In this document: in pieces, positions 1 to 64,000 of the stretch
Layout: the number at the start of each line of letters is the position of its first letter
Numbering within the stretch: position 1 is the stretch's first letter
NCBI GenBank assembly: GCA_028688275.1
Contig: JAQTYN010000001.1
Coordinates: 1-64,000, forward strand
DNA length: 64,000 bases
Source: Gallionella sp.
Lineage (GTDB): Bacteria > Pseudomonadota > Gammaproteobacteria > Burkholderiales > Gallionellaceae
Reading direction: 5' to 3'
Made by a program: the position numbers and the translations under genes
The notes under the pieces: generated by a model
Databases searched by the model: none
What the model saw: the letters and a program-made list of their open reading frames with translations, nothing else
What the model was told of the DNA's origin: nothing

Positions 1-117
1 CTGCTCGCAGGACTCTGGGTTTTCCTCTCTATGCTCGAAATCATGCAAAACTACGACCCAAACGAGTTGGAGGAACTGAAAACATCCGCCATGAAATTCT
101 TCGGCGGACTTGTGTAG
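1..117 (+). CDS. 3' end of an unidentified protein (truncated by window start)
   Basis: Frame 1 is open from the first base to a TAG at 115-117 and gives a 38-residue C-terminus that ends in MKFFGGLV. It starts with a hydrophobic stretch (LLAGLWVFLSMLEIM) and is followed by an acidic, helical-looking part rich in Glu and Leu. I do not recognise the family. It is convergent with queC, and the 100 bases between them show no clear terminator. Because only the tail is present, it could also be a chance open frame. Confidence 0.4.
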   Translation: MLAGLWVFLSMLEIMQNYDPNELEELKTSAMKFFGGLV

Positions 118-217
118 ATACTTATGCTTAAGCGGGAGGGGGCGCGATACTCATTTACCCATACCGTAAACCTGCCTCATGTGAAAACCGATAGGGTAAT
201 CGCCACGGATTACAAAA

Positions 218-889
218 CTATGCCAAATATCCTGTGGGATCTGCCACACCTGCGGTGGCGAAACCCGCGCTGCGTAATCGGCAGGAATCGCATTTGCCAC
301 ACGCTTTACCGTCTAAATCGGCTTGATAACAGGATACCGTTTCGGCATAGTTCACACCTAATGCCGTGCCTTGTTGAATGATTTCAGCTTTGGATAGGTG
401 CAGCAAGGGCGCGTGCAAGGTGAGAGGATGTCCTTCGACGGCAGCCTTAGTTGCCAGATTTGCCATGGCTTCAAAGGCGGCGATGTAATCAGGGCGGCAG
501 TCTGGGTAGCCTGAATAATCGACGGCATTCACGCCGATGAAAATATCCTGCGCTTGTAAGACTTCCGCCCATGCCAGAGCCAGCGACAACATGATGGTGT
601 TGCGCGCAGGGACGTAGGTGAGGGGAATGCCTGTGGTTTGCTGTTGCGGCACGGCGATGGCGTTGTCGGTCAGTGCCGAGCCGCCAAAGCTGGTCAAATC
701 AATGTGAATCACGCGATGTTCATGTGCGCCCAAGCTTATCGCAACGCGCTGTGCGGCAGCGAGTTCGGCATGATGGCGTTGGCCATAATCGACGCTCAAG
801 GCGTAGCAGGTGAATCCCTGACGATGCGCCATCGCCAAAACAGTGGCGGAATCGAGTCCGCCAGATAACAATACCACCGCGTTTTTCAT
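218..889 (-). CDS. queC: 7-cyano-7-deazaguanine synthase QueC
   Basis: QueC turns 7-carboxy-7-deazaguanine into preQ0 using ATP and ammonia, the step after QueE in queuosine biosynthesis; it is cytoplasmic. The 223-residue protein has the usual length. It begins with the PP-loop motif [13 protein letters not shown] (residues about 7-19) and ends with the family's zinc-binding cysteine group, [17 protein letters not shown] (about residues 187-203). queE lies directly upstream on the same strand, and the pair closes the tol-pal-cpoB-queE-queC block. A 140-bp imperfect palindrome separates it from queE. The start is the ATG at 887-889, just before the PP-loop strand. Confidence 0.96.
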
Positions 890-893
890 ACTT

Positions 894-1034
894 GAGTGCC
901 TCTAAAAATTCAAAGTTCTAAGCAAGACAAGGCGCGAACGAAAAATTGCGACGCGGCATATAGGTAATATGTAAGGAGTAATTTTTCGTGAGCAACGCCG
1001 TATTGCGACGAAATTTGGGTTTTGAGAGGTGCTC
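894..1034. repeat. Large imperfect palindromic intergenic element between queE and queC
   Basis: The queE-queC gap is almost fully occupied by one imperfect inverted repeat. The left arm runs GAGTGCCTCTAAAAATTC, then GGCGCGAACGAAAAATT. The reverse complement of the right arm reads GAGCACCTCTCAAAACCC, then GGCGTTGCTCACGAAAAATT. The centre lies near 965-970. There is no open reading frame, and I saw no second copy in this window. It looks like a non-autonomous, MITE-like or large REP-like intergenic element; a role as an RNA hairpin inside the queE-queC transcript is possible. Confidence 0.6.
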
Positions 1035-1036
1035 AC

Positions 1037-1690
1037 TTATTTTCCTACCGCATTGTCCCACAAAATTTTATGTAATTGCACTTGCAGCCGCACCGCCAAA
1101 CGGTCGCGCAAAATCCATTCTGCCAATTGCGTGGCATCCAGTCCACCATGAGTGGGAGACATCAGCACAGGGCATTTTTCGGCGAGTTGGTATTCCGTCA
1201 TGATCTGTTTTGCCCATGCGTAATCATCCGCATCACACAACACAAATTTGATTTCATCGTGCGGGGTCAATAAGGCTAAATTTTCCCAACGATTTTTGGA
1301 AACTTCGCCCGACCCTGGGGTTTTAATATCCACCACACGCATCACGCGATGATCCACTGCCGCAATATCCAGCGCGCCGCCTGTTTCCAGCGAAACTTGA
1401 TAACCCGCGTCACATAATGCTTGTAGCAACAATAAACAGTTTTTTTGAGCCAAAGGCTCACCACCTGTGACGGTGACATATTGCGGATGATATTGGGATA
1501 CTTGGGAAAGAATATTGGACAGATTTTGTGTCTGCCCCCCTGTGAAAGCGTAGGCGGTATCACAGTAGGTGCAGCGCAGCGGGCAGCCCGTTAGACGAAT
1601 AAAGACCGTGGGCAACCCTACTCGGCTGGTTTCACCTTGTAGGGAGTAAAAAATCTCGGTGATGCGCAATTGCGCGACACGATACGGCAT
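1037..1690 (-). CDS. queE: 7-carboxy-7-deazaguanine synthase QueE (radical SAM)
   Basis: QueE is the radical-SAM enzyme that contracts 6-carboxytetrahydropterin into 7-carboxy-7-deazaguanine on the way to preQ0 and queuosine. The 217-residue protein opens with ITEIFYSLQGETSRVGLPTV, typical of the family. The cluster-binding motif follows as CPLRCTYC (C-X3-C-X2-C, about residues 37-44), then VTGGEPL, which helps hold S-adenosylmethionine. It lies 6 bases downstream of cpoB and upstream of queC, so it is probably cotranscribed with the tol-pal genes. Confidence 0.95.
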   Translation of the reverse strand: MPYRVAQLRITEIFYSLQGETSRVGLPTVFIRLTGCPLRCTYCDTAYAFTGGQTQNLSNILSQVSQYHPQYVTVTGGEPLAQKNCLLLLQALCDAGYQVSLETGGALDIAAVDHRVMRVVDIKTPGSGEVSKNRWENLALLTPHDEIKFVLCDADDYAWAKQIMTEYQLAEKCPVLMSPTHGGLDATQLAEWILRDRLAVRLQVQLHKILWDNAVGK

Positions 1691-1696
1691 AAGAAA

Positions 1697-2494
1697 CTAA
1701 CGAAGGGTCGCAAGCTGTTTTTGCGCTTTCGCAGCAGCATCGCTTTTCGGATATTTCTTAATGAGTTGCTTTAAAGTATTTTTGGCAGCGGCTGTTTCTT
1801 TTAGTGCCTGCTGACAACTTGCCATATTCAGCAATACCTCTGGGCTTCGGGGTGTCTCTGGAAAATCCTTCAGGAAATTTTGATAAACCAGCAGCGCACT
1901 TTTAAAGTCATTGTCACCATACAGTGCATTGCCTAGGCCATAGATGGCATTGGGTATTTGTACGGATTCAGGATATTGCTTGATAAAGTCACTAAACGAC
2001 CTGGTCGCATTGGCATAGCTTTTACCCTTAAGCAGAATAAAACCTCTTTCCAAGATTCTATTTTCTACAATAGGGTCAAAAGTGTCGGAAGTGGCTGCCA
2101 CAGCGTCAGGTGTGGTACCTGTTGCTGGAAGTGCGGCTGCATTTCCGTCTGATGCCGACGGAATCATCCCGCTGGATTCAATACGGCGTAAGCGGGTGTC
2201 TAAATCAATGTAGAAATCTTTCTCACGCTTTTCGGCACTTTGCAGGCCATGCGCAAGCTCTTCATTTTGTCCGCGTAACGTGCGGTTTTCCTTGGACAGA
2301 GCCTCGATTTGCGTTTGCAAATCTAAAATGGCTTGTGTTTGTTGTTTATGGCGATCTTGAGCAAGTGAGTCTGAACGTTCAAGGTTCGTCTGAACTTGTT
2401 GAATATGGTTTCGAGCTTCGTCGTCCGAAAACAGCCCCGCTTGAGCGGGGCTGATGCAGCACAAAGCCAATAAAATAAAGGCGTGCTTTAGCAT
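1697..2494 (-). CDS. cpoB: Cell division coordinator CpoB (YbgF), periplasmic TPR protein
   Basis: CpoB is the periplasmic partner of TolA that links outer-membrane constriction with peptidoglycan synthesis at the septum. I start it at the ATG at 2492-2494 (265 residues), because that gives a clean signal peptide, MLKHAFILLALCCISPAQA. The longer open frame would overlap pal. After the signal comes a coiled-coil trimerisation segment (about residues 30-95, with SKENRTLRGQNEEL). The C-terminal TPR repeats start near GFILLKGKSYANATRSF and continue to the end. The gap to pal is 5 bases. Confidence 0.92.
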   Translation of the reverse strand: MLKHAFILLALCCISPAQAGLFSDDEARNHIQQVQTNLERSDSLAQDRHKQQTQAILDLQTQIEALSKENRTLRGQNEELAHGLQSAEKREKDFYIDLDTRLRRIESSGMIPSASDGNAAALPATGTTPDAVAATSDTFDPIVENRILERGFILLKGKSYANATRSFSDFIKQYPESVQIPNAIYGLGNALYGDNDFKSALLVYQNFLKDFPETPRSPEVLLNMASCQQALKETAAAKNTLKQLIKKYPKSDAAAKAQKQLATLR

Positions 2495-2499
2495 AACAA

Positions 2500-3081
2500 T
2501 TACTTGTAGATCATGTCTGAGCGACGATTTTGTGACCATGCTTCTTCATTATGACCCACCGCTTTTGGCTTTTCTTCGCCCAAGCTTGCTGCATCGACTT
2601 GATCGGATTTTGCGCCACCTAGCTCTAACATCTTCTTCACGCCATCGGCACGGCGTTGACCCAAGCTCAAATTGTATTCATTGCTACCGCGTTCATCCGC
2701 ATTGCCTTCAACGTGCATTTTAACGTTAGCATGATCAGCCAAGTATTTTGCATGTGCTTGAACGGCTGGTTTATCCGCATCTTGAATTGCATCCACATCG
2801 AATGGGTAGTAAACGCTCGTGGCTTCTTTTGGCAACATATTGCGTGCAGCAGCTTCATCCGCTGCCTTTTTAGCGGCCGCAGCAGCTTCATCCGCTGCTT
2901 TTTTAGCGGCAGCTTCATCCGCTGCTTTTTGAGCTGCTTTACGTGCGGCTTCTTCTTCTGCCGCTTTTTTTGCTGCAGCATCGGCTGCACTGGTGTCAAC
3001 TGGTGGTACTGGTTTAGGTGGGTTAGGAGCACATGCTGCTAACAAGGATAACAATAGACCACTTATTACAATTTTCTTCAT
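2500..3081 (-). CDS. pal: Peptidoglycan-associated lipoprotein Pal, with Ala/Lys-rich linker
   Basis: Pal anchors the outer membrane to peptidoglycan and is the outer-membrane end of the Tol-Pal machine. I start at the ATG at 3079-3081 (193 residues), which has an AGGAG about 8 bases upstream and gives the lipoprotein signal MKKIVISGLLLSLLAAC. The OmpA-like peptidoglycan-binding domain fills the C-terminal half, with GNADERGSNEYN and NRRSDMIY. Between the lipobox and this domain (about residues 28-78) is a repetitive KKAADEAAA-type, Ala/Lys/Glu-rich segment. It is longer than the usual Pal linker and resembles the helical middle domain of TolA. Confidence 0.93.
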   Translation of the reverse strand: MKKIVISGLLLSLLAACAPNPPKPVPPVDTSAADAAAKKAAEEEAARKAAQKAADEAAAKKAADEAAAAAKKAADEAAARNMLPKEATSVYYPFDVDAIQDADKPAVQAHAKYLADHANVKMHVEGNADERGSNEYNLSLGQRRADGVKKMLELGGAKSDQVDAASLGEEKPKAVGHNEEAWSQNRRSDMIYK

Positions 3082-3110
3082 GCTACATCTCCTTATGTTT
3101 GATTTAAATT

Positions 3111-4373
3111 CTAACGTCGGGTTTCCCACACAGGTTCACGCGCATCGCCGCTTTGTGTAAACATTTGCTGCTTGACGCGACCATCACTTGAAACGGTTGC
3201 TAATATACCACGACCTCTGCCTTCACTGGCAAAAAGGATAAGTTTTCCGTTGGGGGCAAAGCTGGGTTTTTTCTCCCAGCCACCCTCGGTGAGTATGGTC
3301 ATTTGTCCTGTTTGAAAATCCTGTGTGGTAATGTAAAACTTGCCATTGACGCGGTGGGTGAAAACGAAACTTTTACCGTCTGGGCTGTAGCGGGGCGAAA
3401 AGTTTGCACCTTCGCCAAAGGTCAGTCGCGTTGCCGTCCCCCCTTGCGCTGACATTTGATAAATTTGCGCGCTGCCTCCGCGATCCGACGTAAAGATCAA
3501 AGATTGTCCATCGGGTGAAAAGTTGGGTTCGGTATCGATGGCATCACTAAAACTAATACGCTGTATCCCGCTACCATCGGGTCGCATTGTGTAAATTTGT
3601 GAGCCATGATCCCGCGTCAAAACCACTGCCAATTGTCGACCATCGGGTGACCATGCAGGCGCACTGTTGCTACCTGGGAAGTTCGCGACCAAGACGCGTT
3701 GTTGCGTCAGAAGTGATTGTACATACACGGCTGCGTGACCGTTTTCAAAGCTCACATAAGCTAAGTGACTCCCATCTGGCGACCATGCTGGCGACATCAT
3801 TGGACTGCTTCGCGCCAATACAAGCTGTTCGTTATAGCCATCACTGTCCGCGACCAGTAGGCGAAAGTTTGAGCCTAAACGATTGATATAGGCAAAACGA
3901 CTACCAAATATGCCTTTGCTACCTGTTAAATTCTCATAAATCAAGTCCGCAATATGGTGGCCAATGGCACGTGCTTGTCCTGCATTGACAGTAGATACTT
4001 CCGCGATGGCTTGGCGTTGCTTGACAATATCAAGTAGAAAAAACTGCGCTTCAACACGCCCAGTGGGCAACGTATTGATTTTACCCAATCCGAGTGCATC
4101 CACGCCCCGTTCGCGCCAACGAGGAAAGCTCACGGTGGCGGGTGTATTGGCGGGCTCATCTCGTGCATCAATCAAGCGAAAGAGACCGCAACGCATCAAG
4201 TCGCCACGCACTACCTCGTTGATTTCGCTTGCAAGTGCGGTATCGCCGCCAAAAGGAGCAATAGCGATCGGGATTTGGTTTTCACCCGCACCGATGATTT
4301 CAATATCCAACACCGCCGCCGCCATGCCCGCTTGCAACAGCATGACCACGCCCAACAGCATTCTTAGCAACAT
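3111..4373 (-). CDS. tolB: Tol-Pal system beta-propeller protein TolB
   Basis: TolB is a periplasmic protein that binds Pal and exchanges with TolA. The 420 residues match the family length. A signal peptide (MLLRMLLGVVMLLQAGMAAA) is followed by the N-terminal domain (IEIIGAGENQIPIAIAPFGG). A beta-propeller with at least five WSPDG/FSPDG-type blades comes next (for example SPAWSPDGSHLAYVS and NFSPDGQSLIFTSDRGG). The gene is 9 bases downstream of tolA and 29 bases upstream of pal, inside the operon. Confidence 0.96.
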   Translation of the reverse strand: MLLRMLLGVVMLLQAGMAAAVLDIEIIGAGENQIPIAIAPFGGDTALASEINEVVRGDLMRCGLFRLIDARDEPANTPATVSFPRWRERGVDALGLGKINTLPTGRVEAQFFLLDIVKQRQAIAEVSTVNAGQARAIGHHIADLIYENLTGSKGIFGSRFAYINRLGSNFRLLVADSDGYNEQLVLARSSPMMSPAWSPDGSHLAYVSFENGHAAVYVQSLLTQQRVLVANFPGSNSAPAWSPDGRQLAVVLTRDHGSQIYTMRPDGSGIQRISFSDAIDTEPNFSPDGQSLIFTSDRGGSAQIYQMSAQGGTATRLTFGEGANFSPRYSPDGKSFVFTHRVNGKFYITTQDFQTGQMTILTEGGWEKKPSFAPNGKLILFASEGRGRGILATVSSDGRVKQQMFTQSGDAREPVWETRR

Positions 4374-4382
4374 AACATGTCC

Positions 4383-5162
4383 TTATTCAATGGGTTTGAA
4401 GACTAATTTTAACTCGCGAAATTGACCGAATAGTTCATTATTGGGCGGCAAAGGTAAGGGTTGCGCCTTGAAAATAGCGCGCTCCACTGCATTTGCATAC
4501 CCCGCATGGCTTGATCTTGCCAAGCGTACCGTCATCACTGAACCATCTGGCAGCAGCGTTACCAAAAATTCAACCCGCGCATTTTCTGGTACATCGGGCG
4601 GCATCACAATATCACGCTTAATCTTGGCTTTAATTTTACCAACGTACTCTGCCAACAGACGATCGGCTTCCGTTGCTTTTACGGCATCTGCCAGTCTAAG
4701 TTGCTGCCCGACTCGGCCACCGCCTCTCGTCGTATTTGTATTGCCGCCTTCAATACCATAGCGTTCCAATAGCGATTGTGGATTTTTCCGACTGGACTCG
4801 ACGGATTTCTGAGCAGTATGCGTAGGCTTCGCATCATGCTTTTGCGGCACGGGGATGGGCTTGGGCGGTTTTTTTTCTGGCACGACAATATCAGGTTTTA
4901 CCATCTCGACGGGAGGCTGGGGGGGCGGCTCTACTAACGCGGGTGCAGCGTCAGGTGCAACCGTCTCAGGTGACATGCCGCCTGTTGGCACGCCTACTGG
5001 CATCGGCAACGCATCCCATAACTCGACACTCATGGCTTCCATCGGCTGTTTGGTTTGCCAGCTCAAGCCAAAATACAATACAGCAAAGAATACGCCATGC
5101 ACCAGCAACGCCAGCACGCCTGCCGAAAACTGATAAGGTTCGCGGTAGGAGACTGCGGTCAT
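4383..5162 (-). CDS. tolA: TolA, inner-membrane Tol-Pal protein with short Pro-rich middle
   Basis: TolA bridges the inner membrane to TolB/Pal and is energised by TolQR. One N-terminal membrane helix (about residues 13-34, GVLALLVHGVFFAVLYFGLS) is followed by a Pro/Lys-rich stretch (about 80-120). A TonB/TolA C-terminal domain (about 165-259, with LLPDGSVMTVRLARSS and the closing LKLVFKP) ends the protein. At 259 residues it is much shorter than E. coli TolA, and the long Ala-rich helical domain is missing. The start codon overlaps the tolR stop by 4 bases, so translation is probably coupled. Confidence 0.9.
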   Translation of the reverse strand: MTAVSYREPYQFSAGVLALLVHGVFFAVLYFGLSWQTKQPMEAMSVELWDALPMPVGVPTGGMSPETVAPDAAPALVEPPPQPPVEMVKPDIVVPEKKPPKPIPVPQKHDAKPTHTAQKSVESSRKNPQSLLERYGIEGGNTNTTRGGGRVGQQLRLADAVKATEADRLLAEYVGKIKAKIKRDIVMPPDVPENARVEFLVTLLPDGSVMTVRLARSSHAGYANAVERAIFKAQPLPLPPNNELFGQFRELKLVFKPIE

Positions 5163-5590
5163 TTTGCGTCCATTTGAGTCAGCAACCCAACCTTCTTCAC
5201 GTTGCCTTCTTTCAGCACTGCCATGACGTTCATCACTTCTTCATAGCGCACGTTTTTATCTGCTGCGATGACCACAGATTGATCGGCTTGTGCCGCTTGC
5301 CGCAGTTGAATCTCTTTCAATAAATTAGGCAGCGCGACGTTCCACTCTTGATCGCTTTGTCCCGTATCCCGCAAGGTCAAAGTCGAATCTTTCTTGATGG
5401 TCACCACCAGTGGGGGAATGGCGGCGGCAGGCGCGGCGGATTTATTGACGCTGGGCAAATCAATTTGTCCAGGATTCATCATCGGCGCGGTCACCATAAA
5501 GATCACCAGCAAGACCAACATCACGTCGATGTAAGGCACGACATTGATTTGGCTCATTAACGATTGAGAGCCACGACGATTCGTTCTCAT
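5159..5590 (-). CDS. tolR: TolR, proton-channel component of the Tol-Pal system
   Basis: TolR belongs to the ExbD/TolR family and works with TolQ to harvest the proton gradient for TolA. The 143-residue protein has one N-terminal membrane helix containing the conserved channel Asp (NVVPYIDVMLVLLVIFMVTA, about residues 16-35), then a periplasmic domain with DKNVRYEEVMNVMAVLKEGN. It overlaps tolQ and tolA by 4 bases on each side, a tightly coupled tolQRA translation unit. Confidence 0.95.
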   Translation of the reverse strand: MRTNRRGSQSLMSQINVVPYIDVMLVLLVIFMVTAPMMNPGQIDLPSVNKSAAPAAAIPPLVVTIKKDSTLTLRDTGQSDQEWNVALPNLLKEIQLRQAAQADQSVVIAADKNVRYEEVMNVMAVLKEGNVKKVGLLTQMDAK

Positions 5591-6264
5591 GGTTGACGTT
5601 GCAGCACGTTAGAAAATTCTTCGGTGAAACTTTCAAAGCGTGAGGATAAACGATTGATGTCATAGGCATAGCGGTTGTATGCCACCACCGCAGGAATCGC
5701 AGCAAATAAGCCCATCGCCGTAGCCACCAAGGCTTCTGCTATCCCTGGTGCGACATGCGCGAGCGTCGCTTGCCCCACATTGGCCAAGCCACGAAACGCA
5801 TTCATAATGCCCCACACCGTGCCGAACAGCCCCACATACGGACTAACCGAACCGACTGACGCTAGAAACGACAAATGCGATTCTAGTCTGTCCATTTCAC
5901 GTTGGTAGGTTGCCCGCATGGCGCGGCGCGTGCCGTCCATCAACGCACTGCTATTGATCCCAGGCTGTTTCTTCAATTTAGCAAACTCTACCGCTCCCGC
6001 CAAAAAGATGCGTTCCAACGCGCCTTGATTGCTGACTTGACCTGCACTGACTTGTTTGTACAAATCATTCAAATTCGGACTATTCCAAAATGCCGCTTCA
6101 AACTTATCTGTCAACTTGAGTTCGCGGCGTAAGGTAAACAATTTTTGGAAAATGTAGCCCCACGACATCATGGAAACGAATAACAATAGACCCATGACCA
6201 ACTGCACCAGCACACTGGCAGTGAGAATCAGATGAACAAACGATAAATCCTGCGTTACTTGCAT
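5587..6264 (-). CDS. tolQ: TolQ, proton-channel component of the Tol-Pal system
   Basis: TolQ is an ExbB/TolQ-family inner-membrane protein that forms the proton-driven motor with TolR. The 225 residues include three membrane helices: residues about 14-38, then two in the C-terminal half around YVGLFGTVWGIMNAFRGL and ALVATAMGLFAAIPAVVAYN. These last two are the classic MotA_ExbB signature. It is the first tol gene of the run. Its usual upstream partner ybgC is 1.0 kb away, separated by an Rpn-family gene. Confidence 0.95.
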   Translation of the reverse strand: MQVTQDLSFVHLILTASVLVQLVMGLLLFVSMMSWGYIFQKLFTLRRELKLTDKFEAAFWNSPNLNDLYKQVSAGQVSNQGALERIFLAGAVEFAKLKKQPGINSSALMDGTRRAMRATYQREMDRLESHLSFLASVGSVSPYVGLFGTVWGIMNAFRGLANVGQATLAHVAPGIAEALVATAMGLFAAIPAVVAYNRYAYDINRLSSRFESFTEEFSNVLQRQP

Positions 6265-6288
6265 GACAAACCTTTCTTTTTCAATGCG

Positions 6289-7179
6289 TTAAATCGTGCG
6301 CAAGGCACGCACTTCCTCAACCGCTACGCCTACTTTGAGCGCGATGGTTGCATCATCCAAAACATCCAGCAACGAACGAGCGATGTTTATTTTTTCCGCT
6401 AAACGACCTTGTTCGATGCCTTGTTCTATACCTTCTTGCAAGCCCTCTTCACGTCCTTCTTGCAATCCTTGTTTTTTCGCCTTGGTCAACGCGCCGCGTT
6501 GGTCTTGAATAAAAAACAACCGCCGCTCTTGGTCATCCAACTCTTCAGGACTCATCCCTACTTTGTTGGCAATTTGAAAAGCATGTTCAATGGGACGCTC
6601 CACCGTCAGCGTTTTCGGCGCAATGTGCAGGCTGCCTGCGTTTTTAAGGAAAAAACACCATTTATCTAAAATCGTACTCAGTTCTTGTTCCGATTTATTA
6701 AATTTAGGCAACTCCACAAACACCAGCTCCAAATCATCCCGATAAATCTCCCCTTCTTTCGCCCGCAACTTAAAGCCATTTACCAACTCAGGCAGATTAT
6801 CAAACATCACAAAATCGGTGATGGTAATCGCAATCACATCCGTCAATAATTCATAACCCTCACCCACGCCGAGTTGGCGCGAATAGGTTTTGCAAGCGTT
6901 ATACAAAATCCGTTTTTCAAAGCCTTCGACGTTTAACACCTGCATTTCGATGATGTATTCCTTGCCGCGCTGATCTTTGGCGCGCACGTCAAGGTAAGTA
7001 TCCTTCATGCCCTTGATTTCAGGTGCGAGATAGGGGTCGAGAATGCTCACCTCCGCGATGCAATACGGCGCGCTCAAACCCAAAATCGCATTCAGCAAGC
7101 TGATTAAAATATCGCCACTCTCAGCAGAACCGAAGATGCGTTTAAAGGCAAAATCAGTTTTAGGGTTTAGAAATTGCAT
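6289..7179 (-). CDS. Rpn-family recombination-promoting nuclease / PD-(D/E)XK putative transposase
   Basis: The 296-residue protein starts with FLNPKTDFAFKRIFGSAES and continues with DTYLDVRAKDQRGKEYIIEMQ, where D...E-x-Q fits a PD-(D/E)XK nuclease core. This is the Rpn/YhgA-like group often labelled PD-(D/E)XK transposase; family members are DNA endonucleases that raise recombination and spread as accessory genes. The C-terminus has a short tandem repeat of G-x-x-E/Q units (EGREEGLQEGIEQGIEQG) seen in many relatives. It sits in the otherwise conserved ybgC-tolQ junction. I saw no flanking terminal inverted repeats, so it is a lone gene rather than an insertion sequence. Confidence 0.85.
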   Translation of the reverse strand: MQFLNPKTDFAFKRIFGSAESGDILISLLNAILGLSAPYCIAEVSILDPYLAPEIKGMKDTYLDVRAKDQRGKEYIIEMQVLNVEGFEKRILYNACKTYSRQLGVGEGYELLTDVIAITITDFVMFDNLPELVNGFKLRAKEGEIYRDDLELVFVELPKFNKSEQELSTILDKWCFFLKNAGSLHIAPKTLTVERPIEHAFQIANKVGMSPEELDDQERRLFFIQDQRGALTKAKKQGLQEGREEGLQEGIEQGIEQGRLAEKINIARSLLDVLDDATIALKVGVAVEEVRALRTI

Positions 7180-7277
7180 GATTAAACTCCTTATTTTTCA
7201 AAAAGATGCGCCTGTCAGCACAGCCTACGCGCTCACCTTTGTAAAATGAGAAAGGTGAAACAAGCCGTCGCACACGC

Positions 7278-7688
7278 TCATTCCCCCAACCACTTCCCAC
7301 GCAACACCTCAGGAATACGCACAGGTTTAAAGGTTTCCTTTTCCACGCACACCAGTTGCACTTCGCCTTCGGTCAGCACCACGCCGTCGCGGCGCACGGT
7401 TTGCAATAACACCAACTGGCTGCGTCCTGTGGATTTGATCTGGGCGGTGACTTCCAGCCAATCATCCAACAGCGCGGGTTTTAAATAGTCCAACTGAATC
7501 GAGCGCACCACAAACAACAGCCCAAACGTAGTCATCAACCCCGCATTGCTATACCCGCAACTCCGCAACCACTCCGTGCGCGCCCGCTCCATAAAATTCA
7601 CATAGCTGGCGTGATACACCACCCCGCCCGCGTCAGTATCTTGAAAATAAACCCGTATCGGCAGGTTGAAAATAGGAGAATCGCTCAT
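7278..7688 (-). CDS. ybgC: Acyl-CoA thioesterase YbgC (Tol-Pal associated)
   Basis: YbgC is a hotdog-fold thioesterase of the 4-hydroxybenzoyl-CoA thioesterase type, conserved as the first gene of tol-pal operons; it acts on acyl-CoA or acyl-ACP substrates in the cytoplasm. The 136-residue protein has the diagnostic motif YFQDTDAGGVVYHASYVNFM (about residues 14-33), in which the Asp of DTDAGG is the catalytic residue, followed by ERARTEWLR. Length and motif are normal. The rpn gene separates it from tolQ. Confidence 0.95.
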   Translation of the reverse strand: MSDSPIFNLPIRVYFQDTDAGGVVYHASYVNFMERARTEWLRSCGYSNAGLMTTFGLLFVVRSIQLDYLKPALLDDWLEVTAQIKSTGRSQLVLLQTVRRDGVVLTEGEVQLVCVEKETFKPVRIPEVLRGKWLGE

Positions 7689-7840
7689 CAGAGTGGGCTT
7701 GTTAAATTAGCGGCGGGCATTTTAACCTAGATTGAGGATAAGACTGCCATTCCAATGCGGATGAAGTTCTCGATAACACGACGATCAGATCGCTAAACCG
7801 CGTCAATCACGTTGATGCCAAGTGTATCTACAAAAATCGC

Positions 7841-8272
7841 TTGTCCAGTACAATTAACGCATCCACAATCATCGTCATAGAGACGAAATACAGATGGCAC
7901 GAAGAGAGGCGACTCAAGAATCTGGACAAGCATCTCTTGGGTTTTTTGGCTGCCGATTTGGTTTGGGAAAGCCCATATTGTTGGGTAATCGAATCCGATG
8001 CCAGTGCGTTGATGCGCGCCACACTGAATAAACGACGGGCAGGGTGACCGCTGGGCAGCGGGAATAAAGAACAAGTCTCGGTGCGCTTTAATACCGAGGT
8101 GTTAGCCGCTTTTCGTGCGTCAGGCGCAGGCTGGCAAACGCGGATGAATGCCGCACTGGCAGATTGGCTGAAATCGCATTCGCCAGAGGCGTTGCGGGGA
8201 GAGTTCGCGCAACAATTCACCATTGTGAGTAGGTACTTGTCGTTATTTCTGGCACGGATGACGTGCTTGTAA
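7841..8272 (+). pseudogene. Degenerate BrnT-BrnA toxin-antitoxin remnant (fused, with in-frame TGA)
   Basis: One reading frame runs through this stretch. Its first half (YRWHEERRLKNLDKHLLGF, then ADLVWESPY) resembles the N-terminus of BrnT-type ribonuclease toxins. The second half (PLGSGNKEQVSVRF, then AAFRASGAGWQTRMNAAL) is the C-terminal DNA-binding part of a BrnA antitoxin. The toxin's C-terminus and the antitoxin's N-terminus are missing, as if an internal deletion joined the two genes. A TGA at 8045-8047 falls where the family normally has Arg (RAG-stop-PLGSG), consistent with CGA to TGA. It is therefore inactive as a pair. The family assignment is from motif recall, not from a search. 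Confidence 0.6.
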
Positions 8273-8406
8273 AAAACACGATTTTTGAAAACAAACTATG
8301 GGCATTACCTGTCAAGATCATGCGACAATTAGCATCTGATTATTAGATACATTTGGTGTCTATTTTACGTTAGACCAATTCCAAGGATTTGCGAAAGGAA
8401 AAGCCC

Positions 8407-9249
8407 ATGAGGTTTATTGCACTAGACGTTGAGACTGCAAACCCAGATATGTCTAGCATTTGCCAGATTGGCATCGTCCATTTCGAGGACGGGAAACCTG
8501 TGGACACATGGTCATCACTTGTCGATCCTCAGGATTACTTCGACGGCATGAATGTATCCATCCACGGAATCGATGAAGAAGATGTGCGCGGGGCACCGAC
8601 TTTCAAGCAAATTTCCGCAGAGATCAATCGGCGTATTAGTGGGCAGGTGGTCGCCATCCACACAGCCTTTGACAGGAATGCAATCACTCAAGCCGCATCT
8701 CGCCACAGCACGACACCCCCTGAGTGCTTTTGGCTCAATACGGCAAGCGTCGCACGCCGCACATGGCCCGAGGTAGCTCAACGAGGCTATGGTCTAGCAC
8801 CGCTTGCCGTGAAACTCGGAATCGAATTTAAACACCATAATGCAGCGGAGGATGCCCGTGCAGCAGGCATAATTCTCGTCCGTGCCATGACCGAGATAGG
8901 GCTTGATTTGGCGGGCTTGATGGAGCGAGTGCAACACCCAATCAACAGCAGTCGCGTGGCGCAAAACGGCAACCCAGAAGGTCTGCTTTACGGCGAGGTC
9001 GTGGCCTTCACTGGCGCACTAATTATTCCTCGGCACGAAGCCGCCGCCTTAGCTGCACGTGCTGGATGCGAAATAACCGATGGGGTCACCAAGCACACCA
9101 CGCTTCTTGTTGTCGGCGACCAAGATATACGTCTGTTGAACGGTCACGAAAAAAGTAGTAAGCACCGCAAGGCTGAGGAATTGATTGCAAAAGGGAAGCA
9201 TATCCGAATACTCACAGAGACTGATTTTCTTTCCATGGTGGCTCAGTGA
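8407..9249 (+). CDS. DEDDh 3'-5' exonuclease fused to a C-terminal BRCT domain
   Basis: The N-terminal half (residues about 1-170) is a DnaQ-like exonuclease: ALDVET carries the first metal-binding Asp and Glu, HTAFDRNAI supplies another Asp, and HHNAAEDARAAG supplies the catalytic His and last Asp. The C-terminal half (about 195-280) is a BRCT domain (YGEVVAFTGALIIPRHEAAA, TTLLVVGD). Such stand-alone exonuclease-BRCT proteins are common accessory genes with an unclear role, probably DNA repair. I start at the ATG at 8407, preceded by AAAGGAAAAG, instead of the upstream TTG. The 280-residue protein overlaps the next gene by one base. Confidence 0.85.
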   Translation: MRFIALDVETANPDMSSICQIGIVHFEDGKPVDTWSSLVDPQDYFDGMNVSIHGIDEEDVRGAPTFKQISAEINRRISGQVVAIHTAFDRNAITQAASRHSTTPPECFWLNTASVARRTWPEVAQRGYGLAPLAVKLGIEFKHHNAAEDARAAGIILVRAMTEIGLDLAGLMERVQHPINSSRVAQNGNPEGLLYGEVVAFTGALIIPRHEAAALAARAGCEITDGVTKHTTLLVVGDQDIRLLNGHEKSSKHRKAEELIAKGKHIRILTETDFLSMVAQ

Positions 9250-9494
9250 TGATGTCTGGTTTTGTTCAGGTGGACTGCCACATTTTCTACACTGTTTATT
9301 GGCCGCAAATCAAGAGTGACGTAGAGGCCATGGAGAGCAACTGGGAAGATGCCAAGAAAGGTGTACGCCCGATTGTCATTAAATGGGGATACAAAGACGA
9401 AAACTCTGAAGAAAAAATCATTCTCGCCATCAGCAAATCTGATGGTACTGGAGACGAACACTGGGTAGTCGAAAGCCTAATAGCAAAGACTTGA
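9249..9494 (+). CDS. Small hypothetical protein downstream of the exonuclease-BRCT gene
   Basis: An 81-residue protein starts at an ATG that shares one base with the stop of the exonuclease gene, so the two are likely translated together. It contains a plausible beta-rich fold (FVQVDCHIFYTVYWPQIKSD, then RPIVIKWGYKDE, then EKIILAISKSDG) and many charged residues, with no signal peptide or membrane segment. I do not recognise the family. Tight coupling to the exonuclease suggests a shared role. Confidence 0.55.
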   Translation: MMSGFVQVDCHIFYTVYWPQIKSDVEAMESNWEDAKKGVRPIVIKWGYKDENSEEKIILAISKSDGTGDEHWVVESLIAKT

Positions 9495-9816
9495 AGGTTG
9501 GCTAACTATAAACATTGGCAGCTCATGCAATCACTCATCCAGTTTAACCCTATGCTTAAGCGAGACTGCGCAAAAGAGACCGTGAAAGTATTCCGAAATT
9601 TCGTAAAAAAATTGTATTTCGGCGACCATAAATCAATAACTTACAGATCATTTATTGCACTTTCTAGTGATTTTGATGAATACTTTCACAGCCTCAAAAG
9701 CACGCAGCCCCTTAGATCCACATACATGCAACCCCAGAGAGGCGATCACGCTACGGTTACCGCCACTCGCAGTGATAAAACGAAAACTGTCAACATTTAC
9801 CACACTGGAGGTCAAC
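9495..9816. other. Stretch without a convincing gene
   Basis: An open frame starts with TTG at 9498 and continues into the antitoxin gene in another frame. It has no ribosome-binding site and its residues look unstructured and Lys/Arg-rich. I see no repeat. The stretch probably holds the promoter of the toxin-antitoxin pair and possibly decayed sequence. Confidence 0.4.
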
Positions 9817-10044
9817 GTGAGTACAAACTTAGAAGTCCTAGAAGCCGAAGTCATGCAGTTAGCTCCAATCGAACGATCGCATCTGCTTGAGCGGCTGATT
9901 GCCAGTCTTGATTTAGATCCCGAAGTCGAGGAAGCGTGGGAGCGAGAAGCGGATCGAAGAGAAGCCGAAATAAAATCTGGTTTAATTACCGCAGTGTCAG
10001 GGCAGGAAGCTATCGCGCGGCTTCGGGCAAGACTTAGGCAATGA
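9817..10044 (+). CDS. Antitoxin of a ParE/RelE-type module (unstable addiction-module family)
   Basis: The 75-residue protein starts at a GTG with GGAGG 7-11 bases upstream. Its N-terminal half (LEAEVMQLAPIERSHLLERL, then IASLDLDPE) matches the short helical antitoxins found with RelE/ParE toxins (the unstable-antitoxin, addiction-module component family). The C-terminus is charged and helical (EEAWEREADRREAEIKSG). The stop overlaps the toxin start by 4 bases (ATGA), the classic type II layout. The antitoxin presumably neutralises the toxin by direct binding and may repress the operon. Confidence 0.88.
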   Translation: MSTNLEVLEAEVMQLAPIERSHLLERLIASLDLDPEVEEAWEREADRREAEIKSGLITAVSGQEAIARLRARLRQ

Positions 10045-10319
10045 CTTACTCGCTCCACCCGAGGGCTGAGCAAGATGTTGCTGATGCTTTGGATTTTTAC
10101 AGTGAACACGCCGGCACAGTAGTCGCTGAGCGTTTTATTGAAGAATTCGAGCGTGTCGCCAAGCTTGTAGTCGAACACCCCAACATCGGGACGCCAACGA
10201 CGAGCGGACGAAGAGCTTTCCCTCTGAGGATTTTTCCCTACTCAGTCGTATATCGAAATCTCGAAAGTAGCATTCTCATCCTGATCGTGCGCCATCAGCA
10301 CAGGAAGCCCAGAAGATAG
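10041..10319 (+). CDS. ParE/RelE-family toxin
   Basis: The 92-residue basic protein begins YSLHPRAEQDVADALDFYSE and contains FIEEFERVAKLVVEHPNIGT followed by FPYSVVYR and a C-terminal IVRHQHRKP. These are the hallmarks of the ParE/RelE plasmid-stabilisation fold. Family members either cut mRNA on the ribosome (RelE) or poison gyrase (ParE); the sequence does not decide which. It follows its antitoxin with a 4-base overlap and looks intact. Confidence 0.9.
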   Translation: MTYSLHPRAEQDVADALDFYSEHAGTVVAERFIEEFERVAKLVVEHPNIGTPTTSGRRAFPLRIFPYSVVYRNLESSILILIVRHQHRKPRR

Positions 10320-10413
10320 GTATGCAACTCTTGTTTCAAAAAGAAGAGGAGATTGGTTGAAATTGCATTCATTGTGGGTTCGGATTGCCTACGGCTCATC
10401 CATCTTACGCATT

Positions 10414-11061
10414 TTATGAGGCACATCCCATCACAAAAACTGGGGAGTAAGCTGACCATAACGCATACGTCATCACTATGACGCTCCCTGCAACGCTGAC
10501 TGACGCAGCCATACCGCCACGATGCTCATGCTTGGTAAACCAAGTTGCCAATACCAATAGCGGAAAAAGAACAACCCAGCGGTAGTAGGCAAATAAAATC
10601 AACGTTTGTAAAGGCAAGTTTGCACCAAAATACTCAAACAAGTCGGCAAACGCTGGCACGCCGTAGAGTACAAAAAAACAAGTAATGAACGATAAAAAGA
10701 GACCAAACAGCAACCAATATTTTTCTGTTTCTGCGACGGATGGGCTGTCCTTGTCGTTAAATGTCCAGAAGAAAAAGGTAGCGGGAATAAAAAATAGGGT
10801 TGTGACCGTAAAAGCAGCCTGAAAAATTGATCTATCCACTCCACTGTTGGTCATCTCCCCACAAGCATTACATTCCAGAAAATGCCCCAATAACCCCAGA
10901 TTTATTATTACGCAGATGGCAGCCACAGCCGCCAATGCAATCGAAGCCAGCAAGGCATTTCGCCAACCTCGAGGCTGTTTAGCAAACCAGCGAATCACCC
11001 ACACGGTGAGTAATACCTGCACAAGGGAGTTTAAATTCAAAGGAATAACGCAGAATTCCAT
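10414..11061 (-). CDS. Hypothetical polytopic membrane protein
   Basis: The 215-residue protein has about six hydrophobic helices: near residues 8-25, 37-60, 82-102, 117-138, 150-175 and 185-208. A short polar loop carries two close cysteines (ECNACGE). It shows no motif that names a transporter or enzyme. It is the ruvB-proximal gene of the accessory island between ybgC and ruvB and has its own ATG at 11059-11061. Function unknown. Confidence 0.65.
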   Translation of the reverse strand: MEFCVIPLNLNSLVQVLLTVWVIRWFAKQPRGWRNALLASIALAAVAAICVIINLGLLGHFLECNACGEMTNSGVDRSIFQAAFTVTTLFFIPATFFFWTFNDKDSPSVAETEKYWLLFGLFLSFITCFFVLYGVPAFADLFEYFGANLPLQTLILFAYYRWVVLFPLLVLATWFTKHEHRGGMAASVSVAGSVIVMTYALWSAYSPVFVMGCAS

Positions 11062-11094
11062 ATTGCTGACCTCTATTTTTAACCAACGTGTAAG

Positions 11095-11165
11095 GCGGAT
11101 TCGCCGAAAGCAATCCGCTATTTTTCCTTCAAAATAGGTGGGTTGCTGCGCGAAACCACCCTACG
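11095..11165. repeat. REP-type double hairpin at the ruvB 3' end
   Basis: Two hairpins lie side by side. The first has arms GCGGATT (11095-11101) and AATCCGC (11112-11118), followed by a T run. The second pairs GGTGG (11137-11141) with CCACC (11156-11160). Read on the minus strand, the second is CGTAGGGTGGTTTCGCGCAG, the familiar core of RAYT-associated REP elements. It covers the ruvB stop codon and may act as its transcription terminator. Confidence 0.65.
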
Positions 11166-12222
11166 CCTCCCCAAACAACCCCACTTGCCCCACGCCATTT
11201 TCCGCCACTTGCAAACCAAAATGCCGATAGGCATGAGCCGTTGCCATGCGTCCGCGTGGGGTGCGTTGTAGATAGCCTTGTTGGATGAGATACGGTTCGA
11301 GGACTTCTTCGATGGTGTCGCGTTCTTCGCCGATGGCGGCGGCTAAGTTATCGACTCCGACGGGGCCGCCCATAAAGTGTTCGATGATGGTGAGGAGCAA
11401 GCGTCTGTCCATTACGTCCAAGCCTTGGGCATCCACATCCAACATAATCAGCGCGGCATCGGCGACTTCGCGGGTGGCGATGCCGTTGGCTTTGACATCG
11501 GCAAAGTCGCGCACGCGGCGCAATAAGCGGTTGGCGATGCGGGGCGTGCCGCGTGAGCGTTTGGCAATTTCTAGTGCGCCATCATCCGACAAATCCATTT
11601 CCAATAATCGGGCGGAGCGCAGCACGATGCGCTGCAATTCTTCGGGGGTGTAGAACACCAGTCGTGAGACGATGCCGAAGCGGTCGCGCAACGGGTTGGT
11701 GAGCATCCCCGCTCGCGTGGTTGCGCCGACGAGGGTGAACGGCGGCAAGTCGAGTTTCACCGAACGGGCAGCGGGACCTTCGCCGATCATAATGTCGATT
11801 TGGTAATCTTCCAGCGCGGGGTAGAGAATTTCTTCTACCACGGGCGAGAGGCGGTGGATTTCGTCGATAAACAGCACGTCGTGCGGTTCGAGGTTGGTGA
11901 GCAACGCGGCTAAATCGCCCGCCCGCTCTAGCACGGGCCCTGACGTGTGGCGTAAATTTACCCCCATTTCGCGAGCGATAATTTGCGCCAAAGTGGTTTT
12001 GCCCAAGCCTGGCGGGCCGAATAATAAGACGTGATCCAAAGGTTCTTGGCGACGTTTGGCTGCGGTGATAAAAATTTCCAATTGCCCGCGAATTTTTTCT
12101 TGCCCGACGTATTCGTCTAATTGTTTTGGGCGCAAGGCGCGTTCCAAGGCTTCTTCGTGTTTGGACACGGGGGCGGCGGTGACCAGTCGCGGCGCGGCGG
12201 TCAGGGAATCGTGATGGATCAT
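11161..12222 (-). CDS. ruvB: Holliday junction branch-migration ATPase RuvB
   Basis: RuvB is the hexameric AAA+ motor that drives Holliday-junction migration with RuvA. The 353-residue protein has the usual length. Walker A is [11 protein letters not shown] (about residues 69-79), Walker B is [10 protein letters not shown] (about 119-128), and the sensor region follows ([17 protein letters not shown]). The C-terminal winged helix ends with [17 protein letters not shown]. ruvA and ruvC are not directly upstream here. In related genomes ybgC follows immediately; here 3.4 kb of accessory genes intervene. Confidence 0.97.
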
Positions 12223-12267
12223 GGTGTTTTGGGATAATTAACGTGTGGTTGCAACCATTGCACAAAC

Positions 12268-12374
12268 TCCCTCGACCGCCTGCGGGAGAAGGTTAGGAAG
12301 AGGGCGGTTCTTTAATAGACTTGGCATTTTCCCTCTCCCCCACCCCTTCTCCCACGCGTGGGAGAGGGGAGCTG
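12268..12374. repeat. G/C-run palindromic element (same family as the insert in cysS)
   Basis: This element holds the perfect 16-bp palindrome CTCCCACGCGTGGGAG (12349-12364), flanked by CCCTCTCCCC on the left and GAGGGGAGCTGAATT on the right. A weaker hairpin, CTCCCTCGACCGCCTGCGGG, lies upstream near 12268. The motifs CCCTCTCCCC, CCCAC-centre-GTGGG and GGGGA-x-CTGAATT recur in the element inside cysS near 30317-30441, so they are copies of one dispersed family. Confidence 0.65.
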
Positions 12375-12405
12375 AATTAAAATTGCAGCAAATGAAAGGG
12401 TTAAA

Positions 12406-12435
12406 TTGACAAGCGGCGCACCTACTACGCATAAT
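12406..12435 (+). promoter_or_regulatory. Predicted sigma-70 promoter of the binding-protein gene
   Basis: A perfect -35 box TTGACA (12406-12411) and a -10 box CATAAT (12430-12435) are separated by 18 bases and lie 26 bases before the ATG at 12462. Confidence 0.6.
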
Positions 12436-12461
12436 CCACGCCAACTTATCAGGAATCTACC

Positions 12462-13634
12462 ATGACATCATATTCTACTCGTTCACTCCTCCTCGCCGCC
12501 ACGATTTTAGCGTTAGCAGGCTGCGGCAAATCCCCATCTGACCAAGCCGCTGCGTCGGGCGATTTAGTGGTGCGCATCGGTGCCGCCGCGCCACTGACGG
12601 GCGGGCAAGCGCATATCGGCAAAGACAATGAAAGCGGCACGCGCATGGCGATAGATGAAGCCAATGCCAAAGGCATCACGATCGGCGGGCGCAAGGTTCA
12701 TTTTGAATTGATTAGCGAAGACGATCAAGCCGATCCCAAAACCGCCACCATCGTGGCGCAAAAGTTGGTGGATGCGGGTGTGAAAGGTGTGATTGGGCAT
12801 CTCAATTCGGGTACAACCATCCCCGCCGCGAAAATTTACAGCGACAACGGTATTGTGCAAATTTCCCCTTCCGCCACCGCCGTCAGCTATACCCAACAAG
12901 GGTTTAAGAGTGCCTTTCGCGTGATGGCGAACGACGCGCAGCAAGGCTTGGTGTTGGGCGAATATGCCACTAAAAACTTAGGCGGCAAACGCATCGCGGT
13001 GATTGATGACCGCACCGCTTACGGTCAAGGCTTAGCAGACGAATTTATCAAAGCTGCCAAAGCCAATGGCGCGGAAATTGTGGCGCACGAATACACCACC
13101 GACAAAGCCGCTGACTTCACCGCGATTTTGACCGTCATCAAAGGCAAACAACCTGATGTGCTGTTTTACGGCGGCATGGATCCCCAAGCGGGACCGATGG
13201 CAAAACAACTGAAATCGCTCGCGCTGAATGTGAAGTTTGTCATGGGTGACGGCGGTTATACGCCACAATTTATCAAGCTGGCGGGCGATGCGGGTGAAGG
13301 TAGTTATGCTTCTTTACCTGGCGTGCCGCTAGACAAAATGCCCGCTGGCAAAGCCTTTGAAACGCGTTTTGTGGTGAAATACCAACCTATCCAACTGTAC
13401 GCACCGTATTGCTATGACGCGGTCAATGTGATGATCGCCGCGATGCAAAAAGCCAATTCCGTTGAACCCGCCAAATACTTACCCGAACTAGCCAACCTTA
13501 GCCACGACGGCGTGACCGCAAAAATTCAATTCGATGCCAAAGGTGATTTGAAAGGCGGCGCGGTCACCGTGTACCAAGTCCAACAAGGCAAATGGGTTGC
13601 AATGGCAACCTTGCAGGGCTCGGCGAAGCCCTAA
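12462..13634 (+). CDS. Branched-chain amino-acid ABC transporter substrate-binding lipoprotein (LivJ/LivK family)
   Basis: The 390-residue protein has a lipoprotein signal (LLLAATILALAGC, Cys near residue 21) and then the type I periplasmic binding fold of LivJ-like proteins: RIGAAAPLTGGQAHIGKDNE, GVIGHLNSGTTIPAAKIY, AVIDDRTAYGQGLADEF and KGKQPDVLFYGGMDPQAGP. It is expected to bind Leu/Ile/Val or a related amino acid in the periplasm. No permease or ATPase gene of the system is adjacent, so it must work with components encoded elsewhere. It is convergent with the lasso-cluster nucleotidyltransferase, with a gap of 12 bases. Confidence 0.92.
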   Translation: MTSYSTRSLLLAATILALAGCGKSPSDQAAASGDLVVRIGAAAPLTGGQAHIGKDNESGTRMAIDEANAKGITIGGRKVHFELISEDDQADPKTATIVAQKLVDAGVKGVIGHLNSGTTIPAAKIYSDNGIVQISPSATAVSYTQQGFKSAFRVMANDAQQGLVLGEYATKNLGGKRIAVIDDRTAYGQGLADEFIKAAKANGAEIVAHEYTTDKAADFTAILTVIKGKQPDVLFYGGMDPQAGPMAKQLKSLALNVKFVMGDGGYTPQFIKLAGDAGEGSYASLPGVPLDKMPAGKAFETRFVVKYQPIQLYAPYCYDAVNVMIAAMQKANSVEPAKYLPELANLSHDGVTAKIQFDAKGDLKGGAVTVYQVQQGKWVAMATLQGSAKP

Positions 13635-13646
13635 CTAAGTTTCAAT

Positions 13647-14918
13647 TTAGTGGGGCGGATTTTCGCTTAGCCAATCGTTAAATGTGGTTCGATGTTTGGC
13701 TAAGGTTAGTATTGTTTCTTCCTGTCTTAATCGCGGCTTAAATAGAAGCGGCAGTTTATCAAACATGAGTTGATGCCAGCGCAGCGGATAATATAAAAAT
13801 GCTTTTGTTGAGCGGGCATTGACAGGGAAGTTCAAAGCTATGACGGTACGGGGTGGAAATACGATTTTAACAAAAGTGGAAATCTTTCCCCATAACGATA
13901 TTGGCGATAACATTTTGTAGAAATGATGCCCTAGTGCATGGTGTGCCGCAAGTTCTGAAAACAATAAATACTCCCCAATTTCTAGCCACGCGACATCGCA
14001 TTCCTGACCACCTAATGCCTCAATCACCTCATCTGGAATATCGGCACCTAGGTTTCGCTTGGCTAAATAGAGTAGGGCGAGTGCGCAACGTCGCCAGCCG
14101 CCTGTGGAGACCGTTCCTAGGAATTTCTGCCAATCAATAGGGTGTGTTTTGACTAGAAAAGCAACATCAGCTAATGCCAGCGCGCCGAGATTAAAGTGAT
14201 GCCTGATCGTCGCGTGGATGCACAAGTGTAGCAAAAGGTCTTCGCTGCAAAGGAATCTAATCTCGGTACCCGCAATCCTTCGTGATATGCTTTTCTCCCA
14301 TGCTTGATACTCAAAGTCCTGCGCTGAGGGTATATCAGACTCAAGCAACTGGTAGTGCAACTCAATGCAGATGCCATCGGGGCTAGTGAGGGGTAGTAAA
14401 TGTCCGAATCCATCGAGGAATGACTCAGGCAACCCCTTATACGTGGGATAAGGGGAGCGATAACCGCATCCTTGTAGCAACTCAAATGCTTTTACGGCCT
14501 CTTCCTGCTTCAGTAACAAATCCAAATCGCGCATGGGTCTGAGCGCGGGGTCAGGATAAGCAAAGCGGGCGAGATACGCGCCTTTTAAGGCAATTGAAGC
14601 AATGCCTTCTGCTTCGAGTAATTGGGTTACTTTCGCTAATTCTCTATAAACCACCAAGCTACGCAAAGCACTTTTACGATAGGCACTTTTTAAATACGTG
14701 ATTACCTGTTCAGGGATAGCTTGGGCAAGATCATCGCGTTTCAGTCGATTGTGCAGCATCGCACCTAAGCGATGCTCTTTTGCAATTTTCAACAGATAAT
14801 CCCAATCTTCCGCCAGCATTAGCTGGGCAGTTGTCGTCGTGGGTAATTGTGCATTGAGATGTAATGCTTCAAAAATAAATGCTTGAGCGCGTTGATGTGT
14901 TATTTCACTGCTTGCCAT
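13647..14918 (-). CDS. Nucleotidyltransferase-like lasso-peptide tailoring protein (PsmN-like)
   Basis: The 423-residue protein belongs to the uncharacterised nucleotidyltransferase family whose core reads SIALKGAYLARFAYPDP followed by RPMRDLDLLL (about residues 112-140); the D-x-D pair is the nucleotidyltransferase metal site. This family recurs in lasso clusters that also encode an HPr-like kinase. To my recollection, a member (PsmN of the pseudomycoidin cluster) attaches hexose units to the phosphorylated C-terminus of the peptide. Its gene overlaps the exporter gene by 19 bases. Substrate here is inferred from context; a non-lasso role cannot be excluded. Confidence 0.75.
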   Translation of the reverse strand: MASSEITHQRAQAFIFEALHLNAQLPTTTTAQLMLAEDWDYLLKIAKEHRLGAMLHNRLKRDDLAQAIPEQVITYLKSAYRKSALRSLVVYRELAKVTQLLEAEGIASIALKGAYLARFAYPDPALRPMRDLDLLLKQEEAVKAFELLQGCGYRSPYPTYKGLPESFLDGFGHLLPLTSPDGICIELHYQLLESDIPSAQDFEYQAWEKSISRRIAGTEIRFLCSEDLLLHLCIHATIRHHFNLGALALADVAFLVKTHPIDWQKFLGTVSTGGWRRCALALLYLAKRNLGADIPDEVIEALGGQECDVAWLEIGEYLLFSELAAHHALGHHFYKMLSPISLWGKISTFVKIVFPPRTVIALNFPVNARSTKAFLYYPLRWHQLMFDKLPLLFKPRLRQEETILTLAKHRTTFNDWLSENPPH

Positions 14919-16600
14919 TGCCCGACTTCTCCTTTTTCAACTCGCACCACGCCATCAATCAATCCCGTCAATTCGTCTATTCTATGCGTGACAATCAGCA
15001 CGGTCATTTGTCCGTGCAAGGTGCGAATCGCGTCTAATACCAAACGATGATTATCGGGATCCAGCGCGCTGGTGGCTTCATCTAGTATCAGCAATTGCGG
15101 ACGACGCAGCAAGGCGCGCGCTAAGGCTAATCGCTGTTTTTCGCCTCCTGACAATTTCACCCCCTTTTCGCCGACTTGCGTATCTAACCCAAGCGGTAGT
15201 CGTTGCACCCAAGTCGCCAAAGCTGCTTGTGACAACGCGCGCGCAATGTCAGCCTCCTGTGCTACGGTATTTCCCCAGCTTAGATTCTCTCGAATCGTAC
15301 CGTTTTGGATTTGAGTTTCTTGCGGAATATACGCGATGCTGTGCCGCCAGCCTGACAACTGGGGCAGCGGCGTACCGTTAATCAGAATTTCACCCTGCTC
15401 AGGCATCAGCAATCCACTGAGCAAATCCAGTAAGGTCGTTTTCCCCGCCCCTGATGCGCCCACAATCGCGGTGGTTTTTCGGGCGGGAATAGACAAATTC
15501 TCAATCCGAATGGGATGATGGGCATAGCGGAAAGCGACACGTGCAAGGTGCAGACCTTCAATCAGCTGTACCGAATGACTCACCGATTGCACGGGATCAA
15601 CATTCGCTTCGCACGCATCTAGCAACTTTTGCCAAACGTCATAAGCGGGTAGCATGTGCAATAGTTGCTGTCGTCCATTTTGCAGTTCGGCGAGTTGCGG
15701 CAACATGCGTGCAAAAATAGCGATCATCACCAGCAAATCGGCTGCGGGAAGTTTAAACCAAGTCAATGCCGCATAGCTTACCACCGCCAGTGCCACGGCT
15801 CCCCCCACCCGATACACAGCTTGTACACGAGTACGAATCTGCTGAAACTCAAGAAACTGCTCACTGACTTGTTCGACCCGATGATTAAAACGTTGCGCGT
15901 TGCCCGCCTCTTCACCATGAATTTTGATCAGTTTCATGACCGAAATAAATTCTTGTATCTGGTTAAATAAGTCGCGGTTGGCTTGATTCAGCATCTTACC
16001 GCCTCGCTTGGCAGCATCGTCCGCCCTGTGTAGCAACGCCCACAACAACACACCCGTTGCGAGTGCAAGCAATGTCAATCCACCCGACAAGTGCAGTGCC
16101 ACAGTTAGGTATGCCAGCAACATCACTGCATGAGTAAAAAAACGCAACAGGAAATATGTCCCCATGCCGATACGTTGCACTTCACTGGTGAGTACGCTTA
16201 ACAATTCGCCACTGTGATGCTCCATCAGAAAACGCCAGTTTGCACGAGCAATAGCACCATATAGCTTCTTGCGCAAATGATCGCCAAAGCGCAGTTGAAG
16301 CGCATTCGATACACGATCCCGTCGCATTGCCAGTTGTGATTGAACCAAAATTAGTGCGACAAACATGAAGAGCGCGCCTTCCAGAGTCCAGTTCACACCC
16401 AATACCGCAAGCGTTGCATCAATGGGAGCCAGCCATTCTATTTTACCTCCCCCGTGTTCCATCACCCCTGCCAAAGATAGCAAAGGGAGCAGCAATAACA
16501 GCCCCGCGCCTTCGGTCAAGGCGGCAACACAATTAAGCAGTACCGCTCGCCTAATGCTAGGCGCATCAAAACGTAAAAAAGTACGTAAGTATTCTTTCAT
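14900..16600 (-). CDS. ABC exporter with fused membrane and ATPase domains (lasso-peptide transporter D)
   Basis: The 566-residue half-transporter has an N-terminal membrane domain with about six helices (to roughly residue 320). The ATPase domain carries Walker A GASGAGKTTLLDLLSG (about 380-395), Q-loop IAYIPQETQ, signature LSGGEKQRLALARALL (about 480) and Walker B LLILDEATSALD. This is the layout of the D exporter that pumps mature lasso peptides out and gives self-immunity. It overlaps the nucleotidyltransferase gene and sits in the lasso neighbourhood, so peptide export is the likely job; a general lipid or drug flippase role is the alternative. Confidence 0.82.
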   Translation of the reverse strand: MKEYLRTFLRFDAPSIRRAVLLNCVAALTEGAGLLLLLPLLSLAGVMEHGGGKIEWLAPIDATLAVLGVNWTLEGALFMFVALILVQSQLAMRRDRVSNALQLRFGDHLRKKLYGAIARANWRFLMEHHSGELLSVLTSEVQRIGMGTYFLLRFFTHAVMLLAYLTVALHLSGGLTLLALATGVLLWALLHRADDAAKRGGKMLNQANRDLFNQIQEFISVMKLIKIHGEEAGNAQRFNHRVEQVSEQFLEFQQIRTRVQAVYRVGGAVALAVVSYAALTWFKLPAADLLVMIAIFARMLPQLAELQNGRQQLLHMLPAYDVWQKLLDACEANVDPVQSVSHSVQLIEGLHLARVAFRYAHHPIRIENLSIPARKTTAIVGASGAGKTTLLDLLSGLLMPEQGEILINGTPLPQLSGWRHSIAYIPQETQIQNGTIRENLSWGNTVAQEADIARALSQAALATWVQRLPLGLDTQVGEKGVKLSGGEKQRLALARALLRRPQLLILDEATSALDPDNHRLVLDAIRTLHGQMTVLIVTHRIDELTGLIDGVVRVEKGEVGQWQAVK

Positions 16601-16662
16601 TATCAGCTTAAGGGGTAATAGAGATTTTCAGGGATACGTTTGGCCGTATATCAAGTCTGTTC

Positions 16663-17154
16663 TCATGTGGTTGGTGAATACCAAACCATTTGTGACACGG
16701 ATGGATGGTTTGCTACCACCACAAATCCTAGGGCAAGGTAAAGTTTTAGGGCGGCGGGGTTGGTATGACTCACGTTTAACGTCAGTGAAACGTGTGCTTG
16801 TGTGGCAAGCTGTTGCAAGGCGTGTAAAACATGCGTGCCATTGCCCTGCCTTCGTGCTAGTGGCAAAAAAGCGAAGTTAATCAGATGCACTTCAATCTCG
16901 TTGATATCCATCACCACGAGTCCAACTCGCTCCCCCCATTTTTCGACTATCCAATATTGTGCATTCGGAAAAGTGCTGCGATAGCCCAGTTGCTGTGCTC
17001 GATATTGCTGCGCCAAAATCGGCAGCATCATCTCCCCCAACCCAATTAAATCATCGCGTGTCGAACGATAAAGTGTTTCCATAAACGCGCTATCGTCGTC
17101 TTGCGCGAGGCGTATAGAAAGCGGTTCGGGTAACACAGGCATCAATTTGAGCAT
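16663..17154 (-). CDS. GNAT-family N-acetyltransferase
   Basis: The protein (163 residues from the ATG at 17154) contains FMETLYRSTRDDLIGLGEMM near the N-terminus. The acetyl-CoA site follows as LPLARRQGNGTHVLHALQQL, matching the GNAT R-x-x-G-x-G/A loop, and the C-terminus is NPAALKLYLALGFVVV. No convincing ribosome-binding site distinguishes the possible starts (17211, 17154, 17142). The protein lies between the exporter and the divergent tail-collar genes. A truncated sister copy occurs at 18993-19157, on the other side of the collar genes. The substrate is unknown. Confidence 0.85.
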   Translation of the reverse strand: MLKLMPVLPEPLSIRLAQDDDSAFMETLYRSTRDDLIGLGEMMLPILAQQYRAQQLGYRSTFPNAQYWIVEKWGERVGLVVMDINEIEVHLINFAFLPLARRQGNGTHVLHALQQLATQAHVSLTLNVSHTNPAALKLYLALGFVVVANHPSVSQMVWYSPTT

Positions 17155-17281
17155 GATGGTGCAGTTGTTTAAGAAGGAAGAAAGAGGCGCGATTTTACAC
17201 CGCATTTTCATCGCAATAAGTGATGAATTATTCTCACCTAGGTGCGTAATTAAGTAGTTTCAAAAATCAATACTAAACTTA

Positions 17282-17311
17282 TTGACACTGGCAAATACCC
17301 TCATTTAGTAT
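17282..17311 (+). promoter_or_regulatory. Predicted sigma-70 promoter of the tail-collar genes
   Basis: A perfect -35 box TTGACA (17282-17287) and -10 box TAGTAT (17306-17311) with an 18-base spacer precede a GGAGG ribosome-binding site (17341-17345) and the ATG at 17353. Confidence 0.6.
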
Positions 17312-17352
17312 GCGTGCTTCGGCGAAAGCCATTTATCCTAGGAGGCGTAAAG

Positions 17353-17868
17353 ATGGATCCGTTTTTAGGTGAAATAAGAATGATGGGGTTTGGAGTAATC
17401 CCGCGAGGTTGGGTGCTATGCGCAGGGCAAATATTGCCTGTTAGCCAAAATCAAGCACTCTTTTCATTATTGGGTGGTCAATATGGCGGTGACGGCAGAA
17501 CGACTTTTGCCTTGCCTGATTTACGTGGTCGCGTGCCTGTGTGCATGGGTTCGGCGGATGGCAGTATCAATTATGCAGTGGGCAATAAAGCGGGCGTAGA
17601 AGCTGTGACACTTACCCTTCCCCAAATGCCTGCCCATAATCACAATATGGGGGTCAATACCGCGCCAGGTACTTTTCCTGGTATCCCAGGTCACGTTTTG
17701 GCAGCAGCACCCAATAACATCTATGCCACACCCGATAGCGCGATGATTCCAATTAACCCAGCATCTGTTGTTTCCACTGGGGGAGGGCAAGGACATAGCA
17801 ATATGCAGCCCTTTGCAGTGACTAACTTTTATATTGCAACGGAGGGTCTCTACCCTCCACGCGCTTAA
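17353..17868 (+). CDS. Phage tail-collar domain protein 1 (MdpB-like)
   Basis: The first of three tandem paralogues (171 residues). It starts GEIRMMGFGVIPRGWVLCAG, continues with ALFSLLGGQYGGDGRTTFAL and PDLRGRVPV, has the short MPAHNH motif, and closes with QPFAVTNFYIATEG. This is the tail-collar fold of the microcystin-dependent (Mdp) family. The start is the ATG at 17353 with GGAGG 8-12 bases upstream; the upstream TTG-initiated extension is unlikely. No signal peptide is present. Phage collar proteins attach tail fibres, but chromosomal stand-alone Mdp proteins have no settled function. It heads the operon from the promoter at 17282. Confidence 0.92.
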   Translation: MDPFLGEIRMMGFGVIPRGWVLCAGQILPVSQNQALFSLLGGQYGGDGRTTFALPDLRGRVPVCMGSADGSINYAVGNKAGVEAVTLTLPQMPAHNHNMGVNTAPGTFPGIPGHVLAAAPNNIYATPDSAMIPINPASVVSTGGGQGHSNMQPFAVTNFYIATEGLYPPRA

Positions 17869-17883
17869 ATTCAGGGGGAAATT

Positions 17884-18414
17884 ATGGACGGTTTTGTTGG
17901 TGAGATCCGCATATTTGCGGGTGATTACGCTCCTGATGGATGGGCGCTTTGTAATGGGCAGGCACTTTCTGTTATGGATTATCAAGTGCTATTTGCTTTG
18001 TTGGGTACCGTCTACGGTGGGGACGGTGTGAGTACGTTTAACGTGCCTGATTTTAGAGGTCGGCTGCCTGTTGGGGCGGGACAGGGTGCAGGATTAACCC
18101 CTCGTGTACTTGGGCAACAAGGTGGTACAGAGACCGTCGCATTGAATAATGCAACCATGATGCCTCCTCACTCACACGCATTGAATGTCAGCACGCGTGC
18201 GGGGGATACCAATGTACCTAGCACCACTAAAGTCATCTCAGCTGCGGCTTCTGGCAGTGGTCTCTATGACAATAGTGCGATACCTAGCCTTAAGGTTTTT
18301 GATCCTGATGCGTGTTCTTTGGCAGGCGGAGGACAACCTCATGCTAATTTAATGCCTAGCACTTGCGTGTCGTTCATTATTGCTACCGTGGGTAACTTCC
18401 CTAGCCCCGCCTAA
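17884..18414 (+). CDS. Phage tail-collar domain protein 2 (MdpB-like)
   Basis: Second tandem paralogue, 176 residues, starting 15 bases after the first. It shares the frame GEIRIFAGDYAPDGWALCNG, ALLGTVYGGDGVSTFNVPDF, RGRLPVGAGQGAGL and MMPPHSHALNV, and ends with FIIATVGNFPSPA. The central variable part (DTNVPSTTKVISAAASGSGL) differs from its neighbours, as expected if this part faces outward and contacts ligands. An AGGGGG ribosome-binding site precedes the ATG. Confidence 0.92.
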   Translation: MDGFVGEIRIFAGDYAPDGWALCNGQALSVMDYQVLFALLGTVYGGDGVSTFNVPDFRGRLPVGAGQGAGLTPRVLGQQGGTETVALNNATMMPPHSHALNVSTRAGDTNVPSTTKVISAAASGSGLYDNSAIPSLKVFDPDACSLAGGGQPHANLMPSTCVSFIIATVGNFPSPA

Positions 18415-18430
18415 TTGAAAAGGAATTAAC

Positions 18431-18952
18431 ATGTCAGATCCTTACATCGGAGAAATCCGTGCTTTTGGTTTTAATTATGTGCCGCAAGGTTGGGCTTTGT
18501 GTAATGGGCAACAACTTGCAGTCAACCAATATACCGCACTTTATAGCGTCATTGGCAATCGTTATGGCGGCAATCAGACCACATTTGCGCTTCCAAATCT
18601 AATGGGGCGAAGTGTCATGGGCCAAGGTCAGGGGAATGGGCTTACGCCGCGTCAGGTTGGGAATCAAACGGGTAGCAATGCTGTCGCGTTGGATGCTACT
18701 CAGCTTCCTGCTCATACGCATCCAGTGGATGGGACAAGTAGCACCACTGCGCCACTTGCTCAAGCAACTGCCAACCAGAGCTGGATTGCGCGTGAATTAA
18801 GTGCCACGATATACGCCGAATCTCCCAACACCGTACTTGCCTCACCTACTTTTGGTGTGGCTGGCTCTGGTGCTGCACACGAGAATCGTCAACCCTGTTT
18901 GGCACTTAACTTTTGTATTTGTCTCGATGGTAATTACCCTGTAAGACCTTAA
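18431..18952 (+). CDS. Phage tail-collar domain protein 3 (MdpB-like)
   Basis: Third paralogue, 173 residues, 16 bases after the second and preceded by AAAAGGAA. It has GEIRAFGFNYVPQGWALCNG, NRYGGNQTTFALPNLMGR, GQGNGLTPRQVGNQTGSN and QLPAHTHPVDGTSS, and closes with FCICLDGNYPVRP. It is the last gene of the three-gene unit, followed by an intrinsic terminator. The trio resembles the three-gene Mdp arrays known from other proteobacterial chromosomes. Confidence 0.92.
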   Translation: MSDPYIGEIRAFGFNYVPQGWALCNGQQLAVNQYTALYSVIGNRYGGNQTTFALPNLMGRSVMGQGQGNGLTPRQVGNQTGSNAVALDATQLPAHTHPVDGTSSTTAPLAQATANQSWIARELSATIYAESPNTVLASPTFGVAGSGAAHENRQPCLALNFCICLDGNYPVRP

Positions 18953-18961
18953 GCGCAACAC

Positions 18962-18985
18962 AAAAAGGTGCTTCGGCACCTTTTT
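18962..18985 (+). terminator. Intrinsic terminator after the tail-collar genes
   Basis: Perfect arms AAAAAGGTGC and GCACCTTTTT with the stable tetraloop TTCG, 9 bases after the stop of the third collar gene. The T run lies in the right arm, so it can also work on the opposite strand. Confidence 0.9.
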
Positions 18986-18992
18986 CTTCTTT

Positions 18993-19157
18993 ATGTATAT
19001 CCAACCGCTTCCCGATAATTTGTCCATTCGTCCCGTGAGAGACGAAGACCATGGTTTTATGGAGTCTCTTTATCGTTCAACGCGAGATGACTTAAGGCTG
19101 CTGGCTGCCGAATGCGACTGGATTGAAAAAATGGTTTGGTATCCCCGCACCGCATAA
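18993..19157 (+). pseudogene. GNAT acetyltransferase remnant with large internal deletion
   Basis: A 54-codon frame begins LSIRPVRDEDHGFMESLYRS then TRDDLRLLAAECDWIEKM. This matches the N-terminus of the GNAT protein at 16663-17154 (LSIRLAQ, FMETLYRSTRDDL). It then jumps to the very end of that protein (MVWYPRTA against MVWYSPTT). The acetyl-CoA-binding middle of about 110 residues is missing. It starts right after the collar-gene terminator, so it is most likely a dead second GNAT copy rather than a working peptide. Confidence 0.7.
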
Positions 19158-19226
19158 AAGCAGCGGTATCTTGATTCGCCTATTTTTGCTACCCTTGGCA
19201 TCTTTTATTTTCAGCGTATTTAAGCA

Positions 19227-21149
19227 ATGAGTGCACTTGCAGGAATTGTTCGCCTAGATGGCTCAGTAGTGGATCAAGCCGATATGCCGCGCATGATACA
19301 GGCGTTGAGCTTGTACGGAAAAGATGCGCAACGTCTTTGGCAGCAGCAAAACGTGGCGATGGCACATTTGCTATTCCGTTCCACGCCAGAGGATGATTAC
19401 GACCAACAACCTTTGTTGTCCCATGCCATCACCCTGACTTTTGCAGGGCGCATTGATAACCGTGAAGAGCTGATTAAAGCCCTCGCTATTCCCGTTCAAG
19501 AAGCCAAACAGATGGCGGACAGTGCCATTGTGTGGGCATCTTTTACGCAATGGGGTGAAGCAAGTTTTGCCCGTTTGGTGGGAGAGTTTGCTTTGGCGAT
19601 TTGGGATGCGAATGCCAAAAAACTTTTGCTTTGCCGTGATCTGAGCGGTGGTCGTCCGTTGTATTGGTATCTGCAAAACAACTTCTTTGCCTATGCTTCC
19701 ATGCCCAAAGGTTTATTCGCTTTAGGTCGTATTCCCATACAAATCAACGAAGAACGTCTGGCAGACTTTTTAGTCAATTTGCCACTAACGGGATCGCAAA
19801 GCCTATATCAACATATCCAACGGGTAGAACCAGGGCACTACCTCGTACTGGAGCAGGGGCAAGTACGCGATGTGTGCTTTCACCGTTATGACCCCGAAAG
19901 ACGCATCGAGCTCCCCTCGGACGATGACTATGTAGAAGCGTTCAAAGAGAAATTTGAAGAGGCGGTGCGCTGTCGCTTAAGAAGCAGAGGGGGCATTGGC
20001 TCACAATTAAGTTCTGGTTTCGACAGCAGCACAGTCACGGCCATGGCAGCCAAGTTGCTGGGCGAGCAACAGCTCACCGCTTTTACCGCAGTCCCCAAAG
20101 TAGGATTTTCGGTTGAAATCCCCAAGGGAACGCACGCGGATGAGTTTCCGCTGGCAGCTGCGTTAGCTGCACGTCATACCAATATCAACCATGTTGCGGT
20201 ACGGGCGAAGGGGGGATTACTGGACGAGCTAAGTTCAATCATCCACTATTCTGATCGCCCATTTAAAAACTTGGCAAATTTAGGCTGGTGGCAAGCTTTA
20301 CTGGACGACGCATCGGCACGCGGTATTCGTGTCATGCTGACAGGGCAGCTAGGCAATATGGGCTTGTCTTGGGATGGAACCGCTTTACTGCCAAACTTGT
20401 TGGCGCAAGGGGAAATGCACCGTTGGGTGCAGGAAGCGATAGCGACTCGGCAAGTGGCAGGCTGGTCGTGGAAGCGCATTGTTTTTAATTCCATTGAGCC
20501 TTTCTTACCCGATGCAATATGGCAAGTCATTGACCAATGGCGTGGTCAGCCTTATTCGCTTGCCAGCTATTCTGCTATTCATCCCCAATTTGCCCAACAA
20601 ATGGCGATTCGGCAACGTGCACAGTTGGCGGGACACGATTTAAATTTTCGGGGATTTAGCGATAGTCGTGCCGTGCGTTGCAACGTATTGCGCTTCATGG
20701 CGGAAGTCGGAGACAACCGCATGGCAACACTCGCTAAAACAGGCATAGAACTGCGTGATCCCACCGCTGATTTACGTTTTCTGGAGTTTTGTCTTGCCAT
20801 TCCTGAGGCGCAGTTTATGCGCAAGGGACAAAATCGCTTTTTGCTCAAGCGCGCTTATGGGCAGATGCTGCCCCAGGTCACCTTGGAATGCAAAACAAAA
20901 GGATTTCAGGGGGCAGACTGGAAAGCTCATGTGATCGCATCGCAAGCAGAAATTCGCACCGTGTTAACACAGTGTGATGCGTCCCCGTTAGCGTCACGCG
21001 CGATTGACCTTGAGGGATTGAATAGTTTGATAGAGGCGTATGTGACGAACCAAAAAAGCAGCTCGTTCAATCGAATCAAGCTGCTTCAAGGCATTTCAGC
21101 AGGAAAGTTTGTGCTACAAGTCGAAAATCAGTATCCCCAATCGTTATGA
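19227..21149 (+). CDS. Lasso cyclase C (asparagine-synthetase-like)
   Basis: The 640-residue protein has an N-terminal class II amidotransferase-like domain (about residues 1-200) that begins MSALAGIVRLDG. The catalytic Cys2 of true asparagine synthetases is Ser here, so it cannot hydrolyse glutamine. The synthetase domain (about 220-620) keeps the ATP-pyrophosphatase motif LSSGFDSSTVTAMAA. In lasso pathways this enzyme adenylates the ring Asp/Glu and closes the macrolactam with the new N-terminus of the core. It runs opposite to the other lasso genes and its last 6 bases overlap the 3' end of the precursor gene. Confidence 0.88.
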   Translation: MSALAGIVRLDGSVVDQADMPRMIQALSLYGKDAQRLWQQQNVAMAHLLFRSTPEDDYDQQPLLSHAITLTFAGRIDNREELIKALAIPVQEAKQMADSAIVWASFTQWGEASFARLVGEFALAIWDANAKKLLLCRDLSGGRPLYWYLQNNFFAYASMPKGLFALGRIPIQINEERLADFLVNLPLTGSQSLYQHIQRVEPGHYLVLEQGQVRDVCFHRYDPERRIELPSDDDYVEAFKEKFEEAVRCRLRSRGGIGSQLSSGFDSSTVTAMAAKLLGEQQLTAFTAVPKVGFSVEIPKGTHADEFPLAAALAARHTNINHVAVRAKGGLLDELSSIIHYSDRPFKNLANLGWWQALLDDASARGIRVMLTGQLGNMGLSWDGTALLPNLLAQGEMHRWVQEAIATRQVAGWSWKRIVFNSIEPFLPDAIWQVIDQWRGQPYSLASYSAIHPQFAQQMAIRQRAQLAGHDLNFRGFSDSRAVRCNVLRFMAEVGDNRMATLAKTGIELRDPTADLRFLEFCLAIPEAQFMRKGQNRFLLKRAYGQMLPQVTLECKTKGFQGADWKAHVIASQAEIRTVLTQCDASPLASRAIDLEGLNSLIEAYVTNQKSSSFNRIKLLQGISAGKFVLQVENQYPQSL

Positions 21150-21299
21150 GTTGCCACCCGAACCATCATTGCCTCCCAGCACGGTAAGTTCGGTCATGTC
21201 ATCAACGGAAAACACCCCTACTTCAGGCATTTCCCAGTGTTTTTTTGCTTGCATTTCGGGGCATTGATTTTCTGTGGCGAGTGTTATTTCAGGTTTCAT
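21144..21299 (-). CDS. Putative lasso-peptide precursor A (51 residues)
   Basis: The gene was found by reading the gap between cyclase and sulfotransferase. ATG at 21297-21299 has AAAGGA 9-14 bases upstream; stop TAA at 21144-21146. The N-terminal leader contains HWEMPEV, close to the YxxPxL signal that PqqD-like B1 proteins bind. The end reads TE-LTVLGGNDGSGGNS. With Thr36 in the usual position two before the cut, cleavage after Glu37 gives a 14-residue core. Its Asp is at position 8, so an 8-residue ring with a GSGGNS tail is possible. The last residue is Ser, the phosphate acceptor in paeninodin-type peptides. The cleavage site is inferred; no other cut gives an acid at positions 7-9. Confidence 0.72.
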   Translation of the reverse strand: MKPEITLATENQCPEMQAKKHWEMPEVGVFSVDDMTELTVLGGNDGSGGNS

Positions 21300-21441
21300 A
21301 GCGACTATCCTTTATTAAAGTGGTATTTTTAAAGTTAAATAAGTGCTTGGATGTATTGATGATAAATCTAAGCAGTCCGAATGCTACCAAAACCTTCTCC
21401 CCAAAGCCATCTTTTATATTGTGGCGGCGAAGGGGTACTGT

Positions 21442-22278
21442 TTACCCCAATGACAGATATCCCAATTCACGCATCATCTCCGCATGATGCGTTTCAATTT
21501 GTTCAATCTGTGCGGTGCTGAGGGTGTCTTGCCAACCGCCCGCGATGCCGCGTCGGAAGAATTGCTTGGCATTGGGCGGTTTTTCGGCAAAACCGTTGAT
21601 TGCTTCTAAGTCGTGTAGGCGGTCAAACTGTACGGTTTGCACAGCGGCAGCGATTTGTTCAGGCGTGACAGTCAATTTCAGAAAGTCAGCAATTTCGCTA
21701 AATCGGGTAATGGGGTCAGCGAGTAGGTCTTCGTACTTGACCAACAACACGGGAATGGGGGCGTTCAGCCAGCTTTGTACATGTTGTTGCCAAGTCAATA
21801 AACGTTGGGGTAACTGGCTTTGCATTCGGAGCTTGGCATGCTCCATCACCGCAGTGGGGTCGTTCATACGGGTGATGGCTTGGTCTATATCTTGCGCCAG
21901 ATGGTGTGCTAACGACACCGTCACATCGCGCGGATCTCGCACCAAATACACCGCCCCCAAAGTGAGTTCAGGTGGAAAAAGCGGCTTGCCTGCGGGAGTC
22001 AAATGCCACGCATCATGAGCTTTCCGAAACATGGGTCGAGTGGCGGCGTTGGCTTCAATCTGATACAAACAGGGGCGGGCGTTGGTAATTTCATCGTCGG
22101 TTAAATCTGACGAGGGGATGTCCAGTAAGCGATCAAATTCAGCGCGTACTGCCGCATGTCCCCCCGCTCTTTTCAGGCGGTTAATGTCCAGCGTACCCGC
22201 CAACAAAGCCTCTAAAAACAAGCGCACCCATGTATTGCCCGATTTGGGATACGAGGCAATCCAGTAAAAACCGTTCAT
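21442..22278 (-). CDS. Sulfotransferase (lasso-peptide tailoring candidate)
   Basis: The 278-residue protein carries the 5'-phosphosulfate loop WIASYPKSGNTWVRLFLEAL at its N-terminus and the 3'-phosphate motif VYLVRDPRDVTVSLAHHL (about residues 108-125). It ends with the family C-terminal element FFRRGIAGGWQDTLS. It should transfer sulfate from PAPS to a hydroxyl group. It sits 7 bases downstream of the HPr-like kinase gene and just upstream of the precursor gene. A Ser or Thr of the core, or a sugar added by the nucleotidyltransferase, is the inferred acceptor. Confidence 0.85.
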   Translation of the reverse strand: MNGFYWIASYPKSGNTWVRLFLEALLAGTLDINRLKRAGGHAAVRAEFDRLLDIPSSDLTDDEITNARPCLYQIEANAATRPMFRKAHDAWHLTPAGKPLFPPELTLGAVYLVRDPRDVTVSLAHHLAQDIDQAITRMNDPTAVMEHAKLRMQSQLPQRLLTWQQHVQSWLNAPIPVLLVKYEDLLADPITRFSEIADFLKLTVTPEQIAAAVQTVQFDRLHDLEAINGFAEKPPNAKQFFRRGIAGGWQDTLSTAQIEQIETHHAEMMRELGYLSLG

Positions 22279-22285
22279 TGCGCGG

Positions 22286-23209
22286 CTATCCGTGTGATTT
22301 CAGTCCACGCACACAGGCTTCGACCTGAGCCGCGAAGGTATCCAATTCGCTTAATGGCGCACCTTTGCGTCTGGGTAAGGTATAGACGGGGGCAAGTTGT
22401 GCCAGTTTGGCAATGGAGGAGAACAAGACGGGTTTTGGCTGAATGTGTTGCCCCACCGCACGCCGATAAATCATGTTGTCCAGCAACGCCATGGATTTTG
22501 CCGAAGACAGCCGCTCTGGTGCGCCAAAGGGTCCAATCGGGCTGACATTCAGTACAAAAACCGCTGCGGGGGCAATCGGCGCGGTGCTGAAATCGGCAAA
22601 GGCTGGAACGCGGAATTTGACTTGCCCCACTCGATGCGTCAACAAACCTTCGTGCGACATTTGCAAAACATTCAGCACGTCGGGTGTGAGTTTACGTTGC
22701 GGATAGGCGGGCAATAGCTGCCCATTTTTGGGGTCTATCGCCGCGACATCGTCAGACAACAAAGCATGTCCGCGTGCGCCCAGTGCCGCTGCCAAGGTAG
22801 ATTTGCCTGCGCCCGAAATGCCCGCAATCAACACCGCGACTTCGTCGATCCGTACCGCCGAGGCGTGTATCGGCAAATAGCCGCGCTGGTGACACAACAC
22901 CCCCAATACCGATCCCAAAATAAAGGCGCGTAATTCCGCTTCAGGGCAATCGGGGGCGGGTTCAACTAACACTTGCCTACCTTGTGCCACCCAAAACCGC
23001 CCCACGCCATCTAATTCCAATAGGAAATCGCCATTGCGCCATAAGCGACTGTGCGGCAAGACCAATATCGGCACGTCTGTTGGGGCAGGGATGTCCGCTA
23101 CGCGGATATCAATATCCACAGGGCGGTCATCACCCATCCAAGGCATCAGTTCTGGCAATGGCAAGGTAGAACACACCCGCCAGCCACATAAAATTAAATC
23201 GTGATTCAT
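22286..23209 (-). CDS. HPr-kinase-like protein (lasso-peptide C-terminal Ser kinase candidate)
   Basis: The 307-residue protein has a P-loop of the HPr kinase type, IAGISGAGKSTLAAALGARG (about residues 131-150), followed by ALLSDDVAAID, which holds the acidic catalytic pair. The N-terminal 120 residues are the variable domain of this subgroup. PadeK and ThcoK of this family phosphorylate the C-terminal Ser of lasso precursors. Here the precursor ends in Ser, which fits. It is 7 bases upstream of the sulfotransferase gene and 21 downstream of the PqqD-like gene. Confidence 0.85.
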   Translation of the reverse strand: MNHDLILCGWRVCSTLPLPELMPWMGDDRPVDIDIRVADIPAPTDVPILVLPHSRLWRNGDFLLELDGVGRFWVAQGRQVLVEPAPDCPEAELRAFILGSVLGVLCHQRGYLPIHASAVRIDEVAVLIAGISGAGKSTLAAALGARGHALLSDDVAAIDPKNGQLLPAYPQRKLTPDVLNVLQMSHEGLLTHRVGQVKFRVPAFADFSTAPIAPAAVFVLNVSPIGPFGAPERLSSAKSMALLDNMIYRRAVGQHIQPKPVLFSSIAKLAQLAPVYTLPRRKGAPLSELDTFAAQVEACVRGLKSHG

Positions 23210-23230
23210 AGTTTGATATCGAGCATGCCG

Positions 23231-23515
23231 TTACGACTGAATCGTAATCAGTTTTTCTGAGGCTAGTTTTTTCAAAAGAATCAAAATATCGCGTTGGATC
23301 GTGTCTAAATTGGCATCATATTCCTGACCTAATTTGACACATAAATCCGTCACGGTGATTGGCTGATCTAAACGCTGCCAAACATCGCTGGCAATGGCAT
23401 CCAAGTCACAATAATTGCCTTGCTCTATGGACATAATGACCAAACCACCGTCGATTGCGGTGGCGAGATGGTTGTTGCAACGACAAATTGTTGAGGTTGA
23501 AGAGAGTGTGGTCAT
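23231..23515 (-). CDS. PqqD-like RiPP recognition protein (lasso B1)
   Basis: The 94-residue protein is a winged-helix PqqD relative: LVIMSIEQGNYCDLDAIASD, VWQRLDQPITVTDLCVKLGQ and IQRDILILLKKLASEKLI cover the beta-strands and helices of the RiPP recognition element. B1 binds the precursor leader and presents it to the B2 protease. Downstream of the methyltransferase gene and upstream of the kinase gene on the same strand. Confidence 0.9.
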   Translation of the reverse strand: MTTLSSTSTICRCNNHLATAIDGGLVIMSIEQGNYCDLDAIASDVWQRLDQPITVTDLCVKLGQEYDANLDTIQRDILILLKKLASEKLITIQS

Positions 23516-23605
23516 GGTTGAGGATGAATGAAGTGATAGGCTGATGCGAAATTATACGGGGACGTAAGTTTCGTGCAAAGCGCATTTCACCCCCTTTCAG
23601 CATGG

Positions 23606-24364
23606 TTACACCGCTATTTTCTTAAATACACGCGGATTGTCATAGGGAACTAGGCTGCGTTGGTTGTTGCAATCAAAAATCGGACGGTCGCGTTGTTTAC
23701 GCGGGGGATTTTCAATCGGCAGGTATTTCGCGGCGACGCTGGCATCTTCAAAGCGGTAATCAGCGTTGTCGATCACGAACACCCCTCCTAGGCGCAATCG
23801 CTCATCCAGAAGTGTCACTTGGGCATCGAAGCGATGAAAAGGGTAAATCTGACTGCTGTCGGTGGTGTCGGGCAGGCGATTTTCGGTACGTTGTAGCACC
23901 GCCATACAGAAAATTGCGTCGTATTGCCCCTGTGCAGGCAGCTCGGTACAGAAAATCATGCGTGCATCCTTTTGCCGACTGGCACGCGCCAATCGGATAT
24001 TGCGACGGTTAATGTCCACCCCCACCAATTCTGCATGTGGGAAATGCTCTCTGAGCGAAAAAACCTCTTCTCCCGTCGAACAACCAAAAGAAAGCAGGGT
24101 CAGCGGCTGTGCCGCCGCAAAATACTCGGCACAGGCGCGAAACACGATGGGATAACGATGTGGGGTGGTGTAGTTGACCAATTGGTGAGCGTGCTGCCCT
24201 GCGGTTAGCTTGGTCATGACTACCGAACGATGGTTGCCATCCGTGACGAGTCTTTTAATTTGGAATGGTTTCTTAAGTGTCCAATACAAGGCGCGTAATA
24301 GTGGGCTACTCGCATCTTTAAAAGTGCGTACTTGATTTTTCAGTTGGGTAAAGTGTTTATTCAT
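23606..24364 (-). CDS. SAM-dependent methyltransferase (lasso-cluster tailoring candidate)
   Basis: From the ATG at 24362-24364 (252 residues) the protein has a class I methyltransferase fold: LTLLSFGCSTGEEVFSLREH (motif I), ELVGVDINRRNIRLARASR (motif II) and YDAIFCMAVLQRTE. The GCSTGEE variant resembles CheR-like enzymes. The start overlaps the B2 stop by 8 bases, so it belongs to the lasso operon. Known lasso methyltransferases act on the C-terminal carboxylate or side chains, but this one's target is not evident. The longer upstream start (24415) lies inside B2 and is less likely. Confidence 0.8.
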   Translation of the reverse strand: MNKHFTQLKNQVRTFKDASSPLLRALYWTLKKPFQIKRLVTDGNHRSVVMTKLTAGQHAHQLVNYTTPHRYPIVFRACAEYFAAAQPLTLLSFGCSTGEEVFSLREHFPHAELVGVDINRRNIRLARASRQKDARMIFCTELPAQGQYDAIFCMAVLQRTENRLPDTTDSSQIYPFHRFDAQVTLLDERLRLGGVFVIDNADYRFEDASVAAKYLPIENPPRKQRDRPIFDCNNQRSLVPYDNPRVFKKIAV

Positions 24365-24830
24365 GTTGAGCAGGGGAAGCGTGGAGCGCAGAAGTAAAGC
24401 AACTGACCACGGCAAAGCTTGTGAAGCTTTCTCCTCCAGTCACTCGCACACGCCCCGCCGCCACCCAAGCGTGCGCGGCGAAAGGCGCAGTTTGCACCCC
24501 AAAAAATAGGCTATAAGGGATGTTATACCAAGCTAACAACAGTCGAGCGGTCAAGGCTTGCGGAAAACAATTGGATTCCCAAGGGGTATAACGCGCAGCA
24601 GTTTGTACCACCTTGCCCAAGGCAATCGCTCGGAGGGTTTGTACGGGTGAAATGAGTGGGACAAATGACGCGACACCTAATTGGGTGCCAAAATAGGGAG
24701 CGAAATAGCGTAGCGGGATGGTTTTAATGATCAAACGATGAAACCCCAGCAGCAACCACGCGGGCAATAACCAAAACAATTCAAATCGCGGGCGACGCAG
24801 GAGGTTTGGCAGTTTATGGAGTGGCATCAT
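24357..24830 (-). CDS. Lasso-peptide leader protease B2 (transglutaminase-like)
   Basis: The 157-residue protein has the B2 signature: Cys in WESNCFPQALTARLLLAWYN (about residue 88) and His in AAHAWVAAGRVRVTGG (about residue 121), followed by a conserved Gly-rich turn. This is the Cys-His pair of the transglutaminase-like cysteine protease. A hydrophobic N-terminal helix (LFWLLPAWLLLGFH) precedes it. It releases the core by cutting after the leader. It is the first gene of the minus-strand set B2-methyltransferase-B1-kinase-sulfotransferase-precursor. Confidence 0.9.
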   Translation of the reverse strand: MMPLHKLPNLLRRPRFELFWLLPAWLLLGFHRLIIKTIPLRYFAPYFGTQLGVASFVPLISPVQTLRAIALGKVVQTAARYTPWESNCFPQALTARLLLAWYNIPYSLFFGVQTAPFAAHAWVAAGRVRVTGGESFTSFAVVSCFTSALHASPAQHE

Positions 24831-24916
24831 GATAGTAACTTTTCGTGCTAAGTACCTGACAGTAAATTGTCGTGGATTAGTTGGTCGTCGTTAGGACTCA
24901 ACAACTAGACACCTAC

Positions 24917-25351
24917 CTATTTCAGCCCCGCACCCGTCAAACACGTTAAATAAATTTGAGCGTCTGGCTGGGTGCGCTGGCGTTGGGCTTGCCAGATCAT
25001 TTCGCTGAGGCACTCCATCATTTGATGTTGCGCGTCATGCTCGGATTCAAAGTGATGGGTGAGACGGGTGAAATGACCGCGTATGCCTGCGGGCTGGTCG
25101 AGCGAAATTTGCTCTTCAATTGTGAGGTGCATCATCAAATGCAGAAAGGGATTGATTTCCCCTTGTTCGGGCGCGTAATCACGGTCTTGATAGCGTTCCT
25201 TGTCTTGTAGGATGGCGTGATATTCGGGATGTTTGCTAATCAGTTGCGCCGCCAAATCTTCCAGCGGCGTGAGTAATTCTCCAGATACGCGCTTGCGCCA
25301 AGCTTCAAACAAAAATAGCCGCGCTTCATCACGCGTAGGATTAAAAAACAT
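24917..25351 (-). CDS. DUF1841 family protein
   Basis: The 144-residue protein fits the DUF1841 family in length and pattern: MFFNPTRDEARLFLFEAWRK, LTPLEDLAAQLISKHPEYHA, NPFLHLMMHLTIEEQISLDQ, and a C-terminal EMIWQAQRQ. It is soluble and helical with many conserved His and Glu residues (HHFESEHDAQHQMMECL), suggestive of metal binding but not proven. It lies 12 bases downstream of lnt. No function is established for the family. Confidence 0.85.
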   Translation of the reverse strand: MFFNPTRDEARLFLFEAWRKRVSGELLTPLEDLAAQLISKHPEYHAILQDKERYQDRDYAPEQGEINPFLHLMMHLTIEEQISLDQPAGIRGHFTRLTHHFESEHDAQHQMMECLSEMIWQAQRQRTQPDAQIYLTCLTGAGLK

Positions 25352-25363
25352 GGTGAACTTTCT

Positions 25364-26872
25364 TTATAAATTCTGTGATTTTTCTCGACGCGCCAACCCC
25401 GTTGCGATCAACAGCATCGCGGCGAAAATAACCCAAACGGCGATATTTCCCCAGCGAACGTAAGGCGTTGAGCCTTGGTAACCTTGCGCCATCCCTTGCA
25501 ATATCCCTGTTTTATGCTGAGGAATTTGTTGTAATACATGGCCATGGGTGTCGATGATAGAAGTCATGCCTGTATTGGTGGCACGCAGCATCATGCGTCC
25601 TGTTTCCAAGGCGCGGAATTGCGACATTTGGTGATGTTGCGCAGCGGCGGGGGAATGCCCAAACCAGCCATCATTGGTCACATTGACCAGTATCGTGGCT
25701 TGCGGCAAGGCGCGAATAATCTCCTCACCAAATACATCTTCATAGCAAATACTCACCGCGACGCGTTGTCCTGCGACGGCAAGAGGGGGTTGATCGTCAC
25801 GCCCACGGGCTAAATCACCCATCGGAATATGCAACACCTCGTTAATCAGCCAACCGAAAACAGGGCGTAGCGGAATAAACTCGCCAAAGACTACCAGATG
25901 TTGCTTGTGATAATACTGTTCGCTGGCAGAGCCTAAGGAGAAAACGCTGTTGTAATAGCCCAATCTGTCTTCATCAAACGCACCAATCAGCACATCGCCG
26001 TGATTTTCACGGGCGTGATCGCGTAGTTGTACCACAAGATTTTTGGGAATTTCCAAGCGGAACATGGGAAACGCTGACTCTGGCAGGACAATCAGACGCG
26101 CTGAACTTTCCAGTACAAAGCGGCGATAAGTTTCCAGTGTACTGACTAATTCATCGTCCAGAAATTTGCGGTCTTGTGCGATATTGCCCTGCGCCAGTGC
26201 CACGGTAAACGGCGCGCCCTCAGGCTGCGTCCAATTGAGGTTCTGCAATGCAGAGCCACTGCCCCATAGCACCAGCAGTGTAATCAAGGGCGTTGCCGCA
26301 GCGGCGAACGTGCGCGCGTACACTAATTGCCCTAACCTGACCAAGTACGCCGCACTGATCGCCGCGATCAGCGAAACGCCATACACGCCGAGTAAGGGAG
26401 CGTAGCCTGACAAAGGGCTTTCCACGTGCGCATAGCCTAAAGTCAGCCACGGAAATCCCGTCATTATCATGCCGCGCAGCCACTCAATCCCCACCCAAGC
26501 GACAGGCATTATCCAAAATAGGCGTAGTCTAGGGGAAAGTGGGAAACGCGCCTGAGCATATCCTGCGAGCGCGGTGAATAAAGCCAGGAACGCAGCAAAG
26601 ATAAGCGTCGCCCCTATTGCTAATACCATCGGCATTTCGCCAAAATCGTGTAGCGAAACGTAAATCCAACTCACGCCCGCACTAAACAACCCTAAGCCGA
26701 AAAAGAAGCCTCGTTGCGCGGCAATGCGAGATGTGGCGGCAACTTGCCAAAGCGCAAATAAAATGGCTAACGCCAAAACGGGCAGTACAAATACCCCAAA
26801 CGGCGCAAAACCAAACACGCAGACCGCCCCTGAAAATAAGGCTAACAAATTAAACTTGTGGATATATTTCAT
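25364..26872 (-). CDS. lnt: Apolipoprotein N-acyltransferase Lnt
   Basis: Lnt adds the third acyl chain to the N-terminal Cys of lipoproteins at the inner membrane. The 502-residue protein has an N-terminal block of about six membrane helices (to about residue 200), then a nitrilase-like domain. The catalytic triad lies in LPESAFPMF (Glu), YHKQHLVVFGEFIPLRP (Lys) and VSICYEDVFGEE (Cys). A last helix near residue 480 closes the protein. Length and motifs are normal; the gene precedes the DUF1841 gene. Confidence 0.96.
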   Translation of the reverse strand: MKYIHKFNLLALFSGAVCVFGFAPFGVFVLPVLALAILFALWQVAATSRIAAQRGFFFGLGLFSAGVSWIYVSLHDFGEMPMVLAIGATLIFAAFLALFTALAGYAQARFPLSPRLRLFWIMPVAWVGIEWLRGMIMTGFPWLTLGYAHVESPLSGYAPLLGVYGVSLIAAISAAYLVRLGQLVYARTFAAAATPLITLLVLWGSGSALQNLNWTQPEGAPFTVALAQGNIAQDRKFLDDELVSTLETYRRFVLESSARLIVLPESAFPMFRLEIPKNLVVQLRDHARENHGDVLIGAFDEDRLGYYNSVFSLGSASEQYYHKQHLVVFGEFIPLRPVFGWLINEVLHIPMGDLARGRDDQPPLAVAGQRVAVSICYEDVFGEEIIRALPQATILVNVTNDGWFGHSPAAAQHHQMSQFRALETGRMMLRATNTGMTSIIDTHGHVLQQIPQHKTGILQGMAQGYQGSTPYVRWGNIAVWVIFAAMLLIATGLARREKSQNL

Positions 26873-26965
26873 TGAAGCAGAGGATGCACTGCGCGGCGAA
26901 GATTATAGAGTGCGGATTATATTACGTAGCCAAGAGGATGTTGTGCAATGTGATTGAGGTCGCTG

Positions 26966-27601
26966 TCAAAAACGGGGGTTATCCTTAGCCACCTGCCTCA
27001 CCTTGTCCCGATAAAACAAATTCCAAGTTTCAAACGGGTAGATTTTGCCATCAGGCTCGACGAAGTGGACACAGGAATGCTTGACTGCGCCGAGATCAAA
27101 ATCGTATTTGTCCATAAAGCCCATCACCACGATGCGGAACACGTTGTCGTAGCCGAGTCCCTCGCTTTGGATGCGCGGCAAGCAGCACAGCAGGGTTTGC
27201 AGATTGTCGGTGGTGCGCTCGCTGCACGCGTCCAGCGAGAATAGTTTGAAAAACGCGGCTTGCAGCGCGGGGGATTTTTCAAAGGTGATGGTGTTGTTCA
27301 CGCCTTGCAGCAGCTCTTCTCGCGGCAATAATCCTGTGACGGGCAAAATCTGGTCGCCCAATTTGATGCCGTAGCCGATGCAGATGTTTTCGGGATGGCA
27401 GGGCAGCGGAATCATATCGGCATCGCTAAATGGATTGTCGGCTTCGATGATGCGGGTGCGAATTTCGCTGAGGGTCATGCGTTGGTCGGGCGTGGCATTG
27501 TCGTTGCGCCCCGCGTCTTGCACGGGTTGAAAGGTGATGCCGCGCACGCATCGCCATTGCTGCGCAAACTGAATCAGCTCGCCGATTTCCGCATCGTTCA
27601 C
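26966..27601 (-). pseudogene. C-terminal fragment of a COG1964-type radical SAM protein
   Basis: The 211-codon frame reads GITFQPVQDAGRND, DADMIPLPCHPENICIGYGI and VKHSCVHFVEPDGKIYPFET, then WNLFYRDK. I recognise this as the C-terminal half of the large radical-SAM group that includes tetraether-synthase-like MJ0619. The radical-SAM core with its CxxxCxxC cluster motif is absent. It would start at a GTG that overlaps the stop of the HTH gene by 4 bases. The in-frame sequence upstream (SIRKGVND) still looks like family sequence, which supports truncation rather than a true start there. Family assignment is from recall. Confidence 0.55.
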
Positions 27602-28005
27602 GCCTTTGCGGATGCTGGAAACACCTGCGCAAAAGTCAAAATCACCTCGCGCACAATTTTGCGTTGCGGTGCTGGAAGATTCAAAAAAGCCTCTAGCACT
27701 TCGCGCTCTTGATAAGCAATACCTTCGTCCCAGCGTGCAATTTCCGCTTCTATGCGTTGTTCAATTTCCACGCCGTAGCGTAATTGTTGAGGCGGCACGC
27801 GCAACCATTCTGCCAAAACCAGCACTTTATCTTGCTTGGGCAAAGACTCGCCCAGCAACCAACGACGCACCCCATGTAACGTCATCGGTCGTCCCGTGTA
27901 ACGAAGATTAAACTCGCGTTCCAATACCGCAGGTTTTGCCGCATACCCTGAAGCCTGCATCGCGTCGCGTAATCGTTTCGCAAACTTTTCACTTGATTTT
28001 TCCAT
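27598..28005 (-). CDS. XRE-like helix-turn-helix regulator
   Basis: From the ATG at 28003-28005 the 135-residue protein has an N-terminal helical part (FAKRLRDAMQASGYAAKPAV) and a helix-turn-helix reading MTLHGVRRWLLGESLPKQDK then VLVLAEWLRV, as in phage-type XRE repressors. The C-terminal helices (YQEREVLEAFLNLPAPQRK) probably mediate oligomerisation. It lies divergent from the two GTPase genes, with 158 bp between, so it could regulate them. The 3' end overlaps the truncated radical-SAM frame. Confidence 0.75.
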   Translation of the reverse strand: MEKSSEKFAKRLRDAMQASGYAAKPAVLEREFNLRYTGRPMTLHGVRRWLLGESLPKQDKVLVLAEWLRVPPQQLRYGVEIEQRIEAEIARWDEGIAYQEREVLEAFLNLPAPQRKIVREVILTFAQVFPASAKA

Positions 28006-28163
28006 GCCGTGAAAGTAATGGGGTAAGCAGGCTAATGGGTAAACTGGCAATTAACAAAAAGTTAAGCTACTTTATTAACTAATGGTAAAGTTTAGCCTTT
28101 GATGACCGTGCTTCATATCAGGTGTTCGGTTGTTTCCGCCCATTATTTTGTTAGGAGTAGCTG

Positions 28164-29144
28164 ATGAACCAAAAACACTTTACCGATGAATTCGCTGATG
28201 CCATTACCAACGATGCCACTTTGACTGAAACCGCAAAGCGACAAGTCCTTCTCAATCTTGCCCGACTTAAAGAAACCAAAGTCAATATATTGATTACGGG
28301 TGCGACGGGGTGCGGCAAGTCCTCAACTATTAATGCATTGTTTAATTCTGAAAAAGCTAAGGTAGGTCAAGGTGTTAGTCCTGAAACGATGGATATTACT
28401 AAGTATGAATTTGACAATATCGTGTTGTTTGATTCCCCTGGTTTGGGTGATGGCAAAGAGGCTGATTTGAAGCACTCCAAAAACATTATCGACAAGCTTT
28501 ACGAAAAAGACCGCAACGGTGACATGTTGATTGATCTAGTACTGGTCATTCTCGATGGTGGTAGCCGCGATTTAGGTACATCATTTGACTTGATTAACAA
28601 AGTCATTATTCCTGATTTGGGCGCAGATAAAAAACGTTTACTTGTTGCCATTAACCAAGCTGACATGGCGATGAAAGGACGCTCATGGAATCTCACCAAA
28701 AATAGCCCTGAGCCTGAGTTAGTCAAATTTCTTGATGAAAAAGTACTTTCGACTCGCCTGCGAATTAAGGAAGCAACAGGGGTGGATATTGAGCCAATTT
28801 ATTATTCCGCAGGCTACAAGGAGGGTGACCAAGCTCAAACCCCTTACAATTTATCTAAGCTGCTACTTTTTATCTTGCAACACACAAAAGAAGAAAAGAG
28901 AGCCGCGATCGCTCAGGACATCAATCGTGACCCAGATAATTTTAAACGCGACGATGGACTTGATGATTATCGTGGAAAAATCCGCGCTACATTGTGGGAG
29001 TCCGTTAAAACATCCGCATCCAAGGGATCTGATATTGGTGGTGAGATTGGGAGTATTTTTGGTAGCACAGGTCGTGCGATTGGTGGCGCAATCGGTGGAT
29101 TTATCGGTGCAGTCGGCGGACTTTTTAGCAGTTTTTGGGATTAG
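28164..29144 (+). CDS. P-loop GTPase with C-terminal glycine-zipper membrane segment
   Basis: The 326-residue protein has a clear GTPase domain: G1 is ILITGATGCGKSSTINALF (about residues 42-60), G3 is FDSPGLGDG, and G4 is AINQADMAMKG, where NQAD stands for NKxD. It resembles Era/YfjP and IRG-like GTPases. After a charged linker (about 250-275) the C-terminus is a glycine-rich repeat (GGEIGSIFGSTGRAIGGAIG, then GFIGAVGGLFSS) that could insert in a membrane. A GGAG ribosome-binding site precedes the ATG. Its neighbour 29150-29827 is a paralogue that lacks this tail. Confidence 0.85.
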   Translation: MNQKHFTDEFADAITNDATLTETAKRQVLLNLARLKETKVNILITGATGCGKSSTINALFNSEKAKVGQGVSPETMDITKYEFDNIVLFDSPGLGDGKEADLKHSKNIIDKLYEKDRNGDMLIDLVLVILDGGSRDLGTSFDLINKVIIPDLGADKKRLLVAINQADMAMKGRSWNLTKNSPEPELVKFLDEKVLSTRLRIKEATGVDIEPIYYSAGYKEGDQAQTPYNLSKLLLFILQHTKEEKRAAIAQDINRDPDNFKRDDGLDDYRGKIRATLWESVKTSASKGSDIGGEIGSIFGSTGRAIGGAIGGFIGAVGGLFSSFWD

Positions 29145-29149
29145 TAGCG

Positions 29150-29827
29150 ATGAAAAGTTATCGTTTTGATGAAATCAAAGCACGAATTCATTCTAATGGA
29201 TTGTTGCGTCCACTTGATGTGTTGCTGGTAGGTGGTACGGGGACAGGGAAGAGTTCCACTTTAAATGCTTTGTTTGGTTCGACGGTTGCAAAAGTGGGTG
29301 TAGGTGTTGATCCTGAGACACAGCAAATCGCTGCCTATCAATTTCACGATTACCTACGTTTTCATGATTCAGCAGGACTAGGGGATGGCAAAGCAGCAGA
29401 TCAAAAGCACGCAAAAAATATTACAGCGGAATTGTCGAGGACAATCAATCCAGAAGGCACACGCAATGGTTTTATTGATCTGACGGTTGTTTTATTGGAC
29501 GGCAGCTCCCGTGATTTAGGCACTGCATTTAAATTGCTTGAAAGCGTCGTCCTGAAATCAATCGCACCAGAGCGGGTAATTGTTGCTATCAATCAAGCGG
29601 ATATGGCGATGAAAGGACACCATTGGAATGCCCAACTCCGTCAGCCAGAAGCACCACTCCTTGATTTTCTGGAGAAGCAAGCCTATTCGGTACAACAACG
29701 CATCAAAGAATCTACTGGACTGACGATCAGCAAACCGATTTACTACAGTGCCCAATTTCACTACAACATTCCTGCGTTTATCGATCACATCATCAGCCAC
29801 CTGCCAAAAGAACGTAGAGCTATGTAG
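29150..29827 (+). CDS. P-loop GTPase, tail-less paralogue of the upstream gene
   Basis: The 225-residue protein shares its motifs with the preceding gene: VLLVGGTGTGKSSTLNALFG, HDSAGLGDGKAADQKHAKNI, LDGSSRDLGTAFKLLESVVL, and INQADMAMKGHHWN. It stops after the GTPase fold (PIYYSAQFHYNIPAFIDHII) and has no glycine zipper. In G3 the canonical Pro is replaced (DSAGLGDG). The ATG at 29150 is 5 bases after the first stop codon, so the two are made together and may form a heteromeric pair, one membrane-bound and one soluble. Confidence 0.85.
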   Translation: MKSYRFDEIKARIHSNGLLRPLDVLLVGGTGTGKSSTLNALFGSTVAKVGVGVDPETQQIAAYQFHDYLRFHDSAGLGDGKAADQKHAKNITAELSRTINPEGTRNGFIDLTVVLLDGSSRDLGTAFKLLESVVLKSIAPERVIVAINQADMAMKGHHWNAQLRQPEAPLLDFLEKQAYSVQQRIKESTGLTISKPIYYSAQFHYNIPAFIDHIISHLPKERRAM

Positions 29828-29835
29828 TGTCGTGA

Positions 29836-29914
29836 CCCGCATGAAGCGCATGCGGAATGCGGGAATCATGCGCAAAACCCCGTATTTCGCTTGCGCTACA
29901 TACAGGCTACGGGG
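29836..29914. repeat. Double hairpin between convergent GTPase and cysS genes
   Basis: Two stems: CCCGCAT (29836-29842) pairs with ATGCGGG (29857-29863), and CCCCGTA (29878-29884) pairs with TACGGGG (29908-29914). The element sits between converging genes and resembles a REP-type intergenic repeat. It could stop transcription from both sides. Confidence 0.55.
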
Positions 29915-29938
29915 CGAAATCACTCAGTCATTCGTCGA

Positions 29939-31426
29939 TTACGCCCGCCTCCACGTTGTCCCTGTCGCGCTGTCTTCTAGCACGATGCCTGCGGCGAGTA
30001 GGGCTTTGCGGATATTGTCGGCTTCGGCGTAGTTTTTAGCTTGTTTGGCGGCGATGCGGGCGGTGATTTGGGCGGTGATGGCGGCATCATCTAAGCCATC
30101 TTCGGGCGCGCCGCTTTGTAAAAATGCCACGGGGTCGCGTTGTAGCAAGCCCAATACACCCGCCAAGGCTTTGAATTGGGCGCAACTTTCTGCGCTGGGG
30201 TTGCGATTGACTTCGTTGGCAAATTCAAACAATACCGCGATGGCTTCCGCGCTGTTGAAGTCGTCGTCCATCGCAGCTTGGAAGCGTTGGGCGTGGGGTT
30301 CGTTCCAATCGACCGCACCCTCTCCCCTAGCCCCTCCCCCACAAGTGGGGGAGGGGAACTGAATTGCTGTCCCTTTTTCAACGGAGGGAGGGAATGAACT
30401 TCCCTCGCCCACTTGTGGGAGAGGGATCGAGGGAGAGGGGGCGTTTTTCAGCGCGGTATAAAGTCGTGTAAGCGCGCCTTTGGCATCGTCCAAATGCGCG
30501 TTGGAGTAGTTCAACGGGCTGCGGTAATGGGCGCGCAGAATGAAAAACCGCACCACTTCGGCATCGTATTTTTTCAGCACATCGCGGATGGTGAAAAAGT
30601 TGCCTAGCGACTTGGACATTTTTTCTTTATCGACATTGATAAAACCGTTGTGCATCCAATAGTTGACGTATTGGTGTTGATGCGCGCCTTCGGATTGGGC
30701 GATTTCATTTTCGTGGTGTGGGAACTGTAAATCCGCGCCGCCGCCGTGAATGTCGAAGCGTTCACCCAATAATTTTGTGCCCATCGCCGAGCATTCAATA
30801 TGCCAACCAGGGCGACCTTTGCCCCACGCCGAATCCCATTTCACTTCTTCGGCTTCGCTGTCTTTGGCGGATTTCCACAGCACAAAATCCAGCGGGTCGT
30901 GTTTGCTGTCTGCGACATTGACCCGTTCGCCTGCGCGCAAATCTTCCAGCGATTTGCCCGACAATTTGCCGTAGCCGTCGAACTTTCGCACCGCATAATT
31001 CACATCGCCATCAGCGGCTTGATATGCCAAGCCGTGTTGTTCCAGCTTGGCAATCATGTCCAACATTTCAGGCACAAACTGGGTGGCGCGGGGTTCATGA
31101 TCGGGGCGCAACACGCCTAAGGCATCGGCATCTTCGTGCATCGCGTCGATGAAACGTTGCGTTAAGGCATGGATAGACTCGCCATTTTCGGCAGCGCGCT
31201 TGATGATTTTGTCGTCGATGTCGGTAATATTGCGGACATAAGTGATGTCGTAGCCGCTGATTTTGAACCAGCGATAAATCATGTCAAACACCACCATCAC
31301 GCGCGCATGACCGAGATGGCAATAGTCATACACGGTCATGCCGCAGACGTACATGCCGACTTTTTTGTCGATAATGGGAATAAATTCTTGTTTGTCCCGT
31401 ACGAGGGTGTTGTAAATTTTTAACAT
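29939..31426 (-). CDS. cysS: Cysteinyl-tRNA synthetase with in-frame repeat-derived insert
   Basis: CysS charges tRNA-Cys in the cytoplasm. The 495-residue protein keeps the class I motifs HIGH-like [14 protein letters not shown] (about residues 36-49) and [12 protein letters not shown] (KMSKS, about 266-277), plus the zinc ligands (GWHIECS, FPHHENE). It is longer than typical enzymes (about 450-460 residues). Residues about 327-368 ([20 protein letters not shown] and onward to [10 protein letters not shown]) are encoded by a palindromic repeat, after which the normal sequence [20 protein letters not shown] resumes. The insert lies in the linker after the catalytic core and keeps the frame, so the enzyme is probably active. 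The start overlaps cyaY by 7 bases. Confidence 0.93.
30317..30441. repeat. Palindromic repeat element inserted in frame inside cysS
   Basis: Two hairpins in a row. The first has perfect 12-bp arms, CCCCTCCCCCAC (30331-30342) and GTGGGGGAGGGG (30345-30356). The second pairs TCCCTCGCCCAC (30401-30412) with GTGGGAGAGGGA (30415-30426) with one mismatch. The motif GGGGA-x-CTGAATT after the first hairpin is the same as in the element near 12268-12374. A length of about 123 bp (41 codons) preserves the cysS frame. Confidence 0.75.
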
Positions 31427-31710
31427 GTGGGCATCAGCTCTTTTAATTTTGCAAACAATTCACTGCCGTCGCGTTGGCTAAACCATTGCTCGTTTTGCCA
31501 CGCGTAATGAAAACCGCCTGACTTGGCTGCCAGCCAAATTTCTTGATTCGCATCGTGGCGGTTAAGGATAAGTTTCGCGCCGTTTTCCAATTCGATTTCG
31601 AGGACATTGCCGCTGCGGCTGTAGTCTAAATCGCCGTCGCAATCGTCAATCAGGCTTTCGATACGCGCCAAAGTGGCATCGGCGCGTTGGGTAAATTCAA
31701 GTTCGGTCAT
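31420..31710 (-). CDS. cyaY: Frataxin homologue CyaY
   Basis: CyaY is a small acidic iron-binding protein that modulates Fe-S cluster assembly through IscS. The 96-residue protein has the frataxin fold sequence: an acidic first helix ([20 protein letters not shown]), then [20 protein letters not shown] and [20 protein letters not shown]. It is the usual length. Translation overlaps cysS downstream by 7 bases; a gene pairing of this kind is compatible with common expression but does not prove a functional link. Confidence 0.95.
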
Positions 31711-31742
31711 GGTGAGGGGTAGATATTGAGATCGTGGTGTGT

Positions 31743-33164
31743 TTACTTCTTGGCGGAGGCGGCAATCATCTCGTGCAGCTCACGGAGATCCGATTCTATC
31801 ACTGAAAGTTGCTGGAAATTCCCGCCCACCTGCCGCGCCAGCTCCAACTGTTGGAGCGCACCGTGCAAGTTTCCTTGCCCATAAAACGCGTAGGCTTGGG
31901 CTTGGTGTTGCTCTAAATACAAGCCCAATTGGGCATAACCACGCGCTTGCAAGTTGTATAACTTCACATCACCAGGGGTGCGGGTGATTTGCTCCCCCAC
32001 CATTTTCACTGACACAGCCGATTGGTCATTTTGCAACAACACATCGGCATAGTCGTAGATCAAAGCACGATAGTAGGGGAATGCTTGCACCGCTGTTTGA
32101 TAAAACGCTAATGTCGCCGTGGTGTCATGTCCTTCACGCAGCACTTGCCCCGCCAAGGTTTCGATCATGGGATGATTGCTAAGTTGTTTGCGCAAAACCG
32201 CCATCTCTAGTGTGGCTTGAGCAATCTCGTGATTGCGCAACAACGACAGCACCAAGCCATAGCGTTGGGCGATGGGATTGCCAAACTTCTCTTTACCGAC
32301 TAACGCGCTTTTGAAGTAGCGCACGGCATCCGCCGCTGTTTTTTGGGAAGCAATCAGTTTGGTGCGCACCAATTGAAACTCGATGCTATCGGGAATGAGT
32401 TGGTAAGGCTGTTTTTCCACCCGATTTTCCACGTCTGCCACGCGATTGCTGGTAATGGGATGGGTGCGCAGATAGTTGGGCGCACTGCCTTCCAGTAAGC
32501 GGGTGGCATGTTGTAGTCGCGCCAAGAACGTGGGCATGGCGTGTATGCTGAAGCCTGCTTTTTGCAGAAGATCAATCCCGATGCGATCCGCTTCTTGCTC
32601 ATGCGTGCGGGTGAAATCCAGTTGTTTTTGCGCGGCACTGGCCTGAGCTGTTGCCATGGTGGCGGTTGCCGCTTGGGGATTGCTGCGTGCGGCGAGTATC
32701 GCCACAGCCATTGCCGCCATGACCGCCAAACCATCGTTTTTTGTGCCATTGAGCATACGGGCATAATGATGCTGGGTGACGTGGGAAATTTCGTGGCTCA
32801 ACACCGAAGCCAACTCAGATTCGCTGTCGGTCAACAGCAACAGCCCGACATTCACCCCCACAAAACCGCCTGGAATCGCAAACGCGTTAATACTGCGATC
32901 GTTGACGCAGAAAAACTCAAATGACTGCGACGGTTCTGTGCTCTTTTCCACCAACTTCGCACCGATTTTGTTCAGATAGTCGTTGACTTCCGCATCGTCA
33001 AAGAATTGCTTGCTGGCGCGAATCTGCAACATACTTTGTTGCCCAATTTGCCGTTCTTGTAACGGACTCAGTGCCTCTTGTGACACATCGCCCAAGTCAG
33101 GCATCCCCTCGCCTATCACGCTAGGCGCGAAACTTAACAGCAGCAGCAGGAGCAGTTTTTTCAT
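31743..33164 (-). CDS. Periplasmic M48 metalloprotease with TPR repeats (BepA/YfgC-like)
   Basis: The 473-residue protein starts with a signal peptide (MKKLLLLLLLSFAPSVIG). An M48 peptidase domain follows, with the zinc motif LASVLSHEISHVTQHHYARM (HEISH, about residues 128-132) and the downstream Glu ligand in HEQEADRIGIDLL. The C-terminal half carries TPR-like repeats (about 290-460, for example AVQAFPYYRALIYDYADVLL and AYAFYGQGNLHGALQQLELA). BepA degrades misfolded outer-membrane proteins and helps LptD assembly. Layout and length fit BepA. Confidence 0.93.
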   Translation of the reverse strand: MKKLLLLLLLSFAPSVIGEGMPDLGDVSQEALSPLQERQIGQQSMLQIRASKQFFDDAEVNDYLNKIGAKLVEKSTEPSQSFEFFCVNDRSINAFAIPGGFVGVNVGLLLLTDSESELASVLSHEISHVTQHHYARMLNGTKNDGLAVMAAMAVAILAARSNPQAATATMATAQASAAQKQLDFTRTHEQEADRIGIDLLQKAGFSIHAMPTFLARLQHATRLLEGSAPNYLRTHPITSNRVADVENRVEKQPYQLIPDSIEFQLVRTKLIASQKTAADAVRYFKSALVGKEKFGNPIAQRYGLVLSLLRNHEIAQATLEMAVLRKQLSNHPMIETLAGQVLREGHDTTATLAFYQTAVQAFPYYRALIYDYADVLLQNDQSAVSVKMVGEQITRTPGDVKLYNLQARGYAQLGLYLEQHQAQAYAFYGQGNLHGALQQLELARQVGGNFQQLSVIESDLRELHEMIAASAKK

Positions 33165-33379
33165 GTTGAAGAGGCTGGAGAGTGATTTGCGCGATGCAAA
33201 ACGAGGGGCGCATTATATATGTTGTGACTTTGCCAATGGCAGCTTGTTGGTGGAGATCACACCTCTCAACTTCGTTTGTAAAAGTTGCATTTCAATGTTG
33301 TATCCACCAAACACTTTATTTAAACACAGACTATTTATCCATCACCTCTCAGCAGAAGTAAGGGGCGAATAAAATAATT

Positions 33380-33408
33380 TTGACTTCAAAATACTTTAGA
33401 ATTACAAA
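33380..33408 (+). promoter_or_regulatory. Candidate sigma-70 promoter before argA
   Basis: TTGACT (33380-33385) and TACAAA (33403-33408) are 17 bases apart, 52 bases before the argA ATG. The -10 match is weak. The rest of the 296-bp gap between bepA and argA (33165-33460) holds no gene or repeat that I can see. Confidence 0.35.
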
Positions 33409-33460
33409 CACAAAAGCTTAACGCTCGCTGCGCGCAATCTAAATTAACACGGATACCCAC

Positions 33461-34783
33461 ATGCCCTCTACTCACTCCCCCGCTCAATTTGTTGCTTGGT
33501 TTCGCTCGGTCGCGCCGTATATTAATGCCTTTCGCGGGCGGACATTTGTGATTGCTTTTGGTGGCGAGGTCGTGGCGGATGGAAAATTTGAAGAGCTGAC
33601 CCATGACTTTAATTTGTTGGCGAGTTTAGGCGTGCGGCTGGTGTTGGTACACGGCGCACGTCCGCAAATTGAGCAACATCTGGCGCGCAATCAGTTGGGC
33701 GATACCTATCACAACGGCATCCGTTTAACCGACAGTGATTCCATGCGCTGCGTCAAAGAAGCGGTTGGGCGGGTGAGATTGGAGATTGAGGCGTTGTTGT
33801 CCATGGGTTTGGCAAATTCACCGATGGCAAATGCCGACATACGCGTGGCGGGGGGGAACTTCATTACCGCCCAGCCTTTTGGCGTGATTAACGGGGTGGA
33901 TTTGATGCACACGGGCTGCGTGCGCAAAGTGGATGTCGATGCGATTCATCAACGTTTGGCATACAACGAAGTGGTGCTGCTGTCGCCCGTGGGATATTCG
34001 CCCACAGGTGAGGCATTTAATTTGACTTTGGAAGATGTGGCAACCACCACCGCCATTGCTTTGGATGCCGACAAATTGATGTTCCTGATGGACACCGATG
34101 GCGTGCAAAATGCACAAGGCGAGTTATTGAAAGAGCTGACTGTCGCCCAATGCCAAGCGGTACTCGATGCGAACTATCCTTTGCCAGACGACGTGAGTTG
34201 GTTTTTGCCTTGCGCCATTCGGGCGTGTGAAGCAGGCGTGGCGCGCACCCATTTGATTAGTCGTCATACCGACGGCTCGGTACTGCAAGAACTTTTCAGC
34301 GATGAGGGCATTGGCAGCATGGTGGTGGAATCCACTTTGAACATCTTGCGCGATGCGACCATTGAAGACGTGGGCGGTATTCTGCAACTGCTGCGTCCGC
34401 TAGAAGAGCAAGGGATTTTGGTGCGCCGTAGCCGTGAATTGTTGGAACGTGAGATTGATCGCTTTATCCTGTTAGAGCACGACCATCGCGTGATTGGTTG
34501 CGCCGCGCTCTATCCTTTCCCCGACGAAGCGGCGGCAGAACTCGCTTGCCTCGCGGTCGATGCGCAATATCGCACTCACGGCTATGGTGAACAAATCCTG
34601 AAACACATCACCAGCGTGGCGCAGAAACAAGGATTCAAAAAACTATTCGTCCTCACCACGCGTACCGCGCATTGGTTCTTGGAACGTGGCTTCGTCGCCA
34701 GTGATGTCAGCACTTTGCCCGCGCAAAAACAATCGCTTTACAACTTCCAGCGGAAGTCAAAAGTGTTTATGAAGGCGATTTGA
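33461..34783 (+). CDS. argA: Amino-acid N-acetyltransferase (N-acetylglutamate synthase) ArgA
   Basis: ArgA makes N-acetylglutamate, the first step of arginine biosynthesis. The 440-residue protein has the N-terminal amino-acid-kinase-like regulatory domain (about residues 15-290: FVIAFGGEVVADGKFEEL, LVLVHGARPQIEQHLARN, VLLSPVGYSPTGEAFNLT) that binds arginine. The C-terminal GNAT catalytic domain (about 295-440: LVRRSRELLEREIDRFILLE, CLAVDAQYRTHGYGEQIL, FVLTTRTAHWFLERGF) follows. This long fused form is typical of gammaproteobacterial ArgA. Upstream is the divergent bepA gene. Confidence 0.96.
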   Translation: MPSTHSPAQFVAWFRSVAPYINAFRGRTFVIAFGGEVVADGKFEELTHDFNLLASLGVRLVLVHGARPQIEQHLARNQLGDTYHNGIRLTDSDSMRCVKEAVGRVRLEIEALLSMGLANSPMANADIRVAGGNFITAQPFGVINGVDLMHTGCVRKVDVDAIHQRLAYNEVVLLSPVGYSPTGEAFNLTLEDVATTTAIALDADKLMFLMDTDGVQNAQGELLKELTVAQCQAVLDANYPLPDDVSWFLPCAIRACEAGVARTHLISRHTDGSVLQELFSDEGIGSMVVESTLNILRDATIEDVGGILQLLRPLEEQGILVRRSRELLEREIDRFILLEHDHRVIGCAALYPFPDEAAAELACLAVDAQYRTHGYGEQILKHITSVAQKQGFKKLFVLTTRTAHWFLERGFVASDVSTLPAQKQSLYNFQRKSKVFMKAI

Positions 34784-34835
34784 TGCGCTGTTCGCACTTC
34801 AATTTTCACCCAATTTAATCATTAATTTATTCAAT

Positions 34836-35615
34836 ATGCACATTATTTCCGCCAACCTCAATGGTATTCGCTCCGCCGCCACCAAAGGCTTTTTTCCTTG
34901 GATGGCACAACAAAATGCCGATGTGATTTGCTTGCAGGAATTAAAAGCGCAAGCTGCCGACATGACCCCAGAAATGTTACAGCCTAATGGTTATCACGGC
35001 TATTTTCATTATGCAGACAAAAGGGGCTACAGCGGGGTGGGGATTTATTGCCGTGAACAGCCGCTCAATGTCGTGGTCGGCTTGGGCATTCCAGAATTTG
35101 ACGCGGAAGGACGCTATTTGCGCGTGGATTTTGCCGATTACAGCGTGGTTTCCTTGTACTTGCCATCGGGGTCGAGCGGGGAAGAACGTCAAGCGGTGAA
35201 ATTTAAGTTTATGGCAGCGTTTATGCCGCATTTACGTGAATTACGCGCGAGCGGACGCGAAGTCGTGATTTGCGGGGATTGGAACATCGCCCACCAAGAA
35301 ATCGACCTGAAAAATTGGCGCGGCAACAAAAATAATTCGGGATTTTTGCCCGAAGAACGCGCTTGGCTGACCGAATTGTTCGACGAAGTGGGCTTTGTGG
35401 ATGTGTATCGCCAGCTTTATCCCACACAGGTCAGCTATACGTGGTGGTCAAATCGTGGTCAGGCGTATGCCAATGATGTGGGTTGGCGGATTGACTACCA
35501 AATTGCGACTCCCAAATTGGCGCAACGCGCACAAAGTGCACAAGTCTACAAAACGCAACGCTTCTCCGATCACGCGCCGTTGATGGTGATTTATTCGGAG
35601 TGTACAGAAGGGTAG
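34836..35615 (+). CDS. xthA: Exodeoxyribonuclease III XthA
   Basis: The 259-residue protein is an AP endonuclease/3'-exonuclease of the exonuclease III family. Motifs are the N-terminal ISANLNGIRSAATKGF, VICLQELKAQ with the metal-binding Glu, VVSLYLPSGSSGEERQ, VICGDWNIAHQEIDLKNW (catalytic Asp and Asn), and the C-terminal FSDHAPLMV with the catalytic His. It cleaves abasic sites in base-excision repair. Full length with intact catalytic residues. It follows argA by 52 bases and converges on the polysaccharide locus. Confidence 0.95.
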   Translation: MHIISANLNGIRSAATKGFFPWMAQQNADVICLQELKAQAADMTPEMLQPNGYHGYFHYADKRGYSGVGIYCREQPLNVVVGLGIPEFDAEGRYLRVDFADYSVVSLYLPSGSSGEERQAVKFKFMAAFMPHLRELRASGREVVICGDWNIAHQEIDLKNWRGNKNNSGFLPEERAWLTELFDEVGFVDVYRQLYPTQVSYTWWSNRGQAYANDVGWRIDYQIATPKLAQRAQSAQVYKTQRFSDHAPLMVIYSECTEG

Positions 35616-35695
35616 TTGTTTATTGACCATTGGAATGTGACGTGCTTCACGTTAAGCGTCGGCACTTCAAACTTGATGTGGCACAACTAAAATCT

Positions 35696-36772
35696 CTAGC
35701 TTTTAGTCTTATGGTGTTTTCGTCGTATCGTAGGAGTGTAGCGACGTTTCTTGAGTAAACGTTTATCTAGTTGCTGCCAGATTTCGATTGTTGATGCTGT
35801 TCTCATTTTTTGAATATGCCGACGCTTTCGCCACATTTTCGGTAAGTCCAAGACGGCATCACGCTTTGCACGATAGACAACCTTACCATGACCTTTTAAC
35901 ATAAACCACAACAACGTGCCAATATTCATGGATAAATGCAAGGGAAGTAATAGCCAAAATAAAGCACCTGGCATATTTTTGACATAAGTCCACACCAAAT
36001 TACGATGCCCATGATACATCGCAAAATCGCTGCGCCCACCACCCGTGGTGCCAGATCCCACATGATGCGCTACCGATAAAGGAACAAATAGACTCCTGTG
36101 TCCATTTAGCCTTAATCGAAAGCCAATATCCACGTCTTCCACATAACAGAAATAGTCTTCATCGAAGCCACGACTCTTTAACAAAGCACTACAGCGATAT
36201 AGAGCAGCAGCGGCACAAGGGGAAAATACCTCACATTCATGCTCGATCACGTCGGAAATAGTAATGCCATGCCCCATACGCCAAACAAGACCGCTCATAT
36301 GATAAGCATCCCCTGCGCCATCAAGGTGAGTGGGCGATTCCGCTTGAACCAGTTTGCTACCGAAAACATCAAATGTCGGATTGCGCTGAGCTGCCGCCAG
36401 CAACTCCTCCAACCAACGTGGTTCTGCAAATGCATCGGGATTGAGCAACGCAATCCATTCTGAGTCTTTTGAGGCCATTTCAATAGCTAAATTATTACCG
36501 CGCGCAAAACCTGTGTTCTGATCAAGGATCAGCAATTGAGCCAAGGGAAATTTATGTACGATTTTGGCTGAATCATCTGTACTCGCATTGTCGACTACAA
36601 TAATTTTGTGCGGCATGACTGTCTGCTGCATCAGTGCAGTTAGGCATTGTTCAAGGAACTCTTCGCCATTCCAATTAACGATAATGACGGTAACATTTTC
36701 AGGCATAGTTCTCATTGGACTTTCAATCTCGTTTGCTTCTTCATACCGCGTGCTTTCATCAATCACATTCAT
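35696..36772 (-). CDS. Glycosyltransferase family 2 (rhamnosyltransferase-like)
   Basis: From the ATG at 36770-36772 (358 residues; the TTG three codons upstream is less likely) the protein has a GT-A fold: VTVIIVNWNGEEFLEQCLTA, KIIVVDNASTDDSAKIVHKF, WIALLNPDAFAEPRWLEEL, and CYVEDVDIGFRLRLNGHRSL with the ED-containing catalytic element. A membrane-associated hydrophobic stretch near residue 280 (GALFWLLLPLHLSMN) and a basic C-terminus suggest membrane attachment. It is the last gene of the polysaccharide operon and starts 2 bases after the previous gene's stop codon. Donor sugar unknown; NDP-rhamnose or galactofuranose are typical of this subgroup. Confidence 0.88.
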   Translation of the reverse strand: MNVIDESTRYEEANEIESPMRTMPENVTVIIVNWNGEEFLEQCLTALMQQTVMPHKIIVVDNASTDDSAKIVHKFPLAQLLILDQNTGFARGNNLAIEMASKDSEWIALLNPDAFAEPRWLEELLAAAQRNPTFDVFGSKLVQAESPTHLDGAGDAYHMSGLVWRMGHGITISDVIEHECEVFSPCAAAALYRCSALLKSRGFDEDYFCYVEDVDIGFRLRLNGHRSLFVPLSVAHHVGSGTTGGGRSDFAMYHGHRNLVWTYVKNMPGALFWLLLPLHLSMNIGTLLWFMLKGHGKVVYRAKRDAVLDLPKMWRKRRHIQKMRTASTIEIWQQLDKRLLKKRRYTPTIRRKHHKTKS

Positions 36773-36774
36773 GC

Positions 36775-37197
36775 TCAACAAAATCGCGTGTCTGATACTA
36801 GCACAGGCAAGGACTCGCCTAACACAAACGTAGGCTGCTCATTTTTCAGCTTCTTTTCTATATCCGTCAAAATAAGGTACATTTCTTTGGCGGCTCCGCT
36901 GGCTACATTGATAAGCGCGGTATTTTTTTCACCATCGTCGGGATAGTCATGGGCGAACTTATTGCGGGTATGACGAATATGCTGCCAGATTTCCGCGTGT
37001 AGCTTAGTCTGAAAAGCAATTTCAGCGCGCATGATCGCCGCAACATCCACTGAACTTGTTTCAATCAAAAGATCAATGTCGCCGCCCCGCTTGCTCGCAT
37101 CCACCCTTGATCCAAACAACCACACACGAGCATCCATGCCAAAAATTTCAGCAACAGTGGCGCGAATGATGGTTTGTTGTTGAGTAGTTAGGTGCAT
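36775..37197 (-). CDS. Nucleotidyltransferase-HEPN fusion remnant (MntA/HepT-type toxin-antitoxin debris)
   Basis: The 140-residue protein joins two halves that are normally separate genes. Residues about 1-55 (IIRATVAEIFGMDARVWLFG then SRVDASKRGGDIDLLIE) are the start of a minimal nucleotidyltransferase with the GSRVDASKRGGDID motif. Residues about 75-135 (IWQHIRHTRNKFAHDYPDDG then EKNTALINVASGA) are the end of a HEPN protein with its RNKFAH (R-x4-H) active-site motif. The rest of both is missing, so it probably arose by deletion. It sits between two glycosyltransferase genes and overlaps the upstream one by 10 bases. It may be non-functional. Confidence 0.7.
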   Translation of the reverse strand: MHLTTQQQTIIRATVAEIFGMDARVWLFGSRVDASKRGGDIDLLIETSSVDVAAIMRAEIAFQTKLHAEIWQHIRHTRNKFAHDYPDDGEKNTALINVASGAAKEMYLILTDIEKKLKNEQPTFVLGESLPVLVSDTRFC

Positions 37198-38021
37198 TTA
37201 TTGATTATTAAGTGTGGATTGTAATTGCCCAAACAAGCCCGCACCAGTACCGCTAACACAGAAAGATTCCCTTTGACGCTACTGATCTTGGTAGGCACCT
37301 CTCCTTTTGGATAGCAGCGTTTGGTTGGAATCTCAACGCACTGATAACCCAGTTTGGGTGCACGGTAAGAAAGGTACGCTAATAATTCATATGTCATAAA
37401 GATGTCTCGAAACAGAGCAATTTTTACATCTAGTAACATTTTTCGACTGTAAGCGCGAAAACCCTGTGTGGTATCGGTCCAGTGAAATCCAGAAAACAGA
37501 CTTAACATCGGCGCGTGAATGAAACGAATGGCAAAATCCCGTGACTTTGGCGTATTTTCGGCAAGACCGCCCGAAATGAAACGTGAGGCTTGCACAAAAT
37601 CGACTCCATTTTTCAGCGCATTTATAAATTGGGGGATAGCCTCAGGATCGTCTTTATCATTGCCATCAATGGTAACAATCCCTTCATATCCTTGGTCGAG
37701 TGCAAACCCATATGCGCAGCGCAATTGAGCACTTAACTTCCCCGAACCCGTCTTGATTAGCAAGCCTCTTACACCATGTACTTGAAGTCGTTTACTCGCT
37801 AACGAGCCATCCGTACTACCCCCATCTACGATAATGATGTCCGCAAAAGTATCAACTTTGAGTGCCGCCATTTTACTGAGTAAGCTATTGATTCGTTCAC
37901 CCTCATTGATGACGGGAATGACTACACACCAAGGATGCTGACGACCAAGCCACCACTGTATTTCAAAAGTGGGCATCTGCCAATGAGCGCGAATTTCTGG
38001 TGCAATATCTGACTGATTCAT
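37188..38021 (-). CDS. Glycosyltransferase family 2 (dolichyl-phosphate mannosyltransferase-like)
   Basis: The 277-residue protein has CVVIPVINEGERINSLLSKM, IIIVDGGSTDGSLASKRLQV, LDQGYEGIVTIDGNDKDDPE with the D-x-N/D acceptor region, and FHWTDTTQGFRAYSRKMLLD, a pattern of polyprenyl-phosphate sugar transferases. It likely builds a lipid-linked sugar for the surface polysaccharide at the inner membrane. No trans-membrane tail is present, unlike its relative at 41241-42257. Confidence 0.88.
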   Translation of the reverse strand: MNQSDIAPEIRAHWQMPTFEIQWWLGRQHPWCVVIPVINEGERINSLLSKMAALKVDTFADIIIVDGGSTDGSLASKRLQVHGVRGLLIKTGSGKLSAQLRCAYGFALDQGYEGIVTIDGNDKDDPEAIPQFINALKNGVDFVQASRFISGGLAENTPKSRDFAIRFIHAPMLSLFSGFHWTDTTQGFRAYSRKMLLDVKIALFRDIFMTYELLAYLSYRAPKLGYQCVEIPTKRCYPKGEVPTKISSVKGNLSVLAVLVRACLGNYNPHLIINKCT

Positions 38022-38043
38022 TTGTTTGATTTCTTCTATTTAT

Positions 38044-38400
38044 TTAGGTCACGCGAACCGTGATAAGTGCGACACCAACAACTACTAACAAAATACCCGC
38101 GATGGTTGTCCAATGAAATTCCTCGTGAAAAATGAGTAAAGAACACAAGGCAACCGCTGCCACTGCGCCAGATGTTAGTATCGGATGCGCAACATTTAAA
38201 GGCAATCTAGCTAGAGCTGCGGCGTAGAGTAAAAATGCTATGCCATACAATCCCAACCCCAACCAAAATGGCCAATTACTAAGTGCGACCATTGGTTCAC
38301 TCAGTGATGGAAATTTGCGCGGGGGCAGCATGGCAATTTTGACCAAGACACTTGCCGAGGCATTTGATGCAATGCCGAGGATAAGGATAAGCCATTTCAT
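38044..38400 (-). CDS. SMR/EamA-type small membrane transporter (ArnE/F-like)
   Basis: The 118-residue protein has four hydrophobic helices (MKWLILILGIASNASASVLV, WPFWLGLGLYGIAFLLYAAA, PILTSGAVAAVALCSLLIFH, TIAGILLVVVGVALITVRVT), the layout of the small multidrug-resistance family and of ArnE/ArnF flippase subunits. Within a polysaccharide locus and overlapping the sugar isomerase gene by 4 bases, it may move a lipid-linked sugar or precursor across the inner membrane. Substrate unknown. Confidence 0.8.
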   Translation of the reverse strand: MKWLILILGIASNASASVLVKIAMLPPRKFPSLSEPMVALSNWPFWLGLGLYGIAFLLYAAALARLPLNVAHPILTSGAVAAVALCSLLIFHEEFHWTTIAGILLVVVGVALITVRVT

Positions 38401-39233
38401 ACAAAACCCCCATCATCGCCATGACGGTAGTGTTGAACAGCCACCTTTAACGCACGCTCAATTGACACTAAGTGCGACTCATTCTTCGTTGCTAACATTT
38501 CAATCGAAACAATGTGTTCTGGTAGTTTATGTTCCAACACGATTGCGATTGCAGCATGATCGGTATCTTTATCACCCAAAGGTGCAATATCGGGTTCACT
38601 GGCGTGAATATGACCTATCAATTCTGCGTTATCATGCAATACGGTTTTAATATCTTCGCCATTGATTGTTAGCGCACCAATGTCTAACTGCATTTGTATT
38701 GCAGGATGAGCAATTTTTCTTACCACCTCCGCTGTTTCAGCACTGGTCGTCATAAAATTTGCGCCATAACAGGTGGGGTTAGGCTCTAGGCAAACAATAA
38801 CGTGATATGAGAGTGCAATATCCCCCAGTCGTCTAAAGAACGAGCTAGCTATTTCCATTGATTGCTCATTGCTCAAACCACTGCGATCTCGGTTTTTGGG
38901 TGAGCCGAACACTAAACGAGTCGCGCCCAAGCCTGTGCCAATGCGGCACACGGCAGTAAGATGTGTCAGCATCGCATCTTGCGAGGCAGTTGATCCAAAT
39001 ACATTCAATCCCGTTGTACCAAACAACAACGCTTGCATCCCCGTAATTTCTATTCCCCGCTCGCTCCACCAGTTTTTTACGCGAGCAATTTCTGGATCAG
39101 TCGCGTTGACTGGATCAGAAAAATACTTTCCTGGTGCAATATCAATTGCATCAACAGCGTAGCGTTTAAGCAATCGCGCAATCTCTTCATCTTCAGAGGT
39201 ATCCCACGCGATATTAGAAATAGCGAGCCTCAT
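38397..39233 (-). CDS. Sugar phosphate isomerase/epimerase-like TIM-barrel protein
   Basis: The 278-residue protein starts RLAISNIAWDTSEDEEIARL and has TRLVFGSPKNRDRSGLSNEQ, HVIVCLEPNPTCYGANFMTT, MQLDIGALTINGEDIKTVLH, and IGHIHASEPDIAPLG. This is an AP-endonuclease-family-2/xylose-isomerase-like TIM barrel that uses metal-binding Glu and His residues. It presumably isomerises or epimerises a sugar intermediate for the locus. Starts and ends overlap its neighbours by 4 bases. Confidence 0.85.
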   Translation of the reverse strand: MRLAISNIAWDTSEDEEIARLLKRYAVDAIDIAPGKYFSDPVNATDPEIARVKNWWSERGIEITGMQALLFGTTGLNVFGSTASQDAMLTHLTAVCRIGTGLGATRLVFGSPKNRDRSGLSNEQSMEIASSFFRRLGDIALSYHVIVCLEPNPTCYGANFMTTSAETAEVVRKIAHPAIQMQLDIGALTINGEDIKTVLHDNAELIGHIHASEPDIAPLGDKDTDHAAIAIVLEHKLPEHIVSIEMLATKNESHLVSIERALKVAVQHYRHGDDGGFV

Positions 39234-40030
39234 GCCTTTACTCCTTGCGCTACGTTAAGTGTACGAGGCTCTGACTGCGCGTATCCTCGAACAGCTTGAA
39301 TAGTTTCACGGCGGCTATATTGATAGCTTCCCGCACCACCAAAAACACCTGCATATTTGGTCTGCATATCGTAAACCGCAGGGCTATTGGGTTGTGCCTG
39401 CACAAACGGTTTACCAAAGCCTAGTTCTGAAATATCAACAACACTCACGGGCTCGGCAGTTAGGTGTACCAATGTAATGCCTGCATTTAGGGCGAGCTGG
39501 ATGTCGTACCAAAGATTCGCCATTGGATAGAATTGAAAAATTCCCCGACTGTCAATTGTATGAAGATTATTGTCATTCAAAAAATCAAAAATTACGTTCT
39601 TCTTCAATCCCGTGCCGACTAAACCAGGTAAGCGCACGATTAAGTGGCGTGGAAAGTGACTTTCGACAAATTTTTCTAGCAAGCGACGATGCAAGCCGTA
39701 AGCATGAAGCCCAATCTCATCAACAGGCGTATCTTCATTTACGCCAATTGGATTTTTGAATACGTCAACGGTGCTGATTAGCACAAAGGTGTTGCACGTC
39801 ATCGACTTTAAATGCGCAATCAAACCCTCGATCTTTTTCCGATCTGCTTCAGGTTCACGATTGGCTATCCACTTTTGTGCGGGTGCTCCAGCACAAACAA
39901 CCATGTTAAAAGAGTTACCTGCAATATCGCCGATATTGGTTGAGCGATAAAGTGAGGTAAAGAAGGCTTGCTTTTGTAGTGTTGACCCGACAAAACCAGA
40001 ATAGCCAATCAACGCGTTCGTTAAGTTCAT
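39230..40030 (-). CDS. NAD-dependent epimerase/dehydratase-like (extended SDR) protein
   Basis: The 266-residue protein starts with a nucleotide-binding loop (NALIGYSGFVGSTLQKQ, the G-x-x-G-x-x-G motif) and continues FVLISTVDVFKNPIGVNEDT, where Ser/Thr is in the catalytic region. YGLHRRLLEKF gives the Y-x3-K-like site as Y-x3-R. The C-terminal VVDISELGFGKPFV is of the NAD-sugar type. The missing catalytic Lys is unusual, so it may be a divergent reductase. Overlaps the isomerase gene by 4 bases. Confidence 0.75.
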   Translation of the reverse strand: MNLTNALIGYSGFVGSTLQKQAFFTSLYRSTNIGDIAGNSFNMVVCAGAPAQKWIANREPEADRKKIEGLIAHLKSMTCNTFVLISTVDVFKNPIGVNEDTPVDEIGLHAYGLHRRLLEKFVESHFPRHLIVRLPGLVGTGLKKNVIFDFLNDNNLHTIDSRGIFQFYPMANLWYDIQLALNAGITLVHLTAEPVSVVDISELGFGKPFVQAQPNSPAVYDMQTKYAGVFGGAGSYQYSRRETIQAVRGYAQSEPRTLNVAQGVKA

Positions 40031-40113
40031 TTTATAGTCACCCTCTCTAATCTAGTTGCATTGCATAACGGAGGTAATTGTTTAAATCCACCAACCAAGT
40101 GTTGTTCTGAAAA

Positions 40114-41238
40114 TCAAAAAAACTCTTCATCTAGCTTCTCCAAAATATCGTAAATATTGTCAATTTTCCCGCCAAGCACCGAATAGCACCCTAGCATATC
40201 TTGATGTTTCTCAAATAAAATCGGTCTGCCGTCATCACCTTCATTTTTTATCAGCACGGTTTTGACTTCAAATAATGAATCGACATATTTAGCATTTTGC
40301 ACGGTAGGTAAATATCTAGCCGCGTCCCTAACCATACGATCCACACGAGTGGCTTTATCGTAGTTATTCAGTTTTGAATAGGGATCAATACCTTGTTGAT
40401 CATTCCAATGTAAATGTGGCGTGTAACGAACATGAGAAAGCGTGTGCAGTCCGCGTGAGGGAAAAGGCATCATCGAAAAAAAAGCACCATCCATCACGGT
40501 AATTCCCAAGTTTTTGAGTTCAGGAGGTACATCCATCAACGCCATCTCGGTAATTTCTTGTTTGAGTTGCGTGCGCGTTCCTGAAAAATCTCCTACAAAC
40601 TGATTGAGTCCGCTATAGGTGCAGTTGAACACATAACGGCTGAAAATTTCGGATTCATTGCCCTCTTTATCCTCTATAACAACATTGAGAGCGTCACTTC
40701 TCTTTGAGATTGCAGTAACGCGATTCTCAAGCCGTATCTCTACACCACATTCGTTTAATTCTATTTTTGCCCAGCTAGCTAACTTACTGGCATCAAAGGC
40801 ATATTCCTCAACCAAAAAAACTTCTTCAATAAAGTGCGGTTCAAATAGTTGACGTAGAGATTGATCGGAAGGCTCAATCTTTGCACCAATCTCTTTACAG
40901 AAACGCACAAATTGTTTGGCGGTGACTTTGGAGTTGCGACGCGCAATCGCATATAGTTTGGTGAAATCTTGCTTTACTGCCTCTGGCCAATCATGCACAA
41001 AACGCGGCAGATTGATGCGGCTGCGATATGCGGTGGTAAAGCTGCGCGGGTAATGGTAGCCATTATGGATGCGAGCTTGATTGTTGTAAGAAGCGTGGGC
41101 AAGTAATGTTGCCTCCCGCTCCACAAGTACAACCTGTTTGAGACCCCGTTGTTTAGTCAGATAAATCGCGATTGCGGCACCGTAGAAGCCGCCACCAATA
41201 ATGACTGCATCAATAATCGAATTGTTACGCGTCGTCAT
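40114..41238 (-). CDS. FAD-dependent oxidoreductase (DAO/GlpD-like)
   Basis: The 374-residue protein has the FAD-binding dinucleotide fold at the N-terminus (IIDAVIIGGGFYGAAIAIYL), then EREATLLAHASYNNQARIHN, GYHYPRS, RYVFNCTYSGLNQ and a C-terminal GGKIDNIYDILEKL. The layout fits the D-amino-acid-oxidase/glycerol-3-phosphate dehydrogenase superfamily. It could oxidise a sugar hydroxyl or amine in the polysaccharide pathway. Its stop codon lies 83 bases before the next gene downstream. Confidence 0.85.
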   Translation of the reverse strand: MTTRNNSIIDAVIIGGGFYGAAIAIYLTKQRGLKQVVLVEREATLLAHASYNNQARIHNGYHYPRSFTTAYRSRINLPRFVHDWPEAVKQDFTKLYAIARRNSKVTAKQFVRFCKEIGAKIEPSDQSLRQLFEPHFIEEVFLVEEYAFDASKLASWAKIELNECGVEIRLENRVTAISKRSDALNVVIEDKEGNESEIFSRYVFNCTYSGLNQFVGDFSGTRTQLKQEITEMALMDVPPELKNLGITVMDGAFFSMMPFPSRGLHTLSHVRYTPHLHWNDQQGIDPYSKLNNYDKATRVDRMVRDAARYLPTVQNAKYVDSLFEVKTVLIKNEGDDGRPILFEKHQDMLGCYSVLGGKIDNIYDILEKLDEEFF

Positions 41239-41240
41239 CG

Positions 41241-42257
41241 TTAATCCGATTTAGGCTGAAAGGGGGACTCCTGCGGCATCACTGTTTCAATATTGAGCTT
41301 CTCTCGACGCGTCATGCGTGCGCTGGTGAACTCTTGTCCGACATGGTAAAGCGGGCCATCATTTTGCAAGCTGACCATATTCAAAATATATTCGCCCAGC
41401 ACCAATAACACTAATGAAATCAGGAAAAACATTCCAGATTGCTGGAGCGACATGCTGACCCATCCAGGAGCAACATCTGTTTTGAAGAGCGCAACCGCGA
41501 CAACATAAACCGAATACAGCAGATTGGATATAGCACCAAACAAGGAGAGCAACGTGACAAGGCGCATCGGGACTCGAGTCGTTGAAACCAACATCCGCAT
41601 CCCTCGATCAATACTTTCACCGAGTTGTTTAGGGTGAGCTGCCTTAGGCGATGCGCTGTAACTGAGATTTACTTTAGCAAATCCACCCGTTGCTGGAAGA
41701 TGGCGATACGTTATCGCGGGTTGCGGATGCTGAAGAATAAAGTTGATAACGCGCTTACTCAACACACGATACTGCGGGGCTTCTTTAGCCAGATGAATAT
41801 CATTAAGCATTTTATACAGCCAATTAAATACTGAATATGCACTACGATAGGCAAAGTTTTGCCTCGCTTTTTGCTCGTTATGCGCAAAAACCACATCTGC
41901 TCCGCTAACCGCCTTATCAAGCATTTCAGCTAAAAAACCGAGATCGTCATTAATCGGGTCAATGACTGCAACAAAATCCCCCAATGCGTTTTCTAACCCA
42001 ACCCATGCTGCAGTATCCGCATCGACTTCTTTTATGAGTGCGTAAATCTGAAGGTTTGGTAGTCCATCTTTACCTGATAGCTTTTTGAGTATGGATACGC
42101 TGTCGTCATCAGATGAATTATCAACAACGACAATTTCGTAGTCTATTACCAGCTTGGTTAGCAATAGATTTGCTTCTTCCAGCAATGCAACCAACTGTTC
42201 AGATTGATTTCGAACAGGGAATACTAAAGTGAGAAATATTGGGGACTGATTTCGCAT
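41241..42257 (-). CDS. Membrane-bound glycosyltransferase family 2 (ArnC/DPM1-like)
   Basis: The 338-residue protein has an N-terminal GT2 domain (ITLVFPVRNQSEQLVALLEE-like start, YEIVVVDNSSDDDSVSILKK, DFVAVIDPINDDLGFL) and two C-terminal membrane helices (about residues 235-255 and 270-295: LFGAISNLLYSVYVVAVALF and GMFFLISLVLLVLGEYILNM). This is the layout of polyprenyl-phosphate sugar transferases. It ends 2 bases before the oxidoreductase start. Confidence 0.88.
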   Translation of the reverse strand: MRNQSPIFLTLVFPVRNQSEQLVALLEEANLLLTKLVIDYEIVVVDNSSDDDSVSILKKLSGKDGLPNLQIYALIKEVDADTAAWVGLENALGDFVAVIDPINDDLGFLAEMLDKAVSGADVVFAHNEQKARQNFAYRSAYSVFNWLYKMLNDIHLAKEAPQYRVLSKRVINFILQHPQPAITYRHLPATGGFAKVNLSYSASPKAAHPKQLGESIDRGMRMLVSTTRVPMRLVTLLSLFGAISNLLYSVYVVAVALFKTDVAPGWVSMSLQQSGMFFLISLVLLVLGEYILNMVSLQNDGPLYHVGQEFTSARMTRREKLNIETVMPQESPFQPKSD

Positions 42258-42333
42258 GGCTTGTCTTTAGATAAGTCCTAGTGTAGTAAAGTACGACATG
42301 CGGCAACTGACCTTTATCTGGCGTGGTATATTT

Positions 42334-44319
42334 TCACACTTTCAAGGTCGGTGGTTGCGTTTCTCGGCAAACTAGCTGGAAGAAAGTCACAGTGCCTAAA
42401 ATGACACTCGTTATGAAAAACGGTATTGCAGGAAACATATATCTGGAAGCCTGACCATACCATGAGCTGGCATCTAGAATTCCAAACAACCCAACTCTTC
42501 CGAGAACAACTAGGCTGACAATACCAGCTATAACGAGCGTGTCAGTCCCCAGCTTCCTTCTATAAATAGATATAAAAATAGCCAACAAGGTCAATCCCAA
42601 TAATACCCAGTCAATCAAAGACCATACCTTGGCAATCAAACCAAGGAACACATCGGGCTTGGTTGGGTCTATGTGATTATTTAACCGTTCTAATCTGGCG
42701 GGTTTTGTAGATGGTATAAATAAACTATCAATCCCCACGCGCACGCCTTTCAAACTTGCTATATCGCGAATCTGACCTGTCGACAGCCCCGTCAAGTCCA
42801 ATTGCCCAATTTTCCCGTTATCTAAACGCACATACAGCTTGTTTTGATGTTCTGTATTGGCTCGAATCGAGAACGGTATCGCACCAATCACATCGGGTCG
42901 CTCAGGTGCATCAAGTAAGTTCCATGCCCCCCCTTGATTCCCTCGTAAACCAATCAGACTTCTTGGCGGAGCAATCACCCATCCGACTATCTCAGTATAT
43001 TGGGGTATTTTACGTCGTCCGAGAAGTAAGCTAAAATCCGCAAGCTGTTTTGGGGTCGCATTTTCACTCGGTCTATCTAAGTTGGCGAGTGACACAGAGG
43101 GAGATATGGTCAATTCAAACTCCCTTAGCAATGATTCAGGCAGATATTCTATCCATTTCTTCCAGTCTGGATCGACAAAAGGAATCAATGTGGAACGCTT
43201 GTTAAGAGTCCCTTTTAAAAAAGCCTGTTCCAGTTCATCTGCTATTGCCTTGTATTGTGTTTCAGCATTTGTTGCGGTGGAATGCCATCCCACCGAGGCT
43301 GCCGCATCCCGAATTGCCCAATAAAAAATCCAATCGCCAATTTCATTCGTGACACCTGATTCCATTTCAGAAGTCATTCGTGCTAAGTTTTGCCCAACGC
43401 GCCCCTCAAAATAAGGTTGAAGTTGTGCGAAAGTCGGACTGGCACGATATGCAATATTTCTCGTTTCAGCCACTACGGTTACATGTCTAGGGGTCTCTTT
43501 TATAGGAGCAATCGCCATTAGTGCGTTAACGGCTCGAACGTACTGTGGAGCTGCTAATTCATAACGTGCAAAAACACCCCAGCGAGCATAGTTCACACTA
43601 GCTAATAAGCAACCAATGACTATGGTCGCCACAATTGGAGTGACTATCAGAGGGTATAGTAAATTGCCGCGATTTTCTTGTTTCCACCAGTAATTACCTC
43701 TCATCCAAGAGAGTATGACTATGCCAATTATTGGCAGTAGCAACAAAAATCCCTCTTTACGTGTATGGAAGGCAATTGCAAATCCGATACTATAAAGAAA
43801 CAATGCAACTCTTCGTCTTAGGAAATCGCTTGGGCTCTGACGCAAATTCCATATATCCAAAGCGGCGGCTATAACAAAAACTACAATTACGGTAAGAAAG
43901 GTCTCCGCTAATGCCCTGTCAAACAAAACAAGACTATAAGGATGATATGCAAGAAGGATAAATGCAAAAACGCCCGCCCAAGTTTTTTTTGACAATTTAG
44001 AAATAGCAAATCCCAAATAACCCGCACCAATTAACCAAGCATAATCAATTGCAACGCGAGCAGGAAAGCCAAAATCACTTAGCACCATTAGCCAAATTCC
44101 ATATATGGGTAAATGGGCAAAAGCCATATTATGGTAACCACCACCGATAAATCGGCGCAAGGCGGCATCGACATGCCAGTATTCATCGTAAGGGGAAAAT
44201 GTCGCTAGAATGTCGCGATCAGAAGTTAGAAATACACGAAATGTCACTATACAAAATAATGCAATCAGCAAAATAGCTTGTTTTGATATTAACCTGCCGT
44301 GAATTGTTGTTTTCTTCAT
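42334..44319 (-). CDS. Large polytopic membrane protein, probable GT-C glycosyltransferase
   Basis: From the ATG at 44317-44319 (661 residues), with a 4-base overlap to the acyltransferase stop, the protein has about ten membrane helices in its first 350 residues (for example AILLIALFCIVTFRVFLTS, AGVFAFILLAYHPYSLVLF, GNLLYPLIVTPIVATIVIGC) and three at the C-terminus (VLLGLTLLAIFISIYRRKLG onward). A middle soluble region lies between. The N-terminal SDRDILATFSPYDEYWHVDA holds acidic residues like the first-loop motif of GT-C transferases (for example ArnT). I cannot name the donor. The longer upstream start would read through the acyltransferase gene and is rejected. Confidence 0.7.
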   Translation of the reverse strand: MKKTTIHGRLISKQAILLIALFCIVTFRVFLTSDRDILATFSPYDEYWHVDAALRRFIGGGYHNMAFAHLPIYGIWLMVLSDFGFPARVAIDYAWLIGAGYLGFAISKLSKKTWAGVFAFILLAYHPYSLVLFDRALAETFLTVIVVFVIAAALDIWNLRQSPSDFLRRRVALFLYSIGFAIAFHTRKEGFLLLLPIIGIVILSWMRGNYWWKQENRGNLLYPLIVTPIVATIVIGCLLASVNYARWGVFARYELAAPQYVRAVNALMAIAPIKETPRHVTVVAETRNIAYRASPTFAQLQPYFEGRVGQNLARMTSEMESGVTNEIGDWIFYWAIRDAAASVGWHSTATNAETQYKAIADELEQAFLKGTLNKRSTLIPFVDPDWKKWIEYLPESLLREFELTISPSVSLANLDRPSENATPKQLADFSLLLGRRKIPQYTEIVGWVIAPPRSLIGLRGNQGGAWNLLDAPERPDVIGAIPFSIRANTEHQNKLYVRLDNGKIGQLDLTGLSTGQIRDIASLKGVRVGIDSLFIPSTKPARLERLNNHIDPTKPDVFLGLIAKVWSLIDWVLLGLTLLAIFISIYRRKLGTDTLVIAGIVSLVVLGRVGLFGILDASSWYGQASRYMFPAIPFFITSVILGTVTFFQLVCRETQPPTLKV

Positions 44320-45440
44320 TTTTTTGTGCTTCTTTCTATGAACCGCTTCCCAAGAGCAATACCACGAATCTCTATGTGGCGATACGTTAACTCCGAGATT
44401 AATAATGTCGGCATTAGAACGAATAACGCGCATACCGCAAAACCATAACCTCCTAGTGTTGGATAGCAGTATTCGTAGATTCGGCGAGTTAGCGATCCAG
44501 TTAAATAAATAATCACTGCATGTGTCAAGTAGATACTGTAACTGCGCTCGCCAATATGTTGCAATACTGGATGAGCCATCCATTTTTTTGTACTAACCAC
44601 GCTCAGCACAGCTATAAATCCAAAAGAAAGCCCCCAAAGTTGCATATCAGGTCGCCCTAAAGCAACCAAGAACGTGGCTGCATCAGACAGCAAAAAAAGG
44701 GTCAGTACTGGCCCCAGTAGAACTGCAAGCCACCATAGACTGCGTCGTACCATGCCCATTGACGAGTTGATTTTCTGAACCGTCCAATATCCCAAAACAC
44801 CGCTGCAAAACACCCCCAGTTGAGACATAAAAGCATAGTGTGCATATCCAGACGGAATGCCAGCATCAACTTCTAATGCACGTCGATAGGTATAACTGGC
44901 CAAGATTGCTAAAAAACTCAGTATAGCTGCAGCGCGTAGCGATCGCACTGACACCATGATAAGAGGAAGAAAAGCATAAAACACCATTTCCACACCGATA
45001 GTCCAACTCGCCCAGACAATTCCTTCCGCCTCCTTAGGTGCGAAATTAAAGATAAATAACAGGCTCATTAGGATACGTTGAAAATCCAGCTTACCATTGA
45101 AGACATAAATGATTAATAAGCAATGCACCACTAACATGATGTAAAAAAATGGCGCAATACGAAAGAACCTTTTTGTCAAATACCCAAAGATCCATCTTGA
45201 ACCATTTGATTGCGCATATTTTTGATTCGAGTAAAGCAGGGAAAATGCACTTAGAACAAAAAACAGCAAAACCCCTGTCCCGCCATGTGATGCGATTAAA
45301 CCCCACGATTTAGGGAGGGGGATTAATGCAATATAATGAAGGTGAAATAAGAAAACCATGAGTGCAGCCGCTCCTCGTAGGGCATGAATCCCCGCAAGAT
45401 GATGTGCGCCACCCGCCATCTGAGTCGAGACAGTATTCAT
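44316..45440 (-). CDS. Acyltransferase 3 family membrane protein (OafA-like)
   Basis: From the ATG at 45438-45440 (374 residues) the protein has the family start GIHALRGAAALMVFLFHLHY with the conserved R-x10-H pattern. About ten membrane helices follow (FFVLSAFSLLYSNQK, FYIMLVVHCLLIIYVF, WLAVLLGPVLTLFLLS) and HIGERSYSIYLTHAVIIYLT near the C-terminus. It probably O-acetylates the polysaccharide. Start and stop overlap the neighbouring genes by 4 bases, showing tight coupling. Confidence 0.92.
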   Translation of the reverse strand: MNTVSTQMAGGAHHLAGIHALRGAAALMVFLFHLHYIALIPLPKSWGLIASHGGTGVLLFFVLSAFSLLYSNQKYAQSNGSRWIFGYLTKRFFRIAPFFYIMLVVHCLLIIYVFNGKLDFQRILMSLLFIFNFAPKEAEGIVWASWTIGVEMVFYAFLPLIMVSVRSLRAAAILSFLAILASYTYRRALEVDAGIPSGYAHYAFMSQLGVFCSGVLGYWTVQKINSSMGMVRRSLWWLAVLLGPVLTLFLLSDAATFLVALGRPDMQLWGLSFGFIAVLSVVSTKKWMAHPVLQHIGERSYSIYLTHAVIIYLTGSLTRRIYEYCYPTLGGYGFAVCALFVLMPTLLISELTYRHIEIRGIALGKRFIERSTKK

Positions 45441-45988
45441 TTTAGCTCCGTCACGCCAAGCATGAACCAATCAAACCAAGGCTTCCCATCGCCGTTATCT
45501 ACCACTACGGTTAATAACTCAGCATTTGTAAGATTGATTGTTTTCATATTATTCGAATCACGGCTTACCTCAAACCGCCCCATTGATTTTCCATCTAACA
45601 AAAACTCCACACCTACCGTTCCTGCTTCTTTAACCGCAGTAGCATCAGCAGGTAAAGTGGCAATAAATGATTGAGCTATCATTTTGTGGTAGCTGCGCGC
45701 TAGTTTAAAAGAAATCTTGCTTGGACTCTTCTCTCCAGGATGTATGAGAATTCCTTCTTTGCGCAACTCAAACAAGCCCGCTTTATCGTCAATCTCTATT
45801 TTTGAAGCGAGAGCGAACAATGCGCGTGTTTTTTCGATATTGATAGTTGGCAAAGCAGCTTGAACAGCAGTCAGTTTTGGGGCGATGGCACCTGGTGCCT
45901 GTATCGTTTCATACCTATCTCCACACCCTGATAGTAAAATAATCACGGTCAGCAATAACAAGACGTACTTGCTGCTAATCAACGGCAT
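45437..45988 (-). CDS. Hypothetical lipoprotein in the polysaccharide locus
   Basis: The 183-residue protein has a lipoprotein signal, LLLLTVIILLSGC (Cys about residue 22), then a soluble beta-rich domain. The end (GTVGVEFLLDGKSMGRFEVS, then TVVVDNGDGKPWFDWFMLGV) resembles carbohydrate-binding or NPCBM-like repeats; this is a weak impression. It overlaps the acyltransferase gene by 4 bases and the broken epimerase gene by 14. It may bind the polysaccharide at the envelope. Confidence 0.65.
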   Translation of the reverse strand: MPLISSKYVLLLLTVIILLSGCGDRYETIQAPGAIAPKLTAVQAALPTINIEKTRALFALASKIEIDDKAGLFELRKEGILIHPGEKSPSKISFKLARSYHKMIAQSFIATLPADATAVKEAGTVGVEFLLDGKSMGRFEVSRDSNNMKTINLTNAELLTVVVDNGDGKPWFDWFMLGVTELK

Positions 45989-46929
45989 TTCCTAACCTCT
46001 CTGATTCTTTAATCCAATTTTTCATTCGTAATAAACCGTTAGTGGGATCAATTTTGGGAGTCCAACATAACTCTCGTTTTGCTCTTGTTATATCCAATAC
46101 ATTTATGGGGGGCATCAAGAGGACAGGAGGGCATAAACTCAAGCTTCGCTTTTTTACCAGCGATAAACTCAAGAGCTGAGATAAGTTCAACGCGCGTGAC
46201 TGGTACCCCAGCCCCAATATTGAACAGATGTCCCCTACCAGAATAATCCATAACAGATACCAATGCACTAATCACATCTGCGATGTTGATATAATCCCTT
46301 ACAATAGATCCGTCGCCCCACACGTCAATTTTTTCATGATTAATTATTCTACCCATTAAAACTGCTACGGCACCTTGAGTAGAGATTAATCGTTGCCCCT
46401 CACCATGTGGATTTGACACCCGCAAAATGTGGCAATCAATCCCGTGTAGCATCCGATATAATTCCAAATACTTTTCAATCGCTAGCTTTGCTATACTATA
46501 CGAACAAATAGGATCTGTTGGATTTGACTCACTTATAGGTAAGTATCTTGGTAACCCGTAAACTGTTCCGTCAGATGACAAAAATATAATTTTCTTAAGT
46601 CCAGTTTTACGAGCCTGTTCTAAGAGGACAATTGTATTCACTACATTGCTTTGTACGTCATAAGCAGGTGAATCATTCGATGTATTTGGTATGGTTATTG
46701 AAATCAAGTGGAAGCATATATCGCATCCTTACAATGCATATCTAAGACTTTCGGCATCTGAGAAATCCTTCTCGATCAACTCTACTTGGGGCATTAATGC
46801 AGGTGCAATCAATAAGTTTACGCTGGCTCTATCGAATACTCGCACCGATATTCCAGTAAAAACCATCGCCTCAACCAGATGAGAGCCAATAAGCCCTTTT
46901 CCTCCTAAAATCAAAGTGTGCTTATACAT
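45975..46929 (-). pseudogene. Broken NAD-dependent sugar epimerase (GalE/SDR family)
   Basis: Joined pieces give a typical epimerase of about 318 residues. It starts TLILGGKGLIGSHLVEAMVF, keeps SSDGTVYGLPRYLPISESNP and YSIAKLAIEKYLELYRMLHG (Y-x3-K), and ends RAKRELCWTPKIDPTNGLLR. Two lesions break the frame. A TAA at 46729-46731 stands where the family has Gln or Glu (ALQGCD-like: L-stop-GCDICFHL). The other lesion is an extra base in the run of six G at 46107-46112; removing one restores DAPINVLDITRAKRELCW. Either the gene is dead or the assembly contains errors; two independent lesions favour a pseudogene. Confidence 0.75.
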
Positions 46930-46935
46930 GACTCA

Positions 46936-47706
46936 CTATTTAACAACGTTGGGTTTTACCGTAACGAGAACCTCAATATATTCGGCACGGATCCCCTTGT
47001 TTACATCATCAATGTACAACGTATAGGTAAACAACCCTGTTGCGTCAAATATGCATTTGACGATGTCATAGCCCCAGTCCATGGTAACCAATGAGCCTTG
47101 AGAATCAATCGGGTTGCCGTGATATATAGGCGGTTCAACATACTCAATGGAGTCGTCGTTTCTCATTTTGGCACGCAATTTTGAAGCCCCCATTTTGTTT
47201 ACTAGAGGAACCGTAAATATATGCGCGCCACCGGGCTTTAATGTACGTGCAATCTCCTGAAATGCTTTGGCTGGATTAAAAATATGCTCCATGACATCCT
47301 GACTAATATGCAAGTCAATGCTTTCATCGCCAAATGTCATGGATTCAAGATTTTCACATCTCATACCGTTATGCTCTGTTCCTAACTTCTGATCAGGAAA
47401 AAATTGGGATGGTCTATAGACCTTGCATTCCTGAGCTAATCGAATACTGGCACCCCGATTGCCAGGTGACGTTTCATGAATAATCAGATCTCGCCAGTTA
47501 GGGTAGAACTGTTCAATAACCTGCATAAGTGCTCGTTCTCTTGGGATGCTTCCGCATTTTGAGCACAAAAAATGGTCTCTTAGCCAAGCGTTTTTAGCAA
47601 TGAAAGACACTTCTTGGTTGCAAGTGGAGCAATGACCTTGACTCTCGAGAATATTCTCGCCTGTTAATTGTTGTTTTCTCAATAATGAGCGTAGCAATTT
47701 GATCAT
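46936..47706 (-). CDS. Class I SAM methyltransferase with N-terminal zinc ribbon
   Basis: From the ATG at 47704-47706 (256 residues) the protein has an N-terminal zinc ribbon (HCSTCNQEV and LCSKCGSIPRERALMQVIEQ, two CxxC pairs), then a methyltransferase domain with IDLHISQDVMEHIFNPAKAF, EIARTLKPGGAHIFTVPLVN and C-terminal TYTLYIDDVNKGIR. It lies 6 bases upstream of the broken epimerase and 202 bases downstream of the giant protein. Probably a sugar or polysaccharide methyltransferase; the acceptor is unknown. Confidence 0.85.
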   Translation of the reverse strand: MIKLLRSLLRKQQLTGENILESQGHCSTCNQEVSFIAKNAWLRDHFLCSKCGSIPRERALMQVIEQFYPNWRDLIIHETSPGNRGASIRLAQECKVYRPSQFFPDQKLGTEHNGMRCENLESMTFGDESIDLHISQDVMEHIFNPAKAFQEIARTLKPGGAHIFTVPLVNKMGASKLRAKMRNDDSIEYVEPPIYHGNPIDSQGSLVTMDWGYDIVKCIFDATGLFTYTLYIDDVNKGIRAEYIEVLVTVKPNVVK

Positions 47707-47907
47707 TTTTAATTTTCCATTAATATTAAGATGTCGGGGATCATTGTGACCACCCAAAAGACAAATTCAAAAAACTTATAAGTACGCAAAATTTTGAATT
47801 GTGGTGCTCACAATGCTTATTACTGCCCTCATTCAATACCTTGTTTTCCTTGAGTAGCATAAATACAAGAATATAAGGCGAATCGAAAAGTTGAATCTGC
47901 CATTTAA

Positions 47908-50900
47908 TTAGTCAGCCAACCCTAGCCGAAAAGTTTGCGCTTTCTGTTTAACGTCTTCCGTTAGTTGATATGTATTTTCAACCATTTCTTGAACGGCAAT
48001 AATTTCTCGTAATAGTGATTGCCGCTCACCCCCACCAATAACACTTTGTTCATGTCGCCGATGTAGATTGGCTGTTCGCGGAGAAAATGCAATACTCCCA
48101 CCTGCAAGCACTTTAAGATATACAACCCAGTCACCAGCTTTTTTAAATTGAACAATCTCATCAAAATACTTGCTGAAAACACTGTCAATTACATCGCGTT
48201 TAAAGACTACCGCACTTACATTTGGTATGGTATTCAATATAGCTAAAGACGATTTACACTCATCAGCCCCGCTTTCAATGTAAGCGCGTTTCCATTTTTC
48301 CTGAGAAACAGGCGATAAATAATCCCGATAATTTTTGGCTTGCGTTATGCCATCAGCATTAAACTGCTGTGAATCGCAATAGCTTAATACTACCCGCCCC
48401 GACACAAGTGGCGATACAACTGTTTCAAGGAAATCTGGCTCGCTTAAGTCATCAGCTTCTGCAATCCATACAAAATCACCCGTTGCAAGTGAAATTCCCT
48501 TTTGCCATTGCGAGAATACACTACCTGAATTAGTTTCATTAATGACAACTTTTGCCTCAACATGATTTAATGCCAGCCAATTGGAGATTTTAGCAACGCT
48601 TTGATCTGTTGATGCATCATCTAATATAATTAACTCAAAAATGGGTATCGTTTGATTCTTAATACTAGCAAGACGCTCTTCAATGTACCGTGAGTAGTTA
48701 TAATTAGGCACAATTACCGATACTTTCGGCAGAGTTATGCCCAAAATTTCACACAACTCAAATATATATGGTCGAAAAGCAAAATGATCATCTATGTGGT
48801 TTTGCGCAACCGTTCCTAAGTCAGAGGATGTTTCTTTATTGTCAAGTAGCTGACAAATTGCATCAGAAAACAATATCATGTCGAATGATGGAACTGTCTT
48901 CCCCCCTACTTTTTCAACTAGACTTGCCGCCCCACCTGTCCCCGAAAATGCTACAACAGGCACGCCCGCATCAAATGATTCCAATACAACATTAGGAAAT
49001 GGATCTTCTCGTGAAGTCAGCGCATAAACATCTGATCCAGCATGAAACAATGCAGTATCAGGATTGTATCCAACAAAATGGATACGATTTTTTAATGGAT
49101 TATTTTGTAGTCTTTTTTCGATTTCATATTGCATCTCCTGTTCCCAATGCCCTACCCATACAAAATCAATGTCCCCCCGTTTTGCCAGAATATTTAATGC
49201 GCACTCAACAAGTAAATCAGCACCTTTTCTGTGATCCACATAACCAACTGTGAGTACGATATTCGTATTGGCGTTCAAACCAAGCTGATCACGCAGCTTT
49301 CGTCTTGCAGTTTGCCTGTCGTTTCTCCACCTGTTTCTGCGAAACAATCCCTGTGGGCGAATAATTTGCTTGTTTTGCTCTACCACAGCAAACTTTGAGA
49401 AACCATCAGCAACAATTTGTGCTGGAAATACGACAGCCTTAGCATGAGCGGCAATCTGTTTGGCCTGCTCTTCCAAGTGATTGTTTTGAATTACCCCAGC
49501 TAACTCATGTACGAGACAGATACTTTCGATACCCGCATCTTTAAATGCTGGAATTACACTACCCGAAACCGTTGTATTAACAATGGCATGTTTAAAACCA
49601 CGCCGCGTCAATGAATTGGCTAGGTTTCTTATTGTTACACCCTCATGGTCGGCATCGCTTAAATCGTGAACAGTGGCGAGTGCAGAAAAGTCGTTTACTA
49701 GCCGCCCCTTTCCCAGCAGAACAACCTCCACCTCTAAGCGTAAGTCCTGTTTAAGGGCGCGAAGCATTCCTAAAGCCAGAAACTGGGCTCCATGAGGGTG
49801 TGCGTCATGAGATACAAGGATAATTTTTTTATTTTTTGTTTCGCTAGTCAATGCTCTTCGAGTTGCCTCAAGATATGCGTAGCCGTTGCGCTGATCAGGC
49901 TCTAAGTGAGCTCCTTCCGCCCATTCGTTCCATGCATTAACGAAAATTAACCGCTCATCTAAATTATTGGTTCTATCACAAGTTTCAGCAACAGCATTTT
50001 CTAGCCATTCTTGGTAGCCTTTTGGCGTGCTATTTAAAAATACAGTCCCTTTGTTTTTTCTTCTTGCCGTATTGTCCCAAGAAGGACAAACACTTCTGAA
50101 TAGCTTGTAGTCTGGTCTTTGGTAGTTGCGTGAACGTTCAACAAAAATCTGCCAGTTATAAACTGTTCCTCCAAAACGGTCGGACAGTGGCTTAACTGTA
50201 TCGGTGATGTTGGGGGGGGCGGAATTGTTCGGTGGGAATTCGATAGCCGCATCAAAACCATAATTTTTCGGATCAGCTGTTTCAAACGACTGTGTATAAG
50301 CAAGGTAAATCTCGCCAATCCCATTTTTCAGGCACCACTCTCTCCAACGTTTTGCTGTTGCTTTAACCGACGGGAGCAAGCTAGGTCTGTACACCAATAA
50401 CAGTGGTTTCCCATCGATACGTATATAGCGCTCATCTTTTAAGTATTGAGCAATATGTTGGATAAATGCTAAATCGTCCTCAGGCGAATGTTTCTGTCCG
50501 ATAAGAATTTCGCTATCCAAGCCATCCCAGCGACGGCTCCAATTCTCATTCGCCCAGCAGAGGCAGAATGGCAAATCCAAGCTGGGATCAGCTAGATAAT
50601 TTTCAATTGGCTTTTCCAGCAACAGTTTCCCGCCAAACCAGTAAGTATAAAAACAAAATCCGCCAACACCATAGAGCTTTGCTAATTCAATTTGACGATG
50701 TTGGGTCGTTGAGTCGAGTAAATTGTAATAGCCCAATTCGCCAGGTTGATGCGGTTGGTAGTGCCCCTCAAACTGTGGCTGCGCAGGCTTGACATTGGTC
50801 CACTCAGTAAATCCTTCTCCCCACCATGCATTGTTTTCAGCAATCGCATGGAATTGGGGTAGATAAAAGGCAATTAACCTAATAGGTATATTTTTCGGCG

Positions 50901-52269
50901 GCAGTGCTTGAAGCAATGGTACATATATATCCGTCGCTTGCTCAGACGGATGTGATGTTAGAACTTGGTGCGCGGCAAATTCAAACGTCTCATCGCAGGG
51001 CGAATTCATAGCCACCCAGCTGCGGTACGCCTTGCTCCAACTTAACAAAGCGGGAAAATTGCTGAACAACCTGTGTTTAAAAAGCAATTTTTGCCGAGTT
51101 GAGAATGGCATCTTGTGCCATAGCAGGCGCATGCCACCTGAAAGAGTCTTTCTCATAAAACGGTTCGGTTTGTTTACTGCACTCTCTCGAACAAACCGTA
51201 AAGGCTTAGTTATTTTCCAGCTTGTCGAGCTCATGATACGGTCACGCTCTGCAAAATAACTGATGATCTGTCCGTCGCGTTCAGCGACTACTTGATAAAG
51301 GTTTCTGATTTGAAGCTCACGATCAGCCACCGTCAGTTGGAAATTATTGATCTGACTCTCACGGCTCGCCAACGCCTGATTGAGGCTGCTGATCTGCACA
51401 TCACGCTCAGTCATCCGCTGGTGACGGCCTCGAATGAGTGCGATTGCCTTAAAGGCAAGATTGAACTGATCATCGGAAAATGTTTCCTTAGTATCGGGCA
51501 CTTGCTTGCTGTATCCAAAAGTCTCGAAATCCTCCGCATACAATGTACGGATCAAATCAGAACTTCGCTCCGTCACGAACTCTGGAAGATAAGGAATCAG
51601 GCTCTCGTTTGTGCGTCTGTTAGCAAAAGGATCTGGAATATATCCGCCGAGCCGAATCGCTAGTGCCTGACTAAGCTCTTTTGCATTCTCGATTTTGACC
51701 AGCTTTGAGTAATTGATCAGGTCAGGGCGAAGCAGAGTTGCTTGCGGTGTCCAGTGAACATCCCAGTAAGAGGGTGCCTCGTTGATTACGAGATGCTCAA
51801 GAAAATCTTCGAAAGCAGCTGCAATGTCGTCCGAACATTCAATCGGACGATGGAAAAAATTGCATTTGAGGTAAGGGCTTATTTGTAGAGGCTCTCGTAG
51901 TAGCAACTTCGATTGCCATGCCGAAAAAATTCGCTTGTACGGATTGCGGACTACTGCGAACCGGAAATATGAATCTGAGGTGAGCACTTCTGAAAGAGCT
52001 TCTGGCATCAAGCCAGTTACATCGGGTGCCACCTTATAAAAAGTGTCGTGGATAACTAGATCTGGATCAGTCTCGGCACTGTCAGTGGTGCCACGCAAAG
52101 CCTGTGTGTGCCCCTCTAAGGCTGCAAACCACCATTTAAGCGAAGTGCAGGCAACTTTGGGTGTGGAAACGTAGAGAAGCTTGTAACGCTCAGAACGATA
52201 GCTGTTCCAGCGGAGGTAATCAAATAAATTCTCTTTGTCCAACAATGGCCAATCACGAATATCTATCAT
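47908..52269 (-). CDS. 1453-residue multidomain protein: sulfotransferase - coiled coil - WbsX-like - GT4 - GT2
   Basis: Domains in order: residues about 1-270 a Sulfotransfer_2-like sulfotransferase (LLYVSTPKVACTSLKWWFAA is the PAPS loop; RFAVVRNPYKRIFSAWQSKL the 3'-phosphate site). About 280-345 is a coiled coil of repeated ERDxQI units. About 458-800 is a WbsX-like (GH99-related) domain (LIAFYLPQFHAIAENNAWWG, GEGFTEWTNVKPAQP). About 810-1170 is a GT4 transferase (ILVSHDAHPHGAQFLALGML, VGYNPDTALFHAGSDVYALT, EDPFPNVVLESFDAGVPVV). About 1178-1453 is a GT2 domain (VSVIVPNYNYSRYIEERLAS, WIAEADDLSEPDFLETVVSP). No membrane segment is evident. It may assemble, sulfate and lengthen a surface polysaccharide in one polypeptide. 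Confidence 0.88.
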   Translation of the reverse strand: MIDIRDWPLLDKENLFDYLRWNSYRSERYKLLYVSTPKVACTSLKWWFAALEGHTQALRGTTDSAETDPDLVIHDTFYKVAPDVTGLMPEALSEVLTSDSYFRFAVVRNPYKRIFSAWQSKLLLREPLQISPYLKCNFFHRPIECSDDIAAAFEDFLEHLVINEAPSYWDVHWTPQATLLRPDLINYSKLVKIENAKELSQALAIRLGGYIPDPFANRRTNESLIPYLPEFVTERSSDLIRTLYAEDFETFGYSKQVPDTKETFSDDQFNLAFKAIALIRGRHQRMTERDVQISSLNQALASRESQINNFQLTVADRELQIRNLYQVVAERDGQIISYFAERDRIMSSTSWKITKPLRFVRESAVNKPNRFMRKTLSGGMRLLWHKMPFSTRQKLLFKHRLFSNFPALLSWSKAYRSWVAMNSPCDETFEFAAHQVLTSHPSEQATDIYVPLLQALPPKNIPIRLIAFYLPQFHAIAENNAWWGEGFTEWTNVKPAQPQFEGHYQPHQPGELGYYNLLDSTTQHRQIELAKLYGVGGFCFYTYWFGGKLLLEKPIENYLADPSLDLPFCLCWANENWSRRWDGLDSEILIGQKHSPEDDLAFIQHIAQYLKDERYIRIDGKPLLLVYRPSLLPSVKATAKRWREWCLKNGIGEIYLAYTQSFETADPKNYGFDAAIEFPPNNSAPPNITDTVKPLSDRFGGTVYNWQIFVERSRNYQRPDYKLFRSVCPSWDNTARRKNKGTVFLNSTPKGYQEWLENAVAETCDRTNNLDERLIFVNAWNEWAEGAHLEPDQRNGYAYLEATRRALTSETKNKKIILVSHDAHPHGAQFLALGMLRALKQDLRLEVEVVLLGKGRLVNDFSALATVHDLSDADHEGVTIRNLANSLTRRGFKHAIVNTTVSGSVIPAFKDAGIESICLVHELAGVIQNNHLEEQAKQIAAHAKAVVFPAQIVADGFSKFAVVEQNKQIIRPQGLFRRNRWRNDRQTARRKLRDQLGLNANTNIVLTVGYVDHRKGADLLVECALNILAKRGDIDFVWVGHWEQEMQYEIEKRLQNNPLKNRIHFVGYNPDTALFHAGSDVYALTSREDPFPNVVLESFDAGVPVVAFSGTGGAASLVEKVGGKTVPSFDMILFSDAICQLLDNKETSSDLGTVAQNHIDDHFAFRPYIFELCEILGITLPKVSVIVPNYNYSRYIEERLASIKNQTIPIFELIILDDASTDQSVAKISNWLALNHVEAKVVINETNSGSVFSQWQKGISLATGDFVWIAEADDLSEPDFLETVVSPLVSGRVVLSYCDSQQFNADGITQAKNYRDYLSPVSQEKWKRAYIESGADECKSSLAILNTIPNVSAVVFKRDVIDSVFSKYFDEIVQFKKAGDWVVYLKVLAGGSIAFSPRTANLHRRHEQSVIGGGERQSLLREIIAVQEMVENTYQLTEDVKQKAQTFRLGLAD

Positions 52270-52305
52270 ATTTGTACTACAAAATGTAATTTGAACATAT
52301 CTACT

Positions 52306-52983
52306 TCACGACAAACGATCTAAAAACGAGTTACATTTCCCTGCCCAAATCCCTGCAGTTTTTTGTTTATCCAAATGATGATCGCAAGAATCTGGGTTCC
52401 GGAAGAAATCATGTACCAAATTCGAAGATCTATCCAATACCGCATCTGTAATATCGAAATAGCTTATGCCTAACTTATTGGCCAAGTCATTTAATTTTTG
52501 ATTATACTTAAGCGTTAATTCTGTACGCTGTTGGAGACTGACAATGATTTCGGCTCTTTTATTTGCGACATCACTCAAATCGACACCATCACGGATAGTT
52601 GGTAAACTTGCCCCTGCGATACACAATCTAACAAAACCCTTTTCAAGCACCTCTTCTAGAAATTGACTGTAAGCATCAATGGATTCTTGAAACTGTTTTT
52701 CGATACTTTCACCATATTGTTTTGCTCTCCACCATATAACAAAACCGCAATCTACCTCACCCAAGTGAATAATCACATATGAACCCGCTGGCTGATTCAA
52801 AAGCGAAGCTCGATAAATATTTATGGCATCAGTCAATGAGTTAGGGTTCCTCAACCCTACGACGGTGGCTCCTGGCACTATCGAAAAACAACTACTCCTA
52901 ACATTTAGGATGCCCAAGTCGGCAGCAAACTTAAGTGCATCTAAATGAGAATCGCCAAGTGCTAGCAAGTGACTGGTTGTCAT
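52306..52983 (-). CDS. SGNH/GDSL-like hydrolase domain protein
   Basis: From the ATG at 52981-52983, after GGGGTG (225 residues), the protein begins LLALGDSHLDALKFAADLGI. It has YVIIHLGEVDCGFVIWW in block III position and DHHLDKQKTAGIWAG near the C-terminus, matching GDSL blocks I, III and V (Ser, Asn/Asp-like, Asp-His). Family members are esterases or O-acetyl-modifying enzymes. It lies between the giant protein and the wzt ATPase gene, so it may trim or add acyl groups on the polysaccharide. Confidence 0.75.
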   Translation of the reverse strand: MTTSHLLALGDSHLDALKFAADLGILNVRSSCFSIVPGATVVGLRNPNSLTDAINIYRASLLNQPAGSYVIIHLGEVDCGFVIWWRAKQYGESIEKQFQESIDAYSQFLEEVLEKGFVRLCIAGASLPTIRDGVDLSDVANKRAEIIVSLQQRTELTLKYNQKLNDLANKLGISYFDITDAVLDRSSNLVHDFFRNPDSCDHHLDKQKTAGIWAGKCNSFLDRLS

Positions 52984-52991
52984 CTTCACCC

Positions 52992-54347
52992 CTACATCAT
53001 TTCTAATGAAGGTTCACATGTTGATGAGTCAACGTATCCAAACGATTTTTGCTTGTCGTTTGGAATAATTCGGAACATGAGCGCATCCAAAATTCGATGC
53101 GGGCAATTTGGCTCTTGACTTGACCATATTCCTCCACCAACAAAATACACACCTGGCAGCAAATCCATTCTAAAACCGAAGCTGATTTTAAAGGATTTTC
53201 CAGCACCGACATGCTCAACGTACTTTCCATCTTCTGGATAACGTTGCCCAGTGATGACCACTCCAGAAATAGATCGGATGTGAATGCCAAAATAAACGCC
53301 CTCAAAATCAGTCAAAAAGCACCCAGAAATTACAAATTGGTAATTTCCGCCTGGTTGTAGCACATTAATAATACTTCCCTTGGCATCGAGTATTTGTACC
53401 AAATCAATTTCAGCACCTTGCACTGGATAAATCGTCGTTGTATCAGGCACAAGACCAGGATCAAAGGCATCGGAAGGACGCTCATTGGAAACAATCTCTG
53501 ACCTACTTTCGATGTCGATTTCTATAACCTCGCCCGATTGATCTGCTGCGCGGTATTCATGAACCAAGAGTTTCTGTTCTTCAACAGGAGCGTAAATCAA
53601 CTTTTGGTATGCACGTATGGCTTTGGGTGCCGAGCTGTACATGAGTCGTACTCCATGATCAAGAAGCAGGGTTTTGTCGCATAATTCAATTATGCTTGCG
53701 GGAGAGTGTGAAACAAAAAGAATCGATGTACCTCTGATCTTTAGTTCCTCCAGCCGTGCGAAACACTTTCGCTGGAATTTTTCGTCACCAACGGCAAGTG
53801 CTTCGTCGACAATAAAAATGTCTGGGTCAATCACGGCTTGAACAGCGAAAGCTAATCTAACTTGCATGCCGCTGGAATAGGTCTTTACAGGCTGCTCAAT
53901 AAACTCACCTATGTCGGCAAATGCGACAATTTCATCAAAGCGGGCATCAATTTCTAGTTGAGTCAGCCCCAGCACTGAGGCGTTCATATACACATTCTCG
54001 CGCCCCGTGAATTCGGGGTTGAAGCCAGAACCCAACTCCAGTAGGGCAGCGATTCTACCATGAGTTTGAATGCTGCCGCTGGTGGGGGTTAACGTGCCGC
54101 AAATCATTTGCAGCAAGGTGGATTTGCCGCTGCCGTTGCGTCCAATAATGCCAACAGTTTCTCCTTTTCTAATTTCAAAGGACACATCCTTCAAAGCCCA
54201 AAATTCTCGGAAGTATTGTTTATGGGCTTTGCCTGCCATGCGACGCATTCGGGGCAAAACAAATTGCTTGAGTCGGTCACGCGGGGTGTCGTAAATTTGG
54301 TAGCACTTGCTAAGGTTGCTCACGCGAATGGCGATGTCTGTATTCAT
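52992..54347 (-). CDS. wzt: Wzt-type polysaccharide ABC transporter ATPase with C-terminal recognition domain
   Basis: From the ATG at 54345-54347 (451 residues; the longer frame lacks support) the protein has Walker A VGIIGRNGSGKSTLLQMICG, signature TYSSGMQVRLAFAVQAVIDP, Walker B IFIVDEALAVGDEKFQRKCF and the H-loop SILFVSHSPASI. After residue about 250 a C-terminal domain (VQGAEIDLVQILDAKGSIIN, GVYFGIHIRSISGVVITGQR) matches the Wzt C-terminal carbohydrate-binding module that reads chain-end modification. The next gene upstream is wzm, 35 bases away. Confidence 0.93.
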   Translation of the reverse strand: MNTDIAIRVSNLSKCYQIYDTPRDRLKQFVLPRMRRMAGKAHKQYFREFWALKDVSFEIRKGETVGIIGRNGSGKSTLLQMICGTLTPTSGSIQTHGRIAALLELGSGFNPEFTGRENVYMNASVLGLTQLEIDARFDEIVAFADIGEFIEQPVKTYSSGMQVRLAFAVQAVIDPDIFIVDEALAVGDEKFQRKCFARLEELKIRGTSILFVSHSPASIIELCDKTLLLDHGVRLMYSSAPKAIRAYQKLIYAPVEEQKLLVHEYRAADQSGEVIEIDIESRSEIVSNERPSDAFDPGLVPDTTTIYPVQGAEIDLVQILDAKGSIINVLQPGGNYQFVISGCFLTDFEGVYFGIHIRSISGVVITGQRYPEDGKYVEHVGAGKSFKISFGFRMDLLPGVYFVGGGIWSSQEPNCPHRILDALMFRIIPNDKQKSFGYVDSSTCEPSLEMM

Positions 54348-54382
54348 TTTGCGCATGCAGAGATTAGTGTAATGAGGCGGAG

Positions 54383-55231
54383 TTAAAGTACATCTGCGAA
54401 CCCTTTTCTGGTTTTTTGAAACCATGCATAGCCTGCCCACGCGACGATGGTCGCGGCACAGGTGTAAATACCTAAGCCAAACCAGTTCGGCAAATGCCCC
54501 CAAATCAGCACCTCACGTGCTTGTTCGATAATAAAGGTCAACGGGTTTGCCATGATGAAAGGGCGAAATCTTTCGGGTACGGCGGTGACGGGATAAAAAA
54601 CGGGGGAAAGGAACATGAGCACGGTGGTAATAACCCCAATCGCCTGCCCGACATCGCGTAAAAATACGCCTAAAGAAGCCAGTATCCACGCCAACCCCAG
54701 CGTGACAATAATCAACGGCAACAAAACCAGCGGAATAAAAACAATTGTCCAGTGCACATAACCATTGAATAAGACAAAGGCAGTAATCAACACACCCAAG
54801 CTAATCAGGTTGTGAAACAACGCCGCACCTGTAGCAACCACGGGCAGTATCTCAATCGGAAAAACGACTTTTTTGACGTAATTGATATTGGATAATATCA
54901 ATCCAGGCGCACGGTTAATCACTTCAGAAAATAGATTCAATACGATCATGCCCACAAATAGCACCACCGCAAATTGCGTTTTGCTGTCGTCGCCCCCAAT
55001 TTCACCCCAGCGAGATTTAAATACTTCTGAAAAAACAAAGGTATAAACCACCAACATCAGCACAGGGTTAAAAAAAGACCATGCCATGCCCATCGCCGAA
55101 CCTTTATAACGTCCCACGACTTCACGCTGTATCATTTGCAAAATCAATTGACGATTCCGCACGATGCTTTTAGCCAATGCCACCAACGAAGTGGGGTGGG
55201 CAGCGTGAGGGTTAATGGTAATTGAGTTCAT
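54383..55231 (-). CDS. wzm: Wzm-type polysaccharide ABC transporter permease
   Basis: The 282-residue protein begins with a short cytoplasmic part and IQREVVGRYKGSAMGMAWSF, then FFNPVLMLVVYTFVFSEVFK. It has six membrane helices, the ABC-2/Wzm layout. It pairs with wzt downstream and exports the finished O-antigen or capsule chain. It is the first gene of the polysaccharide operon (transcribed from 55.2 to 35.7 kb). A 164-bp gap separates it from nrdB. Confidence 0.93.
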   Translation of the reverse strand: MNSITINPHAAHPTSLVALAKSIVRNRQLILQMIQREVVGRYKGSAMGMAWSFFNPVLMLVVYTFVFSEVFKSRWGEIGGDDSKTQFAVVLFVGMIVLNLFSEVINRAPGLILSNINYVKKVVFPIEILPVVATGAALFHNLISLGVLITAFVLFNGYVHWTIVFIPLVLLPLIIVTLGLAWILASLGVFLRDVGQAIGVITTVLMFLSPVFYPVTAVPERFRPFIMANPLTFIIEQAREVLIWGHLPNWFGLGIYTCAATIVAWAGYAWFQKTRKGFADVL

Positions 55232-55395
55232 ATTTAAGGGGGCGTTGTCGTTTAAGTACCCACGCTTTTAGGGGCGATGGTTAGGTTGCTTGTTAAGCAG
55301 GGTGCGCATTCTACCCGCTTTTAATAAGCGATTCATTTTGTGAGTGAATCCGATCCGCCTAGATTTACGTACTTACAACGAATTGTATCCAGCCA

Positions 55396-56613
55396 TCAAT
55401 CCCAGCTTAACGCGCCCCCCGATTGGTACTCTGTCACCCGCGTTTCAAAGAAGTTTTTCTCTTTTTTGATGTCGATCATTTCCGCCATCCATGGGAATGG
55501 ATTGGTCGCACCTTGATAAAGCACATCTAGCCCAATTTGTTGGCAGCGGCGATTGGCGATAAAGCGCAAATACTCTTTGAACATGCTGGCATTCAAGCCC
55601 AAAATCCCGCGTGGCATGGTGTCTTCGGCGTAGGCGTATTCCAATTCCACGCCTTTTTGCATTAGCTCACGGATTTCTTCGCGGAAGTCTGCTGTCCACA
55701 AATGCGGGTTTTCTAGTTTGATTTGGTTGATGACATCCACGCCAAAATTCAGGTGCATGGATTCATCGCGCAAGATGTATTGATACTGCTCCGACGCGCC
55801 CGTCATTTTGTTTTGACGACCCAAGGCGAGAATTTGCACAAAGCCAACGTAGAAGAACAGCCCTTCCATAATGCAAGCAAATACAATCAAACTGCGCAAT
55901 AAATCTCGATCTGAGTCAGGCGTACCCGTTTTGAATTCAGGATTAGTCAACACGTCGATAAACGGTAGCAAGAATTCGTCCTTGTTCCGAATGCTCGGCA
56001 CTTCGTGGTACATGTTGAAAATTTCGCCTTCGTCCAAGCCCAAGCTTTCCACGATGTATTGATAGGCGTGGGTGTGAATCGCTTCTTCAAACGCTTGGCG
56101 CAATAAAAATTGGCGGCATTCTGGGTTGCTGATATGGCGATATGTACCCAACACGATATTGTTGGCGGCGAGACTGTCAGCAGTGGTGAAGAAGCCCAGA
56201 TTGCGCTTAATCAAACGGCGTTCGTCTTCGCTGAGTTTGTCGCTTTTCCATAAAGCGATGTCGGCAGTCATATTCACTTCCTGCGGCATCCAATGATTCG
56301 CGCACGCATTCAAATATTTATCCCACGCCCATTTGTACTTAAACGGGACTAGCTGATTGACATCCGCATTGCAATTGATAATGCGCTTGTCCTCGACATT
56401 GATACGTCCTGTGCTGGCGGCGGCTTGAGTCGGGGCAGCGTGTACGGCAGGCGCGACAGGCTCTTCCGATGCCACGGGCGCGGCGACGGGGGCAGCGAAC
56501 GGCGTAGCGGGTTTGGCAAATGGCTTCATCATCGCGGGAGACTTCCCTGCGCCCATGCGCATCATCCCCGACGGCAAGCCCGTCGTTTTAACTTCTTCTT
56601 CAAATTTCAACAT
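55396..56613 (-). CDS. nrdB: Ribonucleotide reductase class Ia small subunit NrdB
   Basis: NrdB carries the diiron-tyrosyl radical of class Ia ribonucleotide reductase. The 405-residue protein has a long Ala/Pro-rich N-terminal extension (about residues 1-70; [20 protein letters not shown]) not seen in the shorter E. coli protein. The iron ligands and radical site are kept: [20 protein letters not shown] (Glu, His and the radical Tyr in HAY), [20 protein letters not shown]. The C-terminal tail ends SGGALSWD, which docks NrdA. It lies downstream of nrdA with 168 bases between. Confidence 0.95.
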
Positions 56614-56651
56614 GGTGAACTTCCTTTAATCTTTGTAAATAATGCAACTTC

Positions 56652-56756
56652 TCAATGAATAAATGAAAAGTAGGCATACGCTAATGTAGCAACCACTATC
56701 ATTGCAGTCTCAATGCGATCTATGGTCACGTTAACGCTTTTGGTCTGAATCTTCAT
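56652..56756 (-). CDS. Possible 34-residue membrane protein between nrdA and nrdB
   Basis: On the minus strand an ATG at 56754-56756 starts a frame MKIQTKSVNVTIDRIETAMI continuing VVATLAYAYFSFIH. It has a basic/amphipathic front and one hydrophobic helix (about residues 17-32). The Shine-Dalgarno is weak (AGGG 9 bases upstream). It lies in the nrdA-nrdB gap, which is too short for a typical gene. Real expression is uncertain; the gap could also be a leader of nrdB. Confidence 0.4.
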   Translation of the reverse strand: MKIQTKSVNVTIDRIETAMIVVATLAYAYFSFIH

Positions 56757-56781
56757 ATGTGACCCTGTTTTTCAATAAAAC

Positions 56782-59589
56782 CTACTGACACGCCTCGCAT
56801 TCTGGATTATCAATCGAGCAGAACTGGGCGGTGGGTTCACCTACCGACACGGCATTCAATGCACCCGCTGCCCCCGTGGATTTCTCCGCTGAGGTCGCAC
56901 CCAATGTGCGCAGGTAATACGTGGTTTTCAGTCCGCGCAGCCAAGCTAATTTGTAGGTTTCGTCCAACTTGCGACCCGACACGCCCGACATGTAGATGTT
57001 CAAGGATTGGGCTTGATCTATCCATTTTTGACGGCGAGAAGCGGCTTCGATCAGCCAGCCTGGTTCGACTTCAAACGCCGTGGCGTACAGTGCGCGCAAT
57101 TCGTTCGGAATACGATCAATTTTCGCCAAGGTGCCATCGAAGTATTTCAAATCAGCAATCATCACTTCGTCCCACAATCCCAATCGCTTCAGGTCATTGA
57201 CCAAGTAGTCGTTAATCACCGTAAATTCGCCTGACAAATTCGATTTCACGAAGATGTTTTGGTAAGTCGGTTCGATACACGCTGACACGCCGATGATGTT
57301 GGAGATGGTCGCCGTAGGTGCTATCGCGATGCAGTTGGAGTTGCGCATCCCGTGGGTTTTGATGCGTTCACGCAGCACATCCCAGTCCATGCTGTAGGAC
57401 AAATCAACTTCCAAATAACCGCCGCGTTGTTGGTACAGCAGTTCCAACGAATCCTGCGGCAATATGCCTTTGCTCCACAAACTGCCATCAAAAGTGCTAT
57501 ACACGCCGCGCTGTTCCGCCAATACGCTGGAAGCCCAGTAAGCGTAATAACACACCGCTTCCATCGAGCGATCTGCGAACTCCACCGCGGCTTCAGACGC
57601 GTAAGGAATGCGCAATGTGTGCAAACAATCTTGGAAACCCATGATGCCTAAGCCCACGGGGCGGTGGCGCATATTGGCATTGCGGGCTTTATCCACCGCG
57701 TAGTAGTTAATGTCGATCACGTTGTCCAACATGCGCATCGCGGTATTGATGGTGCGGCGCAATTTTTCGTGGTCGAGTTCGCCGAATTTTTCGTGTCCTT
57801 CAGGATACAAATGCGCGGCTAAATTGACCGAACCCAAGTTACACACGGCGATTTCGTCGGCGTTGGTGTTCAGCGTGATTTCGGTACACAAATTCGAGCT
57901 GTGCACTACGCCGACGTGTTGTTGCGGCGAGCGGATGTTGCATGGGTCTTTGAAGGTCACCCAAGGATGCCCCGTTTCAAACAACATGGTCAACATCTTG
58001 CGCCACAAACTTGCAGCAGGTAGTTTTTTGAACAAACTGATTTCACCGCGAGCGGCTTTCGCTTCGTATGCTACATAAGCGGTTTCAAACGCAATACCAA
58101 ATAAATCATGCAAATCAGGCACTTCGTTTGGCGAGAACAATGTCCATTCCGCACCTTCCATCACCCGCTTCATAAACAAGTCAGGAATCCAATTCGAGGT
58201 ATTCATGTCATGCGTGCGGCGGCGGTCGTCGCCCGTGTTTTTGCGCAAATCGAGGAATTCTTCGATGTCCATGTGCCATGTTTCCAAATACGCACAGACC
58301 GCACCTTTGCGTTTACCACCTTGATTGACCGCTACAGCGGTGTCATTGACCACTTTCAAGAATGGCACGACCCCTTGCGACTGTCCGTTGGTGCCTTTGA
58401 TGCGCGCCCCCATCGCACGCACAGGTGTCCAATCGTTGCCCAAGCCGCCCGCGAATTTCGACAACAGCGCGTTTTCTTTAATTGCGTCGTAAATGCCTTC
58501 CAAGTCATCAGACACCGTGGTCAGATAGCAAGACGACAATTGCGAACGGCGTGAACCTGAGTTGAACAAAGTCGGCGTGGAACTCATAAAATCAAAGCTG
58601 GACAGCAATTGGTAAAACTCAATCGCCCGTGCTTCGCGGTCGGATTCGTTTAATGCCAAGCCCATCGCCACACGCATAAAGAAGGCTTGCGGCAATTCCA
58701 CGCGTTTTTCGTTGATGTGTAGGAAATAGCGGTCGTACAAGGTTTGCAAACCCAAATAACCGAATTGCAAATCGCGTTGCGCATCCAGTGCCGCGCCCAA
58801 GCGCGCTAAATCAAACTCCGCCAAGCGTTCATCTAACAATTCCGCTTCAATCGCTTGTGCGATAAATTGCGGGAAATACGCGGCGTAGCGCGTCGCCATT
58901 TCGGCTTGAATAATCGGTTCGCCCAATACGTCGCTACAGAAATTATTCAGCAACAAACGGGCGGTGACAAAATTGTAGGCAGGTTCTTTTTCAATCAACG
59001 AACGTGCCGCCATAATCAAGCACTTGTTCACCTCCTTGCGCGACACGCCGTCGTACAAATCTTTTACGGTCAGCTTAATCACGGTCTCCGCTTCGACCAC
59101 CTCGCCCAAGCCCGCGCACGCATCTTGCACCGCTGCTGTCAGCAAAGTCAGGTTCAAAGGCTGTGTGCTGCCGTTCAATTCGACCACATTGATGGTGTGA
59201 TCCAGATGATGGGTGGCGGCTGCACGGGTCTGCGCGTGCGCTTCACGATACAAGATATACGCCCGCACCACATCATGCTCACCTGCCCGCATCAAGCCCA
59301 ATTCCACCATGTCTTGAATATCTTCAATGTGGAATGTGCCGCCTTCAGGACGGCTGCGCATCAAGGCATACACCACGCCTTCCGTTAAATTCTCTACTGC
59401 ATCCCGCACCCGTGCAGAGGTCGCAACTTGCTCGCCTTTGACCGCCAAAAAGGCTTTACTCAACGCAATCGCAATTTTAGACGGCTCAAACCCTACGACA
59501 TCGCCATTACGACGTATTACCTTGTGTTGGTCATAACGTTGAACCGCCTCTTGGGCAGGAGAGTCAGAATAGGGTGAGGTGTGTAGCAT
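56782..59589 (-). CDS. nrdA: Ribonucleotide reductase class Ia large subunit NrdA
   Basis: NrdA reduces NDPs using a thiyl radical passed from NrdB. The 935-residue protein is longer than E. coli NrdA (about 760). The N-terminus has an ATP-cone allosteric domain (KVIRRNGDVVGFEPSKIAIA, about residues 22-115) and a second ATP-cone-like stretch (VVELNGSTQPLNLTLLTAAV, about 151-235), as in Pseudomonas-type enzymes. The catalytic core follows: SSCYLTTVSDDLEGIYDAIK and NLCTEITLNT (the active-site Cys pair region). The C-terminal ECEAC matches the mobile reducing Cys pair. Confidence 0.96.
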   Translation of the reverse strand: MLHTSPYSDSPAQEAVQRYDQHKVIRRNGDVVGFEPSKIAIALSKAFLAVKGEQVATSARVRDAVENLTEGVVYALMRSRPEGGTFHIEDIQDMVELGLMRAGEHDVVRAYILYREAHAQTRAAATHHLDHTINVVELNGSTQPLNLTLLTAAVQDACAGLGEVVEAETVIKLTVKDLYDGVSRKEVNKCLIMAARSLIEKEPAYNFVTARLLLNNFCSDVLGEPIIQAEMATRYAAYFPQFIAQAIEAELLDERLAEFDLARLGAALDAQRDLQFGYLGLQTLYDRYFLHINEKRVELPQAFFMRVAMGLALNESDREARAIEFYQLLSSFDFMSSTPTLFNSGSRRSQLSSCYLTTVSDDLEGIYDAIKENALLSKFAGGLGNDWTPVRAMGARIKGTNGQSQGVVPFLKVVNDTAVAVNQGGKRKGAVCAYLETWHMDIEEFLDLRKNTGDDRRRTHDMNTSNWIPDLFMKRVMEGAEWTLFSPNEVPDLHDLFGIAFETAYVAYEAKAARGEISLFKKLPAASLWRKMLTMLFETGHPWVTFKDPCNIRSPQQHVGVVHSSNLCTEITLNTNADEIAVCNLGSVNLAAHLYPEGHEKFGELDHEKLRRTINTAMRMLDNVIDINYYAVDKARNANMRHRPVGLGIMGFQDCLHTLRIPYASEAAVEFADRSMEAVCYYAYWASSVLAEQRGVYSTFDGSLWSKGILPQDSLELLYQQRGGYLEVDLSYSMDWDVLRERIKTHGMRNSNCIAIAPTATISNIIGVSACIEPTYQNIFVKSNLSGEFTVINDYLVNDLKRLGLWDEVMIADLKYFDGTLAKIDRIPNELRALYATAFEVEPGWLIEAASRRQKWIDQAQSLNIYMSGVSGRKLDETYKLAWLRGLKTTYYLRTLGATSAEKSTGAAGALNAVSVGEPTAQFCSIDNPECEACQ

Positions 59590-59633
59590 AAATAGATCCT
59601 TAAAAAATCAAAAGTTTAGTCTTTATAAATTAC

Positions 59634-59662
59634 AAAACCACTCACAGTAAACGAGTGGTTTT
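59634..59662. promoter_or_regulatory. Perfect hairpin upstream of nrdA
   Basis: Arms AAAACCACTC (59634-59643) and GAGTGGTTTT (59653-59662) pair perfectly over 10 bases with a 9-base loop. It lies in the 5' leader of nrdA (45-73 bases upstream of the ATG, minus strand). It could be an attenuator or a terminator for either strand; no NrdR-box was identified here. Confidence 0.5.
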
Positions 59663-59727
59663 AAGTGTTTTTAAAGGGGGGCTGCTGATATGGCGCATTC
59701 TGCGTCAGAACAAAAATGGTTCCGCAT

Positions 59728-59758
59728 TTTGCCATAATTTACCCTTGCTTATGGCAAA
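59728..59758. promoter_or_regulatory. Inverted repeat in the nrdA-kinase divergent promoter region
   Basis: TTTGCCATAA (59728-59737) and TTATGGCAAA (59749-59758) are perfect inverted repeats, 11 bases apart, in the middle of the 269-bp region between divergent nrdA and the PfkB-family kinase. The symmetry fits an operator for a dimeric regulator or a hairpin. The rest of the gap (59590-59858) shows no gene. Confidence 0.5.
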
Positions 59759-59858
59759 TTATTCGGCAATGCTCATCAGTGACTTTACTTCAGGCGCAAT
59801 CTGCGCTTGCAGGTCAATGATACAATTCGCCCCTTCCATTTTTTGCTAGGGCGACACG

Positions 59859-60797
59859 ATGCACACCTTAATTTGCGGATCTATGGCGTATGACACCATC
59901 ATGGTGTTTCAAGATCAATTCAAAAATCATATTCTGCCCGAAAAAATTCACATTCTGAACGTCGCGTTTTTAGTGCCTGAAATGCGCCGTGAGTTCGGCG
60001 GTTGTGCGGGCAACATCGCGTATAACTTGCAATTATTGGGCGGCAAGCCACAAATTATGGCGACGGTGGGCGATGATTTCGCGCCTTACGCAGCGCGTTT
60101 GGATAAACTGGGGCTGTCGCAAGCGCATATCAAAACCATTCCCAATAGCTACACGGGACAAGCCTTTATCACCACCGATTTGGACGATAACCAAATCACC
60201 GCTTTCCACCCTGGCGCGATGAGCTTTTCCGAACAGAACCGCGTGAGCGATGCACAAAATGTCAGCTTAGGGATTATTTCACCCGATGGTCGCACAGGCA
60301 TGATCGAACACGCGCAACAATTCCGCGAAGCGGGGATTCAGTGGGTGTTTGATCCAGGTCAAGGCATGCCGATGTTTGGCGGTGAAGACTTGTTGAATTT
60401 TGTACGTTTGGCAGATTACGTGACGGTCAACGACTACGAAGCACAGTTACTGCAAGACAAAACAGGCAAAACGTTGGCGGAATTGGCGCAAGGTTTGCGC
60501 GCTTTGATCGTCACACGTGGAGGCGAAGGTTCCACGATCTATGCTGACGGCAAAGAAATCATCATTCCTTGCGCCAAAGCGGCGGCGGTGCTTGACCCCA
60601 CAGGTTGCGGCGATGCGTATCGCGCAGGCTTGTTGTATGGCATTCAGCAAGGTTGGGATTGGGAAATGACAGGGCGTTTGGCCTCCTTGATGGGCACGAT
60701 CAAAATCGCCAGCCTCGGCGGTCAAAACCACGCGCCGAGCATTGCAGAAATAAAAGCGCAATTCTTGCAAAACTTTGGCTTTGCCGTACCCCTGTAA
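59859..60797 (+). CDS. PfkB-family carbohydrate kinase, probable adenosine kinase
   Basis: The 312-residue protein has the ribokinase fold: IMVFQDQFKNHILPEKIHIL, EFGGCAGNIAYNLQLLGGKP (substrate-binding GG motif), and the anion-hole signature DPTGCGDAYRAGLLYGIQQG (about residues 245-264). Length, the N-terminal sequence and the PfkB signature 2 fit the ribokinase-type adenosine kinases of proteobacteria; a fructokinase-like activity is not excluded. It is divergent from nrdA, so nucleoside salvage and dNTP synthesis are adjacent. Confidence 0.88.
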   Translation: MHTLICGSMAYDTIMVFQDQFKNHILPEKIHILNVAFLVPEMRREFGGCAGNIAYNLQLLGGKPQIMATVGDDFAPYAARLDKLGLSQAHIKTIPNSYTGQAFITTDLDDNQITAFHPGAMSFSEQNRVSDAQNVSLGIISPDGRTGMIEHAQQFREAGIQWVFDPGQGMPMFGGEDLLNFVRLADYVTVNDYEAQLLQDKTGKTLAELAQGLRALIVTRGGEGSTIYADGKEIIIPCAKAAAVLDPTGCGDAYRAGLLYGIQQGWDWEMTGRLASLMGTIKIASLGGQNHAPSIAEIKAQFLQNFGFAVPL

Positions 60798-60835
60798 ATA
60801 CTCGCGACTCCTTCCCCCTGCTATGGGGAGGGAAT

Positions 60836-60853
60836 GTCGGGCTGAAACCCGAC
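60836..60853. terminator. Perfect hairpin after the kinase gene
   Basis: Arms GTCGGG (60836-60841) and CCCGAC (60848-60853) with a 6-base loop, preceded by an imperfect CTTCCCC/GGGGAGG stem near 60811-60831. No strong T run follows, so termination is uncertain. Confidence 0.4.
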
Positions 60854-60889
60854 CCGTTCCACATACTTAAAATAAGTGATTATCATCGC

Positions 60890-61357
60890 ATGTTGACACG
60901 TTCCTTTATTTTTCTCGCCGCGTTGTTATTGACCGCGTGCGCTAATTCGCCTGCACAAAACTCTGTGGCAAAAATCAACTTCGGCATTATTGAGAGCCTG
61001 AAGCCGATTGCGCTAGATGCCAGCACTCACGGCGGGGCAGCGGCGGGGCAGGTGTTTGGACAAGTTGGTGGGGCGAGCGGTGGCGTAGGACGCGGCGCGT
61101 TTGTGGGCATGATTTTGGGCGGGGTGATTGGGGGTACAGCAGGGCGTGAGGCGGGTATTGCCACCAAGCCAGGCTTGGAAATTTGGGTCAAACTGGAAGA
61201 GTACGAGCAAAGTGTGTATGCCATGCAGCCTGCACAACCTGACGCGTTTAAAGTGGGGCAACGGGTAAAAGTCATCCGCAAAGGGAACACGGCGCGGATC
61301 GAAGCCTTGGATGTCGTTACTGCATCAAGCTCTGTTGCAGCTCCTGTGCAACCTTGA
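60890..61357 (+). CDS. Glycine-zipper outer-membrane lipoprotein (SlyB/17-kDa antigen-like)
   Basis: From the ATG at 60890 (155 residues) the protein has the signal MLTRSFIFLAALLLTAC (lipobox LTAC). A glycine-rich zipper follows (GGAAAGQVFGQVGGASGGVG, RGAFVGMILGGVIGGTAGRE) that forms two short helices, and a C-terminal beta domain (FKVGQRVKVIRKGNTARIE) as in SlyB and the Rickettsia 17-kDa antigen. It probably stabilises the outer membrane. The TGA overlaps the ATG of the ligase gene by one base (TGATG). The longer frame from 60605 lies inside the kinase and is rejected. Confidence 0.85.
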   Translation: MLTRSFIFLAALLLTACANSPAQNSVAKINFGIIESLKPIALDASTHGGAAAGQVFGQVGGASGGVGRGAFVGMILGGVIGGTAGREAGIATKPGLEIWVKLEEYEQSVYAMQPAQPDAFKVGQRVKVIRKGNTARIEALDVVTASSSVAAPVQP

Positions 61358-62595
61358 TGCTCACCTTTCGCCTTATGCTTCCCCGTTCCTCTTGGTTTTG
61401 GGCAAGCACGGCCTTAATCGGGCTTGCCGTGCCGATTTCCACCGCCATTAGCAATGTGTGTTTGGCGGCGGTGTTGCTGGGCGGCTTGTTCTATGGCCGC
61501 GCGATTTGGCAAATGGTTAAAAGCCAACCTGTCGCGCAAGCCGCTTGGCTATTGTTTGGCGCGTTGTGGTTAGGTACGCTCTACGGTGCAACACCGTGGC
61601 GTGAGGCGATGGGCTTGTTAGGGAAATATATTGACCTCGCGTTTATCCCCCTGTTTATGCTGATGTTGTCGGGTGAAGTCGCACGTCGTTGGGCGCAACG
61701 CGCCTTTTTCGCGGCAAGTGGGCTGATTTTATTCCTCTCCTATTTAGTCGGTTTGAAACTACTGTCCGTCCAACATTGGATGACTACTTTCTCTGCCGTC
61801 GATAATCCCGTGATTTTCCACAGCCACATCACCCAAAATAATATGATGGCCATGGCGATTTTCTTAGCCTTGCTGAATGCGCGGGAAGCCGTATCCAACA
61901 AATTGCGTTGGGTCTGGGCGGGCTTCGCGAGCTTGGCATTGTTCAACGTGTTGTTTATGGTGATAGGTCGCACGGGCTATTTGATACTATTCACTTTGCT
62001 GGGTTGGTTGGCGTGGGCGACTTTGGCGCGTTATGCCCAACGGCATGGCAAAACATGGGGCATTCGGCAAGCGATGCTTATCGTGATTGGTATGATGGCG
62101 GTCATTGTCTTGGCATTGCAATTGTCTCCCCGTTTGCACGAACGGGTCAGCGCGGTGGTTTCGGAATATCAAGCCTGGCAACCCAATCACGGCGAAGGGA
62201 CATCCACGGGCGAGCGGTTGGATTTTTATTACAACACTTTGCAAATCATCCAACAGCATCCGTTGGTTGGCGTGGGAACAGGCGGATTCGCCGCTGCATT
62301 TGCCCAACAAACCGCAGGCACGGCTGCCAAAAAAACGCCTAATCCGCATAACGAATACTTGATGATGACCGCTCAAATTGGCTTGGCGGGGGGACTGTTG
62401 TTGCTGTTTTTGTTCTACACCCAATGGCGATGCGCGCCGCGTTTAGCCACGCCTTATGCCCAAGATGCCGCTCGCGGCTTGGTGTTAGCGTACATGGTCA
62501 ATTGTTCGTTTAACTCCGCGTTATTGGATCACGCCGACGGCTTGTTTTTCGCGTGGCTGACCGCGCTGCTTTTTGCCGACACCCGACATGACTAG
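61357..62595 (+). CDS. O-antigen ligase family protein (WaaL/RfaL-like)
   Basis: From the ATG at 61357 (412 residues) the protein has about ten to twelve membrane helices. A large periplasmic loop between helices in the C-terminal half carries GVGTGGFAAAFAQQTAGTAA and NPHNEYLMMTAQIGLAGGLL; the NPHNEYL motif (His) is the hallmark of the O-antigen ligase (Wzy_C) family. It joins O-antigen or another chain to lipid A-core in the periplasm. The gene overlaps the following glycosyltransferase by 8 bases. Confidence 0.9.
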   Translation: MLTFRLMLPRSSWFWASTALIGLAVPISTAISNVCLAAVLLGGLFYGRAIWQMVKSQPVAQAAWLLFGALWLGTLYGATPWREAMGLLGKYIDLAFIPLFMLMLSGEVARRWAQRAFFAASGLILFLSYLVGLKLLSVQHWMTTFSAVDNPVIFHSHITQNNMMAMAIFLALLNAREAVSNKLRWVWAGFASLALFNVLFMVIGRTGYLILFTLLGWLAWATLARYAQRHGKTWGIRQAMLIVIGMMAVIVLALQLSPRLHERVSAVVSEYQAWQPNHGEGTSTGERLDFYYNTLQIIQQHPLVGVGTGGFAAAFAQQTAGTAAKKTPNPHNEYLMMTAQIGLAGGLLLLFLFYTQWRCAPRLATPYAQDAARGLVLAYMVNCSFNSALLDHADGLFFAWLTALLFADTRHD

Positions 62596-63340
62596 CTTGT
62601 CCATTATTCTGATTGCCAAAAATGAATCCGCCAATATCGACGCGTGTTTGGAGTCGGTCGCGTGGGCGGATGAAATCATTGTGGTGGATTCGGGCAGCAC
62701 CGACGACACCATAGCGCGCTGCTTAGATCATGGCGCAAAAGTCTATGCGCATGATTGGCAAGGGTTTGGCATCCAAAAAAATCGCGCCTTAAGCTATGCC
62801 ACGCAAGACTGGGTGTTTTCCATTGATGCTGATGAGCGTGTAACCCCCGAATTGCGTGATGCAATCGTAGCAGCGATGGCACAGCCAGATTTCTCTGCTT
62901 ACCGTCTGTCCCGCTTATCCAATTATTGCGGACGATTTATGCGCCATTCGGGCTGGTATCCCGATCACATCCTGCGATTATTTAAACGCGGTGAAGCGCG
63001 CTTTAACGACGCCTTGGTGCACGAAACCATTGTCTTCAACGGCGAAGCAGGCATGTTGTCAGGCGAATTGCTGCATTATTCCTACGACAATTTTGAACAA
63101 GTTTTGAACAAAAACAACGCGTACTCCACCGCTGCCGCACAAATGAAATACCAACAAGGTAAGTCCGCCTCGCTGACAGGTGCGGTGCTGCGGGGGTTGT
63201 GGGCGTTTTTTAGAACCTATTGTTTACGCATGGGATTTCTGGATGGACGGCAAGGATTTATGGTCTCTGTGTCTAACGCGGAAGAAACCTATTATCGCTA
63301 TTTAAAGCTGATGTTATTAAACGAAAAGGCACGGCGATGA
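62588..63340 (+). CDS. Glycosyltransferase family 2, LPS-core type (WaaE/KdtX-like)
   Basis: From the ATG at 62588 (250 residues) the protein has LSIILIAKNESANIDACLES, VAWADEIIVVDSGSTDDTIA (D-x-D in the GT-A fold), QGFGIQKNRALSYATQDWVF and SIDADERVTPELRDAIVAAM. This WaaE/KdtX-like pattern is that of LPS-core beta-1,4-glucosyltransferases. The C-terminal half (LSGELLHYSYDNFEQVLNKN) is typical. ATGA overlap with the next gene shows coupled translation in the LPS-core run. Confidence 0.9.
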   Translation: MTSLSIILIAKNESANIDACLESVAWADEIIVVDSGSTDDTIARCLDHGAKVYAHDWQGFGIQKNRALSYATQDWVFSIDADERVTPELRDAIVAAMAQPDFSAYRLSRLSNYCGRFMRHSGWYPDHILRLFKRGEARFNDALVHETIVFNGEAGMLSGELLHYSYDNFEQVLNKNNAYSTAAAQMKYQQGKSASLTGAVLRGLWAFFRTYCLRMGFLDGRQGFMVSVSNAEETYYRYLKLMLLNEKARR

Positions 63341-64000
63341 AAATTATCCAAGTGGTACGCCGCTACGGTCCTGTCGGCGGCATGGAACGATATGTGTGGG
63401 AGTTGACCCACGAATTGCGCAATTTAGGGCATGAAGTCATCGTGATATGCGAAGTTTGCCGCGCAGAAAAACCGCAAGGCATTGCCGTGTATGAAACAGG
63501 CGAAATGGTCTATCGCCCGCGTTGGTTGTATTACTGGCGTTTCGGGCGGCGGGTGGCAAAATGGTTGCGCGCTCATCCGCAAGGGGATTGCCTGATTCAC
63601 AGTCATGAGCGTGCCAATATGCACCAAGTAACGACTTTTCATGGTCCCCCTTTCGCGACCGTGCATGACAAACCTTGGTGGAAAATGTTATCGCTGCGCG
63701 TGGTGATGCAGCTGTATATGGAACGGCGGGAGCTACGTGTGGCGCAGCGTATTGTCCCCAATTCCGAAATCATTGCCCGTCAGCTCGCCCATTACTATCC
63801 TGAATACACCCGTAAATTGACCGCACCCATCGTGCCTGGCGTAGCGGCTAATGTGATGCCACGCCTACCCAAAACGATCCCTCAACAAGGCGGTATCATC
63901 GGTTTTGTGGGCAAGGAGTGGCAGCGTAAAGGGCTGCCGTTGGCGGTAGAAATCGTTGCACAATTACGTCGTGAACGCCCAGAGCTGGAATTTTGGGTGG
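63337..64000 (+). CDS. Glycosyltransferase family 4 (partial, truncated by window end)
   Basis: The ATG at 63337 overlaps the previous stop by 4 bases. The visible 221 residues start KIIQVVRRYGPVGGMERYVW and contain LTHELRNLGHEVIVICEVCR, LIHSHERANMHQVTTFHGPP, RIVPNSEIIARQLAHYYPEY and IIGFVGKEWQRKGLPLAVEI. These are the N-terminal GT-B domain and the start of the UDP-sugar-binding half of a GT4 enzyme. It belongs to the LPS-core run with the ligase and GT2 genes. The 3' part is outside the window. Confidence 0.9.
   Translation, partial: MKIIQVVRRYGPVGGMERYVWELTHELRNLGHEVIVICEVCRAEKPQGIAVYETGEMVYRPRWLYYWRFGRRVAKWLRAHPQGDCLIHSHERANMHQVTTFHGPPFATVHDKPWWKMLSLRVVMQLYMERRELRVAQRIVPNSEIIARQLAHYYPEYTRKLTAPIVPGVAANVMPRLPKTIPQQGGIIGFVGKEWQRKGLPLAVEIVAQLRRERPELEFWV

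Follow-up and report, generated by a model that had tools for sequence, protein, structure and literature searches.

A short conserved frame as the probable lasso peptide precursor of a Gallionella gene cluster with a kinase-sulfotransferase pair and phage-tail-collar genes

The DNA analysed (hereafter the window) is a stretch of 64,000 nt from Gallionella sp. and carries a lasso-like gene cluster with genes for a cyclase, B1, B2, a kinase, a sulfotransferase and a methyltransferase. The lasso cyclase (C), an asparagine-synthase-type protein, is encoded on the plus strand (19227-21149) and matched PF00733, PF13537 and PF13522 over their cut-offs. It converges on a minus-strand run of six genes, in the order B2, methyltransferase, B1, kinase, sulfotransferase and a short frame. 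The transglutaminase-like B2 leader peptidase (24357-24830) matched NF033537 (85 bits, cut-off 33) and PF13471. The PqqD-like, leader-binding B1 protein (23231-23515) matched PF05402 (58.1 bits, cut-off 23.4) and TbiB1 (5v1u, E 4.9e-7). The SAM methyltransferase (23606-24370; PF08242, 38.2 bits, cut-off 30) is a possible tailoring enzyme.

The sulfotransferase (21442-22278; PF00685, 100 bits) had Teg14 and Teg12 as best solved matches. A motif scan found SYPKSGNTW, KAHD, RDPRD and RRGIAGGW, which by comparison with SULT enzymes comprise the PAPS-binding motifs and the catalytic His of a PAPS-dependent sulfotransferase. The HprK-like kinase (22286-23209; PF07475, 36.1 bits, cut-off 33.3) contains H...GKST...DD, and these His-Lys-Asp-Asp residues fit the motif of the lasso kinases acting on a C-terminal Ser as described in PMC9266682.

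Counting against the assignment, neither the cyclase nor B1 nor the kinase reached the curated cut-off of the NCBIfam model closest to it. The best model for the cyclase was the lasso cyclase NF033535 (355.5 bits, cut-off 525). B1 reached 59 bits with the lasso-specific NF033536 (cut-off 80) and the kinase 52.2 bits with TIGR04352 (cut-off 200); no curated lasso-kinase model was over its cut-off. The window's genome contains a single PF13471 (B2-type) match and, on another contig, a second, weak cyclase relative (27% identity). An ABC transporter on the minus strand (14900-16600; PF00005, PF00664), a possible product exporter, has a strong match adjoining the cluster of locus L024 (E 5e-218).

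The gap between the cyclase and the sulfotransferase is filled by the last gene of the run, a minus-strand frame with an ATG start (21144-21299; 51 codons plus stop), which overlaps the cyclase end by 6 bases, tail-to-tail. It encodes MKPEITLATENQCPEMQAKKHWEMPEVGVFSVDDMTELTVLGGNDGSGGNS. A ribosome-binding site, AAAGGA, lies at 21308-21313, 8 bases upstream of the ATG. The initial annotation had proposed a 51-residue frame with a ribosome-binding site in this gap, and we found it with the same sequence. The predicted leader (residues 1-37; 21189-21299) and the predicted core (21147-21188) are MKPEITLATENQCPEMQAKKHWEMPEVGVFSVDDMTE and LTVLGGNDGSGGNS, respectively. The leader would end in Thr36-Glu37, which places Thr36 two residues before the putative cut (-2). 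The core would form a Leu1-Asp8 lactam ring with a six-residue tail; its sequence divides into LTVLGGND and GSGGNS. Thr(-2), Asp8 and the terminal Ser had all been pointed out before and are present. The leader motif HWEMPEV had been likened to YxxPxL. A motif of this kind does exist (WEMPEV; 21219-21236), with Trp replacing Tyr; it follows the pattern W-x-x-P-x-[VLIMF] and spans -16 to -11, and YxxPxL is placed at -17 to -12 in PMC10368454. By analogy with YxxPxL in that paper, WEMPEV is expected to bind the PqqD-like B1.

We formulated a motif rule (aromatic-x-x-P-x-[VLIM], a Thr at fixed spacing, a core of 11-26 residues and an acid at position 7-9). The rule was matched by two of the 690 window frames of at least 30 codons, the second of which belongs to the end of a protein of 749 residues. 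No other frame matching the motif rules was found near the window's cluster. A set of 60 Markov sequences, each 64 kb long, gave 32 matches to the rule, four of them with a final Ser. Scaled to the 292-base gap, this gives a chance expectation of about 0.002 (0.0003 with a final Ser). In other loci, nearly all of them fetched for their cyclases and with a few stretches counted twice, 53 of 11,850 frames matched. As the rule was devised after the frame had been seen, conservation in a second genome is the stronger evidence. The frame had no family match in NCBIfam or Pfam, which counts against a lasso precursor. There was no sign of structured RNA between the sulfotransferase and the precursor (z 0.30; 117 of 200 shuffles folded equally well), and no compositional step around the cluster (GC 0.48-0.53 across 10 to 28 kb). 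Further along the window, GC drops to 0.40-0.46 (36000-54000).

A syntenic locus (L005) was found in a Gallionella metagenome assembly, with 90.5% DNA identity over 9.75 kb. Its frame (L005:11918-12073) has the leader MKPEITLATENKAPEMQAKKHWKMPEVKVFSVDDMTE and the core GTTGPGTDGSGGVS. The frame, the ribosome-binding site, Thr(-2), Asp8, GSGG and the last Ser were all retained. In the leader, 33 of 37 residues were identical (31 codons identical, 2 synonymous and 4 replaced). Of the eight ring codons, three were identical and five replaced, including that of residue 1 (Leu to Gly). The tail, GSGGVS in L005, had four identical codons, one synonymous and one replaced. For the leader, dN was 0.07 and dS 0.11; for the core, the values were 0.54 and 0.26, respectively. 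The counts are low, and no significance is claimed. A kept leader and a kept Asp8 with a variable ring is the pattern predicted for a lasso precursor.

Frames of this kind were also found beside other cyclases. A mechanical search covered 97 distinct loci, each with a cyclase or a sulfotransferase, leaving out second copies and off-target loci (L001, L002, L003, L004, L084, L085, L086, L087 and L097). W-type frames (leader with W-x-x-P-x-[VLIMF]) numbered 46 in 39 loci, including loci beside homologous cyclases in other Pseudomonadota, and Y-type frames 31 in 25 loci; some frames from this search were plainly spurious. In 34 of the 97 loci, the mechanical search gave neither type, which counts against the precursor reading. 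An acid stood 21-25 residues past the Trp in 35 of the 46 W-type frames, and 29 of these 35 ended in Ser, versus 1 of the 11 without the acid (Fisher p 2e-5, kinship ignored). Among acid-bearing Y-type frames, the final Ser was present in 12 of 27. A final Ser is thus common, but no rule. Example cores, with the cut placed by us, are GMLNPGNDGAGTSTLS (L024), LNSNHTSDNGNSLS (L033), LSIAGSHGDGALTYPSLS (L028) and TRSGSGGDSISGVTS (L101).

Three Ancylobacter frames (L022:9354-9626, L027:9554-9724 and L029:9564-9719) apparently have Ala instead of the usual Thr at -2, given the predicted cut. Exceptions at this position are known, with Ile/Val(-2) described in PMC10368454. In Pseudomonas sp. PDM16 (L012:6953-12121), four precursor-like frames with cores of 13-16 residues lie by two close cyclases. 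A cyclase at E 1e-60 was absent from all four other sampled genomes of the window's genus, which makes the distribution of the cluster patchy. Plasmid relatives of the cyclase were considered and set aside: the seven records found were each below 60% identity.

Given the conservation in L005 and the W-x-x-P-x-[VLIMF] frames by homologous cyclases, the frame very probably encodes the substrate on which the neighbouring lasso enzymes act. On sequence grounds, we regard it as highly likely to be the precursor of a proteobacterial lasso peptide with a Leu1-Asp8 ring. The initial annotation had read it as a lasso precursor too and had named the lack of a conserved leader in other genomes as one result that would refute this reading; a conserved leader was found, both in L005 and in frames by cyclases elsewhere. 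Its two reservations did not hold. It had called a Leu as first residue uncommon; this is ruled out as an oddity, since citrulassin (LLGLAGND...) and lagmysin (LAGQGSPD...) begin with Leu in a table of PMC12427821 and the sister frame in L005 has Gly1. L028 and L033 also begin with Leu, given our placement of the cut. It had suspected an atypical ring, and the predicted ring has an ordinary eight residues. The citrulassin ring (LLGLAGND; PMC12427821) can be set beside LTVLGGND of the window, a comparison made by eye only; ring residue 8 of citrulassin follows from the citrulassin A variant D8E (PMC8498205). The tails of citrulassin and lagmysin are bulky, whereas that of the window is not. Both peptides come from Streptomyces and its kin. 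What is unusual formed no part of that earlier argument, namely the pairing of a kinase with a sulfotransferase, the small tail and the phage-tail-collar genes.

The kinase and the sulfotransferase form a near-constant pair. In 30 of 32 distinct sulfotransferase loci, most of them assigned to Pseudomonadota from record title or sample, an HprK-like gene lay just upstream of the sulfotransferase on the same strand; the exceptions were L098 (reversed order) and L032 (with a gap). Where the listed genes overlap, by as much as some 600 bases, this stems from the choice of the longest frame. A cyclase was present in 31 of the 32 loci, a linkage that is partly due to selection, as 28 or so were fetched for their cyclase. 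The narrow pattern H...GKST...DD fitted 18 of 30 kinases, the window's among them, and SYPKSGNTW or SFPKSGNTW was found in 31 of the 32 sulfotransferases. A profile search detected the sulfotransferase in 4 of 369 genomes of the class. In one locus (L094:12459-13946, minus strand), a tryptophan halogenase gene (PF04820, 317 bits) lies near the lasso cyclase, kinase and sulfotransferase of G441.

This pairing suggests a phosphorylated, perhaps sulfated product. The target of HprK-type lasso kinases is the C-terminal Ser of the still linear precursor, also in Proteobacteria (PMC8498205, PMC9266682). The kinase BsfK phosphorylates Ser3 and not the C-terminal Ser (PMC10368454), which counts against a fixed site at Ser14. 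In the window, B1 would bind the leader via WEMPEV, and B2 would cut behind Thr36-Glu37. Before cyclization, the kinase probably phosphorylates Ser14 of the linear precursor. The cyclase would then form the lactam between the Leu1 amino group and the Asp8 side chain, closing a ring of eight residues and leaving GSGGNS as the tail. The sulfotransferase may modify a Ser or Thr within the core, a carboxyl may be the target of the methyltransferase, and the ABC transporter may export the product. We consider phosphorylation of Ser14 rather probable; for sulfation of the core, the balance is close and tips slightly towards no. As the core has no Tyr, the candidate positions for a sulfate, should the peptide carry one, are Thr2, Ser10 and Ser14.

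The cluster is very probably a variant of the phosphorylated proteobacterial lasso type. The phosphorylated lassos, such as paeninodin and SyanA/SyanK of Sphingobium yanoikuyae, likewise combine a cyclase, a leader peptidase, an HprK-type kinase and a precursor with a C-terminal Ser, and are known from Proteobacteria too (PMC8498205, PMC9266682). Unlike these, the window cluster has a sulfotransferase paired with the kinase, a methyltransferase, a Trp in the leader motif, a tail of GSGGNS only and collar genes alongside. A putative sulfotransferase gene also adjoins lasso genes in Firmicutes clusters; in PMC8498205, it is named only as a flanking gene, whereas here it is a near-constant kinase partner in 32 loci. 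In the available text of the review PMC9266682, neither "sulfat" nor "sulfotransferase" occurs, and in that of PMC8498205 "sulfotransferase" occurs once and "sulfat" never. A sulfated lasso, if made, would be new to both, as far as these texts go. Tyrosine-sulfated peptides are listed as a class apart in PMC9484694.

Three other explanations were weighed. That the frame arose by chance between two converging gene ends, with the real substrate elsewhere, might be read from the missing family match and the 6-base overlap with the cyclase end. It is highly improbable: the frame, the leader, Thr(-2), Asp8 and the final Ser are kept in L005, similar frames adjoin other cyclases and nothing else near the window's cluster satisfies the motif rules. 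A different question is what the kinase and the sulfotransferase act on. Their target could be a lipid, a carrier or the collar proteins, which are a conceivable substrate, and the lasso would otherwise be plain. One of the four sulfotransferase genomes among the 369 would fit this (G586), with kinase, sulfotransferase and PqqD genes together and no lasso cyclase within the 19 kb fetched (L095, G586:C73). Against another target speak the kinase just upstream of the sulfotransferase in 30 of 32 loci, the cyclase in 31 (in part by selection) and the frequent final Ser in cores; we hold it to be unlikely.

The third concerns the tail. An unmodified thread without a bulky residue would be weakly held, and GSGGNS consists of Gly, Ser and Asn only. 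Hence the product may be unthreaded, a phosphate or sulfate may serve as a stopper, or Asn13 may suffice. The enzymes would, in the first of these cases, make a branched-cyclic lactam with an unthreaded tail, as GSGGNS could not hold the thread. The small tails GSGGVS in L005 and GTGTS in L022 (given our placement of the cut) would agree with this. However, lasso cyclases work on a pre-folded precursor, several relatives have tails that contain Phe, Tyr, Leu or Ile, and a phosphate or sulfate could, as a conjecture, be the stopper. An unthreaded lactam therefore appears quite improbable. For the same relatives, a group-wide rule of tails without bulky residues was rejected as not general; the weak-tail issue is limited to the window core and a few others.

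Three consecutive phage-tail-collar genes lie on the plus strand (17353-17868, 17884-18414 and 18431-18952), all with PF07484 over the cut-off, and a GNAT acetyltransferase gene stands beside them (16663-17211, minus strand; PF00583). The second collar protein matched the collar domain of the T4 gp12 short tail fibre (1ocy, E 1.9e-7 over residues 5-78); unlike T4 gp12, the window's collar genes adjoin a peptide cluster. Collar genes were found beside lasso clusters in the window, L005, L021, L022, L024, L026-L029, L033, L068, L093, L094 and L098-L105. The 21 distinct collar-bearing loci, seven of which (within L098-L105) were fetched because they were linked, had three collar genes in 17 cases, two in two and one in two (L027 was counted with two, since one frame spans two genes). 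GNAT was present in 15 of the 21. Among the 34 loci with at least 5 kb on either side of the cyclase, 10 had collar genes.

The phylum sample comprised 398 genomes; 53 of these carried 63 cyclase places at E 1e-60, and at least 100 carried a collar gene. At least 10 of the 63 places were within 15 kb of a collar gene; without the window, at least 9 of 62, in seven genomes, versus 0.15 to 1.3 expected (p 1e-13 to 1e-5), assuming 0.35 to 3 collar clusters per genome and a mean genome of 4.2 Mb. The query profile (A3) was built mostly from collar-linked loci and favours such cyclases. In this sample, the association of collar genes and cyclases is beyond chance. Most collar genes of the phylum sample did not lie near such cyclases, and stand-alone collar sets exist (L088-L092, with GNAT in three of the five fetched). 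In the class sample, 26 of 274 genomes had a collar gene. Three of the four class genomes with the sulfotransferase, the window's and those of L093 and L094, have a collar gene near the lasso genes.

Among 63 collar proteins of ordinary length placed in a FastTree, those of lasso-linked sets tended to cluster according to whether their gene was the first, second or third of the set; support was mostly weak, with stars on 9 of 60 branches. The 34 well-flanked loci had sulfotransferase and collar genes together in 8 cases, sulfotransferase only in 4, collar only in 2 and neither in 20 (Fisher p 0.0009). This co-occurrence was not significant once kinship was allowed for (seven pairs, median p 0.25); the nine collar-label changes on the kinship tree are a biased count, as the tree includes loci fetched as linked. 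One functional module could unite the lasso cluster with the three collar genes and, in many cases, GNAT; in it, a phosphorylated and sulfated lasso would act with or on small phage-tail-fibre-like proteins, its acidic groups perhaps being the stopper missing from the tail. We consider this tentative and somewhat unlikely.

For a lasso peptide with collar terms, no paper was found in the open-licence PMC literature. In PMC10040529, the lasso B2, sulfotransferase, PqqD and asparagine synthase families are among gene clusters tied to halotolerance, and in the available text tail fiber protein is listed apart, with no stated link to the lasso families. Through the precursor, a silent cluster becomes open to testing, and a kinase-sulfotransferase pair found in many genomes gains a likely substrate. 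The recurrence of the collar genes, if functional, would tie a peptide natural product to phage-tail-like proteins. Both the pair and the collar genes merit a second look.

A 54-residue plus-strand frame (18993-19157), which follows the third collar gene and precedes the cyclase, had no Pfam match and resembled parts of the GNAT at 16663-17211 (E 6e-8). By eye, it looks like a GNAT remnant that has lost its middle. A short piece similar to it is also present in L005 (9779-9916; E 2e-5).
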